A stretch of DNA of 64,000 bases, taken from the NCBI GenBank assembly GCA_014843695.1, contig CM026402.1:19262396-19326395 (forward strand). Direction: 5' to 3'. Below the pieces are notes generated by a model. The model had not been told where the DNA came from and did not search any database. It was given only the letters and a program-made list of their open reading frames with translations. The position numbers and the translations under genes were made by a program. Origin of the DNA: Archivesica marissinica (lineage: Eukaryota > Mollusca > Bivalvia > Venerida > Vesicomyidae). Below are positions 1-64,000 of the stretch, in pieces (within the stretch, counting starts at the first letter, position 1; every line of letters begins with the position of its first letter).

Positions 1-32
1 AATCTATTTAGAGGTTTGTAGTGTTGAAATGG
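1..32 (+). mobile_element. right end of TTAA-flanked MITE family 1 (window-edge fragment)
   Basis: The first 32 bases match the right terminus of the family 1 element seen complete at 3019-3251 (tttagaggt...gtgttgaaa...gg) and are followed by TTAA at 33-36. Confidence 0.6.
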
Positions 33-347
33 TTAACTGCTTTCCTCTGTTTTTATCATTGTTTCCTTTGCACAACATGATATAAATCTTCATCCACTTT
101 CTCATCTTAGAATTATTTAAATACAAATTCCTGACGGATGTCAAACAGCATCTATCATTGATATTTCCCGGTTAAAAAAAACAGTAAAAACATGAACATC
201 TTTACCCGAAAATAGTTGCTTATATGTACCGTAACATTTACACAAATTCATGTTTCTATTTCTACTTTATACTTCTGAACAAACAATTTCTGATTATGAC
301 TGGCAGGTGATCTTTCTTCTTTTGGGACACACATCCTTATGCAACAA

Positions 348-478
348 ACATAGCAAGAGAGAGGCACTGTGGAATTGAAGTGCCTTGCCTAAGAGCAGGA
401 TCGTAACGCCTATAGCTCGGCCTCTCACACCTGAAGCGTACACACTACCACTACGCTATCACTACTTCTGATGTAGCA
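348..478 (-). mobile_element. SINE family A fragment (tRNA-derived)
   Basis: Shares with 19933-20118 and 46451-46653 the order 'gcctaag..ca..atcgtaac', 'cctctcacacctgaagcg' and 'cgctatcac'. The B-box-like region is degraded. Confidence 0.5.
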
Positions 479-585
479 CCTTGGATACCGGACAGATTAC
501 GCGGTACATAAACATTCAAAATTTAAACAGAAATCAATATGAACAGATGTTTGATTTTTACGATGGCAAGCTGTTAAAGAGATAT

Positions 586-822
586 ACTGGTCAATAAACT
601 TTACTGGTCAATAAACTTTACTGGTCAATAAACATTACTGGTTAATAAACTTTACTGGTTTACTGGTCAAATAAACTTTACTGGTCAATACACTTTACTG
701 GTTAATAAACTTTACTGGTTAATAAACTTTACTGGTCAATAAACTTTACTGGTCAATAAACGTTACTGGTCAATAAACTTTACTGGTTAATAAACTTTAC
801 TGGTCAATAAACTTTACTGGTC
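586..822. repeat. 18-bp tandem array
   Basis: About 13 copies of an 18-bp unit (tttactggtcaataaact) with C/T variation at one site (ggtcaat or ggttaat). It abuts a SINE fragment. Confidence 0.9.
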
Positions 823-990
823 TCGTGTCAGTGCTTTACACCGTGCACGTAAAAGAACCAGAGGAGATTCTGGAATGGGTCTTTGTTTGTATCATTGCAC
901 TATCCTCCAAAAATCTAAAATGACAAATCTCTTCAGGAGGCGTCGCACATATGGGCAACCAGTTGCGACGATAAATAAACGTAAAACACA
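821..990 (+). mobile_element. SINE family B fragment lacking its tRNA-like head
   Basis: Reverse orientation of the body found at 25495-25791 (gtgcacgtaaaagaaccaga ... tatcattgcactatcctcc ... ataaataaacgtaaaacaca). The tRNA-like part is absent. Confidence 0.65.
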
Positions 991-1162
991 GAAACATCTT
1001 TTCTGCTCCACTCCATGACCGTGAAATAGACAGAAGAGGTGATGGCGTCTTGTCTAAATACATCACTACCAAAGTTCTAATGATGTTCAAACGGTATCCA
1101 TGTCATGGAGGCTCAGTGATATGTAATCATGAAGTAATTCTAAAAAATAAATTATGCTTGTC

Positions 1163-1168
1163 TTTAAT
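1163..1168 (-). promoter_or_regulatory. possible polyadenylation signal of the nucleobindin gene
   Basis: On the minus strand this reads ATTAAA, about 140 nt after the stop codon. It is the commonest variant of the canonical hexamer and I saw no AATAAA between it and the stop. The hexamer alone is weak evidence. Confidence 0.3.
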
Positions 1169-1308
1169 CTTGCAAGTAAATCTCGACATTAATTTAGAAT
1201 AAGGAAGTTTTGTTTTACAATCTTGCTGGTAATACTATTTTCAAGAAAATTTGGCATGTCTATCAATTCAAAGTATGGCAAATTGCACAAAATCGTTTCG
1301 GAGAGCGG

Positions 1309-1469
1309 TTATACAAGTGGCTGCTGGGGCTCGTGTTGACCCGCTCCTTCAAACTTAAGATCTTGACTTTGTTGTTGTTGTCCTTGTTGCTGAGCATTTA
1401 CCTGTTGTTGTTGTTGTTGTTGTTGTTGCTGCTGCTGTTGTGGTACCTGACCTTGAACTGGAGGCATGC
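1309..1469 (-). CDS. nucleobindin exon 13: poly-Gln C-terminus and stop
   Basis: This terminal coding exon (158 nt plus TAA at 1309-1311) is entered in phase 1 through acceptor gcttattatttgtag. It encodes GMPPVQGQVP, twelve consecutive Gln, VNAQQQGQQQQ, then SQDLKFEGAGQHEPQQPLV. The Leu-Lys-Phe motif after a Gln-rich run also occurs near the end of vertebrate nucleobindins, which supports this as the true C-terminus. The distance to exon 12 (about 9.7 kb, including a gap) leaves room for a missed exon. Confidence 0.8.
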
Positions 1470-1621
1470 CTACAAATAATAAGCACAATGTTTACTAATT
1501 TACATTCAAAAGGAAATGGAACAAATTCTTAAGCTAAAACACCAGAGAGATTGTCAGCTTCAACGTTCTGATTCAATCCATTGTAGGCTCCTATGTATAC
1601 ATAGTCATTTCTTATCATCAT

Positions 1622-1842
1622 GAATAAAATATGTTTAAACCAATCTTGCATATCACACCTGATAAATAAAATATGTTTAAACCAATCTTGCATTAATATC
1701 TCACCTGATAAATAAAATATGTTTAAACCAATCTTGCATATCACACCTGATAAATAAAATATGTTTAAACCAATCTTGCATATCACACCTGATAAATAAA
1801 ATATGTTTAAACCAATCTTGCATTAATATCTCACCTGATAAA
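1622..1842. repeat. about 36-45-bp tandem array, five copies
   Basis: Five copies of ataaaatatgtttaaaccaa followed by tcttgcat, separated by either 'atcacacctgat' or 'taatatctcacctgat'. It lies about 150 bp upstream of exon 13 in transcription, close to its splice acceptor. Confidence 0.85.
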
Positions 1843-2734
1843 TTTAGTAAAATACATCCAGAAAAACAATTTTAGCTATTAAAGCATGAACTTTCCCCCC
1901 CCCTTTTATAGCATACACAACATAATCGTCACATGTTAACACTATACATAGTACTTAATGAACATATAATTATAATTCTTATCTATTTAATATGACTTTG
2001 TGCTGACAGTTATAAATATTTCCTATTTCAAAATTCTTGCAGCTGATGCATGGATGTCATAAAAGGTGTCCGTCTTACAAGTTATATAAATCACTCTCAT
2101 TGGCACAGATGAAAGTGTATATGTGGTCATTTGTGTGGGGGGAAACAGGAGTACTTAGTAGTGTGGTAAATGGACAAACTAAGTATTATCAATGGAGAAA
2201 ATAGTAAGAAAATATGAAGTTCGTAAAATTAGAATAAAATATATTTAGTAATTGACCAAATTAATGAATCATACCATATTACCCAGAAGTCAACTTTATT
2301 TTACTAGTAAACATACTGTAATTGGCAATGCTTACTTATGTATAAATCTTAATACTTAATCAGACGTACAAACAGCCCTAAAACCAAACATCACTCACTC
2401 GATTTATCGCTCAGATAAACTTGTAGGTGAATATATAGTGTATGTTTGTAGACTTTATGTTGGGTAGAATTCTAGGTGAATATATACAGTACAATTTTTA
2501 ATTAGCAATTGCAATTATATGAAAGATAACCTTTAAAAACAGTAGTATCAATATGTATGTATGTTCCATGTCTATCAAACCCCTTACTATTAGTGACGCA
2601 TTACTATTAGTGACGTATTACTATTAGTGTTCAAGTAGAACTATTCCTATATATTTCAGGAAATAGTCACTTAACACTGTGAAACTTTTAGATAAATGTA
2701 TGATAGGCATTAATACAACCAGTTCAGCCTGATA
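1843..2734. other. intron 12 sequence, no feature recognised
   Basis: AT-rich unique-looking sequence with no exon-like open frame. It includes a SINE E-like scrap (tggcacagatgaaagtgtat, near 2101) and three short repeats of tattactattagtgacg near 2585-2630. Confidence 0.5.
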
Positions 2735-2806
2735 GCCGTGATCGTATAGTGGTTAGTACTTCGCGTTGTGGCCGCGACAACCCAGGTTCAAATCCTGGTC
2801 ACGGCA
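2735..2806 (+). tRNA. tRNA-His (GTG)
   Basis: A 72-base cloverleaf is visible. The acceptor arm GCCGTGA pairs with TCACGGC, followed by discriminator A. The D-arm region is TCGTATAGTGGTTAGTA, a canonical A box. The anticodon arm has loop TTGTGGC with anticodon GTG, and the T arm CCCAGGTTCAAATCCTGG carries a B box. It closely resembles the animal nuclear tRNA-His consensus. As usual for tRNA-His, the extra 5' G is not encoded. It lies antisense in the last intron of the nucleobindin gene. Intact stems distinguish it from the tRNA-derived SINEs in this window. Confidence 0.95.
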
Positions 2807-3018
2807 TTGCATATAAGCAGCTGACTTATATTTTTGGAAGAGATAAATCCATCCTTTTTAACATTTTTCATGCAGCTCCAATTTTACGCATCAAGTCTCA
2901 ACAGCGATGCAATTAATGGACGTAGATGTACATCACTATTAGCAGCATGCTATATCAATATTGCAAGTTCTACACATGTTTTAGGGTAAAGAAATCCATC
3001 ATGGTTAAACCGATTTAA

Positions 3019-3251
3019 CCCATTCAACACCAAGTAACTGACATGCACTGGTCCATGATATTCTTAGACCAATAAATAAATAAGAAAATTACATTCGGAC
3101 CAGTTCATTTATCAAGATGGGTAATTTTGTCTAAAATTAGTAATACTACTTGCAAAAAGTGCAGATCCTGATGAGACGGCTCATCATGAGCCGGCTCATC
3201 TGGATCTACACTTTTTGTAAGCCTATATAGAGGTCTGTGGTGTTGAAAGGG
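3019..3251 (+). mobile_element. MITE family 1 (piggyBac-type, TTAA target)
   Basis: A complete 233-bp element between TTAA at 3015-3018 and 3252-3255. Its ends are CCCATTCAACACCA and TGGTGTTGAAAGGG, imperfect inverted repeats beginning with CCC. An internal hairpin reads gatgagacggctcat / atgagccggctcatc between two 'gatc' arms. TTAA duplication with CCC termini is the piggyBac signature. It is too short to encode a transposase. Confidence 0.85.
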
Positions 3252-3418
3252 TTAAACCGATTTAATGTACTAGAAAATATATTTGTATAATCTTATTTTG
3301 ACTACCAGTAGGTTTGTCTGTTTATTATGAGACTCTTCGTATCACCAATTCTCCTCAACAAATCTAACGGCAATGAATTTAAATCACTTTTAGCAATGTT
3401 TTAATATTGCACGCTTAA

Positions 3419-4363
3419 CCCTTTCCCTCATAGAAGCACCTCTTGATGCCATTACCAATACGACATACATTGACAATGTAGTAACCAAACCATTGTTCAT
3501 AATAAAGACCAGAATCTCATGTAGTACCAGTAATATCTATGGAGGTGGGATAGATATGGCGACTACTTATCCCATGTAGTCACAGTAATATCTATGGAGG
3601 TGGGATAGATATGGCGACTACTTATCCCATGTAGTCACAGTAATATCTATGGAGGTGGGATAGATATGGCGACTACTTATCCACTGCATGATAGCTATAT
3701 GGCTGTCGTTTGAATGGAGATATAATAGTATATTAACCTAAATCTCTATGAAGTCCCAGTAATATCTATTGAGGTGGGATAGATATGGCGACTACTTATC
3801 CACTGCATGATAGCTAAATGGCTGTCGTTTGAATGGAGATATAATAGTATATTAACCTAAATCTCTATGAAGTCCCAGTAATATCTATTGAGGTGGGATA
3901 GATATGGCGACTACTTATCCACTGCATGATAGCTAAATGGCTGTCGTTTGTATGGAGATATAATTATTATATTAACCTAAATCTCCATGAAGTCCCAGTA
4001 ATATCTATGGAGGTGGGATAGATATGGCAACTACTTATCCATTGCATGATAGCTAAATGGCTGCCGTTTGTATGGAGATATAATAGTATATTAACCTAAA
4101 TCTCATGTAGTCCCAGTAATATCTATGTAGTTGGGATAGATATGGCAACTACTTATCCATTGCATGATAGCTAAATGGCTGCCGTTTGTATGGAGATATA
4201 ATAGTATATTAACCTAAATCTCTTGAAGGAAAGGGTTAAATGGCTGTCGTTTGTAAGGAGATATAATAGTATATTAACCTAAATCTCTCGAAGGAAAGGG
4301 TTAATTAGTGGAGGGTGCGGGGAGGAATATGTAACTGATCCTAAATCTCTATGAAGGAAAGGG
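3419..4363 (+). mobile_element. MITE family 2 (TTAA target) with internally expanded repeats
   Basis: The left end CCCTTTCCCTCATAGAAGC follows TTAA (3415-3418). Right-type ends GAAGGAAAGGG followed by TTAA occur three times, at 4235, 4300 and 4363, as nested or repeated termini. Between them, segments 'cccagtaatatctat..aggtgggatagatatggcgactacttatcc' and 'gcatgatagctaaatggctg' are repeated about seven times with periods near 60 and 120 bp. I read this as one element whose interior and right end were amplified. Confidence 0.75.
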
Positions 4364-4600
4364 TTAAACGAGGCACTCGCATACACGAGAATTTCGTATT
4401 TTTAACAGTAACATCTTTCTTTTTATTTATTATCATTCTGTGTAATCTTCGTGGATATTTTACACTGCAGGAATGAGAAAGGAAGTGGAGTTATTGTGGG
4501 AGTGAGGTGGGAGGGGCACTTCACACCTTACTGGACACCGATGTCTCACCAGAATTTAAAATTATATACCGATAATGCTGAAAATAGGAAACTTTTTAAA

Positions 4601-5080
4601 ACCGGTATGCCGTACAATACAATTCCCATTCATGGGATGAAAGGTGTGCTGTCAGTATAAACCGGTATGCCGTACAACACAATTCCCATTCATGGGGTGA
4701 AAGGTGTGCTGTCAGTATAAACCGGTATGCTGTACAGCACAATTCCCATTCATGGGGTGAAAGGTGTGCTGTCAGTATAAACCGGTATGCCGTACAACAC
4801 AATTCCCATTCATGGGGTGAAAGGTGTGCTGTCAGTATAAACCGGTATGCTGTACAGCACAATTCCCATTCATGGGGTGAAAGGTGTGCTGTCAGTATAA
4901 ACCGGTATGCCGTACAACACAATTCCCATTCATGGGGTGAAAGGTGTGCTGTCAGTATAAACCGGTATGCTGTACAGCACAATTCCCATTCATGGGGTGA
5001 AAGGTGTGCTGTCAGTATAAACCGGTATGCCGTACAACACAATTCCCATTCATGGGGTGAAAGGTGTGCTGTCAGTATAA
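4601..5080. repeat. 60-bp array in 120-bp dimers, eight copies
   Basis: Exactly eight 60-bp units beginning accggtatgc. From unit 2 on, two variants alternate strictly (cgtacaacac and tgtacagcac), so the evolving unit is a 120-bp dimer. Each strand is open through the array only because 60 is a multiple of three. Confidence 0.95.
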
Positions 5081-5216
5081 ATGTATATACATGTAGTTCC
5101 TTATTCCAAGAATTAAGCAAGATAATTGTACAGTGAATTGAAATATATGTTTCTATGACAACATTGACCATGTTTGTTTCCTCAGAGGCTGGTGAGCTTA
5201 AACTTTATTTATTTTA

Positions 5217-5431
5217 CAACGATTGCGAAGTAAGTTCTAACAACTTATATTAATCACTCTCATTGGCAAGGATGAAAGCGTAAATGTGGTCATTCATGTG
5301 GGAGGAAACCGGAGTATCCCCACTTGTCCGATCTGGCGACCACCGTACCATCTCACATACTTCCCGGTCCAAGGATCGAACCCGGGTTGCATTGGTGAGA
5401 AGCGAACGCACTAACCACTGCGCTAATTGGA
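5217..5431 (-). mobile_element. SINE family E (tRNA-derived)
   Basis: Shares 'gcgaagtaagttctaacaac', 'ttatattaatcactctc', 'gtgggaggaaaccggagta' and the tRNA-like end 'ggatcgaacccgggttgcat ... actaaccactgcgctaat' with 34089-34313. The B-box complement identifies the minus strand as sense. Confidence 0.75.
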
Positions 5432-5962
5432 CAGCTGGTGCATATTGTGATAGTACGCTCTTAACGCGTAGTGTGTATCATCAAAACACTCATTCATGAG
5501 CTAATGCCAAGTAAGGTGTTAAGTGTCCCCTGCTCCCAGTCGTTTGCACAAAGTGGGAGACGAGGTCTAGCTGAGGAGGACAAGCCAAACATGCAGACGT
5601 TTCACAAACTAATCTATTCTTGACATTTAGGCATTAGTACATCGCAAAAAGCAAATAAAATGCATTTTTTCACACGTATAAATGCGTTGCTACTACAAAT
5701 TCTTCCGAATACATTCGAACACTAACATTGAATCAATAAACAATGTTTTTGTGATCTACAAACTTTCAAAATTGAAAGTAGGATTTCATATAATGACCAT
5801 CCACGATCCTGAATTGACGTTTGTTTGTCATCGGAGTCAATACTCAACAATATTGTTGACTAAGGGTGTTATGGGTTGAGGAATGATTGCCTAATAAGGT
5901 GATAATGTCTGATATTAGCATGATATGATGTAGAGGAAAACCAGTTGTACTAGCAAGTGTTA

Positions 5963-7438
5963 CAGGGAGGTGACCACTCGCCCACATGGTTCACCGGCAG
6001 CGAGGGTAAATAAGCTCAATTATCAGGGAGGCGACTGCTCGCCCACATGGTTCGCCGGCAGCGAGGGTAAATAAGCTCAATCATCTAGGAGGCGACCGCT
6101 CGCCCACATGGTTCGCCGGCAGCGAGGGTAAATAAGCTCAATTATCAGGGAGGCGACCGCTCGCCCACATGGTTCGCCGGCAGCGAGGGTAAATAAGCTC
6201 AATTATCAGGGATGTGACCGCTCGCCCACATGGTTCGCCGGCAGCGAGGGTAAATAAGCTCAATTATCAGGGATGTGACTGCTCGCCCACATGGTTCACC
6301 GGCAGCGAGGGTAAATAAGCTCAATTATCAGGGATGTGACTGCTCGCCCACATGGTTCGCCGGCAGCGAGGGTAAATAAGCTCAATTATCAGGGATGTGA
6401 CTGCTCGCCCACATGGTTCACCGGCAGCGAGGGTAAATAAGCTCAATTATCAGGGATGTGACCGCTCGCCCACATGGTTCGCCGGCAGCGAGGGTAAATA
6501 AGCTCAATTATCAGGGATGTGACTGCTCGCCCACATGGTTCGCCGGCAGCGAGGGTAAATAAGCTCAATTATCAGGGATGTGACCGCTCGCCCACATGGT
6601 TCGCCCGCACGCAGCGAGGGTAAATAAGCTCAATTATCAGGGATGTGACTGCTCGCCCACATGGTTCACCGGCAGCGAGGGTAAATAAGCTCAATTATCA
6701 GGGATGTGACCACTCGCCCACATGGTTCGCCGGCAGCGAGGGTAAATAAGCTCAATTATCAGGGATGTGACTGCTCGCCCACATGGTTCACCGGCAGCGA
6801 GGGTAAATAAGCTCAATATCAGGGATGTGACTGCTCGCCCACATGGTTCACCGGCAGCGAGGGTAAATAAGCTCAATTATCAGGGATGTGACTGCTCGCC
6901 CACATGGTTCACCGGCAGCAAGGTAAATAAGCTCAATTATCAGGGATGTGACCGCTCGCCCACATGGTTCGCGGCAGCGAGGGTAAATAAGCTCAATTAT
7001 CAGGGATGTGACCTGCTCGCCCACATGGTTCACCGGCAGCGAGGGTAAATAAGCTCAATTATCAGGGATGTGACCGCTCGCCCACATGGTTCGCCGGCAG
7101 CGAGGGTAAATAAGCTCAATTATCAGGGATGTGACTGCTCGCCCACATGGTTCACCGGCAGCGAGGGTAAATAAGCTCAATTATCAGGGATGTGACTGCT
7201 CGCCCACATGGTTCACTGGCAGCGAGGGTAAATAAGCTCAATTATCAGGGATGTGACTGCTCGCCCACATGGTTCACCGGCAGCGAGGGTAAATAAGCTC
7301 AATTATCAGGGAGGCGACCGCTCGCCCACATGGTTCACAGGCAGCAAGGGTAAATAAGCTCAATTATCAGGGAGGTGATCGCTCGCCCACATGGTTCGCC
7401 GGCAGCAAGGGTATATAAGCTCAATTATCAGGGAGGCG
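5963..7438. repeat. 61-bp satellite array, copy 1 (about 24 units)
   Basis: Units read gggatgtgac.gctcgcccac then atggttc.ccggcagcgag and ggtaaataagctcaattatca. There are sub-variants (gaggcgac/gatgtgac; ttcacc/ttcgcc). Single-base indels at a few units (near 6605, 6920, 6970 and 7011) look like sequencing errors or decay. The same array in shorter form occurs at 9626-10223. Confidence 0.95.
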
Positions 7439-7666
7439 ACAATACAAACGTAGTAGCAATGTAGAGAATATAATTTCTACACTATCAATTTAAACTCAAT
7501 TAAAGAAAGTTAGCTAACAAATGACAAAGGTTTCAATACGGTGTGAAAAACTGCAAATATAAAACTGGGAAATATTACAATGGGTGGATACATAAGCTCT
7601 ATATGGTGGTTATACACCATTCACAAGGCCATCTCTAACACATCTCAGAGACTGGCTTCCTGCTAA

Positions 7667-7985
7667 CTTGCTAAATGTATACGGTAATCCCTTCCTCTTA
7701 CTAAGTTTGTTTGTTTTGTTTGGCTTCCTGCTAACTCGCTAAATGTATACGGTAATCCCTTCCTCTTACTAAGTTTGCTTGTTTTGTTTGGCTTCCTGCT
7801 AACTTGCTGAATGTATACGGTAATCCCTTCCTCTTACTAAGTTTGTTTGTTTTGTTTGGCTTCCTGCTAACTCGCTAAATGTATACGGTAATCCCTTCCT
7901 CTTACTAAGTTTGTTTGTTTTGTTTGCCTTCCTGCTAACTCGCTAAATGTATACAGTAATCCCTTCCTCTTACTAAGTTTGTTTG
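7667..7985. repeat. 68-bp tandem array, copy 1 (five units)
   Basis: Five units of ggcttcctgctaactcgcta, aatgtatacggtaatccctt and cctcttactaagtttg. Identical to 10450-10768 at offset 2783. Confidence 0.95.
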
Positions 7986-8150
7986 TTTGCTTTGGAGTTT
8001 ACACAAACAGCTTCGGTCAAACCGCGTCTCTCAAGCTATTATTTGTGAAAGAAGACTACGGATGCCTCTCCGGACAGTATTGCAGGCACGGACGAAAACT
8101 CAGGAAGAACCACTGACCTTCCGCAAGTCAGATGGATAGCCGGATAAGGT
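7978..8150 (-). mobile_element. SINE family C fragment, copy 1
   Basis: Contains 'acaaacagcttcggtcaaac', 'ggatgcctctccggacagtattgcaggcacgg' in part, and 'accactgaccttccgcaag', as in 13525-13813, but lacks the tRNA-like end. Duplicated at 10761-10933. Confidence 0.6.
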
Positions 8151-8351
8151 TTGAGACATACTAAAGATTGTCACAGATTAACCAATACAAATAAATTTTA
8201 ATTACGAGCATCACATATTTCAATATTGTCTAAACGTTCTATTGGCCGGCTGCTTAAGATAGGGTTGATTGTAAGATTTAATAACAAACATGTGTTAAAG
8301 ATGGCCATGTCTGACATCGCAGAAGATTTTGTGACTGCATTCATAACTTAC

Positions 8352-8625
8352 CAGCCTCACTATTCTGCCCCAACTTCTCAGGTGAAGGTCGGCCCAGGGC
8401 CTCGGCTTTTATAACCTGTTCATTATTTACATTTTGCTCATGGGCAGTATTGACCTGTTGTTGGGCTAGCTGCCCCTGTGCAAGGTCATATTCCACCCCT
8501 GTGTTAACTTGGGCCTCGCCTTGAGGGTTAGCCTTTTGTATGGGAACCCCTGTATCAACTGCGCCATCTACTGGATGGTGTACATTTTGTACGGGAATCC
8601 CTGAATCAACTGCGCCATCTACTGG
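8352..8625 (-). pseudogene. partial second copy of nucleobindin exon 12, cut by assembly gap
   Basis: This stretch matches 11135-11408 at a constant offset of 2783 bp, with the same donor and reading frame, and runs into a gap of exactly 1000 N. In the compared flanks I noticed a single substitution (8335 C versus 11118 T). It is either a very recent in-frame tandem copy or, more likely, the other allele placed beside the first by the assembler. It should not be counted as an extra exon without read evidence. Confidence 0.7.
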
Positions 8626-9625
8626 NNNNNNNNNNNNNNNNNNNNNNNNNNNNNNNNNNNNNNNNNNNNNNNNNNNNNNNNNNNNNNNNNNNNNNNNNNN
8701 NNNNNNNNNNNNNNNNNNNNNNNNNNNNNNNNNNNNNNNNNNNNNNNNNNNNNNNNNNNNNNNNNNNNNNNNNNNNNNNNNNNNNNNNNNNNNNNNNNNN
8801 NNNNNNNNNNNNNNNNNNNNNNNNNNNNNNNNNNNNNNNNNNNNNNNNNNNNNNNNNNNNNNNNNNNNNNNNNNNNNNNNNNNNNNNNNNNNNNNNNNNN
8901 NNNNNNNNNNNNNNNNNNNNNNNNNNNNNNNNNNNNNNNNNNNNNNNNNNNNNNNNNNNNNNNNNNNNNNNNNNNNNNNNNNNNNNNNNNNNNNNNNNNN
9001 NNNNNNNNNNNNNNNNNNNNNNNNNNNNNNNNNNNNNNNNNNNNNNNNNNNNNNNNNNNNNNNNNNNNNNNNNNNNNNNNNNNNNNNNNNNNNNNNNNNN
9101 NNNNNNNNNNNNNNNNNNNNNNNNNNNNNNNNNNNNNNNNNNNNNNNNNNNNNNNNNNNNNNNNNNNNNNNNNNNNNNNNNNNNNNNNNNNNNNNNNNNN
9201 NNNNNNNNNNNNNNNNNNNNNNNNNNNNNNNNNNNNNNNNNNNNNNNNNNNNNNNNNNNNNNNNNNNNNNNNNNNNNNNNNNNNNNNNNNNNNNNNNNNN
9301 NNNNNNNNNNNNNNNNNNNNNNNNNNNNNNNNNNNNNNNNNNNNNNNNNNNNNNNNNNNNNNNNNNNNNNNNNNNNNNNNNNNNNNNNNNNNNNNNNNNN
9401 NNNNNNNNNNNNNNNNNNNNNNNNNNNNNNNNNNNNNNNNNNNNNNNNNNNNNNNNNNNNNNNNNNNNNNNNNNNNNNNNNNNNNNNNNNNNNNNNNNNN
9501 NNNNNNNNNNNNNNNNNNNNNNNNNNNNNNNNNNNNNNNNNNNNNNNNNNNNNNNNNNNNNNNNNNNNNNNNNNNNNNNNNNNNNNNNNNNNNNNNNNNN
9601 NNNNNNNNNNNNNNNNNNNNNNNNN
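8626..9625. other. assembly gap of exactly 1000 N
   Basis: A round-number run of N, the usual placeholder for a gap of unknown size. Open frames that cross it carry no information. The sequence on its right restarts at the beginning of the 61-bp array already seen on its left. Confidence 0.99.
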
Positions 9626-10223
9626 AGGGAGGTGACCACTCGCCCACATGGTTCACCGGCGGCGAGGGTAAATAAGCTCAATTATCAGGGAGGCGATTGC
9701 TCGCCCACATGGTTCGCCGGCAGCGAGGGTAAATAAGCTCAATCATCTAGGAGGAGATCGCTCGCCCACATGGTTCGCCGGCAGCGAGGGTAAATAAGCT
9801 CAATTATCAGGGAGGAGATCGCTCGCCCACATGGTTCGCCGGCAGCGAGGGTAAATAAGTTTTGGGTGTGGGTGTGTTTGTGGGTGGGGTTTAAGCTTAA
9901 ATATGAGGGATGTGACTGCCGCACCACATTGGTTCGCTGGCCAGCGAGGGTAAATAAGCTCGATTACATGGATGGTTGCTGCTCGCCCACATGGTTCACT
10001 GGCAGCGAGGGTAAATAAGCTCAATTATCAGGGATGTGACTGCTCGCCCACATGGTTCACCGGCAGCGAGGGTAAATAAGCTCAATTATCAGGGAGGCGA
10101 CCGCTCGCCCACATGGTTCACAGGCAGCAAGGGTAAATAAGCTCAATTATCAGGGAGGTGATCGCTCGCCCACATGGTTCGCCGGCAGCAAGGGTATATA
10201 AGCTCAATTATCAGGGAGGCGAC
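9626..10223. repeat. 61-bp satellite array, copy 2 (about 10 units)
   Basis: The first units reproduce the special leading units of copy 1 (ggaggtgaccactcgccc; aatcatctaggagg), and the last units are identical to those of copy 1. Fewer units lie between. Units at about 9855-9985 are abnormally divergent. Confidence 0.92.
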
Positions 10224-10449
10224 AATACAAACGTAGTAGCAATGTAGAGAATATAATTTCTACACTATCAATTTAAACTCAATTAAAGAAAGTTAGCTAA
10301 CAAATGACAAAGGTTTCAATACGGTGTGAAAAACTGCAAATATAAAACTGGGAAATATTACAATGGGTGGATACATAAGCTCTATATGGTGGTTATACAC
10401 CATTCACAAGGCCATCTCTAACACATCTCAGAGACTGGCTTCCTGCTAA

Positions 10450-10768
10450 CTTGCTAAATGTATACGGTAATCCCTTCCTCTTACTAAGTTTGTTTGTTTT
10501 GTTTGGCTTCCTGCTAACTCGCTAAATGTATACGGTAATCCCTTCCTCTTACTAAGTTTGCTTGTTTTGTTTGGCTTCCTGCTAACTTGCTGAATGTATA
10601 CGGTAATCCCTTCCTCTTACTAAGTTTGTTTGTTTTGTTTGGCTTCCTGCTAACTCGCTAAATGTATACGGTAATCCCTTCCTCTTACTAAGTTTGTTTG
10701 TTTTGTTTGCCTTCCTGCTAACTCGCTAAATGTATACAGTAATCCCTTCCTCTTACTAAGTTTGTTTG
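10450..10768. repeat. 68-bp tandem array, copy 2
   Basis: Five units matching 7667-7985 base for base, as far as I compared. Confidence 0.95.
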
Positions 10769-10933
10769 TTTGCTTTGGAGTTTACACAAACAGCTTCGGT
10801 CAAACCGCGTCTCTCAAGCTATTATTTGTGAAAGAAGACTACGGATGCCTCTCCGGACAGTATTGCAGGCACGGACGAAAACTCAGGAAGAACCACTGAC
10901 CTTCCGCAAGTCAGATGGATAGCCGGATAAGGT
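10761..10933 (-). mobile_element. SINE family C fragment, copy 2
   Basis: Same sequence as 7978-8150 at offset 2783, lying upstream of the exon 12 donor in genomic order. Confidence 0.6.
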
Positions 10934-11134
10934 TTGAGACATACTAAAGATTGTCACAGATTAACCAATACAAATAAATTTTAATTACGAGCATCACATA
11001 TTTCAATATTGTCTAAACGTTCTATTGGCCGGCTGCTTAAGATAGGGTTGATTGTAAGATTTAATAACAAACATGTGTTAAAGATGGCCATGTCTGACAT
11101 CGCAGAAGATTTTGTGATTGCATTCATAACTTAC

Positions 11135-11815
11135 CAGCCTCACTATTCTGCCCCAACTTCTCAGGTGAAGGTCGGCCCAGGGCCTCGGCTTTTATAACCT
11201 GTTCATTATTTACATTTTGCTCATGGGCAGTATTGACCTGTTGTTGGGCTAGCTGCCCCTGTGCAAGGTCATATTCCACCCCTGTGTTAACTTGGGCCTC
11301 GCCTTGAGGGTTAGCCTTTTGTATGGGAACCCCTGTATCAACTGCGCCATCTACTGGATGGTGTACATTTTGTACGGGAATCCCTGAATCAACTGCGCCA
11401 TCTACTGGATGGTGAACATTTTGTACGGGAACCCCTGTATCAACTGCGCCATCTACTGGATGGTGAACATTTTGTACGGGAACCCCTGTGTCGACTGGGA
11501 CATCCCTTTGAGGGTGAACTTTTTGTACAGGAACCCCCGTACCAATTGGGACCTCATGTTGAATTTGTTGAGTGTCTTGCACAGGTACCCCAGTATCAGC
11601 TGGGGCCTCCCCTTGTTGATGCTGACCCAGGGAATCATTTACTGCATGTCCTGGGACATTTTGACCTTGCATGACCTGGTCCTGACCTTGCATGACTGCG
11701 GCAATACCTTGATTTTGTATGACCTGACCCTGACCTTGAATGACCTGGGCCTGACCTAGACCATCAGAGACGGGGACAACTTGATTTACTGCTGCGTTGA
11801 CAACCTTTATCTGGC
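11135..11815 (-). CDS. nucleobindin exon 12: Val/Gln-rich repeats
   Basis: This 681-nt exon (phase 1 to 1, residues about 556-783) encodes Gln/Val segments (QAQVIQGQGQVIQ), then a 17-residue repeat NVHHPVDGAVDTGVPVQ about four times, and ends RPSPEKLGQNSEAG. The acceptor is tggtaaatttgcag and the donor GCTG|GTAAGT. If the donor were ignored, an in-frame TGA follows after two codons, but the donor is strong and the phase joins exon 13 perfectly. The part at 11135-11408 is repeated almost exactly at 8352-8625. The repeat unit is 51 bp, so copy number could vary between alleles. No known domain is recognised. Confidence 0.82.
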
Positions 11816-12036
11816 CTGCAAATTTACCAAGCAGACATGCATCACATTGTAACACATTTGTCTATAAAGTCGTTCTAACACGATACATAATAATTCATGC
11901 AAAACAAACAGTTACATGCTGGTATATTTTTCCTATAAATTCTAAACAATATTTACATGTACTCTCAATGTTATCAATGATTTCATTTCATTTAGCTTGG
12001 ATTGTATTTATATAATCAATAAGCTTTCGTACAAAC

Positions 12037-12540
12037 CTTTACCCAGTTCCACCTCGTTTGGAGGACGCGGTATATGGCGACCTTGACCTTGTGGCATATG
12101 TCCAGGTGGCATCTGATCTTGATCCATTGCTGGTGGTCCACCTTGCATCCTACCTTGACCCATTGCTGGCGGTCCACCTTGCCTATGACCCTGACCCATT
12201 CCTTGTGGTCCACCATGACCCTGACCCATTCCTTGCGGTCCACCTTGCATCTGACCATGACCCATTCCTTGTGGTCCACCTTGCATCTGACCCTGACCCA
12301 TTGCTGGTGGTCCACCTTGGCCCATCATAGGTCCACCTTGCACCTGACCCTGAGGAGCATGGTCTTGCATTTGACCCTGCTGCCTCATCTGTTGCTGTTG
12401 TTCATGTGGCTGAAACTGTTGCTGTTGACCCTGCTGCCTCATCTGTTGCTGTTGTTCATGTTGCTGAAACTGTTGCTGTTGGCCCTGTTGCTGAAACTGC
12501 TGCTGTTGATGGTCAAACTGTTGCTGCTGGTGGGGCATAC
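12037..12540 (-). CDS. nucleobindin exon 11: poly-Gln and Gly-Pro-Met repeat tail
   Basis: This 504-nt exon (phase 1 to 1, residues about 388-556) first encodes blocks of Gln with His, Phe and Met (HQQQQFDHQQQQF; QQHEQQQQMRQQ). It then encodes imperfect repeats of the type GQMQGGPQGMGQG, ending PRPPNEVELGK. The acceptor is atctcctttttatag and the donor AAAG|GTTTGT. There are no stop codons across the exon and the phases match both neighbours. Codon-level repetition suggests growth by replication slippage. The segment should be disordered. Vertebrate NUCB proteins have a short Gln run at about this place, so this may be a large expansion of it. Confidence 0.82.
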
Positions 12541-12672
12541 CTATAAAAAGGAGATAAAAGATTATAACATCCAACAATGCCACCAGAACATATTCTTAAG
12601 GACATGATAGTTATAAACAGAAGAATTAACCAATTGGAATCAATAAACGATGGTTATTTTACTGGAGCTGAC

Positions 12673-13013
12673 CAGGGTTCATTCTAGGTCAGAATTTTTG
12701 GGAGAAGTGAGAAAGCGCGCGATCGCTTCCTTAAATGGTGTTCTTGAATATACGTCAAAATAGGGTTAAAATGGTGTTCTTGAATATACGTCAAAATAGG
12801 GTTAAAATGCACAGTACAACCATTAAATACAACATTTGAATAGAAGGAGTGCTTTATAATGGCCAGTGTATCTTACTAGACAAAATTTTGTTTGAAAATA
12901 GTAAAAACCAAAAAATTAAATATATTTTTAGGGAGAAGTAGGGCCCACAGAGGGCGAAGTCAGGGTCCCTAGGGCGACACTATCGCCCACATCGCCCAAT
13001 AAACTGATCCCTG
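12673..13013 (+). mobile_element. MITE family 4 (CAGGG termini)
   Basis: Begins CAGGGTTCATTCTAGGTCAG and ends actgatccctg, inverted relative to the start. Inner markers are 'gagaagtgagaaagcgcgcgat' in part and 'gggcgacactatcgcccac'. A 36-bp internal piece (atggtgttcttgaatatacg...) is doubled. Homologous to 35665-35939. No clear target duplication here. Confidence 0.65.
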
Positions 13014-13190
13014 AGCTCTAATGAGATTTTCAGAAAGCATTTGAATTGTTAGATCACAGTATTTTGTTTACAAATTTACAACTTTGTTAATGTAATAAAT
13101 CAACTGTTATAGATAATTATATCATATTTATCAAACTACCATCAGATTAAACAACCTCGCAGAGCATACTAATACATGTAAACAATTATA

Positions 13191-13442
13191 TGTGTGTGTT
13201 TTATGTTTATTTATCGTAGCTACCGGTTGTCCATATGAGTGACACCTCTGAAGAGTCATTAGTCATTTTAGATTTTTGGAGTCTCTTCTGGTTCTTTTAC
13301 GTGCACGGTGTACAGCACCGACACGAGACCTCGGTTTAAAGTCCCATCTGAAAGACTGTTAATTTTATTAGGGCCAGATGGGGGATCGAACCTGCGATCC
13401 TGGATTACCGGTCCAGCATGTTACAATAGGACTACATATCCG
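13191..13442 (-). mobile_element. SINE family B (tRNA-Thr-like head)
   Basis: Flanked by AATTATA at 13184-13190 and 13443-13449, a plausible target duplication. On the minus strand it begins with a tRNA-like head (B box complement 'gatcgaacctgcgatcc') and ends with the ataaataaac..aaaaca tail. Confidence 0.8.
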
Positions 13443-13524
13443 AATTATAGTTTTCATAAAATGTATTTAAACTACACAAAACTATTCACTCATCCAGATG
13501 CTATTTAATGGTGGCACGTATTAT

Positions 13525-13813
13525 GTTTGTTTGTTTGTTTGTTTTGGGTGCTGAACGTCGCACCAACAGCTTAGGTCATATGGTGACTTTCAGAAATTCT
13601 TGGTGAAGGAAGACACCGGATGCCCCTTCGAGCAGAGGTCATGTATTTCAGGCATGTGTGGGCACCCGGGTAAAACCACTGACCTTCTGCAAGCCAGCTG
13701 GAATGCTTCATCACATGAAATAATTCGAGACCCCCCAGTGGGATTCGAACCAGCAGCGGTGAGGGGCAAGTGATTTGAAATCAACTACCGTAACCACTCT
13801 CCCACGGAGGACC
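13525..13813 (-). mobile_element. SINE family C (tRNA-derived)
   Basis: Full-length-looking copy. The tail side is gtttgtttgttttgggtgct, the body 'cagcttaggtcatatggtga', and the tRNA-like end 'gtgggattcgaaccagcagc ... aaccactctcccacgg'. This type resembles widely distributed bivalve SINEs; that is recollection, not a search. Confidence 0.75.
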
Positions 13814-14019
13814 GCTATAAGCCATTTATACAGTCAGATTCAGATAATAAAAATGATTCATCCAGTTATAGATTCCTCAATCATGCTAAGTATTGATGAA
13901 AACATGAAAAATGTAAAAGAGGGAGTATTTTAAGTATATATTCTTTCAGAAGATTTCAGCAAGAGGAACAGTTTATTACGATGAAGAATGAAAGTAACAG
14001 TAACTATACATTTACATAC

Positions 14020-14074
14020 CTTGACCTCCTTGTGGCATCTGCATGTGCTGTACATTGGGATCCTGTCCCAGAGG
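14020..14074 (-). CDS. nucleobindin exon 10: short Gln/Met linker
   Basis: This 55-nt exon (phase 0 to 1) encodes PLGQDPNVQHMQMPQGGQ. It lies between acceptor ctttgtttcag and donor CAAG|GTATGT. Its composition matches the low-complexity tail and its phases fit exons 9 and 11 exactly, which is the main support. There is no clear counterpart in vertebrate nucleobindins. Confidence 0.75.
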
Positions 14075-14399
14075 CTGAAACAAAGATAGAAGTCGATAAG
14101 ATTCTAGTTCTATACATCAAGCTTAATATCCCATTTTTACAGAGCTTACAATCACTTTCAGTTGGTTCCAGGGAGTCTATCTTGTGCACGTCTCTCAAAA
14201 ACAATTTTGAAAAATGGGGGATGGATCCTGTCGAGTTCATGTGCACAATACCCTCCCTCCGAAAACTCAAGTCAAATGATCTAAATATCTAAATAAGAAA
14301 TGGAGTTCAAAACTACATTTTACATAAAATTCAAAATCCCACTTAAAGCTTAGTAAAGCTAGAAGGTCATGAAAACAGATGACAATCGGAAATTCAAGG

Positions 14400-14930
14400 A
14401 ATTAAATTATTATTATTATTATATACCAAACTTATATAGCGCTCTTTTCATTTAAAAATAAAACGTTCAAAAGCGCTTTACAGCCTAAAATATCACAAAT
14501 ATTGATAAAAACTTCCACATACAATGAGATAAAACAAGACAAAATTAGCAAACACAATTACAATGGATTCTAAATATGCTATAAAATATTAGGATCTAAA
14601 ATTATAACAATTAAAATATAGGTAATAATTAAATAAAATGTGTTCATTTGCAGTCTTAATCCTGATTGAGCACAGACACAGTTCGATATTTATGTTCCAT
14701 ATGAACATTTAAAAAGGTGTGTCTTCAAAGCCTTTTTGAAAGAACACAATGTTGTTGCACTTCTAAGATTTGATGGAAGAGAATTCCAAAGTTTTGGGGC
14801 AGCAGTCATGAAACTTCTATCTCCGTATGTGACAGTCCGACTTCTTGGTAACACAAGAGTAGCTGCTTTATTAAAGTCAAATGGTGAATTCTTATCTTGA
14901 TCATATACCTAATACATCTGTGACAGTGGC
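14400..14930. repeat. probable old dispersed repeat with (TTA)n start
   Basis: Begins with a (TTA)n run, then 'cttatatagcgctcttttca' and 'aaaagcgctttacag', a pairing common at the ends of dispersed invertebrate repeats. The rest has broken open frames and no recognised domain. Confidence 0.4.
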
Positions 14931-15017
14931 TTTGTTTGACAGGGAATTTCACAGTGTTAGAAAATAGAGAAACTGTCATTGTGTTTTACAAACTTACTCC
15001 CCAAATAGTATACATAC

Positions 15018-15143
15018 CACCATGCCCGGTTGTGCCATGTTAGAATCCAATCCCTGTGCTCTCATTCTATCTTCGTGTTCTCGTAACATGTTTTCGTATC
15101 TTTCATATTCTTCATCTGTGAAATTTTGTTCTTCATCGACAGT
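15018..15143 (-). CDS. nucleobindin exon 9: post-EF-hand acidic helix
   Basis: This 126-nt exon (phase 0-0, residues 328-369) encodes TVDEEQNFTDEEYERYENML followed by REHEDRMRAQGLDS and NMAQPGMV. It corresponds to the family's Thr-Val-Glu...Tyr-Thr-Glu-Glu-Glu segment, where vertebrate proteins begin their leucine zipper. The zipper is short here; the sequence turns Met/Gln/Pro-rich within the exon. The acceptor is ctgtttacaag and the donor GTG|GTATGT. Confidence 0.9.
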
Positions 15144-15335
15144 CTTGTAAACAGAAACATGTAACCTTTGAGATAACCATACTGTTTTACGCTTGAAAAT
15201 GGTACAGCTTTCCGGTATTAGTTAGATAAAGAACAATAAGAAAGTTCTTGGAAACACTACTTCATAAAAGTATTACATACCACATTTGCAAACGATTCCT
15301 GCCTGTCTGATCACTTGAAGCAGAGGGCATACACA

Positions 15336-15479
15336 GTACACTCTCATGCAGACTTATCAGTACACTCTCATGCAGACTTATCAGTACACTCTCATGCAGA
15401 CTTATCAGTACACTCTCATGCAGACTTATCAGTACACTCTCATGCAGACTTATCAGTACACTCTCATGCAGACTTATCA
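15336..15479. repeat. 24-bp tandem array, six copies
   Basis: Six exact copies of agtacactctcatgcagact plus tatc. Confidence 0.95.
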
Positions 15480-15948
15480 CAATCTATTCTCTTACTACGT
15501 GTTTTACTTTAAAAAAGTTGAGCCACCTATTTTCGCCAATTCACAAAATTGAACGCCAGTATTTGTTTTTTGTCGCAATTGTCGCCCGACAGCGGGAACC
15601 CTGGAGCCTCCAAGGAGCAAAGGATTATCCGACAGCGGGAACCTTGGAGCCTCCAAGGGGCAATGGATTAGCCACCTGGATATTGAGCTTGATCTCAACG
15701 ATGGTGGTGATGTCATTAGACAAGACACTGACATCCACATTGCTCTGTGCCTCCCTCTACCCATCTTCAACTTTCTTATGGCAATGGACTTCCATTAGAA
15801 ATAAAGGTCTCGAGACTATAAATGTGTACAAACTAAACAGAATTTTAAGATATGAAGAGTACTGCCATACACCTCTCACATACAACAACATATTTCTGTT
15901 CTCAGTACTCTTCATATCTTAAAATGGTCATGTGATATGTTCTGTTGT

Positions 15949-16175
15949 GGAAATCGTGATAGCGCAGTGGATTCGCGTACGCTTCAGGTGCGAAAGGTCC
16001 GGAGTTTGAGCCCCGCTGGAGCCATTACGATTGTGCCCTTAAGCAAGGCATTTAAATTCCACTTTGCCTCTTCTCTCTCCCTCGATGCGATGGATTCCAT
16101 CAGGAATGAGGTTTCGAGAGTGATTACTATAAGTTGAAAGAACTTGTTTCGCAATCGAGCTAAAATATATTTGTA
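15949..16175 (+). mobile_element. SINE family A (tRNA-derived)
   Basis: Head gtgatagcgcagtgg (A-box-like), B-box-like 'gagtttgagccccgctgg', body 'ggcatttaaattcca' and 'gatggattccatcaggaatg', tail 'aacttgtttcgcaatcgagc'. Confidence 0.8.
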
Positions 16176-16195
16176 TAAACTATGTTCTGTACATC

Positions 16196-16368
16196 TACAG
16201 TCAAGCCTGTATTAGTGGTCACCTCCGTTAAGCAGCCAACCTGTATTAAGCAGCCAGTTTCCAGATCAGTTGTTTCATTATACATTTGACCTCTATTAAG
16301 CAGCTACCTGTGCTAAGCAGCCACTTTCTGACTCCCTTGGCTGGCTGCTTAAGACAAGTTTGACTGTA
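16196..16368. mobile_element. MITE family 3 (TACAGTCAA termini)
   Basis: Ends are TACAGTCAAGCCTGT and ACAAGTTTGACTGTA. The interior repeats 'taagcagcca' in both orientations, giving fold-back structure. TA plus CAGT termini fit Tc1/mariner-type MITEs. Related copies are at 36957-37100 and 46030-46288. Confidence 0.75.
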
Positions 16369-16458
16369 TACAAATTGAGTTATGCTCGATTACGGAATAA
16401 ATTTTTATAACATTAGATTAATAGCTCATGTAATCCATCGTCATGAGAAGAGACTTAA

Positions 16459-18362
16459 CCCTTGCCCTCATAGAAGCACCTCTTCTCCACCAATAGACAT
16501 ACATTAACCCTTGCCCTCATAGAAGCACCTCTTCATGCCACTACCAATACGACATACATTAACCCTTGCCCTCATAGAAACACCTCTTCATGCCACTACC
16601 AATACGACATACATTAACCCTTGCCCTCATAGAAGCACCTCTTCATGCCACTACCAATACGACATACATTAACCCTTGCCCTCATAGAAGCACCTCTTCA
16701 TGCCACTACCAATACGACATACATTAACCCTTGCCCTCATAGAAACACCTCTTCATGCCACTACCAATACGACATACATTAACCCTTGCCCTCATAGAAG
16801 CACCTCTTCATGCCACTACCAATACGACATACATTAACCCTTGCCCTCATAGAAGCACCTCTTCATGCCACTACCAATACGACATACATTAACCCTTGCC
16901 CTCATAGAAACACCTCTTCATGCCACTACCAATACGACATACATTAACCCTTGCCCTCATAGAAGCACCTCTTCATGCCACTACCAATACGACATACATT
17001 AACCCTTGCCCTCATAGAAGCACCTCTTCATGCCACTACCAATACGACATACATTAACCCTTGCCCTCATAGAAACACCTCTTCATGCCACTACCAATAC
17101 GACATACATTAACCCTTGCCCTCATAGAAGCACCTCTTGACGCCATTACCAATACCACATACATTAACCCTTTCCCTCATAGAAGCACCTCTTGACGCCA
17201 TTACCAATACCACATTCATTAACCCTTCCCTCATAGAAGCACCTCTTGACGCCATTACCAATACGACATACATTAACCCTTTCCTTCATAGAAGCACCTC
17301 TTGACGACATTACCAATAACATACATTAACCCTTTCCCTCATAGAAGCACCTCTTGATGCCATTACCAATACGACATACATTGACACTGTAGTAGCCAAA
17401 CCAATGTTCATAAACCCTTTCCCTCATAGAAGCACCTCTTGACGCCATTACCAATACGACATACATTGACAATTTGTAGCCAAACCAATGTTCAAACCCT
17501 TTCCCTCATAGAAGCACCTCTTGACGCCATTACCAACACGACATACATTGACAATGTAGTAGTCAAACCAATGTTCATGACCCTTTCCCTCATAGAAGCA
17601 CCTCTTGACGCCATTACCAACACGACATACATTGACAATGTAGTAGTCAAACCAATGTTCATGACCCTTTCCCTCATAGAAGCACCTCTTGACGCCATTA
17701 CCAACACGACATACATTGACAATGTAGTAGCCAAACCAATGTTCATGACCCTTTCCCTCATAGAAGCACCTCTTGACGCCATTACTAACACGACATACAT
17801 TGACAATGTAGTAGCCAAACCAATGTTCATAACCCTTTCCCTCATAGAAGCACCTCTTGACGCCATTACCAACATGACATACATTGACAATGTAGTAGCC
17901 AAACCAATGTTCATAACCCTTTCCCTCATAGAAGCACCTCTTGACGCCATTACCAATACGACATACATTGACAATGTAGTAGCCAAACCAATGTTCATAA
18001 CCCTTTCCCTCATAGAAGCACCTCTTGACGCCATTACCAACACGACATACATTGACAATGTAGTAGCCAAACCAATGTTCATAACCCTTTCCCTCATAGA
18101 AGCACTCTTGATGCCATTACCAACACGACATACATTGACAATGTAGTAGCCAAACCAATGTTCATTAACCCTTTCCCTCATAGAGGCACCTCTTCATGCC
18201 ATTACCAACACGACATACATTGACAATGTAGTAGCCAAACCAATGCCCATAATAAAGGCCAGAATCTCATGTAATCCCAGTAATATCTATGGAGGTGGGA
18301 TAGATATGGCGACTATAGTAGATATTATAATATATTAACCTAAATCTCTATGAAGGAAATGG
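16459..18362 (+). mobile_element. MITE family 2 whose left end is expanded into a satellite
   Basis: TTAA at 16455-16458 precedes CCCTTGCCCTCATAGAAGC. About 15 units of 55 bp (cctcatagaagcacctcttc ... acatacattaaccctt) are followed by shorter transition units and then about nine 84-bp units that also include 'gacaatgtagtagccaaacc' and 'aatgttcat'. Then follow the normal element interior (aggtgggatagatatggcga) and the right end (tctatgaaggaaatgg). The right TTAA is split by the element at 18366-19148. Confidence 0.85.
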
Positions 18363-18365
18363 TTA

Positions 18366-19148
18366 CCGTATTTAGCTGTGTATAGTGCGCTACCGTGTAT
18401 AGTGCGCACCCACGATCTGGCACGATAATCGGCGGAAAAACTGAGTTCCTATGTATACTGCGCACGTGAAAAACGCAATTTTCCAAGTCAAAATTTAACA
18501 TTTCTCAAGAATCGCTAAAAATTGTGCTCCGTGATTTTTACAACTTATATTAATCACTCGAGATATACCTCATCGAGTAACGGTAACGCACTCGGGCACA
18601 CCTGCTCAAATTTCTCGACACGTTCTCAAACATCTCAACACGTTCTCAAACATGTCAGCAGATGCTCAAACTTCTCAACACGTGAAGCCTACCTAATTAA
18701 CTGGGACCCATTGTGAAAGGTTTGTCGAATTTTTTTATGCAATGCATTGTACATTGTACGGCGAAGTACGCGAAAAGTACGGGAAATATTACATACGATA
18801 AAACCACGTGATGTTATCAAATCGCCATTTTTTATGCATTTACCTTTTCAATTAAATTCATCAAAGTTTGCCAAAATAAACGAAATATATGCTAATTTTG
18901 TGGTCTTATTCATTTGATTTATTTATATAGACTATCGGCAACTGGTTTTAATAGCTAGTTTATAACGATTGTCGAATGTAACAACTTATAGAATGACTGT
19001 GGGCCGTTCGGGTCGAATTTCAGTTTTTTCACGAAAGTTTGGTCCGGAAAAAAATGTCCTGATGTCTGTACTGGTGTATAATGCGCAGTAGATAAAATGG
19101 ATGAGGATTTCAGTAAGAAATGTGCGCACTATACACAGCTAAATACGG
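18366..19148. mobile_element. TA-flanked inverted-repeat element, 783 bp
   Basis: The terminal inverted repeats are perfect for at least 25 bp, beginning CCGTATTTAGCTGTGTATAG, with TA at 18364-18365 and 19149-19150. A partial second terminal motif (accgtgtatagtgcgcac) follows the left repeat. There is no transposase. TA duplication places it near the Tc1/mariner/pogo group. The low-divergence ends suggest a fairly recent insertion. Confidence 0.85.
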
Positions 19149-19264
19149 TAAGTGTCTTGCTTAAGGACATGACCATCATGATTCACAACATCTTGGTTAC
19201 AAGTCAGACACCGTATGTTGTCTGTTTGTCTGTAAATCCAAACACTATCAATATCACAAGATAC

Positions 19265-19447
19265 CTTCCAGCCGTCGTCTTTCTGGAATTCTTGCGATGC
19301 TGTGTAGTTCATGAATTCCTCCAGACTGATTAAACGGTTGTTATCTTGGTCCAGCTCTCCAAACACATGTTCACGCATGCGTGCCATATCCTCATAACGC
19401 TCTCGCATGTCGTCTTCTGGAATATTAGGATCATAAACCTGATCCAA
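19265..19447 (-). CDS. nucleobindin exon 8: acidic linker and EF-hand 2
   Basis: This 183-nt exon (phase 0-0, 61 codons, residues 267-327) starts LDQVYDPNIPEDDMRERYED, the family's conserved linker (Val-Tyr-Asp-Pro...Glu-Asp-Asp-Met-Arg). It continues MARMREHVFGEL and then the second EF-hand loop DQDNNRLISLEE (residues 299-310). Ligand positions 1, 3, 5, 9 and 12 are Asp, Asp, Asn, Ser and Glu; the central Gly is replaced by Arg, as in vertebrate nucleobindins. It ends FQKDDGWK, matching the conserved Gly-Trp after the hand. This exon alone identifies the gene. A TA-flanked inverted-repeat element ends about 115 bp downstream in transcription (18366-19148). Confidence 0.97.
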
Positions 19448-19695
19448 CTGAAAATAAATATCATTTAGTATAAATTTCATCTGTTTGCGAAACAAGCTTT
19501 AGAAACTTTTAATAATCATTCCAGCTGGCGCGGATGAAAGCGTGTAATTATGTGGTTCTTAGTTTGGGAGAAAACCAGAGCCACCGGAGACAACATGCCT
19601 GTTAAATTTGGCAAAGAATTATTCAAAGAAGGAGAATTTTTAATGTTGAGGCCCCTTTCAGCTCACCCTGTTTATTTTTTTTTCTAATTTCTTAC

Positions 19696-19754
19696 CTCTT
19701 TCTGGAAGAGAGCTTCTACTTCATCTTGATCCAAAAACCCATTACCATCTATAT
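19696..19754 (-). CDS. nucleobindin exon 7: EF-hand 1 calcium loop
   Basis: This 59-nt exon (phase 1 to 0, residues 247-266) encodes the first EF-hand loop DIDGNGFLDQDE followed by VEALFQKE. Loop positions 1, 3, 5, 9 and 12 are Asp, Asp, Asn, Asp and Glu, with Gly at 6, so it should bind calcium. Asp1 is split across the junction with exon 6a or 6b. The acceptor is cctgttttacag and the donor GAG|GTAAGA. This is the constitutive half of EF-hand 1; the variable half is supplied by exon 6. Confidence 0.95.
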
Positions 19755-19932
19755 CTGTAAAACAGGAGAAGATATTAAGCTTACCCACACAGAAGCATCT
19801 CTTTACACCATTACCAATACCACATACCGGTACATTAACAATGTAGCAACCAAACCAATGTTCATAATAAAGGCCAACATCTCATGTAGTACCTGTAATA
19901 TCTATGTTCATGCAAATTTACTTTTTTCTTAG

Positions 19933-20118
19933 AACTTATATTAATCACTTTCGAGACCTAATTCCTGATGGAATCCATCGCCACGAGGGAGAGAGAAGAG
20001 GCAACATGGAATTTAAATGCCGTGTCTAAGGGCACAATCGCAACGGCTCCTGTGGACCTCGAACTGCAAGCCTTTCGCAACTGAAGCAAACGCGCTACCA
20101 TTGCGCTATCACGACTTC
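19933..20118 (-). mobile_element. SINE family A
   Basis: Reverse orientation of 15949-16175: 'ctgatggaatccatcgccac', 'ggaatttaaatgcc', 'gctatcacgacttcc'. Confidence 0.8.
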
Positions 20119-20551
20119 CACTAATATCTATGGATGTGGGGTAGATATGCTGACTGGCTATCTGCTGATTGATGGTTAAATGGTTGTAATACTATGTTAA
20201 GTATGGAGATATAGAAGTATATAAGCATAGATCTGTATGTGGGAGACAGATAAACTTGCATCAATACCCTTACTAAGCACACAACTGTGGATCGATGAAT
20301 ATAAATTCTAAACTTGCAATCTCCTGTATATAATGTGTTCTCTATACACTCTATGTTACCAACGTGTCTGCTGAAAGACCAGTAGTGTCAGCTGTTTGAT
20401 ACACCAACATGGTCAAGGCGGTTGTCGTCTTCGCCATCGCCAATGCCATCATCATCATCATCATCATCATTATCAAGATCTTCTCTGAAAGCCTCAGTGT
20501 AAACAAACTGTACATCATGCTATTATGTTTATTATTATGTATGTATTAATT

Positions 20552-20671
20552 GCGGGGACGTAGACATGTTTTCCTGGGCAAACTTAGCCTACATGGCCTG
20601 GCTGAGTATCGAACCCGGGACCTATCAATTCCAAATCCGACGCTCTACCACTGGACCAAGGATGCCACTAC
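20552..20671 (-). mobile_element. tRNA-like SINE fragment
   Basis: Contains 'tatcgaacccgggacc' (B-box complement) and 'gctctaccactggacc' (A-box complement) in tRNA spacing. The stems do not pair fully, so it is not called a tRNA gene. Confidence 0.5.
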
Positions 20672-20786
20672 TTATGACTATTGTAAGCAACAGGTTTATG
20701 GAATGAAAGTGTTTGCACCTGCTGGCAATAACCATAATCTATGCCATCCGCATCAATGGAACAGTTACTCCATTACAATACCGTAC

Positions 20787-20877
20787 CATGCATGTTGAAG
20801 AAGGTTTTAGGGTCAAAGTCCTCTGGGTCCATATGGTCCGATTCTTCCCATACCCCCTCCAACTGAGCCTTGCTGCC
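20787..20877 (-). CDS. nucleobindin exon 6b (downstream copy of duplicated EF-hand-1 entry exon)
   Basis: This is the alternative 91-nt version, encoding GSKAQLEGVWEESDHM then DPKTFFNMH, in phase 0 to 1 like exon 6a. The acceptor is gggattattgcag and the donor CATG|GTACGG. It differs from 6a at eight residues, mainly exchanging Lys/Thr for Glu/Ser before the helix end and Lys-Leu for Asn-Met just before the calcium loop. Splicing 6a to 6b would read 6b one base out of frame and reach TGA within about 22 codons, so a double-inclusion transcript would be a nonsense-mediated decay target. The 44-nt spacer is also near or below the usual minimum for splicing in most animals. Confidence 0.9.
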
Positions 20878-20921
20878 CTGCAATAATCCCACATAGAAAC
20901 TGGATTACAATGAACACGTAC

Positions 20922-21012
20922 CATGCAGTTTGAAGAATGTTTTAGGATCAAAATCACTTGAATCCATATGGTCTGTTTTTTCCCATACATCTTCTAACTG
21001 GTCTTTACTGCC
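20922..21012 (-). CDS. nucleobindin exon 6a (upstream copy of duplicated EF-hand-1 entry exon)
   Basis: This 91-nt exon (phase 0 to 1) encodes GSKDQLEDVWEKTDHM then DPKTFFKLH. The last base is the first base of the Asp codon that opens the EF-hand 1 loop in exon 7. The sequence matches the nucleobindin block Gly-Ser-x-x-Gln-Leu-x-x-Val-Trp-Glu-Glu ... Pro-Lys-Thr-Phe-Phe-x-x-His, the incoming helix of EF-hand 1. A second 91-nt copy follows after a 44-nt intron; 22 of 30 residues are identical. The acceptor is gtatattgcag and the donor CATG|GTACGT. Because the exon is asymmetric (91 nt), skipping both copies or using both disrupts the reading frame. Confidence 0.92.
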
Positions 21013-21145
21013 CTGCAATATACAAGTTCGCCTATCAGCAAACCATAGATAAAGCATCTAATTCTTAACCTTTAGCATGCTGTCGGCGAAACGATGAATG
21101 AAATGAAGGCAGATAACAAATGTGTAATATTTTTCGTATTTTTCC

Positions 21146-21300
21146 TAGAAAGTAGGGCTTGTGACATTTCATTTTCCTAGAAAGTAGGGCGTGTGACATT
21201 TCATTTTCCTAGAAAGTAGGGCGTCACATTTCATTTTCCTATTAAGTAGGGCATGTGACATTTCATTTTCCTAGAAAGTAGGGCGTGTGACATTTCATTC
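21146..21300. repeat. about 32-bp tandem array, five copies
   Basis: Five copies of catttcattttcctagaaag followed by tagggcgtgtga, one with a deletion. Confidence 0.9.
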
Positions 21301-22063
21301 AAATCGTCTTGATTTCACCTACACTGTACAGCGGTTAATTATCCATTTATTAATATTAGCCCCAATTGCGAAACAATTTCTTGCAACATTAGTTTAACCG
21401 CTCTTATGATCCCCAATACTGATGGAATACATAGCTATGAGGAAGAAAGAAAGCATTTAGTTTAATCATATGTTCTTGTAAATCAATAGTTAATATGTTA
21501 TGCACATGTAGATACAATACATAGTATGAAAATGCAAATGGTTTTGGTGAAAAGTTTTAGAAACATTAGACATTGGCCCTCACCAGAAAGCATTGTGGAA
21601 GTGGCGATTAACCCTATTTTTGATAAGTCATAATTATCATACCGTCACATCTGGTAAGGAAACAACATTAAAAACAAAGAATTCCAACTGATAGGACCAA
21701 TCTATATTTCGGGATAAATCAGATTTTATATGTCCAGGGAGGTAATAGAAAAACCAGCAGCCACCCATTCACCTGTCTTGCTCAAGACAACATCAACCAG
21801 TTTCATTTCTCAAAATGGCATAACCAAATCTACATAGGGTTGTACATGTCATAAGAAAAATGACCTTCCATGTACACCCTAGGAACATGTACATAGTCCT
21901 CAAACACCCATTCAACGCTCTACCATACAACACAATATCTTTACTATGAATAATTGATACAACGAAACATATATTGAACTATATTGAAACATTCAGCTTT
22001 CCCCAATAGATTTTCATATTCAGTTACATAAATTTATCACAAATTGTTGCATTGGGTTGCATA
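21301..22063. other. intron 5 sequence, no feature recognised
   Basis: Unique-looking AT-rich intron sequence. No exon, RNA or repeat recognised on either strand. Confidence 0.5.
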
Positions 22064-22763
22064 TGGTGTGGTGTACAATGCATAGGGTGCGGTGTACAAT
22101 GTATAGGGTGTGGTGTACAATGTATAGGGTGTGGTGTACAATATATAGGGTGTGGTGTACAATGTATAGGGTGCGGTGTACAATGTATAGGGTGTGGTGT
22201 ACAATGTATAGGGTGTGGTGTACAATGTATAGGGTGTGGTGTACAATGTATAGGGTGTGGTGTACAATGTATAGGGTGCGGTGTACAATGTATAGGGTGC
22301 GGTGTACAATGTATAGGGTGTGGTGCGGTGTACAATGCATAGGGTGTGGTGTACAATGTATAGGGTGTGGTGTACAATGTATAGGGTGTGGTGCGGTGTA
22401 CAATGTATAGGGTGTGGTGTACAATGTATAGGGTGTGGTGTACAATGTATAGGGTGGCGGTGTACAATGTATAGGGTGCGGTGTACAATGTATAGGGTGC
22501 GGTGTACAATGTATAGGGTGCGGTGTACAATGTATAGGGTGCGGTGTACAATGCATAGGGTGCGGTGTACAATGTATAGGGTGCGGTGTACAATGTATAG
22601 GGTGTGGTGTACAATGCATAGGGTGCGGTGTACAATGTATAGGGTGCGGTGTACAATGTATAGGGTGCGGTGTACAATGTATAGGGTGCGGTGTACAATG
22701 TATAGGGTGCGGTGTACAATGTATAGGGTGCGGTGTACAATGTATAGGGTGCGGTGTACAATG
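22064..22763. repeat. 21-bp satellite, about 33 copies
   Basis: Units of gggtg(t/c)ggtgtacaatgtata. The T/C choice gives runs of one state (T mostly on the left, C mostly on the right). Two units carry an extra 'gtgcg' and one an extra G. Confidence 0.95.
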
Positions 22764-22832
22764 CACTTTGGATTACAGGGACAGATAGAGGTATTCACTC
22801 AACGATAGGATTTTAACTTTGTTTGTTTATTA

Positions 22833-23092
22833 GGGATTTACGCCTGCATCAGCACCATATTGGGCTATATCGCCGGCGGAGAGTTTACCTAACAACACCT
22901 TTCCTGGGCAGGCTCCAGCAGTTAACCAGTATTTGGTGCATCAATCTCCATTAGAAACTACCAACTTTTTCATATAAATGAGACACAGCCTGAGCGCCAT
23001 AGTCAGCGACATTAAACCGTGACTCGAAACCGTGACCATAAGTTACAGTGGTATACAAGTCAGCGACCGTAACCACTCGACCACGGAGGCGG
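22833..23092 (-). mobile_element. SINE family D (tRNA-derived)
   Basis: 'ttacgcctgcatcagcacca', 'acctaacaacacctttcctg', 'ggcaggctccagcagttaac' and the tRNA-like end 'gtaaccactcgaccacgg'. Confidence 0.75.
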
Positions 23093-23137
23093 ACCTAGAA
23101 TATTTTGATATATATATTGATATAGTAACAAACTTAC

Positions 23138-23323
23138 AGGGTGATGGACTTTGGGATGATCCTGGTGACGTGTCTTCATTTGTTGAAGTTCTTCCTCGCG
23201 AACCTTTCTCTTCTCATCGTCCAGATTCTTTAGTTCCTCTCTACGTTCATGCTCTTTTTCCATCTCGTATGCTTTAAATTCTCCCCTCCGCTTTTTGTCT
23301 ATTTCATCTAAATCACTAGTGGC
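23138..23323 (-). CDS. nucleobindin exon 5: charged coiled coil
   Basis: This 186-nt exon (phase 0-0, 62 codons, residues 155-216) encodes a highly charged helix. It starts ATSDLDEIDKKRRGEFKAYE, continues EKEHERREEL, and ends HQDHPKVHHP. The order Glu-Phe-Lys-x-Tyr-Glu-Met, EHERR, and the final HPKV-x-x-P turn are diagnostic for nucleobindins and separate the coiled coil from EF-hand 1. Acceptor tctctcccag and donor CCT|GTAAGT are both strong. A SINE of the GCCTGCATCAG family sits immediately downstream in the intron, at 22833-23092. Confidence 0.95.
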
Positions 23324-23472
23324 CTGGGAGAGAGATAAACGGAAATTATAAAACCGATCTGATATTTGTACGGCCTAGTTTTGGGTAAAGTTTTGAACGA
23401 TTCAACTACTTCTATAAGGACCACAATGGAAATAAGAGAGCTTTGTTGCTCTCTTTTTGTGTCATCCTTGGT

Positions 23473-25200
23473 ATTGATTATATGTCATCTACTCTGCACG
23501 TTAATGCTCACATGTACTATGTTGACATTGATTATATGTCATCTACTCTGCACGTTAATGCTCACATGTACTATGTTGACATTGATTATATGTCATCTAC
23601 TCTGCACGTTAATGCTCACATGTACTATGTTGACATTGATTATATGTCATCTACTCTGCACGTTAATGCTCACATGTACTATGTTGACATTGATTATATG
23701 TCATCTACTCTGCACGTTAATGCTCACATGTACTATGTTGACATTGATTATATGTCATCTACTCTGCACGTTAATGCTCACATGTACTATGTTGACATTG
23801 ATTATATGTCATCTACTCTGCACGTTAATGCTCACATGTACTATGTTGACATTGATTATATGTCATCTACTCTGCACGTTAATGCTCACATGTACTATGT
23901 TGACATTGATTATATGTCATCTACTCTGCACGTTAATGCTCACATGTACTATGTTGACATTGATTATATGTCATCTACTCTGCACGTTAATGCTCACATG
24001 TACTATGTTGACATTGATTATATGTCATCTACTCTGCACGTTAATGCTCACATGTACTATGTTGACATTGATTATATGTCATCTACTCTGCACGTTAATG
24101 CTCACATGTACTATGTTGACATTGATTATATGTCATCTACTCTGCACGTTAATGCTCACATGTACTATGTTGACATTGATTATATGTCATCTACTCTGCA
24201 CGTTAATGCTCACATGTACTATGTTGACATTGATTATATGTCATCTACTCTGCACGTTAATGCTCACATGTACTATGTTGACATTGATTATATGTCATCT
24301 ACTCTGCACGTTAATGCTCACATGTACTATGTTGACATTGATTATATGTCATCTACTCTGCACGTTAATGCTCACATGTACTATGTTGACATTGATTATA
24401 TGTCATCTACTCTGCACGTTAATGCTCACATGTACTATGTTGACATTGATTATATGTCATCTACTCTGCACGTTAATGCTCACATGTACTATGTTGACAT
24501 TGATTATATGTCATCTACTCTGCACGTTAATGCTCACATGTACTATGTTGACATTGATTATATGTCATCTACTCTGCACGTTAATGCTCACATGTACTAT
24601 GTTGACATTGATTATATGTCATCTACTCTGCACGTTAATGCTCACATGTACTATGTTGACATTGATTATATGTCATCTACTCTGCACGTTAATGCTCACA
24701 TGTACTATGTTGACATTGATTATATGTCATCTACTCTGCACGTTAATGCTCACATGTACTATGTTGACATTGATTATATGTCATCTACTCTGCACGTTAA
24801 TGCTCACATGTACTATGTTGACATTGATTATATGTCATCTACTCTGCACGTTAATGCTCACATGTACTATGTTGACATTGATTATATGTCATCTACTCTG
24901 CACGTTAATGCTCACATGTACTATGTTGACATTGATTATATGTCATCTACTCTGCACGTTAATGCTCACATGTACTATGTTGACATTGATTATATGTCAT
25001 CTACTCTGCACGTTAATGCTCACATTTACTATGTTGACATTGATTATATGTCATCTACTCTGCACGTTAATGCTCACATGTACTATGTTGACATTGATTA
25101 TATGTCATCTACTCTGCACGTTAATGCTCACATGTACTATGTTGACATTGATTATATGTCATCTACTCTGCACGTTAATGCTCACATGTAATATGTTGAT
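23473..25200. repeat. 54-bp satellite, 32 near-identical copies
   Basis: Exactly 32 units of attgattatatgtcatctac, tctgcacgttaatgctcaca and tgtactatgttgac. Only one internal base differs (a T near 25025) plus changes in the last unit. Two plus-strand frames are open because 54 is divisible by three. It lies in intron 4. Confidence 0.97.
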
Positions 25201-25494
25201 ATTGATTTTGTATTTGTTTTATGACATATATTCTATTTTTACCAGAATAAAACTATCTATCTATATATATATAAATGTGTAAATATTGAATTTCATACCA
25301 GTATGAACTAATGTGACACGGGATAAACTATAAATTTCATAAAAATAATTATAAAACTGTGTTATACAACAGTGCCTGGAACACAATATCCCCCCCCCCC
25401 TCCAATACATTTTACACTGCAAATTGTTGGCATGTGAAGGTTGCACAACAGATACTTTCTACATGTATGTACATATTGCATTGAATAGGAAAAC

Positions 25495-25791
25495 TGTGTG
25501 TTTTACGTTTATTTATCGTCGCTACCGGTTGCCCATATGAGCGACGCCTCCTGAAGAGATTAGTCATTTTAGATTTTTGGAGGATAGTGCAATGATACAG
25601 AGAGAGACCCATTCCAGAGTCTCCTCTGGTTCATTTACGTGCACGGTGTAAAGCACTGAGACACGAGACCTTGGCTTAACGTCCCATCTGAAAGACTGTT
25701 AATTTTATTAGGGTCAGACGGGGGGATCGAACCTGCGATCCCTGGATTACCGGTCCAGCGTGCTAACACTGGACTACAGATCCGTATTTGG
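25495..25791 (-). mobile_element. SINE family B, complete, with target duplication
   Basis: Flanked by TAGGAAAAC at 25486-25494 and 25792-25800. Sense is minus. The head has a Thr-like anticodon arm (ctgga-ccggtaa-tccag) and B box 'gatcgcaggttcgatcc', followed by the body and tail. Confidence 0.85.
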
Positions 25792-25869
25792 TAGGAAAAC
25801 AGTAATTCTGATATTTTTAAGTATAGAAAAAACAAAACTACCAAAATCTATTTTGGAAATAGGAGGGGT

Positions 25870-26131
25870 GGGGGTGGGGGGTAACATCGCACCAACAGTT
25901 TAGGCCATATGGCGACTCTTCAGCCATTATTGGTGGAGGAAGACCCTGGGTCGCCACCGAGCAGTATTTGAGGCACGGACGGGTACATGGGTAGAACCAC
26001 CGAGTTTCCGCAAACCAGCTGGATAGCTTCCTCACATGAAATAATCCGAGAACACCTGTGGGATTCGAACCAGCAGCATGGATGGATAAGTAATTTGAAG
26101 TCCATGATCGTAACCACTCGGTCGGCCCCAA
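25870..26131 (-). mobile_element. SINE family C
   Basis: 'caacagtttaggccatatgg', 'ccaccgagtttccgcaaac' and tRNA-like 'gtgggattcgaaccagcagc ... aaccactcggtcgg'. It ends about 100 bp from the exon 4 donor. Confidence 0.75.
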
Positions 26132-26231
26132 AATAGCGACAGTCCTTTTAAAAAGTAAACAAGACTTTAAGAATTAACATTTTTTACTCGGTAATAATTT
26201 TGTCAATGTTTGTAGTTTAGTATTACGATAC

Positions 26232-26326
26232 CTTTCTAATAAGCTTTTCCAAATCTTTTGCCTCAAAGGAGTGTGGATTTTTTATATCCACATGGTGGAG
26301 GTAATTTTCATCCATTTTCTGTATGC
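26232..26326 (-). CDS. nucleobindin exon 4: basic/Leu-rich linker
   Basis: This 95-nt exon (phase 1 to 0) supplies residues 123-154. It contains HVDIKNPHSFEAKDLEKLI, which matches the family's conserved block in which a His/Thr-Phe-Glu-Ala-Arg/Lys-Asp-Leu-Glu motif precedes the central coiled coil. The acceptor is tttctttctacag and the donor is AAG|GTATCG. In vertebrates this area lies next to the region described as DNA-binding or basic. No unusual residue is visible. It lies between the 139-bp satellite of intron 3 and the 54-bp satellite of intron 4. Confidence 0.92.
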
Positions 26327-26583
26327 CTGTAGAAAGAAAGGTAACTCTCTTTATATCATTTAGCAGTTCCTGTAACACTTCTACCATGCATGCACGTTAT
26401 CCTCAAAACATAGAGAATATTGGTTACTCTGTCGAGCTATTTATGTTTTCGGAGATGAACCTAATAATAATTTAAAATTATAAGACAGTAACCTAATTCT
26501 ATTTATCCTATCTTCTGATAAAAAACATGTCACAAATACAGAGCTGTGACATCACAAAAGGTTTACTAGGCACAAACTAATTA

Positions 26584-26727
26584 CCGTATTGTTCCTATTT
26601 ATAGCGCCCGGGCGCGATGCAAAACACAACAGGGGGGCACTAATTAGAGTAATTAATTTCTGTAGTATAGGTGTGGAAATTCTCCATTTCAATATCGGTA
26701 ATTGCCAACTAATTGGGAACAATACGG
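26584..26727. mobile_element. short TA-flanked inverted-repeat MITE, 144 bp
   Basis: Ends CCGTATTGTTCC and GGGAACAATACGG, with TA on both sides (26582-26583 and 26728-26729). The first seven bases are shared with the element at 18366-19148, but the rest differs. Confidence 0.75.
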
Positions 26728-26829
26728 TAAGCAAAGTTGGTAGCACAAACACTAGAATTATGCAGACAATCATACAATAAGGTTTTTTTCACAGACAAAA
26801 AAATAACATCTATAATTGTATACAAATAC

Positions 26830-29800
26830 AGTATTACGTAACCAGGACAGTTGCCATGGCAACAACTATAAGCGAGGAACCCACAAGTTGGATGGATGTA
26901 CATAGTGAAGTAACACCTATGTGATGGGATTGGAATAGATCTAACGCTCGGGGCTAGGATTCATGAATTTACGTAACCAGCCAGGACAGTTGCCATGGCA
27001 ACAACTATAAGCGAGGAACCCACAAGTTGGATGGATGTACATAGTGAAGTAACACATATGTGATGGGATTGGGATAGAGCTCCCACTCGGGGCTAGGATT
27101 CATGAATTTACGTAAACAGACAGTTGCCATGGCAACAACTATAAGCGAGGAACCCACAAATTGGATGAATGTACAGAGTGAAGTAACACCTATGTGATGG
27201 GATTGGGATAGATCTAACACTCGGGGCTAGGATTCATGAATTTACGTAACCAGCCAGGACAGTTGCCATGGCTACAACTATAAGCGAGGAACCCACAAGT
27301 TGGATGGATGTACATAGTGAAGTAACACATATGTGATGGGATTGGGATAGAGCTCCCACTCGGGGCTAGGATTCATGAATTTACGTAAACAGACAGTTGC
27401 CATGGCAACAACTATAAGCGAGGAACCCACAAATTGGATGAATGTACAGAGTGAAGTAACACCTATGTGATGGGATTGGGATAGATCTAACACTCGGGGC
27501 TAAGATTCATGAATTTACGTAACCAGCCAGGACAGTTGCCATGGCAACAACTATAAGCGAGGAACCCACAAATTGGATGAATGTACAGAGTGAAGTAACA
27601 CCTATGTGATGGGATTGGGATAGATCTAACACTCGGGGCTAGGATTCATGAATTTACGTAACCAGCCAGGACAGTTGCCATGGCAACAACTATAAGCGAG
27701 GAACCCACAAGTTGGGTGAATGTACAGAGTGAAGTAACACCTATGTGATGGGATTGGGATAGATCTAACACTCGGGGCTAAGATTCATGAATTTACGTAA
27801 CCAGCCAGGACAGTTGCCATGGCAACAACTATAAGCGAGGAACCCACAAATTGGATGGATGTACAGAGTGAAGTAACACCTATGTGATGGGATTGGGATA
27901 GATCTAACACTCGGGGCTAGGATTCATGAATTTACGTAACCAGCCAGGACAGTTGCCATGGCAACAACTATAAGCGAGGAACCCACAAATTGGATGAATG
28001 TACAGAGTGAAGTAACACCTATGTGATGGGATTGGGATAGATCTAACACTCGGGGCTAAGATTCATGAATTTACGTAACCAGCCAGGACAGTTGCCATGG
28101 CAACAACTATAAGCGAGGAACCCACAAATTGGATGAATGTACAGAGTGAAGTAACACCTATGTGATGGGATTGGGATAGATCTAACACTCGGGGCTAGGA
28201 TTCATGAATTTACGTAACCAGCCAGGACAGTTGCCATGGCAACAACTATAAGCGAGGAACCCACAAATTGGATGAATGTACAGAGTGAAGTAACACCTAT
28301 GTGATGGGATTGGGATAGATCTAACACTCGGGGCTAGGATTCATGAATTTACGTAACCAGCCAGGACAGTTGCCATGGCTACAACTATAAGCGAGGAACC
28401 CACAAGTTGGATGGATGTACATAGTGAAGTAACACATATGTGATGGGATTGGGATAGAGCTCCCACTCGGGGCTAGGATTCATGAATTTACGTAAACAGA
28501 CAGTTGCCATGGCAACAACTATAAGCGAGGAACCCACAAATTGGATGAATGTACAGAGTGAAGTAACACCTATGTGATGGGATTGGGATAGATCTAACAC
28601 TCGGGGCTAGGATTCATGAATTTACGTAACCAGCCAGGACAGTTGCCATGGCTACAACTATAAGCGAGGAACCCACAAGTTGGATGGATGTACATAGTGA
28701 AGTAACACATATGTGATGGGATTGGGATAGAGCTCCCACTCGGGGCTAGGATTCATGAATTTACGTAAACAGACAGTTGCCATGGCAACAACTATAAGCG
28801 AGGAACCCACAAATTGGATGAATGTACAGAGTGAAGTAACACCTATGTGATGGGATTGATCTAACACTCGGGGCTAGGATTCATGAATTTACGTAACCAG
28901 CCAGGACAGTTGCCATGGCAACAACTATAAGCGAGGAACCCACAAGTTGGGTGAATGTACAGAGTGAAGTAACACCTATGTGATGGGATTGGGATAGATC
29001 TAACACTCGGGGCTAAGATTCATGAATTTACGTAACCAGCCAGGACAGTTGCCATGGCAACAATTATAAGCGAGGAACCCACAAATTGGATGGATGTACA
29101 GAGTGAAGTAACACCTATGTGATGGGATTGGGATAGATCTAACACTCGGGGCTAGGATTCATGAATTTACGTAACCAGCCAGGACAGTTGCCATGGCAAC
29201 AACTATAAGCGAGGAACCCACAAATTGGATGAATGTACAGAGTGAAGTAACACCTATGTGATGGGATTGGGATAGATCTAACACTCGGGGCTAGGATTCA
29301 TGAATTTACGTAACCAGCCAGGACAGTTGCCATGGCAACAACTATAAGCGAGGAACCCACAAATTGGATGAATGTACAGAGTGAAGTAACACCTATGTGA
29401 TGGGATTGGGATAGATCTAACACTCAGGGCTAGGATTCATGAATTTACGTAACCAGCCAGGACAGTTGCCATGGCAACAACTATAAGCGAGGAACCCACA
29501 AATTGGATGAATGTACAGAGTGAAGTAACACCTATGTGATGGGATTGGGATAGATCTAACACTCGTGGCTAGGATTCATGAATTTACGTAACCAGCCAGG
29601 ACAGTTGCCATGGCAACAACTATAAGCGAGGAACCCACAAATTGGATGAATGTACAGAGTGAAGTAACACCTATGTGATGGGATTGGGATAGATCTAACA
29701 CTCGGGGCTAGGATTCATGAATTTACGTAACCAGCCAGGACAGTTGCCATGGCAACAACTATAAGCGAGGAACCCACAAATTGGATGGATGTACAGAGTG

Positions 29801-30545
29801 AAGTAACACCTATGTGATGGGATTGGGATAGATCTAACACTCGGGGCTAGGATTCATGAATTTACGTAACCAGCCAGGACAGTTGCCATGGCTACAACTA
29901 TAAGCGAGGAACCCACAAATTGGATGGATGTACAGAGTGAAGTAACACCTATGTGATGAGATTGGGATAGAGCTCCCACTCGGAGCTAGGATTCATGAAT
30001 TTACGTAACCAGCCAGGACAGTTGCCATGGCAACAACTATAAGCGAGGAACCCACAAGTTGGATGGATGTACATAGTGAAGTAACACATATGTGATGGGA
30101 TTGGGATAGAGCTCCCACTCGGGGCTAGGATTCATGAATTTACGTAAACAGACAGTTGCCATGGCAACAACTATAAGCGAGGAACCCACAACTTGGATGA
30201 ATGTACAGAGTGAAGTAACACCTATGTGATGGGATTGGGATAGATCTAACACTCGGGGCTAGGATTCATGAATTTACGTAACCAGCCAGGACAGTTGCCA
30301 TGGCAACAACTATAAGCGAGGAACCCACAAATTGGATGAATGTACAGAGTGAAGTAACACCTATGTGATGGGATTGGGATAGATCTAACACTCGGGGCTA
30401 GGATTCATGAATTTACGTAACCAGCCAGGACAGTTGCCATGGCAACAACTATAAGCGAGGAACCCACAAATTGGATGAATGTACAGAGTGAAGTAACACC
30501 TATGTGATGGGATTGGGATAGATCTAAAACACTCGGGGCTAGGAA
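26830..30545. repeat. 139-bp satellite with X-box-like palindrome, 27 units
   Basis: Twenty-seven units of about 139 bp (shorter 134-bp variants carry 'aaacagacagttgcc'). Each contains gttgccatggcaac or a variant, 'ataagcgaggaacccacaa', 'gtgaagtaacacctatgtga' and 'cactcggggctaggattcat'. 134+139 pairs form 273-bp higher-order units at 27005-27493 and 28385-28867. It fills much of intron 3. Confidence 0.97.
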
Positions 30546-30849
30546 TAGGGATTCATGATTTTATTTGATATCATAGTAATGAGGGCTTCATTTGCCTGTT
30601 TACGAGTTGAATGTAAATAGCTACCGAAGAGAAACATTATAAGCTCTGCTTCCATTTTGATCCTTTCCTATTCTTAGATTTTGTGTTCATGTATTGTTTT
30701 GTGAATGTATATAGTGGAATAAATATGTTTAAGCCAAATAGCTACCGGTATGTTATAAATATGTTTTAATAACCGCTGTCTCTCATACGTCTGTTAATTC
30801 ATTTTGATTGGTTTTTAGATGTTTTATATATTTAACTTTGTATAAAACT

Positions 30850-31138
30850 ATGTCTGTGTGTCTGTCCATCCGTCTGTCTGTGTGTCTGTCCATCCATATG
30901 TCTGTCCATCTGTCTGTGTGTCTGTCCATCCGTCTGTCTGTCTGTCTGTCCATCCATCTGTGTGTATGTCCGTCCGTCCGTCTGTGTGTCTGTCCATCCG
31001 TCTGTCCATCCGTCCATCTGTGTGTATGTCCGTCCGTCTGTCTGTGTGTCTGTCCATCCATCTGTCTGTGTGTATGTCCATCCATCTGTCTGTTCATCTG
31101 TCTGTCTGTTCATCCGTCTGTCTGTCTGTCTGTCTGGG
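30850..31138. repeat. (TGTC)n/(CATC)n microsatellite
   Basis: Degenerate tgtctgtctgtccatccgtc repeats over about 290 bp. Confidence 0.95.
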
Positions 31139-31413
31139 CAACATTCATCTCTGCACTGAGTTGCATGTACCCTCACTCTCCCCATTAAACAATCTGCATG
31201 TTTAATAAAACACAAGTAAGGACATAATGAACAATATCTAGGCTGAAAACTGATTTTTGAAACAAGATTACAAGCCAGCAAACCTGGACATGTCACCGTG
31301 CAAGAGGATCACACATCCAAACATCAATATGAACTTCTAGACGCTATCAGATGTAAATATCTAAATTTAAGTTATCAACAGATCCACTTAATTAAAAATA
31401 TATATTTATTTTT

Positions 31414-31600
31414 ATATTTCGGGTTTTACGCCTGCATCAGCACCATTTTGGGCTATATCGCCAGCGGGCAGTTTACCTAACAACACCTTTCCTGGGCAGG
31501 CTCCAGCGGTTAACCAGTACTTGGGTGCACCAACCTCCGTAAGAAACTGCCAACTTTTTCATATAAATAGCACACGGTCTGAGCGGGGCTCTAATTAAAA
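31414..31600 (-). mobile_element. SINE family D, truncated
   Basis: 'ttacgcctgcatcagcacca', 'ggcaggctccagcggttaac' and 'ctgagcggggctc', ending before the tRNA-like part. Confidence 0.7.
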
Positions 31601-32669
31601 ATATATTTTCCACCCAAAACAGGATCAATATCTATGCTAGGTTATTTCAATGTTCCATGAAAGTAGACACATGGTGTTATAACATACATACCAGGGTAAT
31701 TTCTATATATATATATGTACAAGTCCAGATAACAAAAGATAAGTAAATAAAATAAATAATATCTACAGATTAAATATGTCAAAACCAAATCAGGAATCCA
31801 GGGTAAATTACTACATATGTAGCCCCACTGCAAATCAAGCTACGTCCTGGGTGAACACGTCGCCCCTCATCTTCGCACCCCCACTGCAAATCAAGCTACG
31901 TCCTGGGTGAACACGTCGCCACTCCTATTTCCCACAAGGCCATACCAAATTTGCTTCTTCATCGTTTCTTGGTTTTTATTTCCTCCCGTTAATGCCTAAC
32001 AATCATTTTCTGATTATAACTGGAAAGTCAATCTGTTATGGTGCAGAGGACCAGCCACATTTCCTGGGTAAGAACCAGCATTTGACTCTACAGTTAACAA
32101 CTTAAATTATACCATAAATTTGATCGCTTTTTCCGCTGAGAGAAAACCTACTGCCCTGATGGTAAGAGATGAAAGGCAAGCATGCTAGACAACTTGGCCT
32201 CATTGGTTAGCTTAACATCCTGGCACTGGTTGCATACCTATCCATCATGGAAGATTCATTTTTGTTTAGAGATGCTATCTCCACATTCAGTACATCATCA
32301 TGTATTATTTTCTAAACCGTCAAACAAGGCAAATCGTATATACCCATGCACGTTAAGCAAATGCCAAATTTGGTATGGCCTAATAGTGACATTGACCAAT
32401 AGTAATACAGTACTAAACTACTATTAAAAAAATACGTATTTTTGCATGTAAAATTAAATTGATACATGTACACTAAACGGAGTTCAGCGAGGCGGTAACT
32501 TGTTTGACATGTATGTCACATTTGGACAAATCAACACAATGGTGCAAAATCTTTCCCCCGACTATATATATTTTTATGTGAGATACAAACCGTCAATCAA
32601 CCTCCATTTCAACCATTCCTTGTCTGTATAATTGACGAAGAAGATAATTAATGGGTCTCCTCATTACAA
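31601..32669. other. intron 3 sequence, no gene recognised
   Basis: Contains one short direct duplication (ctgcaaatcaagctacgtcc, near 31829 and 31884) and otherwise unique-looking sequence. Confidence 0.5.
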
Positions 32670-32970
32670 TACTGTAAAATACTATAATTTCGCGAACACT
32701 TTATTTCGCGATTTTTAAAATTTTGAACATTTTCAATTAATTCGTGGAGTTTTGAAGTCGCGCATCCGTGATGTATCACGAAAAATGAAGGTGACTGTTT
32801 ATGTAGATCACTTATAATTGTATTGACTTTCAAAATGTTGATAAAATGTACATATCTACAAATATAACTCTACATTTTGACACATTATTATTCACAAGAA
32901 TCATGAATCAATTTAGATCGCGAAAATAAGCGAAATATAAAACCTCGTGAATAAATAGTGTTCTACAGTA
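32670..32970. mobile_element. TA-type MITE with imperfect inverted repeats
   Basis: Begins TACTGTAAAATACTATAATT and ends aataaatagtgttctacagta. The ends pair imperfectly; the interior repeats 'ttcgcga' and 'tcgcgaaaat'. Confidence 0.65.
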
Positions 32971-33365
32971 TGTAACTGAACTAATTATTACTATCCGTAC
33001 TGGTAGTATCAAGAGGCTTGGTCTCATTCGCTGTTGTCTACAAAAGAGGCCAATACAGGGCGTGTTCATTCATTATACATGTAGTCTACAAGAGGCCATT
33101 GCAGGGATTGTTAATTTAATCTAGCTCATTTGTAAGGTCAGCTTGGGGAAAAAAAGCAACATAAATGATTTTGCCACAGTGCATTTCTATGATGTCCCCA
33201 GCACATTATACTAAAAGTCCCAAAAAAATCCCATCATGCAAACTTGCATAAATCCAAGATGGCCGTCAAACGGAAATAGTTTCGTTTAAAACGTTTCTCA
33301 TATGACATACCAGAGAGGTTTCGGATTCATTTTATGTCTAATTTGGCATTACTATGCATGTTATT

Positions 33366-33624
33366 GTGTGTGTTTTACGTTTATTTATCGTCGCTACTGG
33401 TTGAAGAGATTAGTAATTTTAGATTTTTGGAGGATAGTGCAATGATACAGACATTCCAGAGTCTCCTCTGGTTCTTTTACATGCATGGTGCACAGCACCG
33501 ACACGAGACCTCAGATTAACGTCCCATCTGAAAGACTGTTAATTTTAGTAGGGTCAGACGGGGGATCGAACCTGCGATCCCTGGATTACCAGTCCAGCGT
33601 GTTACCACTGGACTACAGATCCGT
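33366..33624 (-). mobile_element. SINE family B with target duplication
   Basis: Flanked by CATGTTATT at 33357-33365 and 33625-33633. It shares the tail, body and tRNA-like head with 25495-25791, with a small internal deletion after 'gtcgctactggtt'. Confidence 0.85.
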
Positions 33625-34088
33625 CATGTTATTACTGACTAGGAAAGCTATTTCTTGGGATGTTAAATTATAGTGGGTGAATGATATATTTGCATAAAGA
33701 GGTGACCAAAGGCTTGGTTATTAAATATTGCTGCTTAATCATAACTGACGGAACTAATATTCATTTCTGTGATTTCATTTGTGATGTTGCCACGGCTATG
33801 GCAGTTGAGACAAATGACAATGATTACTCTATGTCACATTACTCTATGTCACATGCTCGCCGTAGATAAGTTTGATCACTTGCCCTAGAAGGCATAGATC
33901 TATCACGGTTGGTCTGAAATGGAAACTGCATATACGTAACCGAGGTGAAGTAAGACTGGATTCAGACTAGAAATAGATACACCCGTTCTCAAACTCAAGC
34001 TCAAATGATTTGATTGGTTGATTCTGAGTTTTACTGCCAGTTGAACCAATCAGAAGCTTGAGACTTAGTTTAAACTTTATTTTATTTT

Positions 34089-34313
34089 ACAACGATTGTG
34101 AAGCAAGTTCTAACAACTTATATTAATCACTCTCGTTGGCGCAGATGAAAGCGTAAATGTGGTCGTTCGTGTGGGAGGAAACCGGAGTACCCGGAGAAAA
34201 ACCCACCTGTCCGATCTGGCGACCACCGTATAATCTCACATACTTCCCGGTCCGAGGATCGAACCCAGGATGCATTGGTGAGAAGCGAGCGCACTAACCA
34301 CTGCGCTAATCGG
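34089..34313 (-). mobile_element. SINE family E
   Basis: Nearly full-length match to 5217-5431, including 'ggtccgaggatcgaaccca' and 'actaaccactgcgctaat'. It is inserted beside a short duplicated phrase 'gaagcttgaga' (34041 and 34313). Confidence 0.75.
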
Positions 34314-34652
34314 AAGCTTGAGATTGAGTTAGAGATAGGAGAAAGTTTTATAACCTTGAGGCCAGGTTATACATAAACATTTACAATACTGTGCATACCA
34401 TGGTATAAATACAGCAGGTAAATCCAACCGCCATGATCTGCACAGAGGTATCCAAGAGCTGATCACTCACAACTAATCGAACATTACAACCTCCACAAAT
34501 GAGCTTGAAACTTTATCCATGTTGTTTTGCCTGGTGGAGGGGCTGTATACTAGAGTAGAGACCACATTCAGGGGAATGGGGCTGGGTTCCCCTCAGGAGG
34601 GGAAAATTGTGTTATAAATGAGCAAAAAGGGTGGAAATGAGGGATAATTTGT

Positions 34653-34895
34653 TTGTTTTAGGGCGCATAATATCGCTCCAACAGCTTAGGTCATATGGCG
34701 ACTCCAGCTATTATTGGTGGAGGAAAACCCGGATGCCCTTCCGAACAGTATTGCACCTGGGCAGAACCACCGACCTTCCACACGTCGCTGGATAGCTTCC
34801 ACACAATTCAACACCCCCCAGTGGGATTCGGACCTACAGCGATGAGGGACAAGGGATTTGAAGCCAACGACTAACGACTCAGCCACGGCCCCCCC
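34653..34895 (-). mobile_element. SINE family C
   Basis: 'caacagcttaggtcatatgg', 'accaccgaccttcca', 'gtgggattcggacctacagc'. Confidence 0.7.
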
Positions 34896-35272
34896 CCCAA
34901 GGGATGATAGTGCTTTTCCTATTAAATATACTCAATCTTAAGTTAATGTGACAAGATGCTTTACACTGCTACAGTTGCCAGTACCAAAGTCCATAGTAAA
35001 CGCAGATTCGACAATGTCGCAAACCAAAAGCACAATTTCAATGCCAAAATTGGGAATGCATATGTTTTTTACAAAAATTTTAATGCAAATTTTCAGTTGA
35101 AATCGGGGGGGGTGGGGGATATATACTCCTTGACGAGTGGAATGTGACACAATAATGGACCCAAATTTATCCTACAGAAACACATGAGATACACAAGTTT
35201 TGTTGTCCTATGGATAACATCTCAAGCTCATGCAGACCTCCATACTTGCTACTTGACAAAAAATAATCGTAC

Positions 35273-35399
35273 TGTTCATCTGCTGCATTTTTTGTTTAGC
35301 GAGCATCCGTAGACGATTCATCTCCTGACGCTTGATTTCATCAAGCCTCTCGCGAATCTGATGAGAGACCAGATCTAGGTGCATGGCAATCTTTCCGTT
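35273..35399 (-). CDS. nucleobindin exon 3: end of nesfatin-like segment with Lys-Arg site
   Basis: This 127-nt exon (phase 0 to 1) encodes about 42 residues (81-122). It begins [20 protein letters not shown] and continues [13 protein letters not shown]. In vertebrate NUCB2 the equivalent segment ends nesfatin-1 just before a Lys-Arg convertase site; here Lys103-Arg104 is at the matching place. If the signal peptide is cut after residue 20, residues 21-102 would be 82 long, the same as vertebrate nesfatin-1. The cleavage itself is inference. The remainder is a basic, Met/Gln-rich helix. The acceptor is ttttattttag; the donor ACA|GTACGA is weaker than others in the gene. Confidence 0.9.
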
Positions 35400-35664
35400 C
35401 TAAAATAAAAGAATATATATTTTTTGAACATTACTCACCGATGCTAGAAATTATCTTCAATGTGAAACAATGATATAGATAAACATTAGACACTGAAATA
35501 AATGAAAGCTAGATTTAGTTACTTATTATCGGATTTTATCTATCAACTTTTCACAGTAGATACAATGTCCCGTATCAGGTTGCAACGAAACTAAATAGCA
35601 TTTCTTCCATATTCAGGACAATGTGTCTGTCCTAACAGATGTGAAATATACTCGGTAGATGTTA

Positions 35665-35939
35665 CAGGGTTCATTCTAGGTCAGAATTTTTGGGAGAAGT
35701 GAGAGAGCGCGTGATCGCTTCCTTAAATGGTGTACTTTAATATACTTCTGCAAAATAGGGTTAAAATGCACAGTACAACCATTAAATACAACATTTGAAT
35801 AGGAGTGCTTTATAATGGGCCAGTGTATCTTACTAGACAAAATTTGGTTTTTTATAGGGAGAAGTGGGGCCCCCAGAGGGCGAAGTCAGGGTCCCTAGGG
35901 CGACAATTTCGCCCACATCGCCCTCTAGAATGATCCCTG
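35665..35939 (+). mobile_element. MITE family 4 with 6-bp target duplication
   Basis: Starts CAGGGTTCATTCTAGG and ends CTAGAATGATCCCTG, flanked by ATGTTA at 35659-35664 and 35940-35945. It matches 12673-13013 along most of its length. Confidence 0.8.
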
Positions 35940-36222
35940 ATGTTACCATAAGATACGTACATTTTACATCCGATATTCCTCTATACAGAATAAATAGAAT
36001 CTATCTATGAATAACTGAATAAATTAATTTTTAAAAAAATGAGTCCAAATATTTACGTTTAAACCAGATTTGATTGCCTACCTGTGAAACATAAAATATT
36101 ATATTGGACACGTGTGATGTGTGATTACTAGTACTTGTTTGATTACTATGTGTACATTAATAAAGTTATTGTAAAATAAATGTGTTTTAATTACTTATTT
36201 CTGAAATATTTTATAATTATAC

Positions 36223-36447
36223 AAAGCAACATGTTACATCGTGATACATCATCCGCTATTCTTTACGTCTGTTAAACAAGTACATTACTTCATATAGTAA
36301 CAATATATACATGTCCGCTTGCAGCTCTATTGCCGGGTATATGTACAAAGCAACATGTTACATCATGATACATCATCCGCTATTCTTTACGTCTGTTAAA
36401 CAAGTACATTACTTCATATAGTAACAATATATACATGTCCGCTTGCA
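36223..36447. repeat. direct duplication of about 105 bp
   Basis: 'caaagcaacatgttacatc', 'gatacatcatccgctattct' and 'aatatatacatgtccgcttg' occur in the same order twice (about 36221-36330 and 36347-36447). The second copy is interrupted by the SINE that follows. Confidence 0.9.
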
Positions 36448-36732
36448 TGTGTGTTTTACGTTTATTTATCGTCGCTACCGGTTGCCCATATGAGCGACGC
36501 CTCCTGAAGAGATTAGTCATTTTAGATATTTGGAGGATAGTGCAATGATACAGACAGAGACCAATTCCAGAGTCTCCTCTGGTTCTTTTACGTGCACGAT
36601 GTAAAGCACCGACACGAGACCTCGGTTTAACGTCCCATCTGAAAGACTGTTAATTATATTAGGGTCAGACGGGGATCGAACCTGCGATCCCTGGATTACC
36701 AATCCAGCGTTTTACCACTGGGCTACAGATCC
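36448..36732 (-). mobile_element. SINE family B, complete, inside a duplicated segment
   Basis: Flanked by GTCCGCTTGCA at 36437-36447 and 36733-36743, an 11-bp target duplication. After it, the interrupted host sequence resumes (gcagctctatagcc). Confidence 0.9.
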
Positions 36733-36769
36733 GTCCGCTTGCAGCTCTATAGCCTGGTATATATTTCGG

Positions 36770-36942
36770 TAGAAATTGTCAATTTGTGAACATTTCCGAG
36801 CCACAAACTGAACACCTAGACAAAACTCCGTGGATGGTTTCCTCACATGAAAGAATTTCTCACCAATGATGGGATTCAAATGTACACAGGTGAACAGCAA
36901 GTGATTTGAAGTTAACAATGGCAACCACTTTGCCACGGAGGT
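36770..36942 (-). mobile_element. SINE family C, degraded
   Basis: Keeps 'ttcctcacatgaaagaattt', 'atgggattcaaa' and 'aaccactttgccacggaggt' in the right order. The rest is diverged. Confidence 0.6.
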
Positions 36943-36956
36943 CTTTGCACTTCATG

Positions 36957-37100
36957 TACAGTCAAACCTGTCAAGCCAGCCAAGGGAATCACAGAAAATA
37001 GCTGCTTAGCACAGGTGGTTGCTTAAATGAGGTCAAATGTATTGGGAATATGGAAACTGGCTGCTTAATGGATGTGACCACTAACACAGGTTTGACTGTA
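36957..37100. mobile_element. MITE family 3 (TACAGTCAA termini)
   Basis: Starts TACAGTCAAACCTGT and ends ACAGGTTTGACTGTA, perfect 15-bp inverted repeats. Interior 'ggctgcttaatgg'. Confidence 0.85.
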
Positions 37101-37163
37101 TAAGAAATACAGTCAATACAGTACTTAGAACATACCAACAAACAGCCAGTAATGATTGTTTAT

Positions 37164-37292
37164 TTATTCAGGTTTTACGCCTTCATCAGCACCATTTTGG
37201 GCTATTATAGACGGTGGGCAGTTAACCTAACAACATTTTTCCTGGGCAGGCTCCAGCGGTTAACCAGTACTTGGTGCACTAACCTCCGATAT
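37164..37292 (-). mobile_element. SINE family D, truncated
   Basis: 'ttcatcagcaccattttggg' and 'ggcaggctccagcggttaac'; the tRNA-like end is missing. Confidence 0.65.
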
Positions 37293-37346
37293 TGATTGTG
37301 CATGGTACAGGTTATATATAAACATAAGCTGATAAACATACATTAA

Positions 37347-37582
37347 CCCATTCAACACCAAGTAACTGACATGGACTGGTCCATGATATTTTTAGACCAA
37401 TAAATTAATAACAAAATTACATTTGGATCAGTTCATTTATCAAAATTGGTAATTTGTTTTCTAATAATAGTTATATTACTTGAAAAAAGTGCAGATCCTG
37501 ATGAGACGGCTCGTCACGAGCCGGCTCATCTGGATCTACACTTTTTTGTAAGCCAATTTAGAGGTCTGTGGTGTTGAAAGGG
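37347..37582 (+). mobile_element. MITE family 1 (TTAA target)
   Basis: 236 bp between TTAA at 37343-37346 and 37583-37586. Ends CCCATTCAACACCA and TGGTGTTGAAAGGG; internal hairpin as in 3019-3251. Confidence 0.88.
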
Positions 37583-37814
37583 TTAAAACGTTCTTAGTAA
37601 TTAGCATGTTCCTGAAAATTATCGCATTGAATATTTCGCAGAGTGAAATGAACTTGCTATATACATGATAATATTTCTAAGACCTCACTGAATCACGCAA
37701 CATATTTGCCGTAAACAATCTAATGCACGTACAACATTACTGTCTTACATTGAACACTTACTACAACTTGCTTGCAACTTACAACTTTACAAAGTAGAAT
37801 CTGTTAGCTCAAGT

Positions 37815-40800
37815 GTAAGTACACAGCATCAATGTGCTGGATATGGTAGTACACAGCATCAATGTGCTGGATGTGGTAGTACACAGCATCAATGTGCTGG
37901 ATGTGGTAGTACACAGTACACAGCATCAATGTGCTGGATGTGGTAGCACACAGCATCAATGTGCTGGATGTGGTAGTACACAGTACACAGCATCAATGTG
38001 CTGGATGTGGTAGTACACAGCATCAATGTGCTGGATATGGTAGTACACAGCATCAATGTGCTGGATGTGGTAGTACACAGCATCAATGTGCTGGATGTGG
38101 TAGTACACAGCATCAATGTGCTGGATGTGGTAGTACACAGCATCAATGTGCTGGATGTGGTAGTACACAGCATCAATGTGCTGGATATGGTAGTACACAG
38201 CATCAATGTGCTGGATATGGTAGTACACAGCATCAATGTGCTGGATGTGGTAGTACACAGCATCAATGTGCTGGATGTGGTAGTACACAGCATCAATGTG
38301 CTGGATATGGTAGTACACAGCATCAATGTGCTGGATATGGTAGTACACAGCATCAATGTGCTGGATATGGTAGTACACAGCATCAATGTGCTGGATGTGG
38401 TAGTACACAGCATTAATGTGCTGGATGTGGTAGTACACAGCATCAATGTGCTGGATATGGTAGTACACAGCATCAATGTGCTGGATGTGGTAGTACACAG
38501 CATCAATGTGCTGGATATGGTAGTACACAGCATCAATGTGCTGGATATGGTAGTACACAGCATCAATGTGCTGGATATGGTAGTACACAGCATCAATGTG
38601 CTGGATATGGTAGTACACAGCATCAATGTGCTGGATGTGGTAGTACACAGCATCAATGTGCTGGATGTGGTAGTACACAGCATCAATGTGCTGGATATGG
38701 TAGTACACAGCATCAATGTGCTGGATGTGGTAGTACACAGTACACAGCATCAATGTGCTGGATGTGGTAGTACACAGCATCAATGTGCTGGATATGGTAG
38801 TACACAGCATCAATGTGCTGGATGTGGTAGTACACAGTACACAGCATCAATGTGCTGGATGTGGTAGCACACAGTACACAGCATCAATGTGCTGGATATG
38901 GTAGTACACAGTACACAGCATCAATGTGCTGGATATGGTAGTACACAGTACACAGCATCAATGTGCTGGATATGGTAGTACACAGTACACAGCATCAATG
39001 TGCTGGATATGGTAGTACACAGTACACAGCATCAATGTGCTGGATATGGTAGTACACAGCATCAATGTGCTGGATGTGGTAGTACACAGCATCAATGTGC
39101 TGGATGTGGTAGTACACAGCATCAATGTGCTGGATATGGTAGTACACAGCATCAATGTGCTGGATATGGTAGTACACAGCATCAATGTGCTGGATATGGT
39201 AGTACACAGCATCGATGTGCTGGATGTGGTAGTACACAGCATTAATGTGCTGGATGTGGTAGTACACAGCATCAATGTGCTGGATATGGTAGTACACAGC
39301 ATCAATGTGCTGGATGTGGTAGTACACAGCATCAATGTGCTGGATATGGTAGTACACAGCATCAATGTGCTGGATATGGTAGTACACAGCATCAATGTGC
39401 TGGATATGGTAGTACACAGCATCAATGTGCTGGATATGGTAGTACACAGCATCAATGTGCTGGATGTGGTAGTACACAGCATCAATGTGCTGGATGTGGT
39501 AGTACACAGCATCAATGTGCTGGATATGGTAGTACACAGCATCAATGTGCTGGATGTGGTAGTACACAGTACACAGCATCAATGTGCTGGATGTGGTAGT
39601 ACACAGCATCAATGTGCTGGATATGGTAGTACACAGCATCAATGTGCTGGATGTGGTAGTACACAGTACACAGCATCAATGTGCTGGATGTGGTAGCACA
39701 CAGTACACAGCATCAATGTGCTGGATATGGTAGTACACAGTACACAGCATCAATGTGCTGGATATGGTAGTACACAGTACACAGCATCAATGTGCTGGAT
39801 ATGGTAGTACACAGTACACAGCATCAATGTGCTGGATATGGTAGTACACAGTACACAGCATCAATGTGCTGGATATGGTAGTACACAGTACACAGTACAC
39901 AGCATCAATGTGCTGGATGTGGTAGTACACAGCATCAATGTGTTGGATATGGTAGTACACAGCATCAATGTGCTGGATGTGGTAGTACACAGCATCAATG
40001 TGCTGGATATGGTAGTACACAGTACACAGTACACAGCATCAATGTGCTGGATGTGGTAGTACACAGCATCAATGTGTTGGATATGGTAGTACACAGCATC
40101 AATGTGCTGGATGTGGCAGTACACAGCATCAATGTGCTGGATATGGTAGTACACAGTACACAGCATCAATGTGCTGGATATGGTAGTACACAGTACACAG
40201 TACACAGCATCAATGTGCTGGATGTGGTAGTACACAGCATCAATGTGTTGGATATGGTAGTACACAGCATCAATGTGCTGGATGTGGTAGTACACAGCAT
40301 CAATGTGCTGGATATGGTAGTACACAGCATCAATGTGCTGGATTGGTAGTACACAGCATCAATGTGCTGGATATGGTAGTACACAGCATCAATGTGCTGG
40401 ATGTGGTAGTACACAGCATCAATGTGCTGGATATGGTAGTACACAGCATCAATGTGCTGGATGTGGTAGTACACAGCATCAATGTGTTGGATATGGTAGT
40501 ACACAGCATCAATGTGCTGGATATGGTAGTACACAGTACACAGCATCAATGTGCTGGATGTGGTAGCACACAGCATCAATGTGCTGGATGTGGTAGCACA
40601 CAGCATCAATGTGCTGGATATGGTAGTACACAGCATCAATGTGCTGGATGTGGTAGCACACAGCATCAATGTGCTGGATATGGTAGCACACAGTACACAG
40701 CATCAATGTGCTGGATATGGTAGTACACAGTACACAGCATCAATGTGCTGGATATGGTAGTACACAGTACACAGCATCAATGTGCTGGATGTGGTAGCAC

Positions 40801-43290
40801 ACAGCATCAATGTGTTGGATATGGTAGTACACAGCATCAATGTGCTGGATATGGTAGTACACAGTACACAGCATCAATGTGCTGGATGTGGTAGTACACA
40901 GCATCAATGTGCTGGATGTGGTAGTACACAGCATCAATGTGCTGGATATGGTAGTACACAGCATCAATGTGCTGGATGTGGTAGTACACAGTACACAGCA
41001 TCAATGTGCTGGATGTGGTAGTACACAGCATCAATGTGCTGGATATGGTAGTACACAGCATCAATGTGCTGGATGTGGTAGTACACAGCATCAATGTGCT
41101 GGATATGGTAGTACACAGCATCAATGTGCTGGATATGGTAGTACACAGCATCAATGTGCTGGATGTGGTAGTACACAGCATCAATGTGCTGGATATGGTA
41201 GTACACAGCATCAATGTGCTGGATATGGTAGTACACAGCATCAATGTGCTGGATGTGGTAGTACACAGCATCAATGTGCTGGATATGGTAGTACACAGTA
41301 CACAGCATCAATGTGCTGGATGTGGTAGTACACAGTACACAGCATCAATGTGCTGGATGTGGTAGCACACAGTACACAGCATCAATGTGCTGGATATGGT
41401 AGTACACAGCATCAATGTGTTGGATATGGTAGTACACAGCATTAATGTGCTGGATATGGTAGTACACAGTACACAGCATCAATGTGCTGGATGTGGTAGT
41501 ACACAGTACACAGCATCAATGTGCTGGATGTGGTAGTACACAGCATTAATGTGCTGGATATGGTAGTACACAGTACACAGCATCAATGTGCTGGATGTGG
41601 TAGTACACAGTACACAGCATCAATGTGCTGGATGTGGTAGTACACAGCATTAATGTGCTGGATATGGTAGTACACAGTACACAGCATCAATGTGCTGGAT
41701 GTGGTAGTACACAGTACACAGCATCAATGTGCTGGATGTGGTAGTACACAGCATTAATGTGCTGGATATGGTAGTACACAGTACACAGCATCAATGTGCT
41801 GGATGTGGTAGTACACAGTACACAGCATCAATGTGCTGGATGTGGTAGTACACAGCATTAATGTGCTGGATATGGTAGTACACAGTACACAGCATCAATG
41901 TGCTGGATGTGGTAGTACACAGTACACAGCATCAATGTGCTGGATGTGGTAGTACACAGTACACAGCATCAATGTGCTGGATATGGTAGTACACAGTACA
42001 CAGCATCAATGTGCTGGATGTGGTAGTACACAGTACACAGCATCAATGTGCTGGATGTGGTAGTACACAGCATCAATGTGCTGGATATGGTAGTACACAA
42101 CATCAATGTGCTGGATGTGGTAGTACACAGCATTAATGTGCTGGATGTGGTAGTACACAGCATCAATGTGCTGGATGTGGTAGTACACAGCATCAATGTG
42201 CTGGATGTGGTAGTACATAGCATCAATGTGCTGGATGTGGTAGTACATAGCATCAATGTGCTGGATGTGGCAGTACATAGCATCAATGTGCTGGATGTGG
42301 TAGTACACAGCATCAATGTGCTGGATATGGTAGTACACAGCATCAATGTGCTGGATGTGGTAGTACACAGCATCAATGTGCTGGATGTGGTAGTACACAG
42401 CATCAATGTGCTGGATGTGGTAGTACACAGCATCAATGTGCTGGATGTGGTAGTACACAGTACACAGCATCAATGTGCTGGATATGGTAGTACACAGTAC
42501 ACAGCATCAATGTGCTGGATATGGTAGTACACAGTACACAGCATCAATGTGCTGGATGTGGTAGTACACAGCATCAATGTGCTGGATATGGTAGTACACA
42601 GCATCAATGTGCTGGATATGGTAGTACACAGCATCAATGTGCTGGATGTGGTAGTACACAGCATCAATGTGCTGGATATGGTAGTACACAGTACACAGCA
42701 TCAATGTGCTGGATGTGGTAGTACACAGTACACAGCATCAATGTGCTGGATGTGGTAGCACACAGTACACAGCATCAATGTGCTGGATATGGTAGTACAC
42801 AGCATCAATGTGTTGGATATGGTAGTACACAGCATTAATGTGCTGGATATGGTAGTACACAGTACACAGCATCAATGTGCTGGATGTGGTAGTACACAGT
42901 ACACAGCATCAATGTGCTGGATGTGGTAGTACACAGCATCAATGTGCTGGATGTGGTAGTACACAGTACACAGCATCAATGTGCTGGATATGGTAGTACA
43001 CAGCATCAATGTGCTGGATGTGGTAGTACACAGCATCAATGTGCTGGATGTGGTAGTACACAGCATCAATGTGCTGGATATGGTAGTACACAGCATCAAT
43101 GTGCTGGATATGGTAGTACACAGCATTAATGTGCTGGATGTGGTAGTACACAGCATCAATGTGCTGGATATGGTAGTACACAGCATTAATGTGCTGGATG
43201 TGGTAGTACACAGCATCAATGTGCTGGATGTGGTAGTACACAGCATCAATGTGCTGGATGTGGTAGCACACAGCATCAATGTGCTGGATG
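37815..43290. repeat. 30/37-bp satellite, about 5.5 kb
   Basis: The basic 30-bp unit agtacacagcatcaatgtgc + tggatRtggt has R as G or A. A 37-bp version has an extra 'agtacac'. The order of G and A units from about 38210-38870 repeats at 39040-39700, an offset of 829 bp. After about 40000 the 37-bp form dominates in places. The array fills much of intron 2. All long frames here are repeat artefacts. Confidence 0.97.
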
Positions 43291-43390
43291 TGGTAGTAAG
43301 CTTACAATGTAGGTGTATAATGTTGTATGTATCAATGTGCTGGATGTGGTAGTAAGCTTACAATGTAGGTGTATAATGTTGTATGTATCA
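43291..43390. repeat. array border duplication, about 56 bp twice
   Basis: 'agtaagcttacaatgtaggt' and 'gtataatgttgtatgtatca' occur twice, joined by one satellite-like unit 'atgtgctggatgtggt'. Confidence 0.85.
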
Positions 43391-43743
43391 GGGGGCTGTA
43401 GAGAGATGATTACAAGATTTGCAGTTCTTCCTCGGAACTGTCAAACAATCAATGCTCAAGTTAGAAATAGGAGTGATTTTTCATCAAAGACAGTTCTAAG
43501 CATATCCACGCTGCCATGCACTTTGTCAGAAACATTATGCTGTAATAAATCTACATTACACAAGCATATGCTGTTTAACAGCTGTCTTGTTTCCATGGCA
43601 ACACAAACATCTCTGAAATAAAGGCAATTATAAAGTCTGTTTTCATCTTCAATACATTTATGATGTTAGTTGGAAGCTAGCTATTACATGCAGCACGCGT
43701 ATAATCTATTTCATCTAAGATGTTAGCAATAATCAAGAGTTAA

Positions 43744-44373
43744 CCCATTCAACACCAAGTAACTGACATGGACTGGTGCATTCAACACCAAGTAACTGAC
43801 ATGGACTGGTGCATTCAACACCAAGTAACTGACATGGACTGGAGCATTCAACACCAAGTAACTGACATGGACTGGTGCATTCAACACCAAGTAACTGACA
43901 TGGACTGGTGCATTCAACACCAAGTAACTGACATGGACTGGTGCATTCAACACCAAGTAACTGACATGGACTGGTGCATTCAACACCAAGTAACTGACAT
44001 GGACTGGTGCATTCAACACCAAGTAACTGACATGGACTGGTGCATTCAACACCAAGTAACTGACATGGACTGGTGCATTCAACCCCAAGTAACTGACATG
44101 GACTGGTGCATTCAACCCCAAGTAACTGACATGGACTGGTGCATTCAACACCAAGTAACTGACATGGACTGGTGCATGATATTTTTTGACCAATAAATTA
44201 ATAAGAAAATTAATATTTGGACCAGTTCATTTATCAAAATGGGTAATTTTGTCTAAAAATAGCAATATTACTGGCAAAAAGTGCAGATCCTGATGAAACG
44301 GCTTGTCATGAGCCGGCTCATTTGGATCTACGCTTTTTGTAAGCCTATTTAGAGGTATGTGGTGTTGAAAGGG
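43744..44373 (+). mobile_element. MITE family 1 with left terminus expanded to 13 tandem copies
   Basis: TTAA at 43740-43743 and 44374-44377. The first about 430 bp are 13 copies of a 33-bp unit (cattcaacaccaagtaactg + acatggactggtg), which is the normal left end of this element. It then continues with a single normal copy of the interior, hairpin and right end (gtgttgaaaggg). Confidence 0.92.
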
Positions 44374-44437
44374 TTAAAGCAAAGCCAAATCACCAAATGC
44401 AAACAACAGATAGTATGTTACAACATTAGTTCAATTT

Positions 44438-44623
44438 AGTTAAATCGCTCTCGAGACCTCATTCCTGGTTTAATCCATCGCCATGAGGGAGAAAGAAGAG
44501 GCAATGTAGAATTTAAGTGCCTTGCCTAAGGGCATAATCGCGATAGCTACAGCTGGGCACATGTTTCAGGTCTTTCACATCTGAAGCGAACGTGCCACGC
44601 CCATCACTGTGCTATCAAGAAGT
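44438..44623 (-). mobile_element. SINE family A
   Basis: 'tctcgagacctcattcctgg', 'agtgccttgcctaagggca', 'tctttcacatctgaagcgaa', with a diverged head. Confidence 0.7.
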
Positions 44624-44680
44624 TGGTACAATGAATGAAGTGATTGTCTAAGCTGAAAATAAGTTGCTACGTTTTCTTAA

Positions 44681-45228
44681 CCCTTTCCTTCATAGAGATT
44701 TAGGTTAATATACTATTATATATCCATACAAATGACAGGGGAGGGCCGTAACTAATGTTGCTAGAACTTGTGGCCCGACCCGTTTGCTTTTCTATAATTT
44801 GTCATGTTTGTATTCACATGTATATATGTAAAAAAACTAATCGAGCAATAAAATATGATTAAACTAATTAAACTAAACTACAAACGACAGCCATTTAGCT
44901 ATGCAGTGGATAAGTCACCATATCTATCCCACCTCAATAGATATAACTGAGACTACATGAGATTCTGGCCTTTATTATGAACATTGGTTTGGCTACTACA
45001 TTGTTAATGTATGTTGTATTGGTAATGGCGTCAAGAGGTGCTTCTATGAGGGAAAGGCTTTATGAACATTGGTTTGGCTACTACATTGTCAATGTATGTC
45101 GTATTGGTAATGGTGTCAAGCGGTGCTTCTATGAGGGAAAGGGTTTATGAACATTGGTTTGGCTACTACATTGTCAATGTATGTCATATTAGTAATGATG
45201 TCAAGAGGTGTTTCTATGAGGGAAAGGG
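44681..45228 (-). mobile_element. MITE family 2, reverse copy, with repeated end and an inserted retroposed fragment
   Basis: TTAA at 44677-44680 and 45229-45232. In this orientation the element interior (aatatactattatatatcca; gataagtcaccatatctatc) is followed by three copies of the terminal unit (gaacattggtttggctacta ... tctatgagggaaagg). It contains the insertion at 44739-44879. Confidence 0.85.
44739..44879 (+). mobile_element. short retroposed fragment, 141 bp, with target duplication
   Basis: Flanked by ACAAATGACAG (44728-44738) and ACAAACGACAG (44880-44890), one mismatch in 11. It ends in an A-rich tail (gcaataaaatatgattaaac). It looks like the 3' end of a LINE or a small retroposon; the family is not recognised. 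Confidence 0.65.
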
Positions 45229-45232
45229 TTAA

Positions 45233-46029
45233 TATCATGTCTACAGTAGTTGTCTAAACTATTCCTGAAAAAAGACTTCTTACTGTGTTAGGTTGCATAT
45301 ACGGTGCATTTAGAAAGTTATGAAATATAGTAATATGTTTACATGGGGGGCTCTAGCTAATAACACTCGATCAACTCAAATATTGCTGGGATTTAGAGCC
45401 ACACCACCAGTAGCAGTAATCAATGCTGGAATACCTCAGATGCACCTCCAGACACTGAGGCCCCACCCCCATGAGAACAAATCTGGTTTTAGTGTATACA
45501 ACCAATGTCTGTGGCAATTGTTTGCAAAGTATACATGCACGCAGCTTAAAGTTGTGTTTTATTTGAAGAACAATATAAAGACTCAGGATAGGCGTTATAT
45601 TTGGACAGATTTGTACAAAATTGTTTCAGATAGGGCCATTTTACTGATCGATGCGAAATCTGACATCCCACAGAGTAGAATCCCTGTACTTAAATATATA
45701 TACTAGTACCCCCAAACGTGCCGAATCCCTGTGACACTGAGGCCCCACCCCCATGAGAACAAATCTGGTTTCAGTGTATACAACTTTTGTTTGAGTGTTT
45801 ACATGTATATGCCCCTCTTGCTCTTGAGCCCCACGTGTAAACATAAGTTTATTTACTGAGCACCCGATTAATAAGGCTTAAAGACATCTTCTGCAACTGT
45901 TCTCTTCCTGGACCGGAAAATACGTGTAATAAGGCCATAACAAGACACTATCGCATCTCAAAAATCATCATCGATGTGTTTGTCACGTTTCAGAGATTAT
46001 TTTAAAAATAAAAAGCTGTCCTCTAAGGA
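45233..46029. other. intron 2 sequence, no gene recognised
   Basis: Holds a direct duplication of about 50 bp (gaggccccacccccatgaga + acaaatctggttt), at about 45458 and 45740. A 128-codon open frame at 45320-45706 shows no recognised domain and no exon context. Confidence 0.5.
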
Positions 46030-46288
46030 TATAAGTCAAACCTGTGCTAAGCAGCCAGCCAAGGGAATCACAGAAAGTGGCTGCTTAGCACAGGTTGGCT
46101 GCTTAATAGAGTTAAAAGGTATAATAAAACAACAAATTGGGAATCTGGAAACTGGGTGCTTAGCACAGGTTGGCTGCTTAATAGAGTTAAAAGGTATAAT
46201 AAAACAACAAATTGGGAATCTGGAAACTGGGTGCTTAATACAGGTTGGCGGCTTAATAGAGATGACCACTAACACAGGTTTGACTGTA
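46030..46288. mobile_element. MITE family 3 with internal triplication
   Basis: Left end diverged (taagtcaaacctgtgctaag), right end ACAGGTTTGACTGTA. A piece of about 70 bp (tggctgcttaatagagttaa ... caaattgggaatctggaaac) is present twice, plus a partial third. Confidence 0.8.
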
Positions 46289-46450
46289 AATGAATCATGA
46301 AAATTCAAGACACAGTTCCCCGTCAATTTCTACTATTTTCCGATTACGAGCATTGTCTACAATGAATAGATAGCATCCCAATTTGATATTTCCAGGGAAA
46401 ATGGTGATCAACTTTCGACAAGAAAATAATTAGTTTATACAAATTTATTT

Positions 46451-46653
46451 TAGCTCGATTGCGAAACAAGTTATTTCAACTTATATTAATCACTCTCGAG
46501 ACCTCATTCCTGATGGAATACATCGCCACGAGGGAGAGAGAAGAGGCAACATGGAATTTAAATGCCTTGCCTAAGGGCACAATCGTAACAGCTCCAGCGG
46601 GGCTCGAACTCCGGACCTTTCGCACCTGAAGCGAATGCGCATCCCGACTTCCA
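46451..46653 (-). mobile_element. SINE family A
   Basis: 'gcgaaacaagttatttcaac', 'ctgatggaatacatcgccac', 'gcggggctcgaactcc', 'cacctgaagcgaatgcgc'. Confidence 0.8.
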
Positions 46654-46711
46654 CAGAAGAAAATAATTAAAATATAAACTACACGCCCAAATCTAAACAG
46701 CTGAGAATCAA

Positions 46712-47410
46712 ATTCTTTTTAAGATGGAGTAACTGGGTATATGGTAGTATACAAGTATAGAATTCCTTTTAAGATGGAGTAACTGGGTATATGGTAGTAT
46801 ACAAGTATACAATTCCTTTTAAGATGGAGTAACTGGGTATATGGTAGTATATAAGTATAAAATTCCCTTTAAGATGGAGTAACTGGGTATATGGTAGTAT
46901 ACAAGTATACAATTCCTTTTAAGATGGAGTAACTGGGTATATGGTAGTATATAAGTATACAATTCCTTTTAAGATGAAGTAACTGGGTATATGGTAGTAT
47001 ATAAGTATAGAATTCCTTTTAAGATGGAGTAACTGGGTATATGGTAGTATATAAGTATACAATTCCTTTTAAGATGAAGTAACTGGGTATATGGTAGTAT
47101 ATAAGTATAAAATTCCCTTTAAGATGGAGTAACTGGGTATATGGTAGTATATAAGTATAAAATTCCTTTTAAGATGGAGTAACTGGGTATATGGTAGTAT
47201 ATAAGTATAGAATTCCTTTTAAGATGGAGTAACTGGGTATATGGTAGTATATAAGTATAAAATTCCTTTTAAGATGAAGTAACTGGGTATATGGTAGTAT
47301 ATAAGTATAAAATTCCTTTTAAGATGGAGTAACTGGGTATATGGTAGTATATAAGTATAAAATTCCTTTTAAGATGAAGTAACTGGGCATATGGTAGTAT
47401 ACGAGTATAA
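46712..47410. repeat. 50-bp satellite, 14 copies
   Basis: Units of aattccttttaagatggagt + aactgggtatatggtagtat + a(c/t)aagtata(a/c/g). Variants gatgaagt and gatggagt are interspersed. Confidence 0.95.
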
Positions 47411-47500
47411 GGAAATGACCGTTTGTTGCTAGGGAACAACAATTTATCTTTTGTGTTCATACAGTACATGGAGTACCACATAGCAAGGATGTTGAATTGT

Positions 47501-47695
47501 GGAAGTCGTGATAGCACAGTGGTAGCGCGATCGCGAAAGGCCAGGAGTTCGAGCCCCGCTGGAGAAGTTACTGTGCTCTTAGGCAAGGCATTTAAATTCC
47601 ACATGGCCTCTTCTATCTCCATCATGACGATGGATTCTATCAGGAATGAGGTCTCGAGAGTGATTAATATAAGTTGTAAGAACTTGTTTTGCACT
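47501..47695 (+). mobile_element. SINE family A
   Basis: 'ggaagtcgtgatagcacagt', 'ggagttcgagccccgctgg', 'ggcaaggcatttaaattcca', 'aagaacttgttttgcac'. It lies about 215 bp from exon 2b. Confidence 0.85.
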
Positions 47696-47910
47696 AAGGA
47701 TGTTGAAGGTAAATACTGTAACAGATGCAGGTGATGTCATTAATCCAAGATTTCAAACATAAGCATGCCATTTTATTTCCTAAATACATTTTAAATTTCA
47801 AAATTTGAAACAGTTTGTGTTAATTTTCCCAAGTTACAGAGTAAATGAAATGTCCGTATTACCACGTGTCCGTGCACCAACCACCATGCCGCTGAACTGA
47901 AAACTCAAAC

Positions 47911-48018
47911 CTTTATATCACTTGTATTCATTACTTCCAACCGTTTACGGAACGTTTCATCTTCCTCGAGTGCCGATATAATCTCGCTCAGATATCGGTT
48001 ATACTCTAAGCGCGACGT
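47911..48018 (-). CDS. nucleobindin exon 2b (downstream copy of duplicated nesfatin-core exon)
   Basis: This is the second 108-nt, phase 0-0 version of the nesfatin-core exon, with acceptor cattgtttcag and donor AAG|GTTTGA. It encodes LEYNRYLSEIISALEEDETF and ends MNTSDIK. The hydrophobic heptad positions, both tyrosines, the EED acidic cluster and the terminal DIK are the same as in exon 2a. Residues at positions 1-3, 7, 11, 14-15, 22, 26, 29 and 32-33 differ. Both copies are open, have good splice sites and differ conservatively, which suggests both are used rather than one being a pseudo-exon. Mutually exclusive use with 2a is the simplest reading; joint inclusion would add 36 residues in frame. 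Confidence 0.88.
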
Positions 48019-48100
48019 CTGAAACAATGCAGTGATTTGATTGGATTAATAGATAATAAATATGTGCAGTCAAACCAATAGAACAACAGTAAATGCAAAC

Positions 48101-48208
48101 CTTTATATCGGTCATATTCATTTCCTCAAGTTTTTTACGGAATGACTCATCCTCCTCTAATGCCACGACTATCTCTTTGAGATATCTGTCATACTCAAGA
48201 CCAAATCC
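48101..48208 (-). CDS. nucleobindin exon 2a (upstream copy of duplicated nesfatin-core exon)
   Basis: This 108-nt exon encodes 36 residues in phase 0-0, between a pyrimidine-rich acceptor (ttattttcag) and donor AAG|GTTTGC. The peptide contains LEYDRYLKEIVVALEEDESF and ends MNMTDIK. It aligns with the tyrosine-rich start and amphipathic helix of vertebrate nucleobindin, the region called the nesfatin-1 mid segment (M30). A paralogous exon of exactly the same length and phase lies 82 nt downstream; 24 of 36 residues are identical. The divergent positions are mostly on the helix surface and at the N-terminal three residues. Because the exon is symmetric, either copy or both could be included without breaking the frame. 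One copy alone gives the family-typical length. Confidence 0.9.
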
Positions 48209-48410
48209 CTGAAAATAAGGTTCTAGCTTACATACACATGTATATAGCTGACGAACATAATGATTTAGCCTGGGAACAGTCGTTGATATATTTTGTCTGG
48301 TCAGTCATATAAATATATATATTTAACACCGAGACCAGTACATGTAATTGAGCCGTATCGAGTTTCTGATAATGTCATTTTGCCAGAAGTATTGTAAAAA
48401 AGTGAAAAAT

Positions 48411-48803
48411 CGACAGATTGGAACCCAGGCTAACGGCTTCCATCAACAGACTGGAACCCAAGCTAACGGCTTCCATCGACAGACTGGAACCCAAGCTAAC
48501 GGCTTCCATCGACAGACTGGAACCCAGGCTAACGGCTTCCATCGACAGACTGGAACCCAAGCTAACGGCTTCCATCGACAGACTGGAACCCAAGCTAACG
48601 GCTTCCATCGACAGACTGGAACCCAAGCTAACGGCTTCCATCGACAGACTGGAACCCAAGCTAACGGCTTCCATCGACAGACTGGAACCCAAGCTAACGG
48701 CTTCCATCGACAGACTGGAACCCAGGCTAACGACTTCCATCGACAGACTGGAACCCAAACGGGTTCCATCGACAAGATTGGAACCCAGACTGGCTTCCAT
48801 CGA
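48411..48803. repeat. 33-bp satellite, 12 copies
   Basis: Units of ggaacccaagctaacggctt + ccatcgacagact. Both strands have open frames because 33 is a multiple of three. It starts about 200 bp upstream of exon 2a. Confidence 0.95.
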
Positions 48804-49271
48804 TAAATTAATTTTATAATAAGAAGTTTAACAAATCATTTGATTTTATGCTTCCAGTGAAATATAGAAATTTATCAGTGAAATAAAATGTGGTTGAAAG
48901 GCAACACATTTTATTTTCTCACTGGTTTGAATGTGTGATACCTAGCCGCTGTATGTTGAAATGTTGTCAACGCAAACGTTTGCGGACTCAAGCTGTCAGT
49001 GACATCATTTATGACACATTTTATGATGTCATTTATGGTCGTCTAAACGAGCCGTTATAGCGCCATTTACATGTAGTTCAAAGTTGTATCGTTTTCTGTC
49101 AACAAAAAAAGGAATAATATTTCACTCATGAACATAGAAAGCTATTATTATCACTTGCAGTTATCGCCACTCATGACAATAATGCCTTCAATGTTCATTC
49201 GGTGAAATAGAATTTGATCATTAATGAAACAATCAAATATTGTCTTAATATTTTCAGCAAATCGATCTTAA

Positions 49272-49505
49272 CCCTTTCAACACCACAGACCTCTAAATAG
49301 GCTTACAAAAAGTGTAGATCCAGATGAGCCGGCTCGTGACGAGCCGTCTCATCAGGATCTGCACTTTTTGCAGGTAATATTACTGTTTTTAGACAAAATT
49401 ACCCATTTTAATAAAATGAATTGGTCCAAATTTAATTTTCTTATTAATTTATTGGTCTAAGAATATCATGGACCAGTCCATGTCAGTTACTTGGTGTTGA
49501 ATGGG
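49272..49505 (-). mobile_element. MITE family 1 (TTAA target)
   Basis: 234 bp between TTAA at 49268-49271 and 49506-49509. Reverse orientation of 3019-3251, hairpin intact. Confidence 0.88.
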
Positions 49506-49705
49506 TTAAGCTGGTATAAAATGGACAAACCAATAAAAAGGTGATCTATAGTCAATATTATTGGCAAATTTTTTTATCTATAGTACTACATTTATTAATA
49601 AGTTTAAACAGTTTTATTCTAAACTTCATGTATCTCACTAATTTACGAAAATAATTTTTTTATTTAAGCTTATTTATCATCGCTACCGGTTGTCCATATG
49701 AGCAA

Positions 49706-49915
49706 TGGGCAGTTTACCTAACAACACCTTTCCTGGGCAGGCTCCAGCAGTTAACCAGTACTTGGTGCACCAACATCCGTAAGAAAAAGAAACTGCCAAC
49801 TTTTTCATATAAATAAGACACAGACTGAGCGGGGCTCGAACCTGTGACCATCAGTGATAATAGGTTACAGTGGTATACAAGTCAGTGACCCTAACCACTC
49901 GATCACGTTGGCGGA
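49706..49915 (-). mobile_element. SINE family D joined to a family B scrap
   Basis: Before it (about 49665-49705) lies the family B tail (atttatcatcgctaccggtt). Then 'gggcagtttacctaacaaca', 'ggggctcgaacctgtgacca', 'aaccactcgatcacg'. Either a chimera or an insertion next to a truncated family B copy. Confidence 0.7.
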
Positions 49916-50306
49916 TTAAAAATCGTAAAAATGTGATCATTACACATGGCAAGCTGGCCAAGGTCCACAAGATAATTGGTCTGTGCTCTGTAATATAAAT
50001 CTTAATTAGTTCTGACATTCATGTATAGGAAAACAGTTACTATAACAATGGATATTAAAATCACATTCCTGGTCAGAATGAGGACTTTGCACTGTAAGTG
50101 TCCAATTAAACAACTCAAATACCTAAATAGCTAAATACCATTGATTTGTTAATACAATTTGCTACAGAAATGGAACTATTTATGGATATATCCTTTTATT
50201 AGGCAATAGAATCATATTGGCATGCAAGCAAACGGTCAAACAGATTTACATTGTACATGTATAGCAGAGTTGGGTTTTATGGTGGTAAAAATACCAACCA
50301 TATTAA

Positions 50307-50542
50307 CCCTTTCAACACCACAGACCTCTAAATTGGCTTACAAAAAAGAGTAGATCCAGATGAGCCGGCTCGTGACGAGCTGTCTCATCAGGATCTGCAC
50401 TTTTTTCAAATAATATAACTATTTTTAGAAAAAATATTACCCATTTTGATAAATGAACTGATCCAAATGTAATTTTGTTATTAATTTATTGGTCTAAAAA
50501 TATCATGGACCAGTCCATGTCAATTACTTGGTGTTGAATGGG
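50307..50542 (-). mobile_element. MITE family 1 (TTAA target)
   Basis: 236 bp between TTAA at 50303-50306 and 50543-50546. Reverse orientation, hairpin intact. It lies in intron 1, about 400 bp from exon 1. Confidence 0.88.
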
Positions 50543-50943
50543 TTAATATTCCAATTACATGTATTTCAACCAAGATCTATTCTGTACTGCACGCTGACTG
50601 AGTTATGTTATCATTAGACCTAGTTACTGCCATATATGTAACAAATTTATACGCATTACAGACAGAAATTGCGGACTGTATACATGTACATTTTTTTGGA
50701 CAATTTGGTTTTTTTGCCACTTTATAGCTATATGACAAAGAGTCGGGATGGTAAAATCCTGCTTTTATCCGTGGGTTTTCCCCTGCCTTGACAAAAACCT
50801 GCCAATCCTGTCTCACAGAACTATTTTAGATTACTGTAGTTATCCAATCTCGAGCACTTCATTCAGGTGTAGAATTCAATATCAAATTATTTACAAATTT
50901 CCTTTAAAATAGGCTATGGAAACTCAACAAGTACTGTACTTAC

Positions 50944-51075
50944 CGGGTCCTCTTCACCGTCCTCCTCGTCCGGAGAAGCTCCCTCTACAGGCTTCACGTC
51001 CGGCTGTACAGGAGGACATGTGATTTCGTGCATCACAAACACAACTGTTCCCAATAACATTAACCACCTCATCAT
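50944..51075 (-). CDS. nucleobindin coding exon 1: signal peptide and acidic propeptide start
   Basis: This 44-codon exon begins at a tandem Met-Met. It encodes a hydrophobic stretch (MLLGTVVFVM, residues 6-15) typical of a signal peptide, then a Pro/Glu/Asp-rich segment ending DGEEDP (residues 39-44). It ends in phase 0 at a strong donor (CCG|GTAAGT). The first ATG of the pair is taken as the start because a possible acceptor (ttcccattctag, exon edge 51082) lies only 7 nt upstream, so any earlier exon would be non-coding. If the signal peptidase cuts after Cys20, 24 residues from this exon enter the mature peptide. The N-terminus of nucleobindins is poorly conserved, so the assignment rests on the signal peptide, the phase and the fit to the next exon. 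Confidence 0.8.
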
Positions 51076-51131
51076 TGCCAGTCTAGAATGGGAAATATTG
51101 AACATAAAAGTACATTTGTACACTGTATTTA

Positions 51132-51365
51132 CAGGGTTCCCGCTGTCGGTTGCCAATGGCGCCAAAAACCAAATACTAGCGCGAATTTTGTGAATTGCCA
51201 AAAATATTTCTCGCAACATTGAACATTTTTTTTTTGGCATAACATGTTTTATGAAATAGATGACTTCAAATATTTATCTGTGAACTATATTGCTCTTAGT
51301 TGGCTCAAGTTTTTCAATTTGCGACAGAAGAGGCGCAGACAGAAATTCAGAGGGAGGGAACCCTG
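51132..51365. mobile_element. possible CAGGGTTCCC-ended MITE, 234 bp
   Basis: Left end CAGGGTTCCCGCTGTCGG and right end AGGGAACCCTG, inverted over about 10 bp. ATTTA borders both sides. It begins about 50 bp upstream of the possible exon 1 acceptor. A related scrap is at about 15583-15660 (cgacagcgggaaccctgg). Confidence 0.55.
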
Positions 51366-51524
51366 ATTTAGTACATGTATATAAATTATTATAATTTACT
51401 TGTCTAAGACTATTCCATGGGATACTGTTGTAGTTGGTATTAGGGGTACATGTAATTAAATTATATGTGTGCATATTGGGGGGTAGGGTAAGTATGTGAT
51501 GGTATTGGTGTTATTGTGGGTATG

Positions 51525-54500
51525 TGTAGGTATATGGGGTGCATGCAGGTATATGCCTAAATGGGGTACATGTATGTGTAGGTACATGTATATGGTGTAC
51601 ATATATGTGCAGGTATATGGGGTACATGCAGGTATATGCCTCAATGGTGTACATGTATGTGCAGGTATATGCATATATGGGGTAAATTCATGTGTACATG
51701 TAGGTATAAGTCTCTATGGGGTACATGTATGTGTAGATATATGGGGAATGTGCAGGTATATGCCTATATGGGGTACATGTATGTGCAGGTATATGCCTAT
51801 ATGGGGTACATGTATGTGTAGGTATATGGGGAATGTGCAGGTATATGCCTATATGGGGTACATGTATGTGCAGGTATATGCCTATATGGGGTACATGTAT
51901 GTGTAGGTATATGGGGAATGTGCAGGTATATGCCTATATGGGGTATGTGTAGGTATATGGTTATGTGCAGGTATATGCCTATATGGGGTATGTGTAGGTA
52001 TATGGCTATGTGTAGGTATATGGGGAATGTGCAGGTATATGCCTATATGGGGTACATGTATGTGTAGGTATATGGGGAATGTGCAGGTATATGCCTATAT
52101 GGGGTACATGTATGTGTAGGTATATGGGGAATGTGCAGGTATATGCCTATATGGGGTATGTGTAGGTATATGGTTATGTGCAGGTATATGCCTATATGGG
52201 GTATGTGTAGGTATATGGCTATGTGTAGGTATATGGGGAATGTGCAGGTATATGCCTATATGGGGTACATGTATGTGTAGGTATATGGGGAATGTGCAGG
52301 TATATGCCTATATGGGGTACATGTATGTGTAGGTATATGGGGAATGTGCAGGTATATGCCTATATGGGGTATGTGTAGGTATATGGCTATGTGTAGGTAT
52401 ATGGCTATATGGGGTACATGTATGTGTAGGTATATGGCTATATGGGGTACATGTATGTGTAGGTATAAGTCTACATGGGGTACATGTATGTGTAGGTATA
52501 TGGGGAATGTGTAGGTATATGCCTATATGGGGTACATGTATGTGCAGGTATATGCCTATATGGGGTACATGTATGTGTAGATATATGGGGAATGTGCAGG
52601 TATATGCCTATATGGGGTACATGTATGTGCAGGTATATGCCTATATGGGGTACATGTATGTGCAGGTATATGCCTATATGGGGTGCATGTATGTGTAGAT
52701 ATATGGCTATGTGCAGGTATATGCCTATATGGGGTACATGTATGTGCAGGTATATGCCTATATGGGGTACATGTATGTGTAGGTATATGGCTATGTGCAG
52801 GTATATGCCTATATGGGGTACATGTATGTGTAGGTATATGGCTATGTGCAGGTATATGCCTATATGGGGTACATGTATGTGCAGGTATATGCCTATATGG
52901 GGTACATGTATGTGTAGGTATATGGCTATGTGCAGGTATATGGCTATGTGCAGGTATATGGTTATGTGCAGGTATATGGTTATGTGCAGGTATATGGGTA
53001 TATGGGGTATGTGTAGGTATATGGTTATGTGCAGGTATATGCCTATATGGGGTACATGTATGTGTAGGTATATGGTTATGTGTAGGTATATGGCTATGTG
53101 CAGGTATATGGCTATGTGTAGGTATATGGTTATGTGCAGGTATATGCCTATATGGGGTATGTGTAGGTATATGGTTATGTGCAGGTATATGGCTATGTGC
53201 AGGTATATGGCTATGTGCAGGTATATGCCTATATGGGGTATGTGTAGGTATATGGTTATGTGTAGGTATATGGTTATGTGCAGGTATATGGCTATGTGTA
53301 GGTATATGGTTATGTGCAGGTATATGCCTATATGGGGTATGTGTAGGTATATGGGTATGTGCAGGTATATGCCTATATGGCTATGTGCAGGTATATGGGT
53401 ATGTGCAGGTATATGGGTATGTGCAGGTATATGGGTATGTGCAGGTATATGGGTATGTGCAGGTATATGGGTATGTGTAGGTATATGGCTATGTGCAGGT
53501 ATATGGCTATGTGCAGGTATATGCCTATATGGGGTATGTGTAGGTATATGGTTATGTGCAGGTATATGGTTATGTGCAGGTATATGCCTATATGGGGTGC
53601 ATGTATGTGTAGGTATATGGGGTATGTGTAGATATATGGGTATGTGCAGGTATATGGTTATGTGCAGGTATATGGTTATGTGCAGGTATATGGTTATGTG
53701 TAGGTATATGGTTATGTGCAGGTATATGCCTATATGGGGTGCATGTATGTGTAGGTATATGGGGAATGTGCAGGTATATGCCTATATGGGGTATGTGTAG
53801 ATATATGGGTATGTGCAGGTATATGGTTATGTGCAGGTATATGGTTATGTGCAGGTATATGGTTATGTGTAGGTATATGGTTAGGTGCAGGTATATGCCT
53901 ATATGGGGTGCATGTATGTGTAGGTATATGGCTATATGGGGTACATGTATGTGCAGGTATATGCCTATATGGGGTACATGTATGTGTAGGTATATGGGGA
54001 ATGTGCAGGTATATGCCTATATGGGGTACATGTATGTGTAGATATATGGGGAATGTGCAGGTATATGCCTACATGGGGTACATGTATGTGTAGGTATATG
54101 GCTATGTGTAGGTATATGCCTATATGGGGTACATGTATGTGTAGGTATATGGTTAGGTGCAGGTATATGCCTATATGGGGTACATGTATGTGTAGGTATA
54201 TGGGGTATGTGCAGGTATATGCCTATATGGGGTACATGTATGTGTAGGTATATGGCTATGTGTAGGTATATGGTTATGTGCAGGTATATGGTTATGTGCA
54301 GGTATATGGTTATGTGCAGGTATATGCCTATATGGGGTATATGTATGTGCAGGTATATGGCCATATGGGGTACATGTATGTGCAGGTATATGCCTATATG
54401 GGGTACATGTATGTGCAGGTATATGCCTATATGGGGTACATGTATGTGCAGGTATATGTCTCTATGGGGTACATGTATGTGCAGGTATATGGCTATGTGG

Positions 54501-54985
54501 GGTATGTGTAGGTATATGGTTATGTGCAGGTATATGGCTATGTGCAGGTATATGCCTATATGGGGTATGTGTAGGTATATGGTTATGTGTAGGTATATGC
54601 CTATATGGGGTATGTGTAGGTATATGGTTAGGTGCAGGTATATGCCTATATGGGGTATGTGTAGGTATATGGTTATGTGTAGGTATATGCCTATATGGGG
54701 TATGTGTAGGTATATGCCTATATGGGGTATGTGTAGGTATATGGTTATGTGTAGGTATATGCCTATATGGGGTATGTGTAGGTATATGGTTATGTGTAGG
54801 TATATGCCTATATGGGGTATGTGTAGGTATATGGTTAGGTGCAGGTATATGCCTATATGGGGTACATGTATGTGTAGGTATGTATGCCTATATTGGGTAC
54901 ATGTATGTGCAGGTATATGCCTATATTGGGTACATGTATGTGTAGGTATGTATGCCTATATGGGGTACTACATATGGCATGTCTT
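51525..54985. repeat. composite 18/33-bp satellite, about 3.4 kb
   Basis: Two interchangeable units, 18 bp (aggtatatggctatgtgc) and a longer form (aggtatatgcctatatgggg + tacatgtatgtgc), are shuffled in clusters. Local higher-order duplicates exist, for example 51920-52050 and 52130-52250. The open frames here are artefacts. Confidence 0.95.
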
Positions 54986-55150
54986 GGTGCTGTTTGCCAG
55001 ATAAAATTGAATGTTCCTCAGAATAGCATGTGTACGTCTTTACAAATGCCCCATGTTAACTGTGCACGTTTTATTAGTAATAATTACATCAAACAAGATC
55101 GTTGATCTTTATAAAGCTTTGATGAGCTTGCACAATGCCATCAATTACAT

Positions 55151-55240
55151 GGAAGTCGTGATAGCGCAGTTGTAGTGCATTCGCTTCAGGCCCAGAGTTC
55201 GAGCCCAGCTGTAGCCGCTATGACTGTGTCCTTAGTGAGC
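55151..55240 (+). mobile_element. SINE family A head fragment
   Basis: 'ggaagtcgtgatagcgcagt' and 'agttcgagcccagctg', truncated before the body. Confidence 0.65.
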
Positions 55241-55308
55241 ATGTTGTGTGGGTATGGAGTAAAGTAACCAAGCTTAAGTCAGGGTTTGAACCCACGACCG
55301 CCTGATCC

Positions 55309-56768
55309 CATGGTTGGCCGGGAAATACCACCGGGCCGCCCCGGGAAATAAGCCCAGAAGTGGGAAATACCGGGAAATAAGATTATTTATGTGTCTTCCA
55401 AACACGTTTTTTTGTGCTCATTTTTATGCATTGCTACCACTCTATAAGTGCTTAAACTGTTTCGTCCCTGCCAGGGGTACTCATCAGGTGGCATCATTGG
55501 CAACCACAAACGTTTTTTTGGGTTTTATTGGGTTTTTGTGTTTTGTTTTATTTCATTGTTTTTTTTTCCATTTATTTTTTCGTTTTTCTTGTTGGAATGT
55601 TTCTTCAGCCAGTAGTCTGTCTTCACCAGTCGATTTCCTGGCTACCTCTCAGGAAGCAGTAGCATAGCACCAGCTTCGCTGCTTTCTCAACGCCCAGTCT
55701 GTTGCGTAGTTTCGTCTGTATGATGCCGAAGTTGGAGAACACACGTTCAATGGCGGCTGAACTTGCTGGCAGTACCATCAATTTCCTGGCGAGCTGACTG
55801 AAGTCTTTGGTGATCACGCCCGACCTCTCCACACATGACCACCATACAGCTGGCTTCGTGTTGTTGACAGAGGATTGTAGCACCTTAGGAATTGGCAGTG
55901 CCTCGGACATGTAGTTGAGGAGTTCGGGTACAAGTTCCGGCTTGGTCTCATGAAGAAGCTCCTGGGCACTGGTGACGTGGATTTGGGTCGCCTTATATGA
56001 TGCAAGGTTGAGTAAAACTCAATTTGACAAGTATAGTATTGTTTTTAGGCAATACAGACACCTGGTTGTCTGTTAGATGGAAGCCACTGTCCACTATCCG
56101 CTCTGACAGTGTATTCCAGTGAGATTAGGACTATAGAGTATGGACACCTTTGTCTAATTGGCTGACATCTCTCACACCTACATGTATCTTGAAATTGAAG
56201 TCCCACAACACACCTTAACACCTGACTGGGCATTGCTAATTGAAATTGTGTACAAATAAACAGTGTGGGTCATCTCAAATTATGATTCTGACTTCTTTAA
56301 TAACTAATTGATTATTTTAATAATACAGCTATATTATGAACACATTTCAGGGATAATCCTAAAAACATTTGCATTTTGCCTACTACATTAAACATTTAAA
56401 ATACCTCCAATAAATGTATGTATAAACTCCTTAAACTGTGTCTGTATACAATGTATATTAGAGGAGTAATAATGAACAGTCTCAATAATGTTAGATCTCT
56501 AACATTTATATAAAGATTATAAGCAATGCGTAAATGCCACTATGAATGCCTGTATTTTTCGTCATATTCTTCAAAAGCAGTTCATTTTCATCCTGCACAC
56601 ATGATACTACAATCAGTACACCGGGTAATAGAAATTGTATGGTATATATACCCGTATTTACCACCAAAATCATCCAAATTCTTATTTCCCGGTATCCAAA
56701 TTCTTATTTCCCAGTATTTCCCGCCTTCCCGGGAAATACTCTTATTTCCCGGGAAATTGCCAACCCTG
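55309..56768. mobile_element. hAT-type transposon, internally deleted, 1460 bp
   Basis: The ends CATGGTTGGC and GCCAACCCTG form inverted repeats with one mismatch. An exact 8-bp duplication CCTGATCC lies at 55301-55308 and 56769-56776. Several 'cccgggaaata' motifs in both orientations fill the subterminal 60-100 bp. An 8-bp duplication and CA(G)GG termini are hAT features. The only coding trace is the transposase C-terminus at 55623-56016. Confidence 0.9.
55623..56016 (-). pseudogene. hAT transposase C-terminal remnant (dimerisation domain)
   Basis: The open minus-strand frame reads ...SAQELLHETKPELVPELL, then SEALPIPKVLQ, WWSCVERSGVITKDFSQLAR, and the diagnostic ASSAAIERVFSNFG...RNRLG near the end, stopping after EIDW. 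The Ala-Ser-Ser-Ala...Glu-Arg-Val-Phe-Ser block is the hallmark of the hAT C-terminal dimerisation domain. An in-frame TGA lies upstream near 56020, and the catalytic and BED zinc-finger parts are absent from the 1460-bp element. It is therefore a dead fragment inside a non-autonomous element. Confidence 0.88.
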
Positions 56769-56776
56769 CCTGATCC

Positions 56777-57579
56777 CCAATGGGTGTCAGTGGCTTCGTA
56801 TAACTACTTCTTCGTATACAAGGCAATATAGAGTGAACCATTGTGGTGGATTCGTCTAATAGTATATTATCACACCTACGCCAATTAGGAGATGGGCTGT
56901 TGCCAAATTAATCAATTACTGGAGAATATATTATTTTTCACACCTTGATTGGTCGGCTCAAACATTTGTGATGTTGGCTTGTATGCCGGTGTTTTATCAG
57001 CTTTAGAGCTGAGCCGTGCCATATGTCCAAGCCCTTGAATCATGTATCTTTTTTATGTAATTTTATGTCAATGTAAATAATTTAATGTTTTGATGTACAA
57101 TAAATATATTATTTTAATGACGGTCTATGATTTATTTATTCTCCCCCATTCACTTTAATTAATCTTGATTAGTGGCCTGAAACCTAGATAGATAATCACT
57201 CCTGGTATGGCAAACACACGGCTACATAGTCCCATTCATAATTGTGTGTAATTACCTAAATAGCTAATAATAGCATTATTATAATGGGCCTGTATAGTGC
57301 AGTACTATTAAATCAATCATACGAACCTGTGATTATACGAATGCACTAGTATACGAAACTACCATTAGACGAACAAGGGATTATACGAAACCCCCTGAAA
57401 CCATCCCCAATTACCTGGAGGCTGGAGGAGTTTGCTTTATAGTGTGACAGTACAAATCTCCCTATACACCACTACAGCTGGATTGTGTGTAGGCATCAGT
57501 GATGATGCAGCATGTGTGGGCATGGGCAATGTGTGGATACAAGGGTTTTTGCAATTACAGTCATTTCGTACACGGATGT
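56777..57579. other. upstream region, no gene recognised
   Basis: AT-rich sequence with several short 'tatacgaa' phrases near 57320-57385. No exon or RNA recognised. Confidence 0.5.
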
Positions 57580-57915
57580 TTCGTATCCAGTTTGGATGTT
57601 TCGTGCCCAATGTCTGAGATGTTTCGTACCCAAGTCTGGACAGTTCGTAACCTAGGATTAAGAGTAAGTATTATAGTTAAAGATGCTTTGCACCCAAGTC
57701 TGGACAGTTTGTACCCTATGATTAAGGGTCATTGTTAGAGACATTTCATACCCAAGTTTGGACATTGTGTACCCTCTGATTAAGGGTTAGTGTTGTAGAC
57801 ATTTCATACCCAAGTCTGGACAGTTCGTAACCTAGGATTAAGAGTAAGTATTATAGCTAAAGATGCTTTGCACCCAAGTCTGGACAGTTCATCTCTAACC
57901 CTAACCACTAATCCT
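57580..57915. repeat. degenerate repeats of about 65-130 bp
   Basis: 'cccaagtctggacagttcgt', 'aacctaggattaagagtaag' and 'aaagatgctttgcacccaag' recur two to four times with 'attaagggt..gtgttg' variants between them. It directly precedes the truncated LINE. Confidence 0.85.
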
Positions 57916-57916
57916 A

Positions 57917-59791
57917 GTGTACGAATGGTCCAGACCTAGGTACAAAACCTCCAAACTGCCTAAGAAAGCAAGAGCTACCGGAAGAAAGAGAGATAGAGAC
58001 AGGTACAAGATGTTACAGCAGCAGACACAGTTTGAAATAAGACGGACCGATAGGAGATACATGGAAGATGCTAGCGATAACTACACCGAAAACCCTAAAA
58101 AGTTCTGGTCTCTTATTAAAAGCAAAGGTCAGGAGGCCTCAGGTGTTCCCGTCTTGAAGAATAAAGAAGGGTTCATGAAGAGTGACAACCAGAGCAAGGC
58201 CGAGATTCTCAATGACCAGTTCCAGTCGGTTTACACACGAGAAGATACATCACATCTCCCTGATAAAGGACCCAGTCCACACCCGACAATGGACAATATT
58301 GAGATATCGCGTCACGGCGTATTTAAACTGTTATCCCAACTGAAACCACACAAAGCTACAGGGCCGGACTCTATTCCTGCTTTTATACTTAGAGCAGCTG
58401 CACTTGAACTGGCACCTATACTGACCCTCATATACCAGCGATCCCTCAACACCGGCGAAGTCCCAGATGACTGGCGGAATGCATGGATTGTACCAGTATT
58501 CAAGAAAGGGGAGAAACACATAGCTGCAAACTACAGACCAGTTTCCCTTACATCCATTACTTGCAAAATACTGGAGCATATAATCCACAGCAGCATAATG
58601 ACACACTTTGACAGACATAATATCCTTTGTGACCACCAGCACGGATTCCGGAAAAAGCGCTCATGCGAGATGCAGCTTCTTGTAACCATAGAAGACATTA
58701 TTCGCCGCCGAGCCAAAGGAAACCAAGTGGACATTATACTGTTGGACTTTGCTAAGGCCTTCGATAAGGTACCACATTCCAGACTTCTCTACAAGATGGC
58801 TTACTATGGTGTTAGAGGGAGCACCAACAGATGGATTGACTCTTTCCTAGGAAACAGGAAACAACAGGTTGTTCTGGAAGGTTGCCATTCCACTTCTGCA
58901 GATGTATTGTCAGGCGTACCTCAGGGAACAGTTTTAGGACCCTTACTATTTCTGTCATACATTAATGACCTACCTGAATCCGCCATTTCATCAGAAACAA
59001 GATTGTTTGCAGACGACTCATTGCTATTCAGACATGTGACAAACCAACACGATCGCAATCTTCTCCAAAAGGACCTCACAGCCTTGGAAGAGTGGGAAAA
59101 GACATGGCAGATGAGTTTCAATGCTTCCAAATGTAGCGTCATCAGAGTTTCCCCGTCCAAGCGCAAAAACCTCATGCAGACCTCCTACACGGACAAACGT
59201 TAGAAGATTAGTAGTGACCTATCCTGGACCAAACATTGTGAGACTGTAATCGGTAAAGGAAACCGCTCACTGGGCTTCCTGTGTAGAAACTTCAAGGACT
59301 GTACACCCAAAGTCAAAGCTGCAACGTACATCACCATGGTCCGACCTGCTCTTGAGTATGCATCAACAGTCTGGGACCCACACCTCCAGAAAGATATCAA
59401 AGCACTCGAGCAGGTACACCGACGGGCAGCACGTTACGTCACTAAAGACTACAGTAGCAGGACTCCTGGTTGTGTCACCGCCATGGAGACCAACTTACAG
59501 TGGGAGAGCCTTGAAGATAGACGCAGGAAGAACAGACCGGCAATGCTGTACAAAATCCAAAACGACTTAGTGGAGATCGACAGCACATCATTCATCCAAC
59601 AGAGTGACACCAGAGGCTCCCAGCGACTGTTCCAGGAGAGGATAACTGATGATACGCTGTACCACTCCTTCTTCCCACGCACCACACGCGACTGGAACCA
59701 ACTGCCAACCTCGACTACTTCTACCGCAACACTGGAAGAATTCAAGACCTGCTTGGGCGCCAGCCTCCCAGTGACTGCGGGCAACCACTAG
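57917..59791 (+). pseudogene. 5'-truncated CR1/jockey-type LINE reverse transcriptase
   Basis: This is a retrotransposon ORF2 remnant of about 620 codons. Visible reverse-transcriptase blocks in order are KPHKATGPDSIP, DDWRNAWIVPVFKKG, NYRPVSLTSITCKILEHII, HGFRKKRSC, ILLDFAKAFDKVPH, LSGVPQGTVLGPLLFLSYIN and the catalytic LFADDSLLF (Phe-Ala-Asp-Asp). Further on are PALEYASTVWDPH and the C-terminal FFPRTTRDWNQLP typical of this LINE group. The upstream endonuclease domain is absent; homology begins about 57926, so the copy is 5' truncated. The first codon listed (GTG) is not a true start. A TAG at 59201-59203 interrupts the frame, and just before it (59182-59205) the family-like sequence continues in another frame, indicating a small deletion. 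The copy is therefore inactive. The 3' untranslated part may reach about 59930. Confidence 0.9.
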
Positions 59792-59989
59792 ACGACAAGC
59801 CCGTGTACATAGTTTTAAACTTTTATGCTGTATATAGCCTTTTGAGATGGCTGCTGTCCTCGCCCGACATGACCAGTCACGCTGGACTAAGTACATTCCA
59901 GTCGGTATCCAGTCCAATAATTGGAAGAAGACACTGGGTAATCCTGACTATGAAACATACAGGGTACGAAATCACCATCACCTGGTTTT

Positions 59990-60110
59990 TGTGGGTATGG
60001 TGATTGTGTGGGTTTGTGTGTGGGTATTGGGTTATGTGTTTATTGGGGTATGTGTGATTGGTGGTATGGCTTTGTGTACGTATGTAGGTATGCATACCAA
60101 AAGTGAAACA
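59990..60110. repeat. GT-rich degenerate microsatellite
   Basis: Short runs of gtgtgggt, gtgtg and ggtatg. No other feature. Confidence 0.6.
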
Positions 60111-60119
60111 TATGTTTGA

Positions 60120-62590
60120 TTATATTCTGATGGGTTACACACGTAATGCTGTACATCAATTTAGGTATGGATTAAGCTAACAAAATGCATGAGTTTTACT
60201 TAGTAAGTAGCTGTAGGCTAACATTACTAGGTTGTACACAACATGACTGAGTCAACATTATGTTTCTATTATCATGTCATGTTTTACTTTTAGCCGGAAA
60301 GTGAAACACCGAGTTAACCAACAGCTGGCAAGAACATAAAAGTGTTTGGAAATCGATAAAATATTATTTAATATACATGAACGTTAAAACACATCACTAC
60401 TCACTTGTCCCTGTCTTTGTGGGGTATATATTCCTTAAATTACTGATTTAAGATTATGAAAACACTTTCATCAATGCAACTAATTAACTTTGCTGTCAAT
60501 CAGATTTGTTTTCCTTACGTGTACTTCCCCATACAAAAGTCCTTGCGATTGGTTATTGTAAAACAAGTTGTCCAATAAACGGCCGTCTTTCTCGTAGACA
60601 ATGGATGAGGGGGTTTGCCTTATTAGCGAAAATGAGATTCTGCGCGTAAAGAGCGCAAAGAGAATTTAAAATATTTAAACGAAATAAAAACGTGCTATAT
60701 ATGATTCACAGTTGCAGTGATATTTTCCTACTGATTCCAGATATGTAGTGCTACTGGATTTAGTGACGTCGTCTTACTGAATTCAGAGTCATCAACTTTC
60801 ATCCTACTAAAAATTACCTAGACTTTCCCCTCTCCCGTCCCGCACGCCACTGCCATTCCTTAAGCTATATATGTAGGTTACTTACAGCAACTACAGACTA
60901 CTACAAGTTTTCCTTTTTTCCAAGAACAATCTACCATTGGACCCATCTCCCTCCTGACAGTGTCCATCTCCCTACTATAGAGCAATTAAATACGGCAGTT
61001 TGCTGTATTGATCATGCCAGTTTCTAGTTGTTCTGCCCCAGCTGCTTTTAAACTATTAACCCAACTTATTTTTCATTACTTTCTTATATTTATGCTTTTA
61101 ACTACTCATACTTTTAACTTATTTGCGTTTTTTAGACGCGCAACATGTCTACATCCCCGCAAGAGGTTCGACATTAGTTTAAACATTATTTATTTCAGTA
61201 TTTGTACATGTAATCAAGAAATGAACAGTTTACATATAATTTAACAGCAGTAGACTGAAAGGGATTAGAACGAAAGAAAACTTATATAGTTTTTCTCCCT
61301 ATCAATTGATTGATATACAATAGGCAGGAAGATTTATAATATAACAATGAAAATATGTGAAATCTATTCTATGTATTTGCTAAAGAATTTCAGAACTTAA
61401 TGTAGGATGCATTATGGGTATATCGCGGTACTAGCTATTAAAAACCAAATTACAGATATACTATTATGTACCTGAATTTAAACCTCATTTTGCATCATCT
61501 TATGACTTCTCCACTTCAACATTACAAATACACAAAGAAGAAATACTATTGGGAATCACTTGTGTTTATCATGTTTTTGATGTCATCGTGTCAGCAGTTA
61601 CGTAATCAGTAGTTCCGAGTATACCGCGGCAAATGGCCGAGGCCCTGATTTGGGTGGTTATACAAAGGTAGTCATAATAAAATTGTGTGAGTATTTGACA
61701 GAGACCTTAATCTGTATAATATGTAAGTCTAGAAGTAAATTTGTCATTTTAACATAAAACATGAATATCTTTTTAATCTCCCACCAGAAAACAACAAACA
61801 GCCTTAGGCCCACGATGGGCCTACTTTATATGAATAATAAAATGCGGGAATCTGGCTATATCACCACATGTCAATTGATTTACATAACGGAAGAAAGTTC
61901 AATAGATATGAACATCAACTTGTTTTTAATAAAAAATACTACATTTGAGGGGGAGACTGTTTTGAAAAGTAATCATTCAATAGAAAAAGCGCGTCTCGGA
62001 CCTTAAAATTATGCCCATATTTGGTAATACGGGAATTACGTAGTAACCTAAATACGTGATCAAAGCAGCTTCATTCATAAATACCAGGTAGCAGACCGCC
62101 ATTTTACAAAGTTGGAATGAACATAAATATATATTATGGACATTTGGAGCATTTTTTCAGATAAAGGGGTGGGGTAATTTTGCATAGATCTTGATATTCA
62201 GGTAATCATCTTGCATCAGTAATTTTCGAACCACTTACGTTGACAGTTTATTATTTCTTGTTTATCAACACATGTTTACCTTTCTGGGTCAACACTGATC
62301 CAATGGAAAGAATGATAGGTGGCGTTATTTTACCTCGTTCTGAAAAAGTGTTGATGCCTCGGTATGTTACGACCAGCGGTATGTTAAGAAACGACTATAT
62401 TAGTGAGTCAATAGTTTTGGATGTAAAAAAGAAAATGGTTAATATTTAAAGGAATATATGAAGAAAGTTCAAGAACATGAACTATCAAATCGGAGCACTT
62501 GAAGAAAAAGAGATTAGTATAGCGAAAAGTGGTTGAATAGGGTCGGTTCGACATTAGAGGAAGATAGATAAATAGATACTGCTTCAGCCT
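60120..62590. other. unique-looking upstream region, no feature recognised
   Basis: About 2.5 kb with no tandem repeats, SINEs or exon-like frames I can defend. It is a candidate place for the promoter and a non-coding first exon of the nucleobindin gene, but no TATA box, initiator or CpG-rich core stands out. Short frames at 61761-62006 and 62240-62449 have no recognisable domain. Confidence 0.4.
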
Positions 62591-62594
62591 ACAT

Positions 62595-63399
62595 CGTAGT
62601 TATTTACATGTATGTAATACTGCCGACAATCGTAGTTATCTACATGTATGGAATACTGCCGACAATCGTAGTTATCTACATGTATGCAATACTGCCAACA
62701 ATCGTAGTTATCTACATGTATGTAATACTGCCGACAATCGTAGTTATCTACATGTATGTAATACTGCCGACAATCGTAGTTATCTACATGTATGTCATAC
62801 TGTCGACAATCACAGTTATCTACATGTATGTCATACTGTCGACAATCGTAGTTATCTACATGTATGTCATACTGTCGACAATCGTAGTTATCTACATGTA
62901 TGTAATACTGTCGACAATCATAGTTATCTACATGTATGTAATAATTCCGACAATCATAGTTATCTACATGTATGTAATACTGCCGACAATCGTAGTTATC
63001 TACATGTATGTAATACTGCCGACAATCGTAGTTATCTACATGTATGTAATACTGCCGACAATCGTAGTTATCTACATGTATGTAATACTGCCGACAATCG
63101 TAGTTATCTACATGTATGTCATACTGTCGACAATCACAGTTATCTACATGTATGTCATACTGTCGACAATCGTAGTTATCTACATGTATGTCATACTGTC
63201 GACAATCGTAGTTATCTACATGTATGTAATAATTCCGACAATCATAGTTATCTACATGTATGTAATACTGCCGACAATCGTAGTTATCTACATGTATGTA
63301 ATACTGCCGACAATCATAGTTATCTACATGTATGTAATACTGCCGACAATCGTAGTTATCTACACGTATGCAATACTGCCGACACTCGTAGTTATGGAC
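62595..63399. repeat. 36-bp satellite, about 22 copies
   Basis: Units of gtagttatctacatgtatgt + aatactgccgacaatc. A marked variant (aatcacagttatc followed by two gtcatactgtcg units) occurs at 62811 and 63135, exactly 324 bp or nine units apart. Confidence 0.95.
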
Positions 63400-63414
63400 A
63401 TGTATGATCGGACA

Positions 63415-63541
63415 GGTTGGTTTTCTCTGGGTACTCCTGTTTCCTCCCACACGAATGACCACATATACGCTTTCATCCGCACCAACGAGAGTGATTAATA
63501 TAAGTTGTTAGAACTTGCTTCGCAATCGTTGTAAAATAAAT
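63415..63541 (+). mobile_element. SINE family E fragment inserted near the array end
   Basis: 'actcctgtttcctcccacac', 'gctttcatccgcaccaacga', 'taagttgttagaacttgctt'. One degenerate satellite unit (caatcatagttatctatatg) follows it, so the insertion lies inside the original array. Confidence 0.75.
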
Positions 63542-63786
63542 AAAGTTTAAACAATCATAGTTATCTATATGTATGTAATACTGCTGACAATCGTAGTTAT
63601 CTGCAAAACTGCCGACAATCGTTTACGATTATAATTAGCAGGCACGTTATCTGCATAGAACAGTTATTAATAGGAAATACATGTAAGGTTTAGGTGCAAC
63701 GTTAAAATAGATAAAAGGATAACATTTCTACAAGACTATTACTTCAGAATTTTGGAGGATCCAGTCGCTTAGCAAAATATGTTTAA

Positions 63787-64000
63787 CCCTTTGCACGCTA
63801 ACGGCAGATAAAATCACTTTTGCAAACAATATAGAGCCAAATCAGATGGCACTTTTGCAAACAATATAGAGCCGTCTGATCAGGCTCTATGCTATTTGGA
63901 CAGTGGAGGTAAAACATTTGGCTGAATAGCAAACAACATGGATCAGACGCGGCGATACGCCACGGCTGATCTGGATATATGTTCTTTGCAAATAAGATTT
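63787..64000 (+). mobile_element. third TTAA-flanked MITE family, cut by the window end
   Basis: TTAA at 63783-63786, then CCCTTTGCACGCTAACGG. An internal 40-bp piece (cacttttgcaaacaatatag + agcc) is doubled. Opposed 'gatcaggctctatgct' and 'cggctgatctggat' phrases suggest a hairpin like that of family 1. The right end is not in view. Confidence 0.6.

Follow-up and report, generated by a model that had tools for sequence, protein, structure and literature searches.

The substitution of one tandemly duplicated exon for another is already known, EF-hand cases included. In vertebrate 2-oxoglutarate dehydrogenase, one of the OGDH exons 4a and 4b holds a calcium-binding motif, and the pair works as an on/off switch; the intron between the two is 118-131 nt long in birds and mammals (PMC7969005, PMC9177970). 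In OGDH, the distance from 5' splice site to branch point is 25-41 nt and falls short of the roughly 50 nt proposed as a threshold, a limit also cited for other genes (PMC7969005). ACTN1 and ACTN4 likewise possess mutually exclusive exons that alter an EF-hand, and calcium binding is kept in one version only (PMC9741552). Among bivalves, scallop muscle myosin has mutually exclusive exons in the loop-1 to switch-1 region, as described in PMC3912159. The nucleobindins of vertebrates are encoded by two genes, NUCB1 and NUCB2 (calnuc, nesfatin precursor), and a leucine zipper and a DNA-binding region have been named for nucleobindin (PMC8361300). Among the open-licence papers listed by our search, titles and abstract openings gave no report of duplicated or mutually exclusive exons in nucleobindins. 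The first-pass annotation of this locus had been aware of no such pair in nucleobindins, which fits this result.

In this study, a nucleobindin gene of the bivalve Archivesica marissinica was placed in the window, that is, the whole 64,000-nt stretch of DNA analysed, and its exon 6 was found in two neighbouring copies, 6A and 6B (Table 1). We consider it highly likely that these copies form a tandem-duplicated, mutually exclusive exon pair in a single-locus bivalve nucleobindin gene, in which spacer and frame enforce the use of one copy and the choice tunes EF-hand 1. The locus differs from each of the systems above. Compared with OGDH, the clam has its calcium-binding loop in exon 7, which both versions share, and a shorter spacer of 44 nt. 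Unlike ACTN1/ACTN4, the clam swaps the entering helix; of the loop, both versions share everything after the opening base of the first Asp codon. The molluscan muscle myosin heavy chain clusters show the same tandem architecture, in bivalves, in another gene. In the same genome, the muscle myosin heavy chain has a duplicated exon pair, 93 nt per copy and flanked by AG and GT, with 147 nt between the two; from its motif, we take the duplicated exon to hold switch 1. Since 93 is a multiple of three, frame does not police the choice in myosin, whereas it does in exon 6.

Table 1. Features of the nucleobindin locus and the myosin exon pair of the same genome. Splice sites and frames were used to place exons 1 to 11, which span 51072 to 12037; positions refer to the window unless marked as genome positions.
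Feature	Position	Strand	Remark
Exon 1	50944..51072	-	start codon, hydrophobic N-terminus, CPPVQP
Exon 2A	48101..48208	-	108 nt, phase 0-0; corresponds by homology to M30, the active core of nesfatin-1
Exon 2B	47911..48018	-	tandem copy of 2A, 108 nt, phase 0-0
Exon 3	35273..35399	-	dibasic KR site (LDEIKRQEM)
Exon 4	26232..26326	-	
Exon 5	23138..23323	-	common upstream partner of 6A/6B
Exon 6A	20922..21012	-	91 nt, phase 0 to 1, upstream of 6B; helix, linker and EF-hand 1 entering helix
Spacer 6A/6B	20878..20921	-	44 nt, GT-AG
Exon 6B	20787..20877	-	91 nt, phase 0 to 1, downstream of 6A
Exon 7	19696..19754	-	loop and exiting helix of EF-hand 1; shared downstream partner of 6A/6B
Exon 8	19265..19447	-	EF-hand 2
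Exon 9	15018..15143	-	
Exon 10	14020..14074	-	
Exon 11	12037..12540	-	Gln/Gly/Pro-rich repeats; last exon placed
Myosin exon pair (L006)	genome C5:100289375-100289467 and 100289615-100289707		

The protein spliced with 6A (isoform A) matched PF25434 (NUCB1_N) at 158.4 bits against a cut-off of 27 (E 1.7e-46) and EF-hand_7 at 38.6 bits against 30, so that an NUCB1-like N-terminal domain is followed by an EF-hand pair, as expected of a nucleobindin. Nine distinct PDB sequences were matched at E 1e-3 or better, the best being human nucleobindin 1 (1snl, E 2.8e-29; next 5.9e-5). These results bear out the nucleobindin identity first assigned to the gene. The domain order is that of NUCB1 and NUCB2, including the KR site, whose residues K100/R101 were invariant in 31 aligned relatives. 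An NCBIfam EF-hand family was also considered for P0003, one of the related proteins; at 24.7 bits against 120 the match fell far below the cut-off and was taken to reflect shared EF-hands only. A search of the 1.54-Gb genome with the nucleobindin of Ruditapes (all 44 candidates scored, E at most 1e-3) placed all 11 matches at this locus, both copies of exons 6 and 2 included, and no nucleobindin paralogue was found elsewhere at E 1e-3. Thus, the clam genome holds one locus with two duplicated exon pairs where vertebrates hold two genes. When exons 1-10 were compared with the minus strand of the window by tblastn (E < 0.05; the repetitive exon 11 was excluded), pairs 2 and 6 were the only duplicated exons among the matches listed.

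Reading the minus strand of 19500-23400 showed that each copy of exon 6 has its own AG and GT sites, is entered in phase 0 and left in phase 1. Both acceptors end in ttgcag|GGCAG, and the donors are ATG|gtacgt (6A) and ATG|gtacgg (6B). The translations, GSKDQLEDVWEKTDHMDSSDFDPKTFFKLH for 6A and GSKAQLEGVWEESDHMDPEDFDPKTFFNMH for 6B, are identical at 22/30 residues, and the exons at 70/91 bases. The first Asp of the loop, DIDGNGFLDQDE, is completed by AT from exon 7. The coordinates, lengths, phases, splice sites, residue identity and spacer length reported by the first-pass annotation all hold. Chance likeness of the two copies was ruled out: 6A as a tblastn query recovers 6B at E 5.9e-14, and among 77 open AG-91-GT segments of the window in phase 0 (47 minus, 30 plus, 6A and 6B counted in), the best identity to 6A, apart from that pair, was 4/30. 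The 226-base stretch with both copies has a single match in the 1.54-Gb assembly. Mutually exclusive exons have been recognised as neighbouring internal exons with sequence similarity, equal frame and like length (PMC5740500), and 6A and 6B (91 and 91 nt) show all of these properties. The same definition also calls for transcripts in which each copy connects to both flanking exons, and for joint inclusion only where it breaks the frame, as would be expected of 6A and 6B. Between the two copies, pS is 0.73 and pN 0.14 (Fisher test on rounded counts, p 7e-6). Synonymous sites between the copies of exon 6, and of exon 2, appear near saturation while the proteins are kept; therefore, both copies have probably been coding for a long time.

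Copy types were then compared in relatives, using the best 120 of 833 protein matches for exons 6 and 2; one region search gave 18 matches and another none. The 6A sequence is identical at 28/30 residues to the exon in Ruditapes, P0003 and P0005, and 6B is identical at 28/30 to the exon of the Mercenaria protein model P0020, with which it has Ala4, Gly8, Pro17-Glu18 and Asn28-Met29 in common. P0003 (431 residues on a 1439-nt contig) and P0005 (681 residues on a 2384-nt contig) are intron-free, judged by contig and protein length, and are presumably cDNA assemblies. Across the constitutive columns, the window agrees with Ruditapes at 234/276, P0003 at 232/275, P0005 at 231/275, Mactra at 229/274, Dreissena at 210/274, Mya at 198/275 and Mercenaria at 161/245, the last value being depressed because P0020 is without a counterpart of exons 8-9. 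P0020 joins its exon 7 counterpart straight to its exon 10 counterpart and omits EF-hand 2, as a skipped isoform or through a modelling error, and its gene model may be imperfect. The tree in which the window's 6A and 6B are constrained as sisters was rejected (p-AU 0.00059, for an A/B grouping itself suggested by the prior comparison of exon 6), and a recent, clam-only duplication is thereby ruled out. Judged from these exons, the duplication is older than the clam's split from Ruditapes and Mercenaria.

The duplication could even be as old as the divergence of this clam and the mussels. Two Mytilus galloprovincialis proteins, P0013 and P0015, are identical at 271/272 constitutive residues and only at 20/30 in exon 6; they lie on contigs of unequal size and hence belong to separate assemblies. 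Divergence confined to exon 6 points to alternative exons, while an allelic or gene-model cause keeps some residual weight. In the best tree the B-like exons form one clade (support 65/79), a weak indication of deep kinship across clams and mussels; trees with the five mussel rows together (p 0.28) or the nine clam rows together (p 0.39) were not rejected. A search for DNA of relatives gave no match in the genome-contig or viral-contig collections.

These comparisons also bear on the reading that one copy, most likely 6B, is decaying or rarely used, such that only one protein version is made in practice. The four best protein matches (P0003-P0006) are of the A type, and outgroup exons are closer to A (Owenia, 26/30 to A and 24/30 to B). 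However, 6B retains an open frame, both splice sites and a pN far below pS, and it has a near-identical counterpart in Mercenaria. Two features of 6B, Ala4 and the uncharged residue 28, also recur in Mya and some Mytilus models, though over the whole exon these resemble A as much as B (identity to A/B of 30: Mya 23/23, Mytilus P0015 21/21; likewise Dreissena 22/22). Decay or disuse of one copy is therefore quite improbable. Use of both copies in A. marissinica would instead be expected, and several protein versions are probably made from the one gene.

In the proposed mechanism, each mature mRNA would contain exon 5, one of 6A and 6B, and exon 7, joined in that order. The first barrier to joint use would be the length of the spacer, 44 nt, which leaves no room for a branch point at the usual distance from both splice sites. 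Its sole yUnAy branch-point-like site lies 10 nt from the 5' splice site, and a UNA site lies at 16 nt. Both predicted sites fall below the distance of about 50 nt at which steric interference is proposed, as would any other branch point inside the 44-nt spacer. Human introns of 43-65 nt do get spliced (PMC8363638), so the spacer is no absolute bar; steric exclusion is nevertheless likely, by analogy with the genes for which the threshold was proposed. Among 629 human clusters, 57 (9%) were potential steric cases (PMC5740500). The second barrier would be the frame. Splicing in silico showed that 6A joined to 6B gives 21 residues and then TGA as the 22nd codon, and that skipping both copies gives a stop after one residue. 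This confirmed the frame logic of the first-pass annotation, which had placed a TGA about 22 codons into the second copy and a frame shift where both are skipped. Transcripts with both copies or neither would thus meet an early stop and are predicted targets of NMD. In humans, exon lengths break the frame on joining in 377 (60%) of the 629 clusters (PMC5740500).

The expectation of one copy per transcript, raised along with that logic, fits the relatives, whose protein models carry each type, with 0/125 retrieved proteins joining A and B types in tandem when all 125 were checked for tandem copies. A Drosophila simulans model, P0019, has an identical 133-residue block twice, which was read as a model or assembly repeat. 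The class of U2/U12 incompatibility was set aside: the donors gtacgt/gtacgg and the acceptors ttgcag look U2-type. Local RNA folding is unremarkable for 6B (z -0.3) and the spacer (z -0.1) and modest for 6A (z -2.06), and Rfam gave no match on 19500-23400. An eight-pair hairpin lies just 5' of the 6A acceptor (window 21044-21025, minus) and could restrict access to it; it came from a bacterial promoter/terminator scan that otherwise has no bearing on an animal gene.

If 6A and 6B were not strictly exclusive, joint splicing across the spacer could act as a poison-exon switch, with NMD reducing the amount of protein. The stop at codon 22 of 6B would suit such a switch, and so would the splicing of human introns as short as the spacer (43-65 nt, PMC8363638) and the joining reads reported for 83 (22%) of the 377 frame-shifting human clusters (PMC5740500). 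The spacer, however, is below the proposed threshold (PMC7969005), with its branch-point-like sites at distances of 10 or 16 nt, and we hold a poison-exon role to be very improbable. An assembly artefact, with collapsed haplotypes or a mis-joined paralogue putting the two copies side by side, is extremely improbable: a likely haplotype overlap does occur at the N gap of the same window (6821-8625 and 9626-11408, 95.9% identical), but 6A and 6B share only 70 of their 91 bases, each groups with another relative's exon, Mytilus too shows two versions of exon 6, and no paralogue was found in the genome at E 1e-3.

The swap would bear on the calcium sensor itself. An AlphaFold model of P0003, built with a 31-sequence alignment, had block-mean pLDDT values of 91-96 over the exon 6 region, and its best PDB match was again 1snl (E 1.1e-3). 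Exon 6 corresponds to residues 214-243 of P0003, where the model shows one helix at 216-225 and, after a linker, a second at 236-243 that enters EF-hand 1; the loop starts at Asp244. The copies differ at positions 4, 8 and 12 in the first helix, 13, 17 and 18 in the linker, and 28 and 29 in the last turn before the loop, and the net charge is -4 for 6A and -6 for 6B. The ligands in the loop are unchanged; therefore, tuning rather than loss of calcium binding is expected. In the proposed mechanism, the swap would exchange helix, linker and entering helix while the exon 7 loop stays constant, such that calcium binding of EF-hand 1, and whatever it gates, may be tuned and not abolished. In mammals, calcium on the EF-hands of nucleobindin buries the Galpha-i-binding motif (PMC10943482). 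By analogy, tuned calcium binding could shift a Galpha-i switch in the clam.

The second duplicated pair, exons 2A and 2B, was absent from the first-pass annotation and was found in the follow-up of the same gene. The two copies are identical at 24/36 residues and separated by a spacer of 82 nt, with a pS of 0.77 and a pN of 0.225 (Fisher test on rounded counts, p 9e-6). M30 is the 30-residue active core of nesfatin-1, with its sequence given in PMC3516497; aligned to it, with the last codon of exon 1 counted, 2A agrees at 15/30 positions and 2B at 12/30. The invariant KR of exon 3 follows this region. A nesfatin precursor has been reported from oyster (PMC8398477). Frame enforces no exclusivity for this pair, since both copies are phase 0-0 and joint use stays in frame, and the 82-nt spacer may allow the two to be used together. 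A region search for relatives of exon 2B gave six candidates, none at E 1e-3, in a database whose clustering at 90% identity could hide them.

Taken together, the two pairs raise a further reading, which we regard as unlikely: that the bivalve nucleobindin is a two-by-two splice switch, combining 2A/2B versions of the nesfatin-1 core with 6A/6B settings of a calcium-gated EF-hand, and that exon duplication here does what the NUCB1/NUCB2 gene duplication did in vertebrates. If so, 2A and 2B would be two versions of a secreted-peptide candidate, and 6A and 6B would set the EF-hand that masks or uncovers the Galpha-i-binding site in mammals. A hint of such a parallel comes from position 28 of exon 6, which precedes the loop by three residues: Lys stands there in 6A and in mouse NUCB2, an uncharged residue in 6B (Asn) and in human NUCB1 (Ile in 1snl); the Gln at this position in the A-like Mytilus version counts against it. 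Apart from this reading, 6A and 6B offer a compact natural experiment: the two EF-hand versions have the same loop and diverge solely in the helices before it, and at 44 nt the spacer is brief enough to probe, beyond vertebrates, the steric rule for exclusive splicing. If the two versions differ in calcium affinity, splice choice would be tied to the calcium control of a non-receptor G-protein regulator. With its place on the nesfatin-1 core region, the exon 2 pair allows a direct test in molluscs of whether one gene diversifies a peptide hormone.

Some other features of the locus were observed. Past exon 3, 35 nt run to a second GT donor (window 35272-35238, minus) and resemble a 12-residue extension, GTEVLGSIAKYG, of the Ruditapes protein, which is slightly altered in Mercenaria; the segment is 35 nt here, not 36, and would shift the frame, through an indel or an assembly error. 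The 1.8-kb stretches that flank the 1000-N gap at 8626-9625 include C-terminal repeats of the nucleobindin frame and are a probable haplotype overlap in the assembly. A scan of 17000-48600 for tandem arrays with a score of 400 or more found long arrays in the introns, at 37818-43298, 26842-30544, 23473-25207, 22061-22763 and 17000-18252, with periods of 30, 139, 54, 21 and 55/84.
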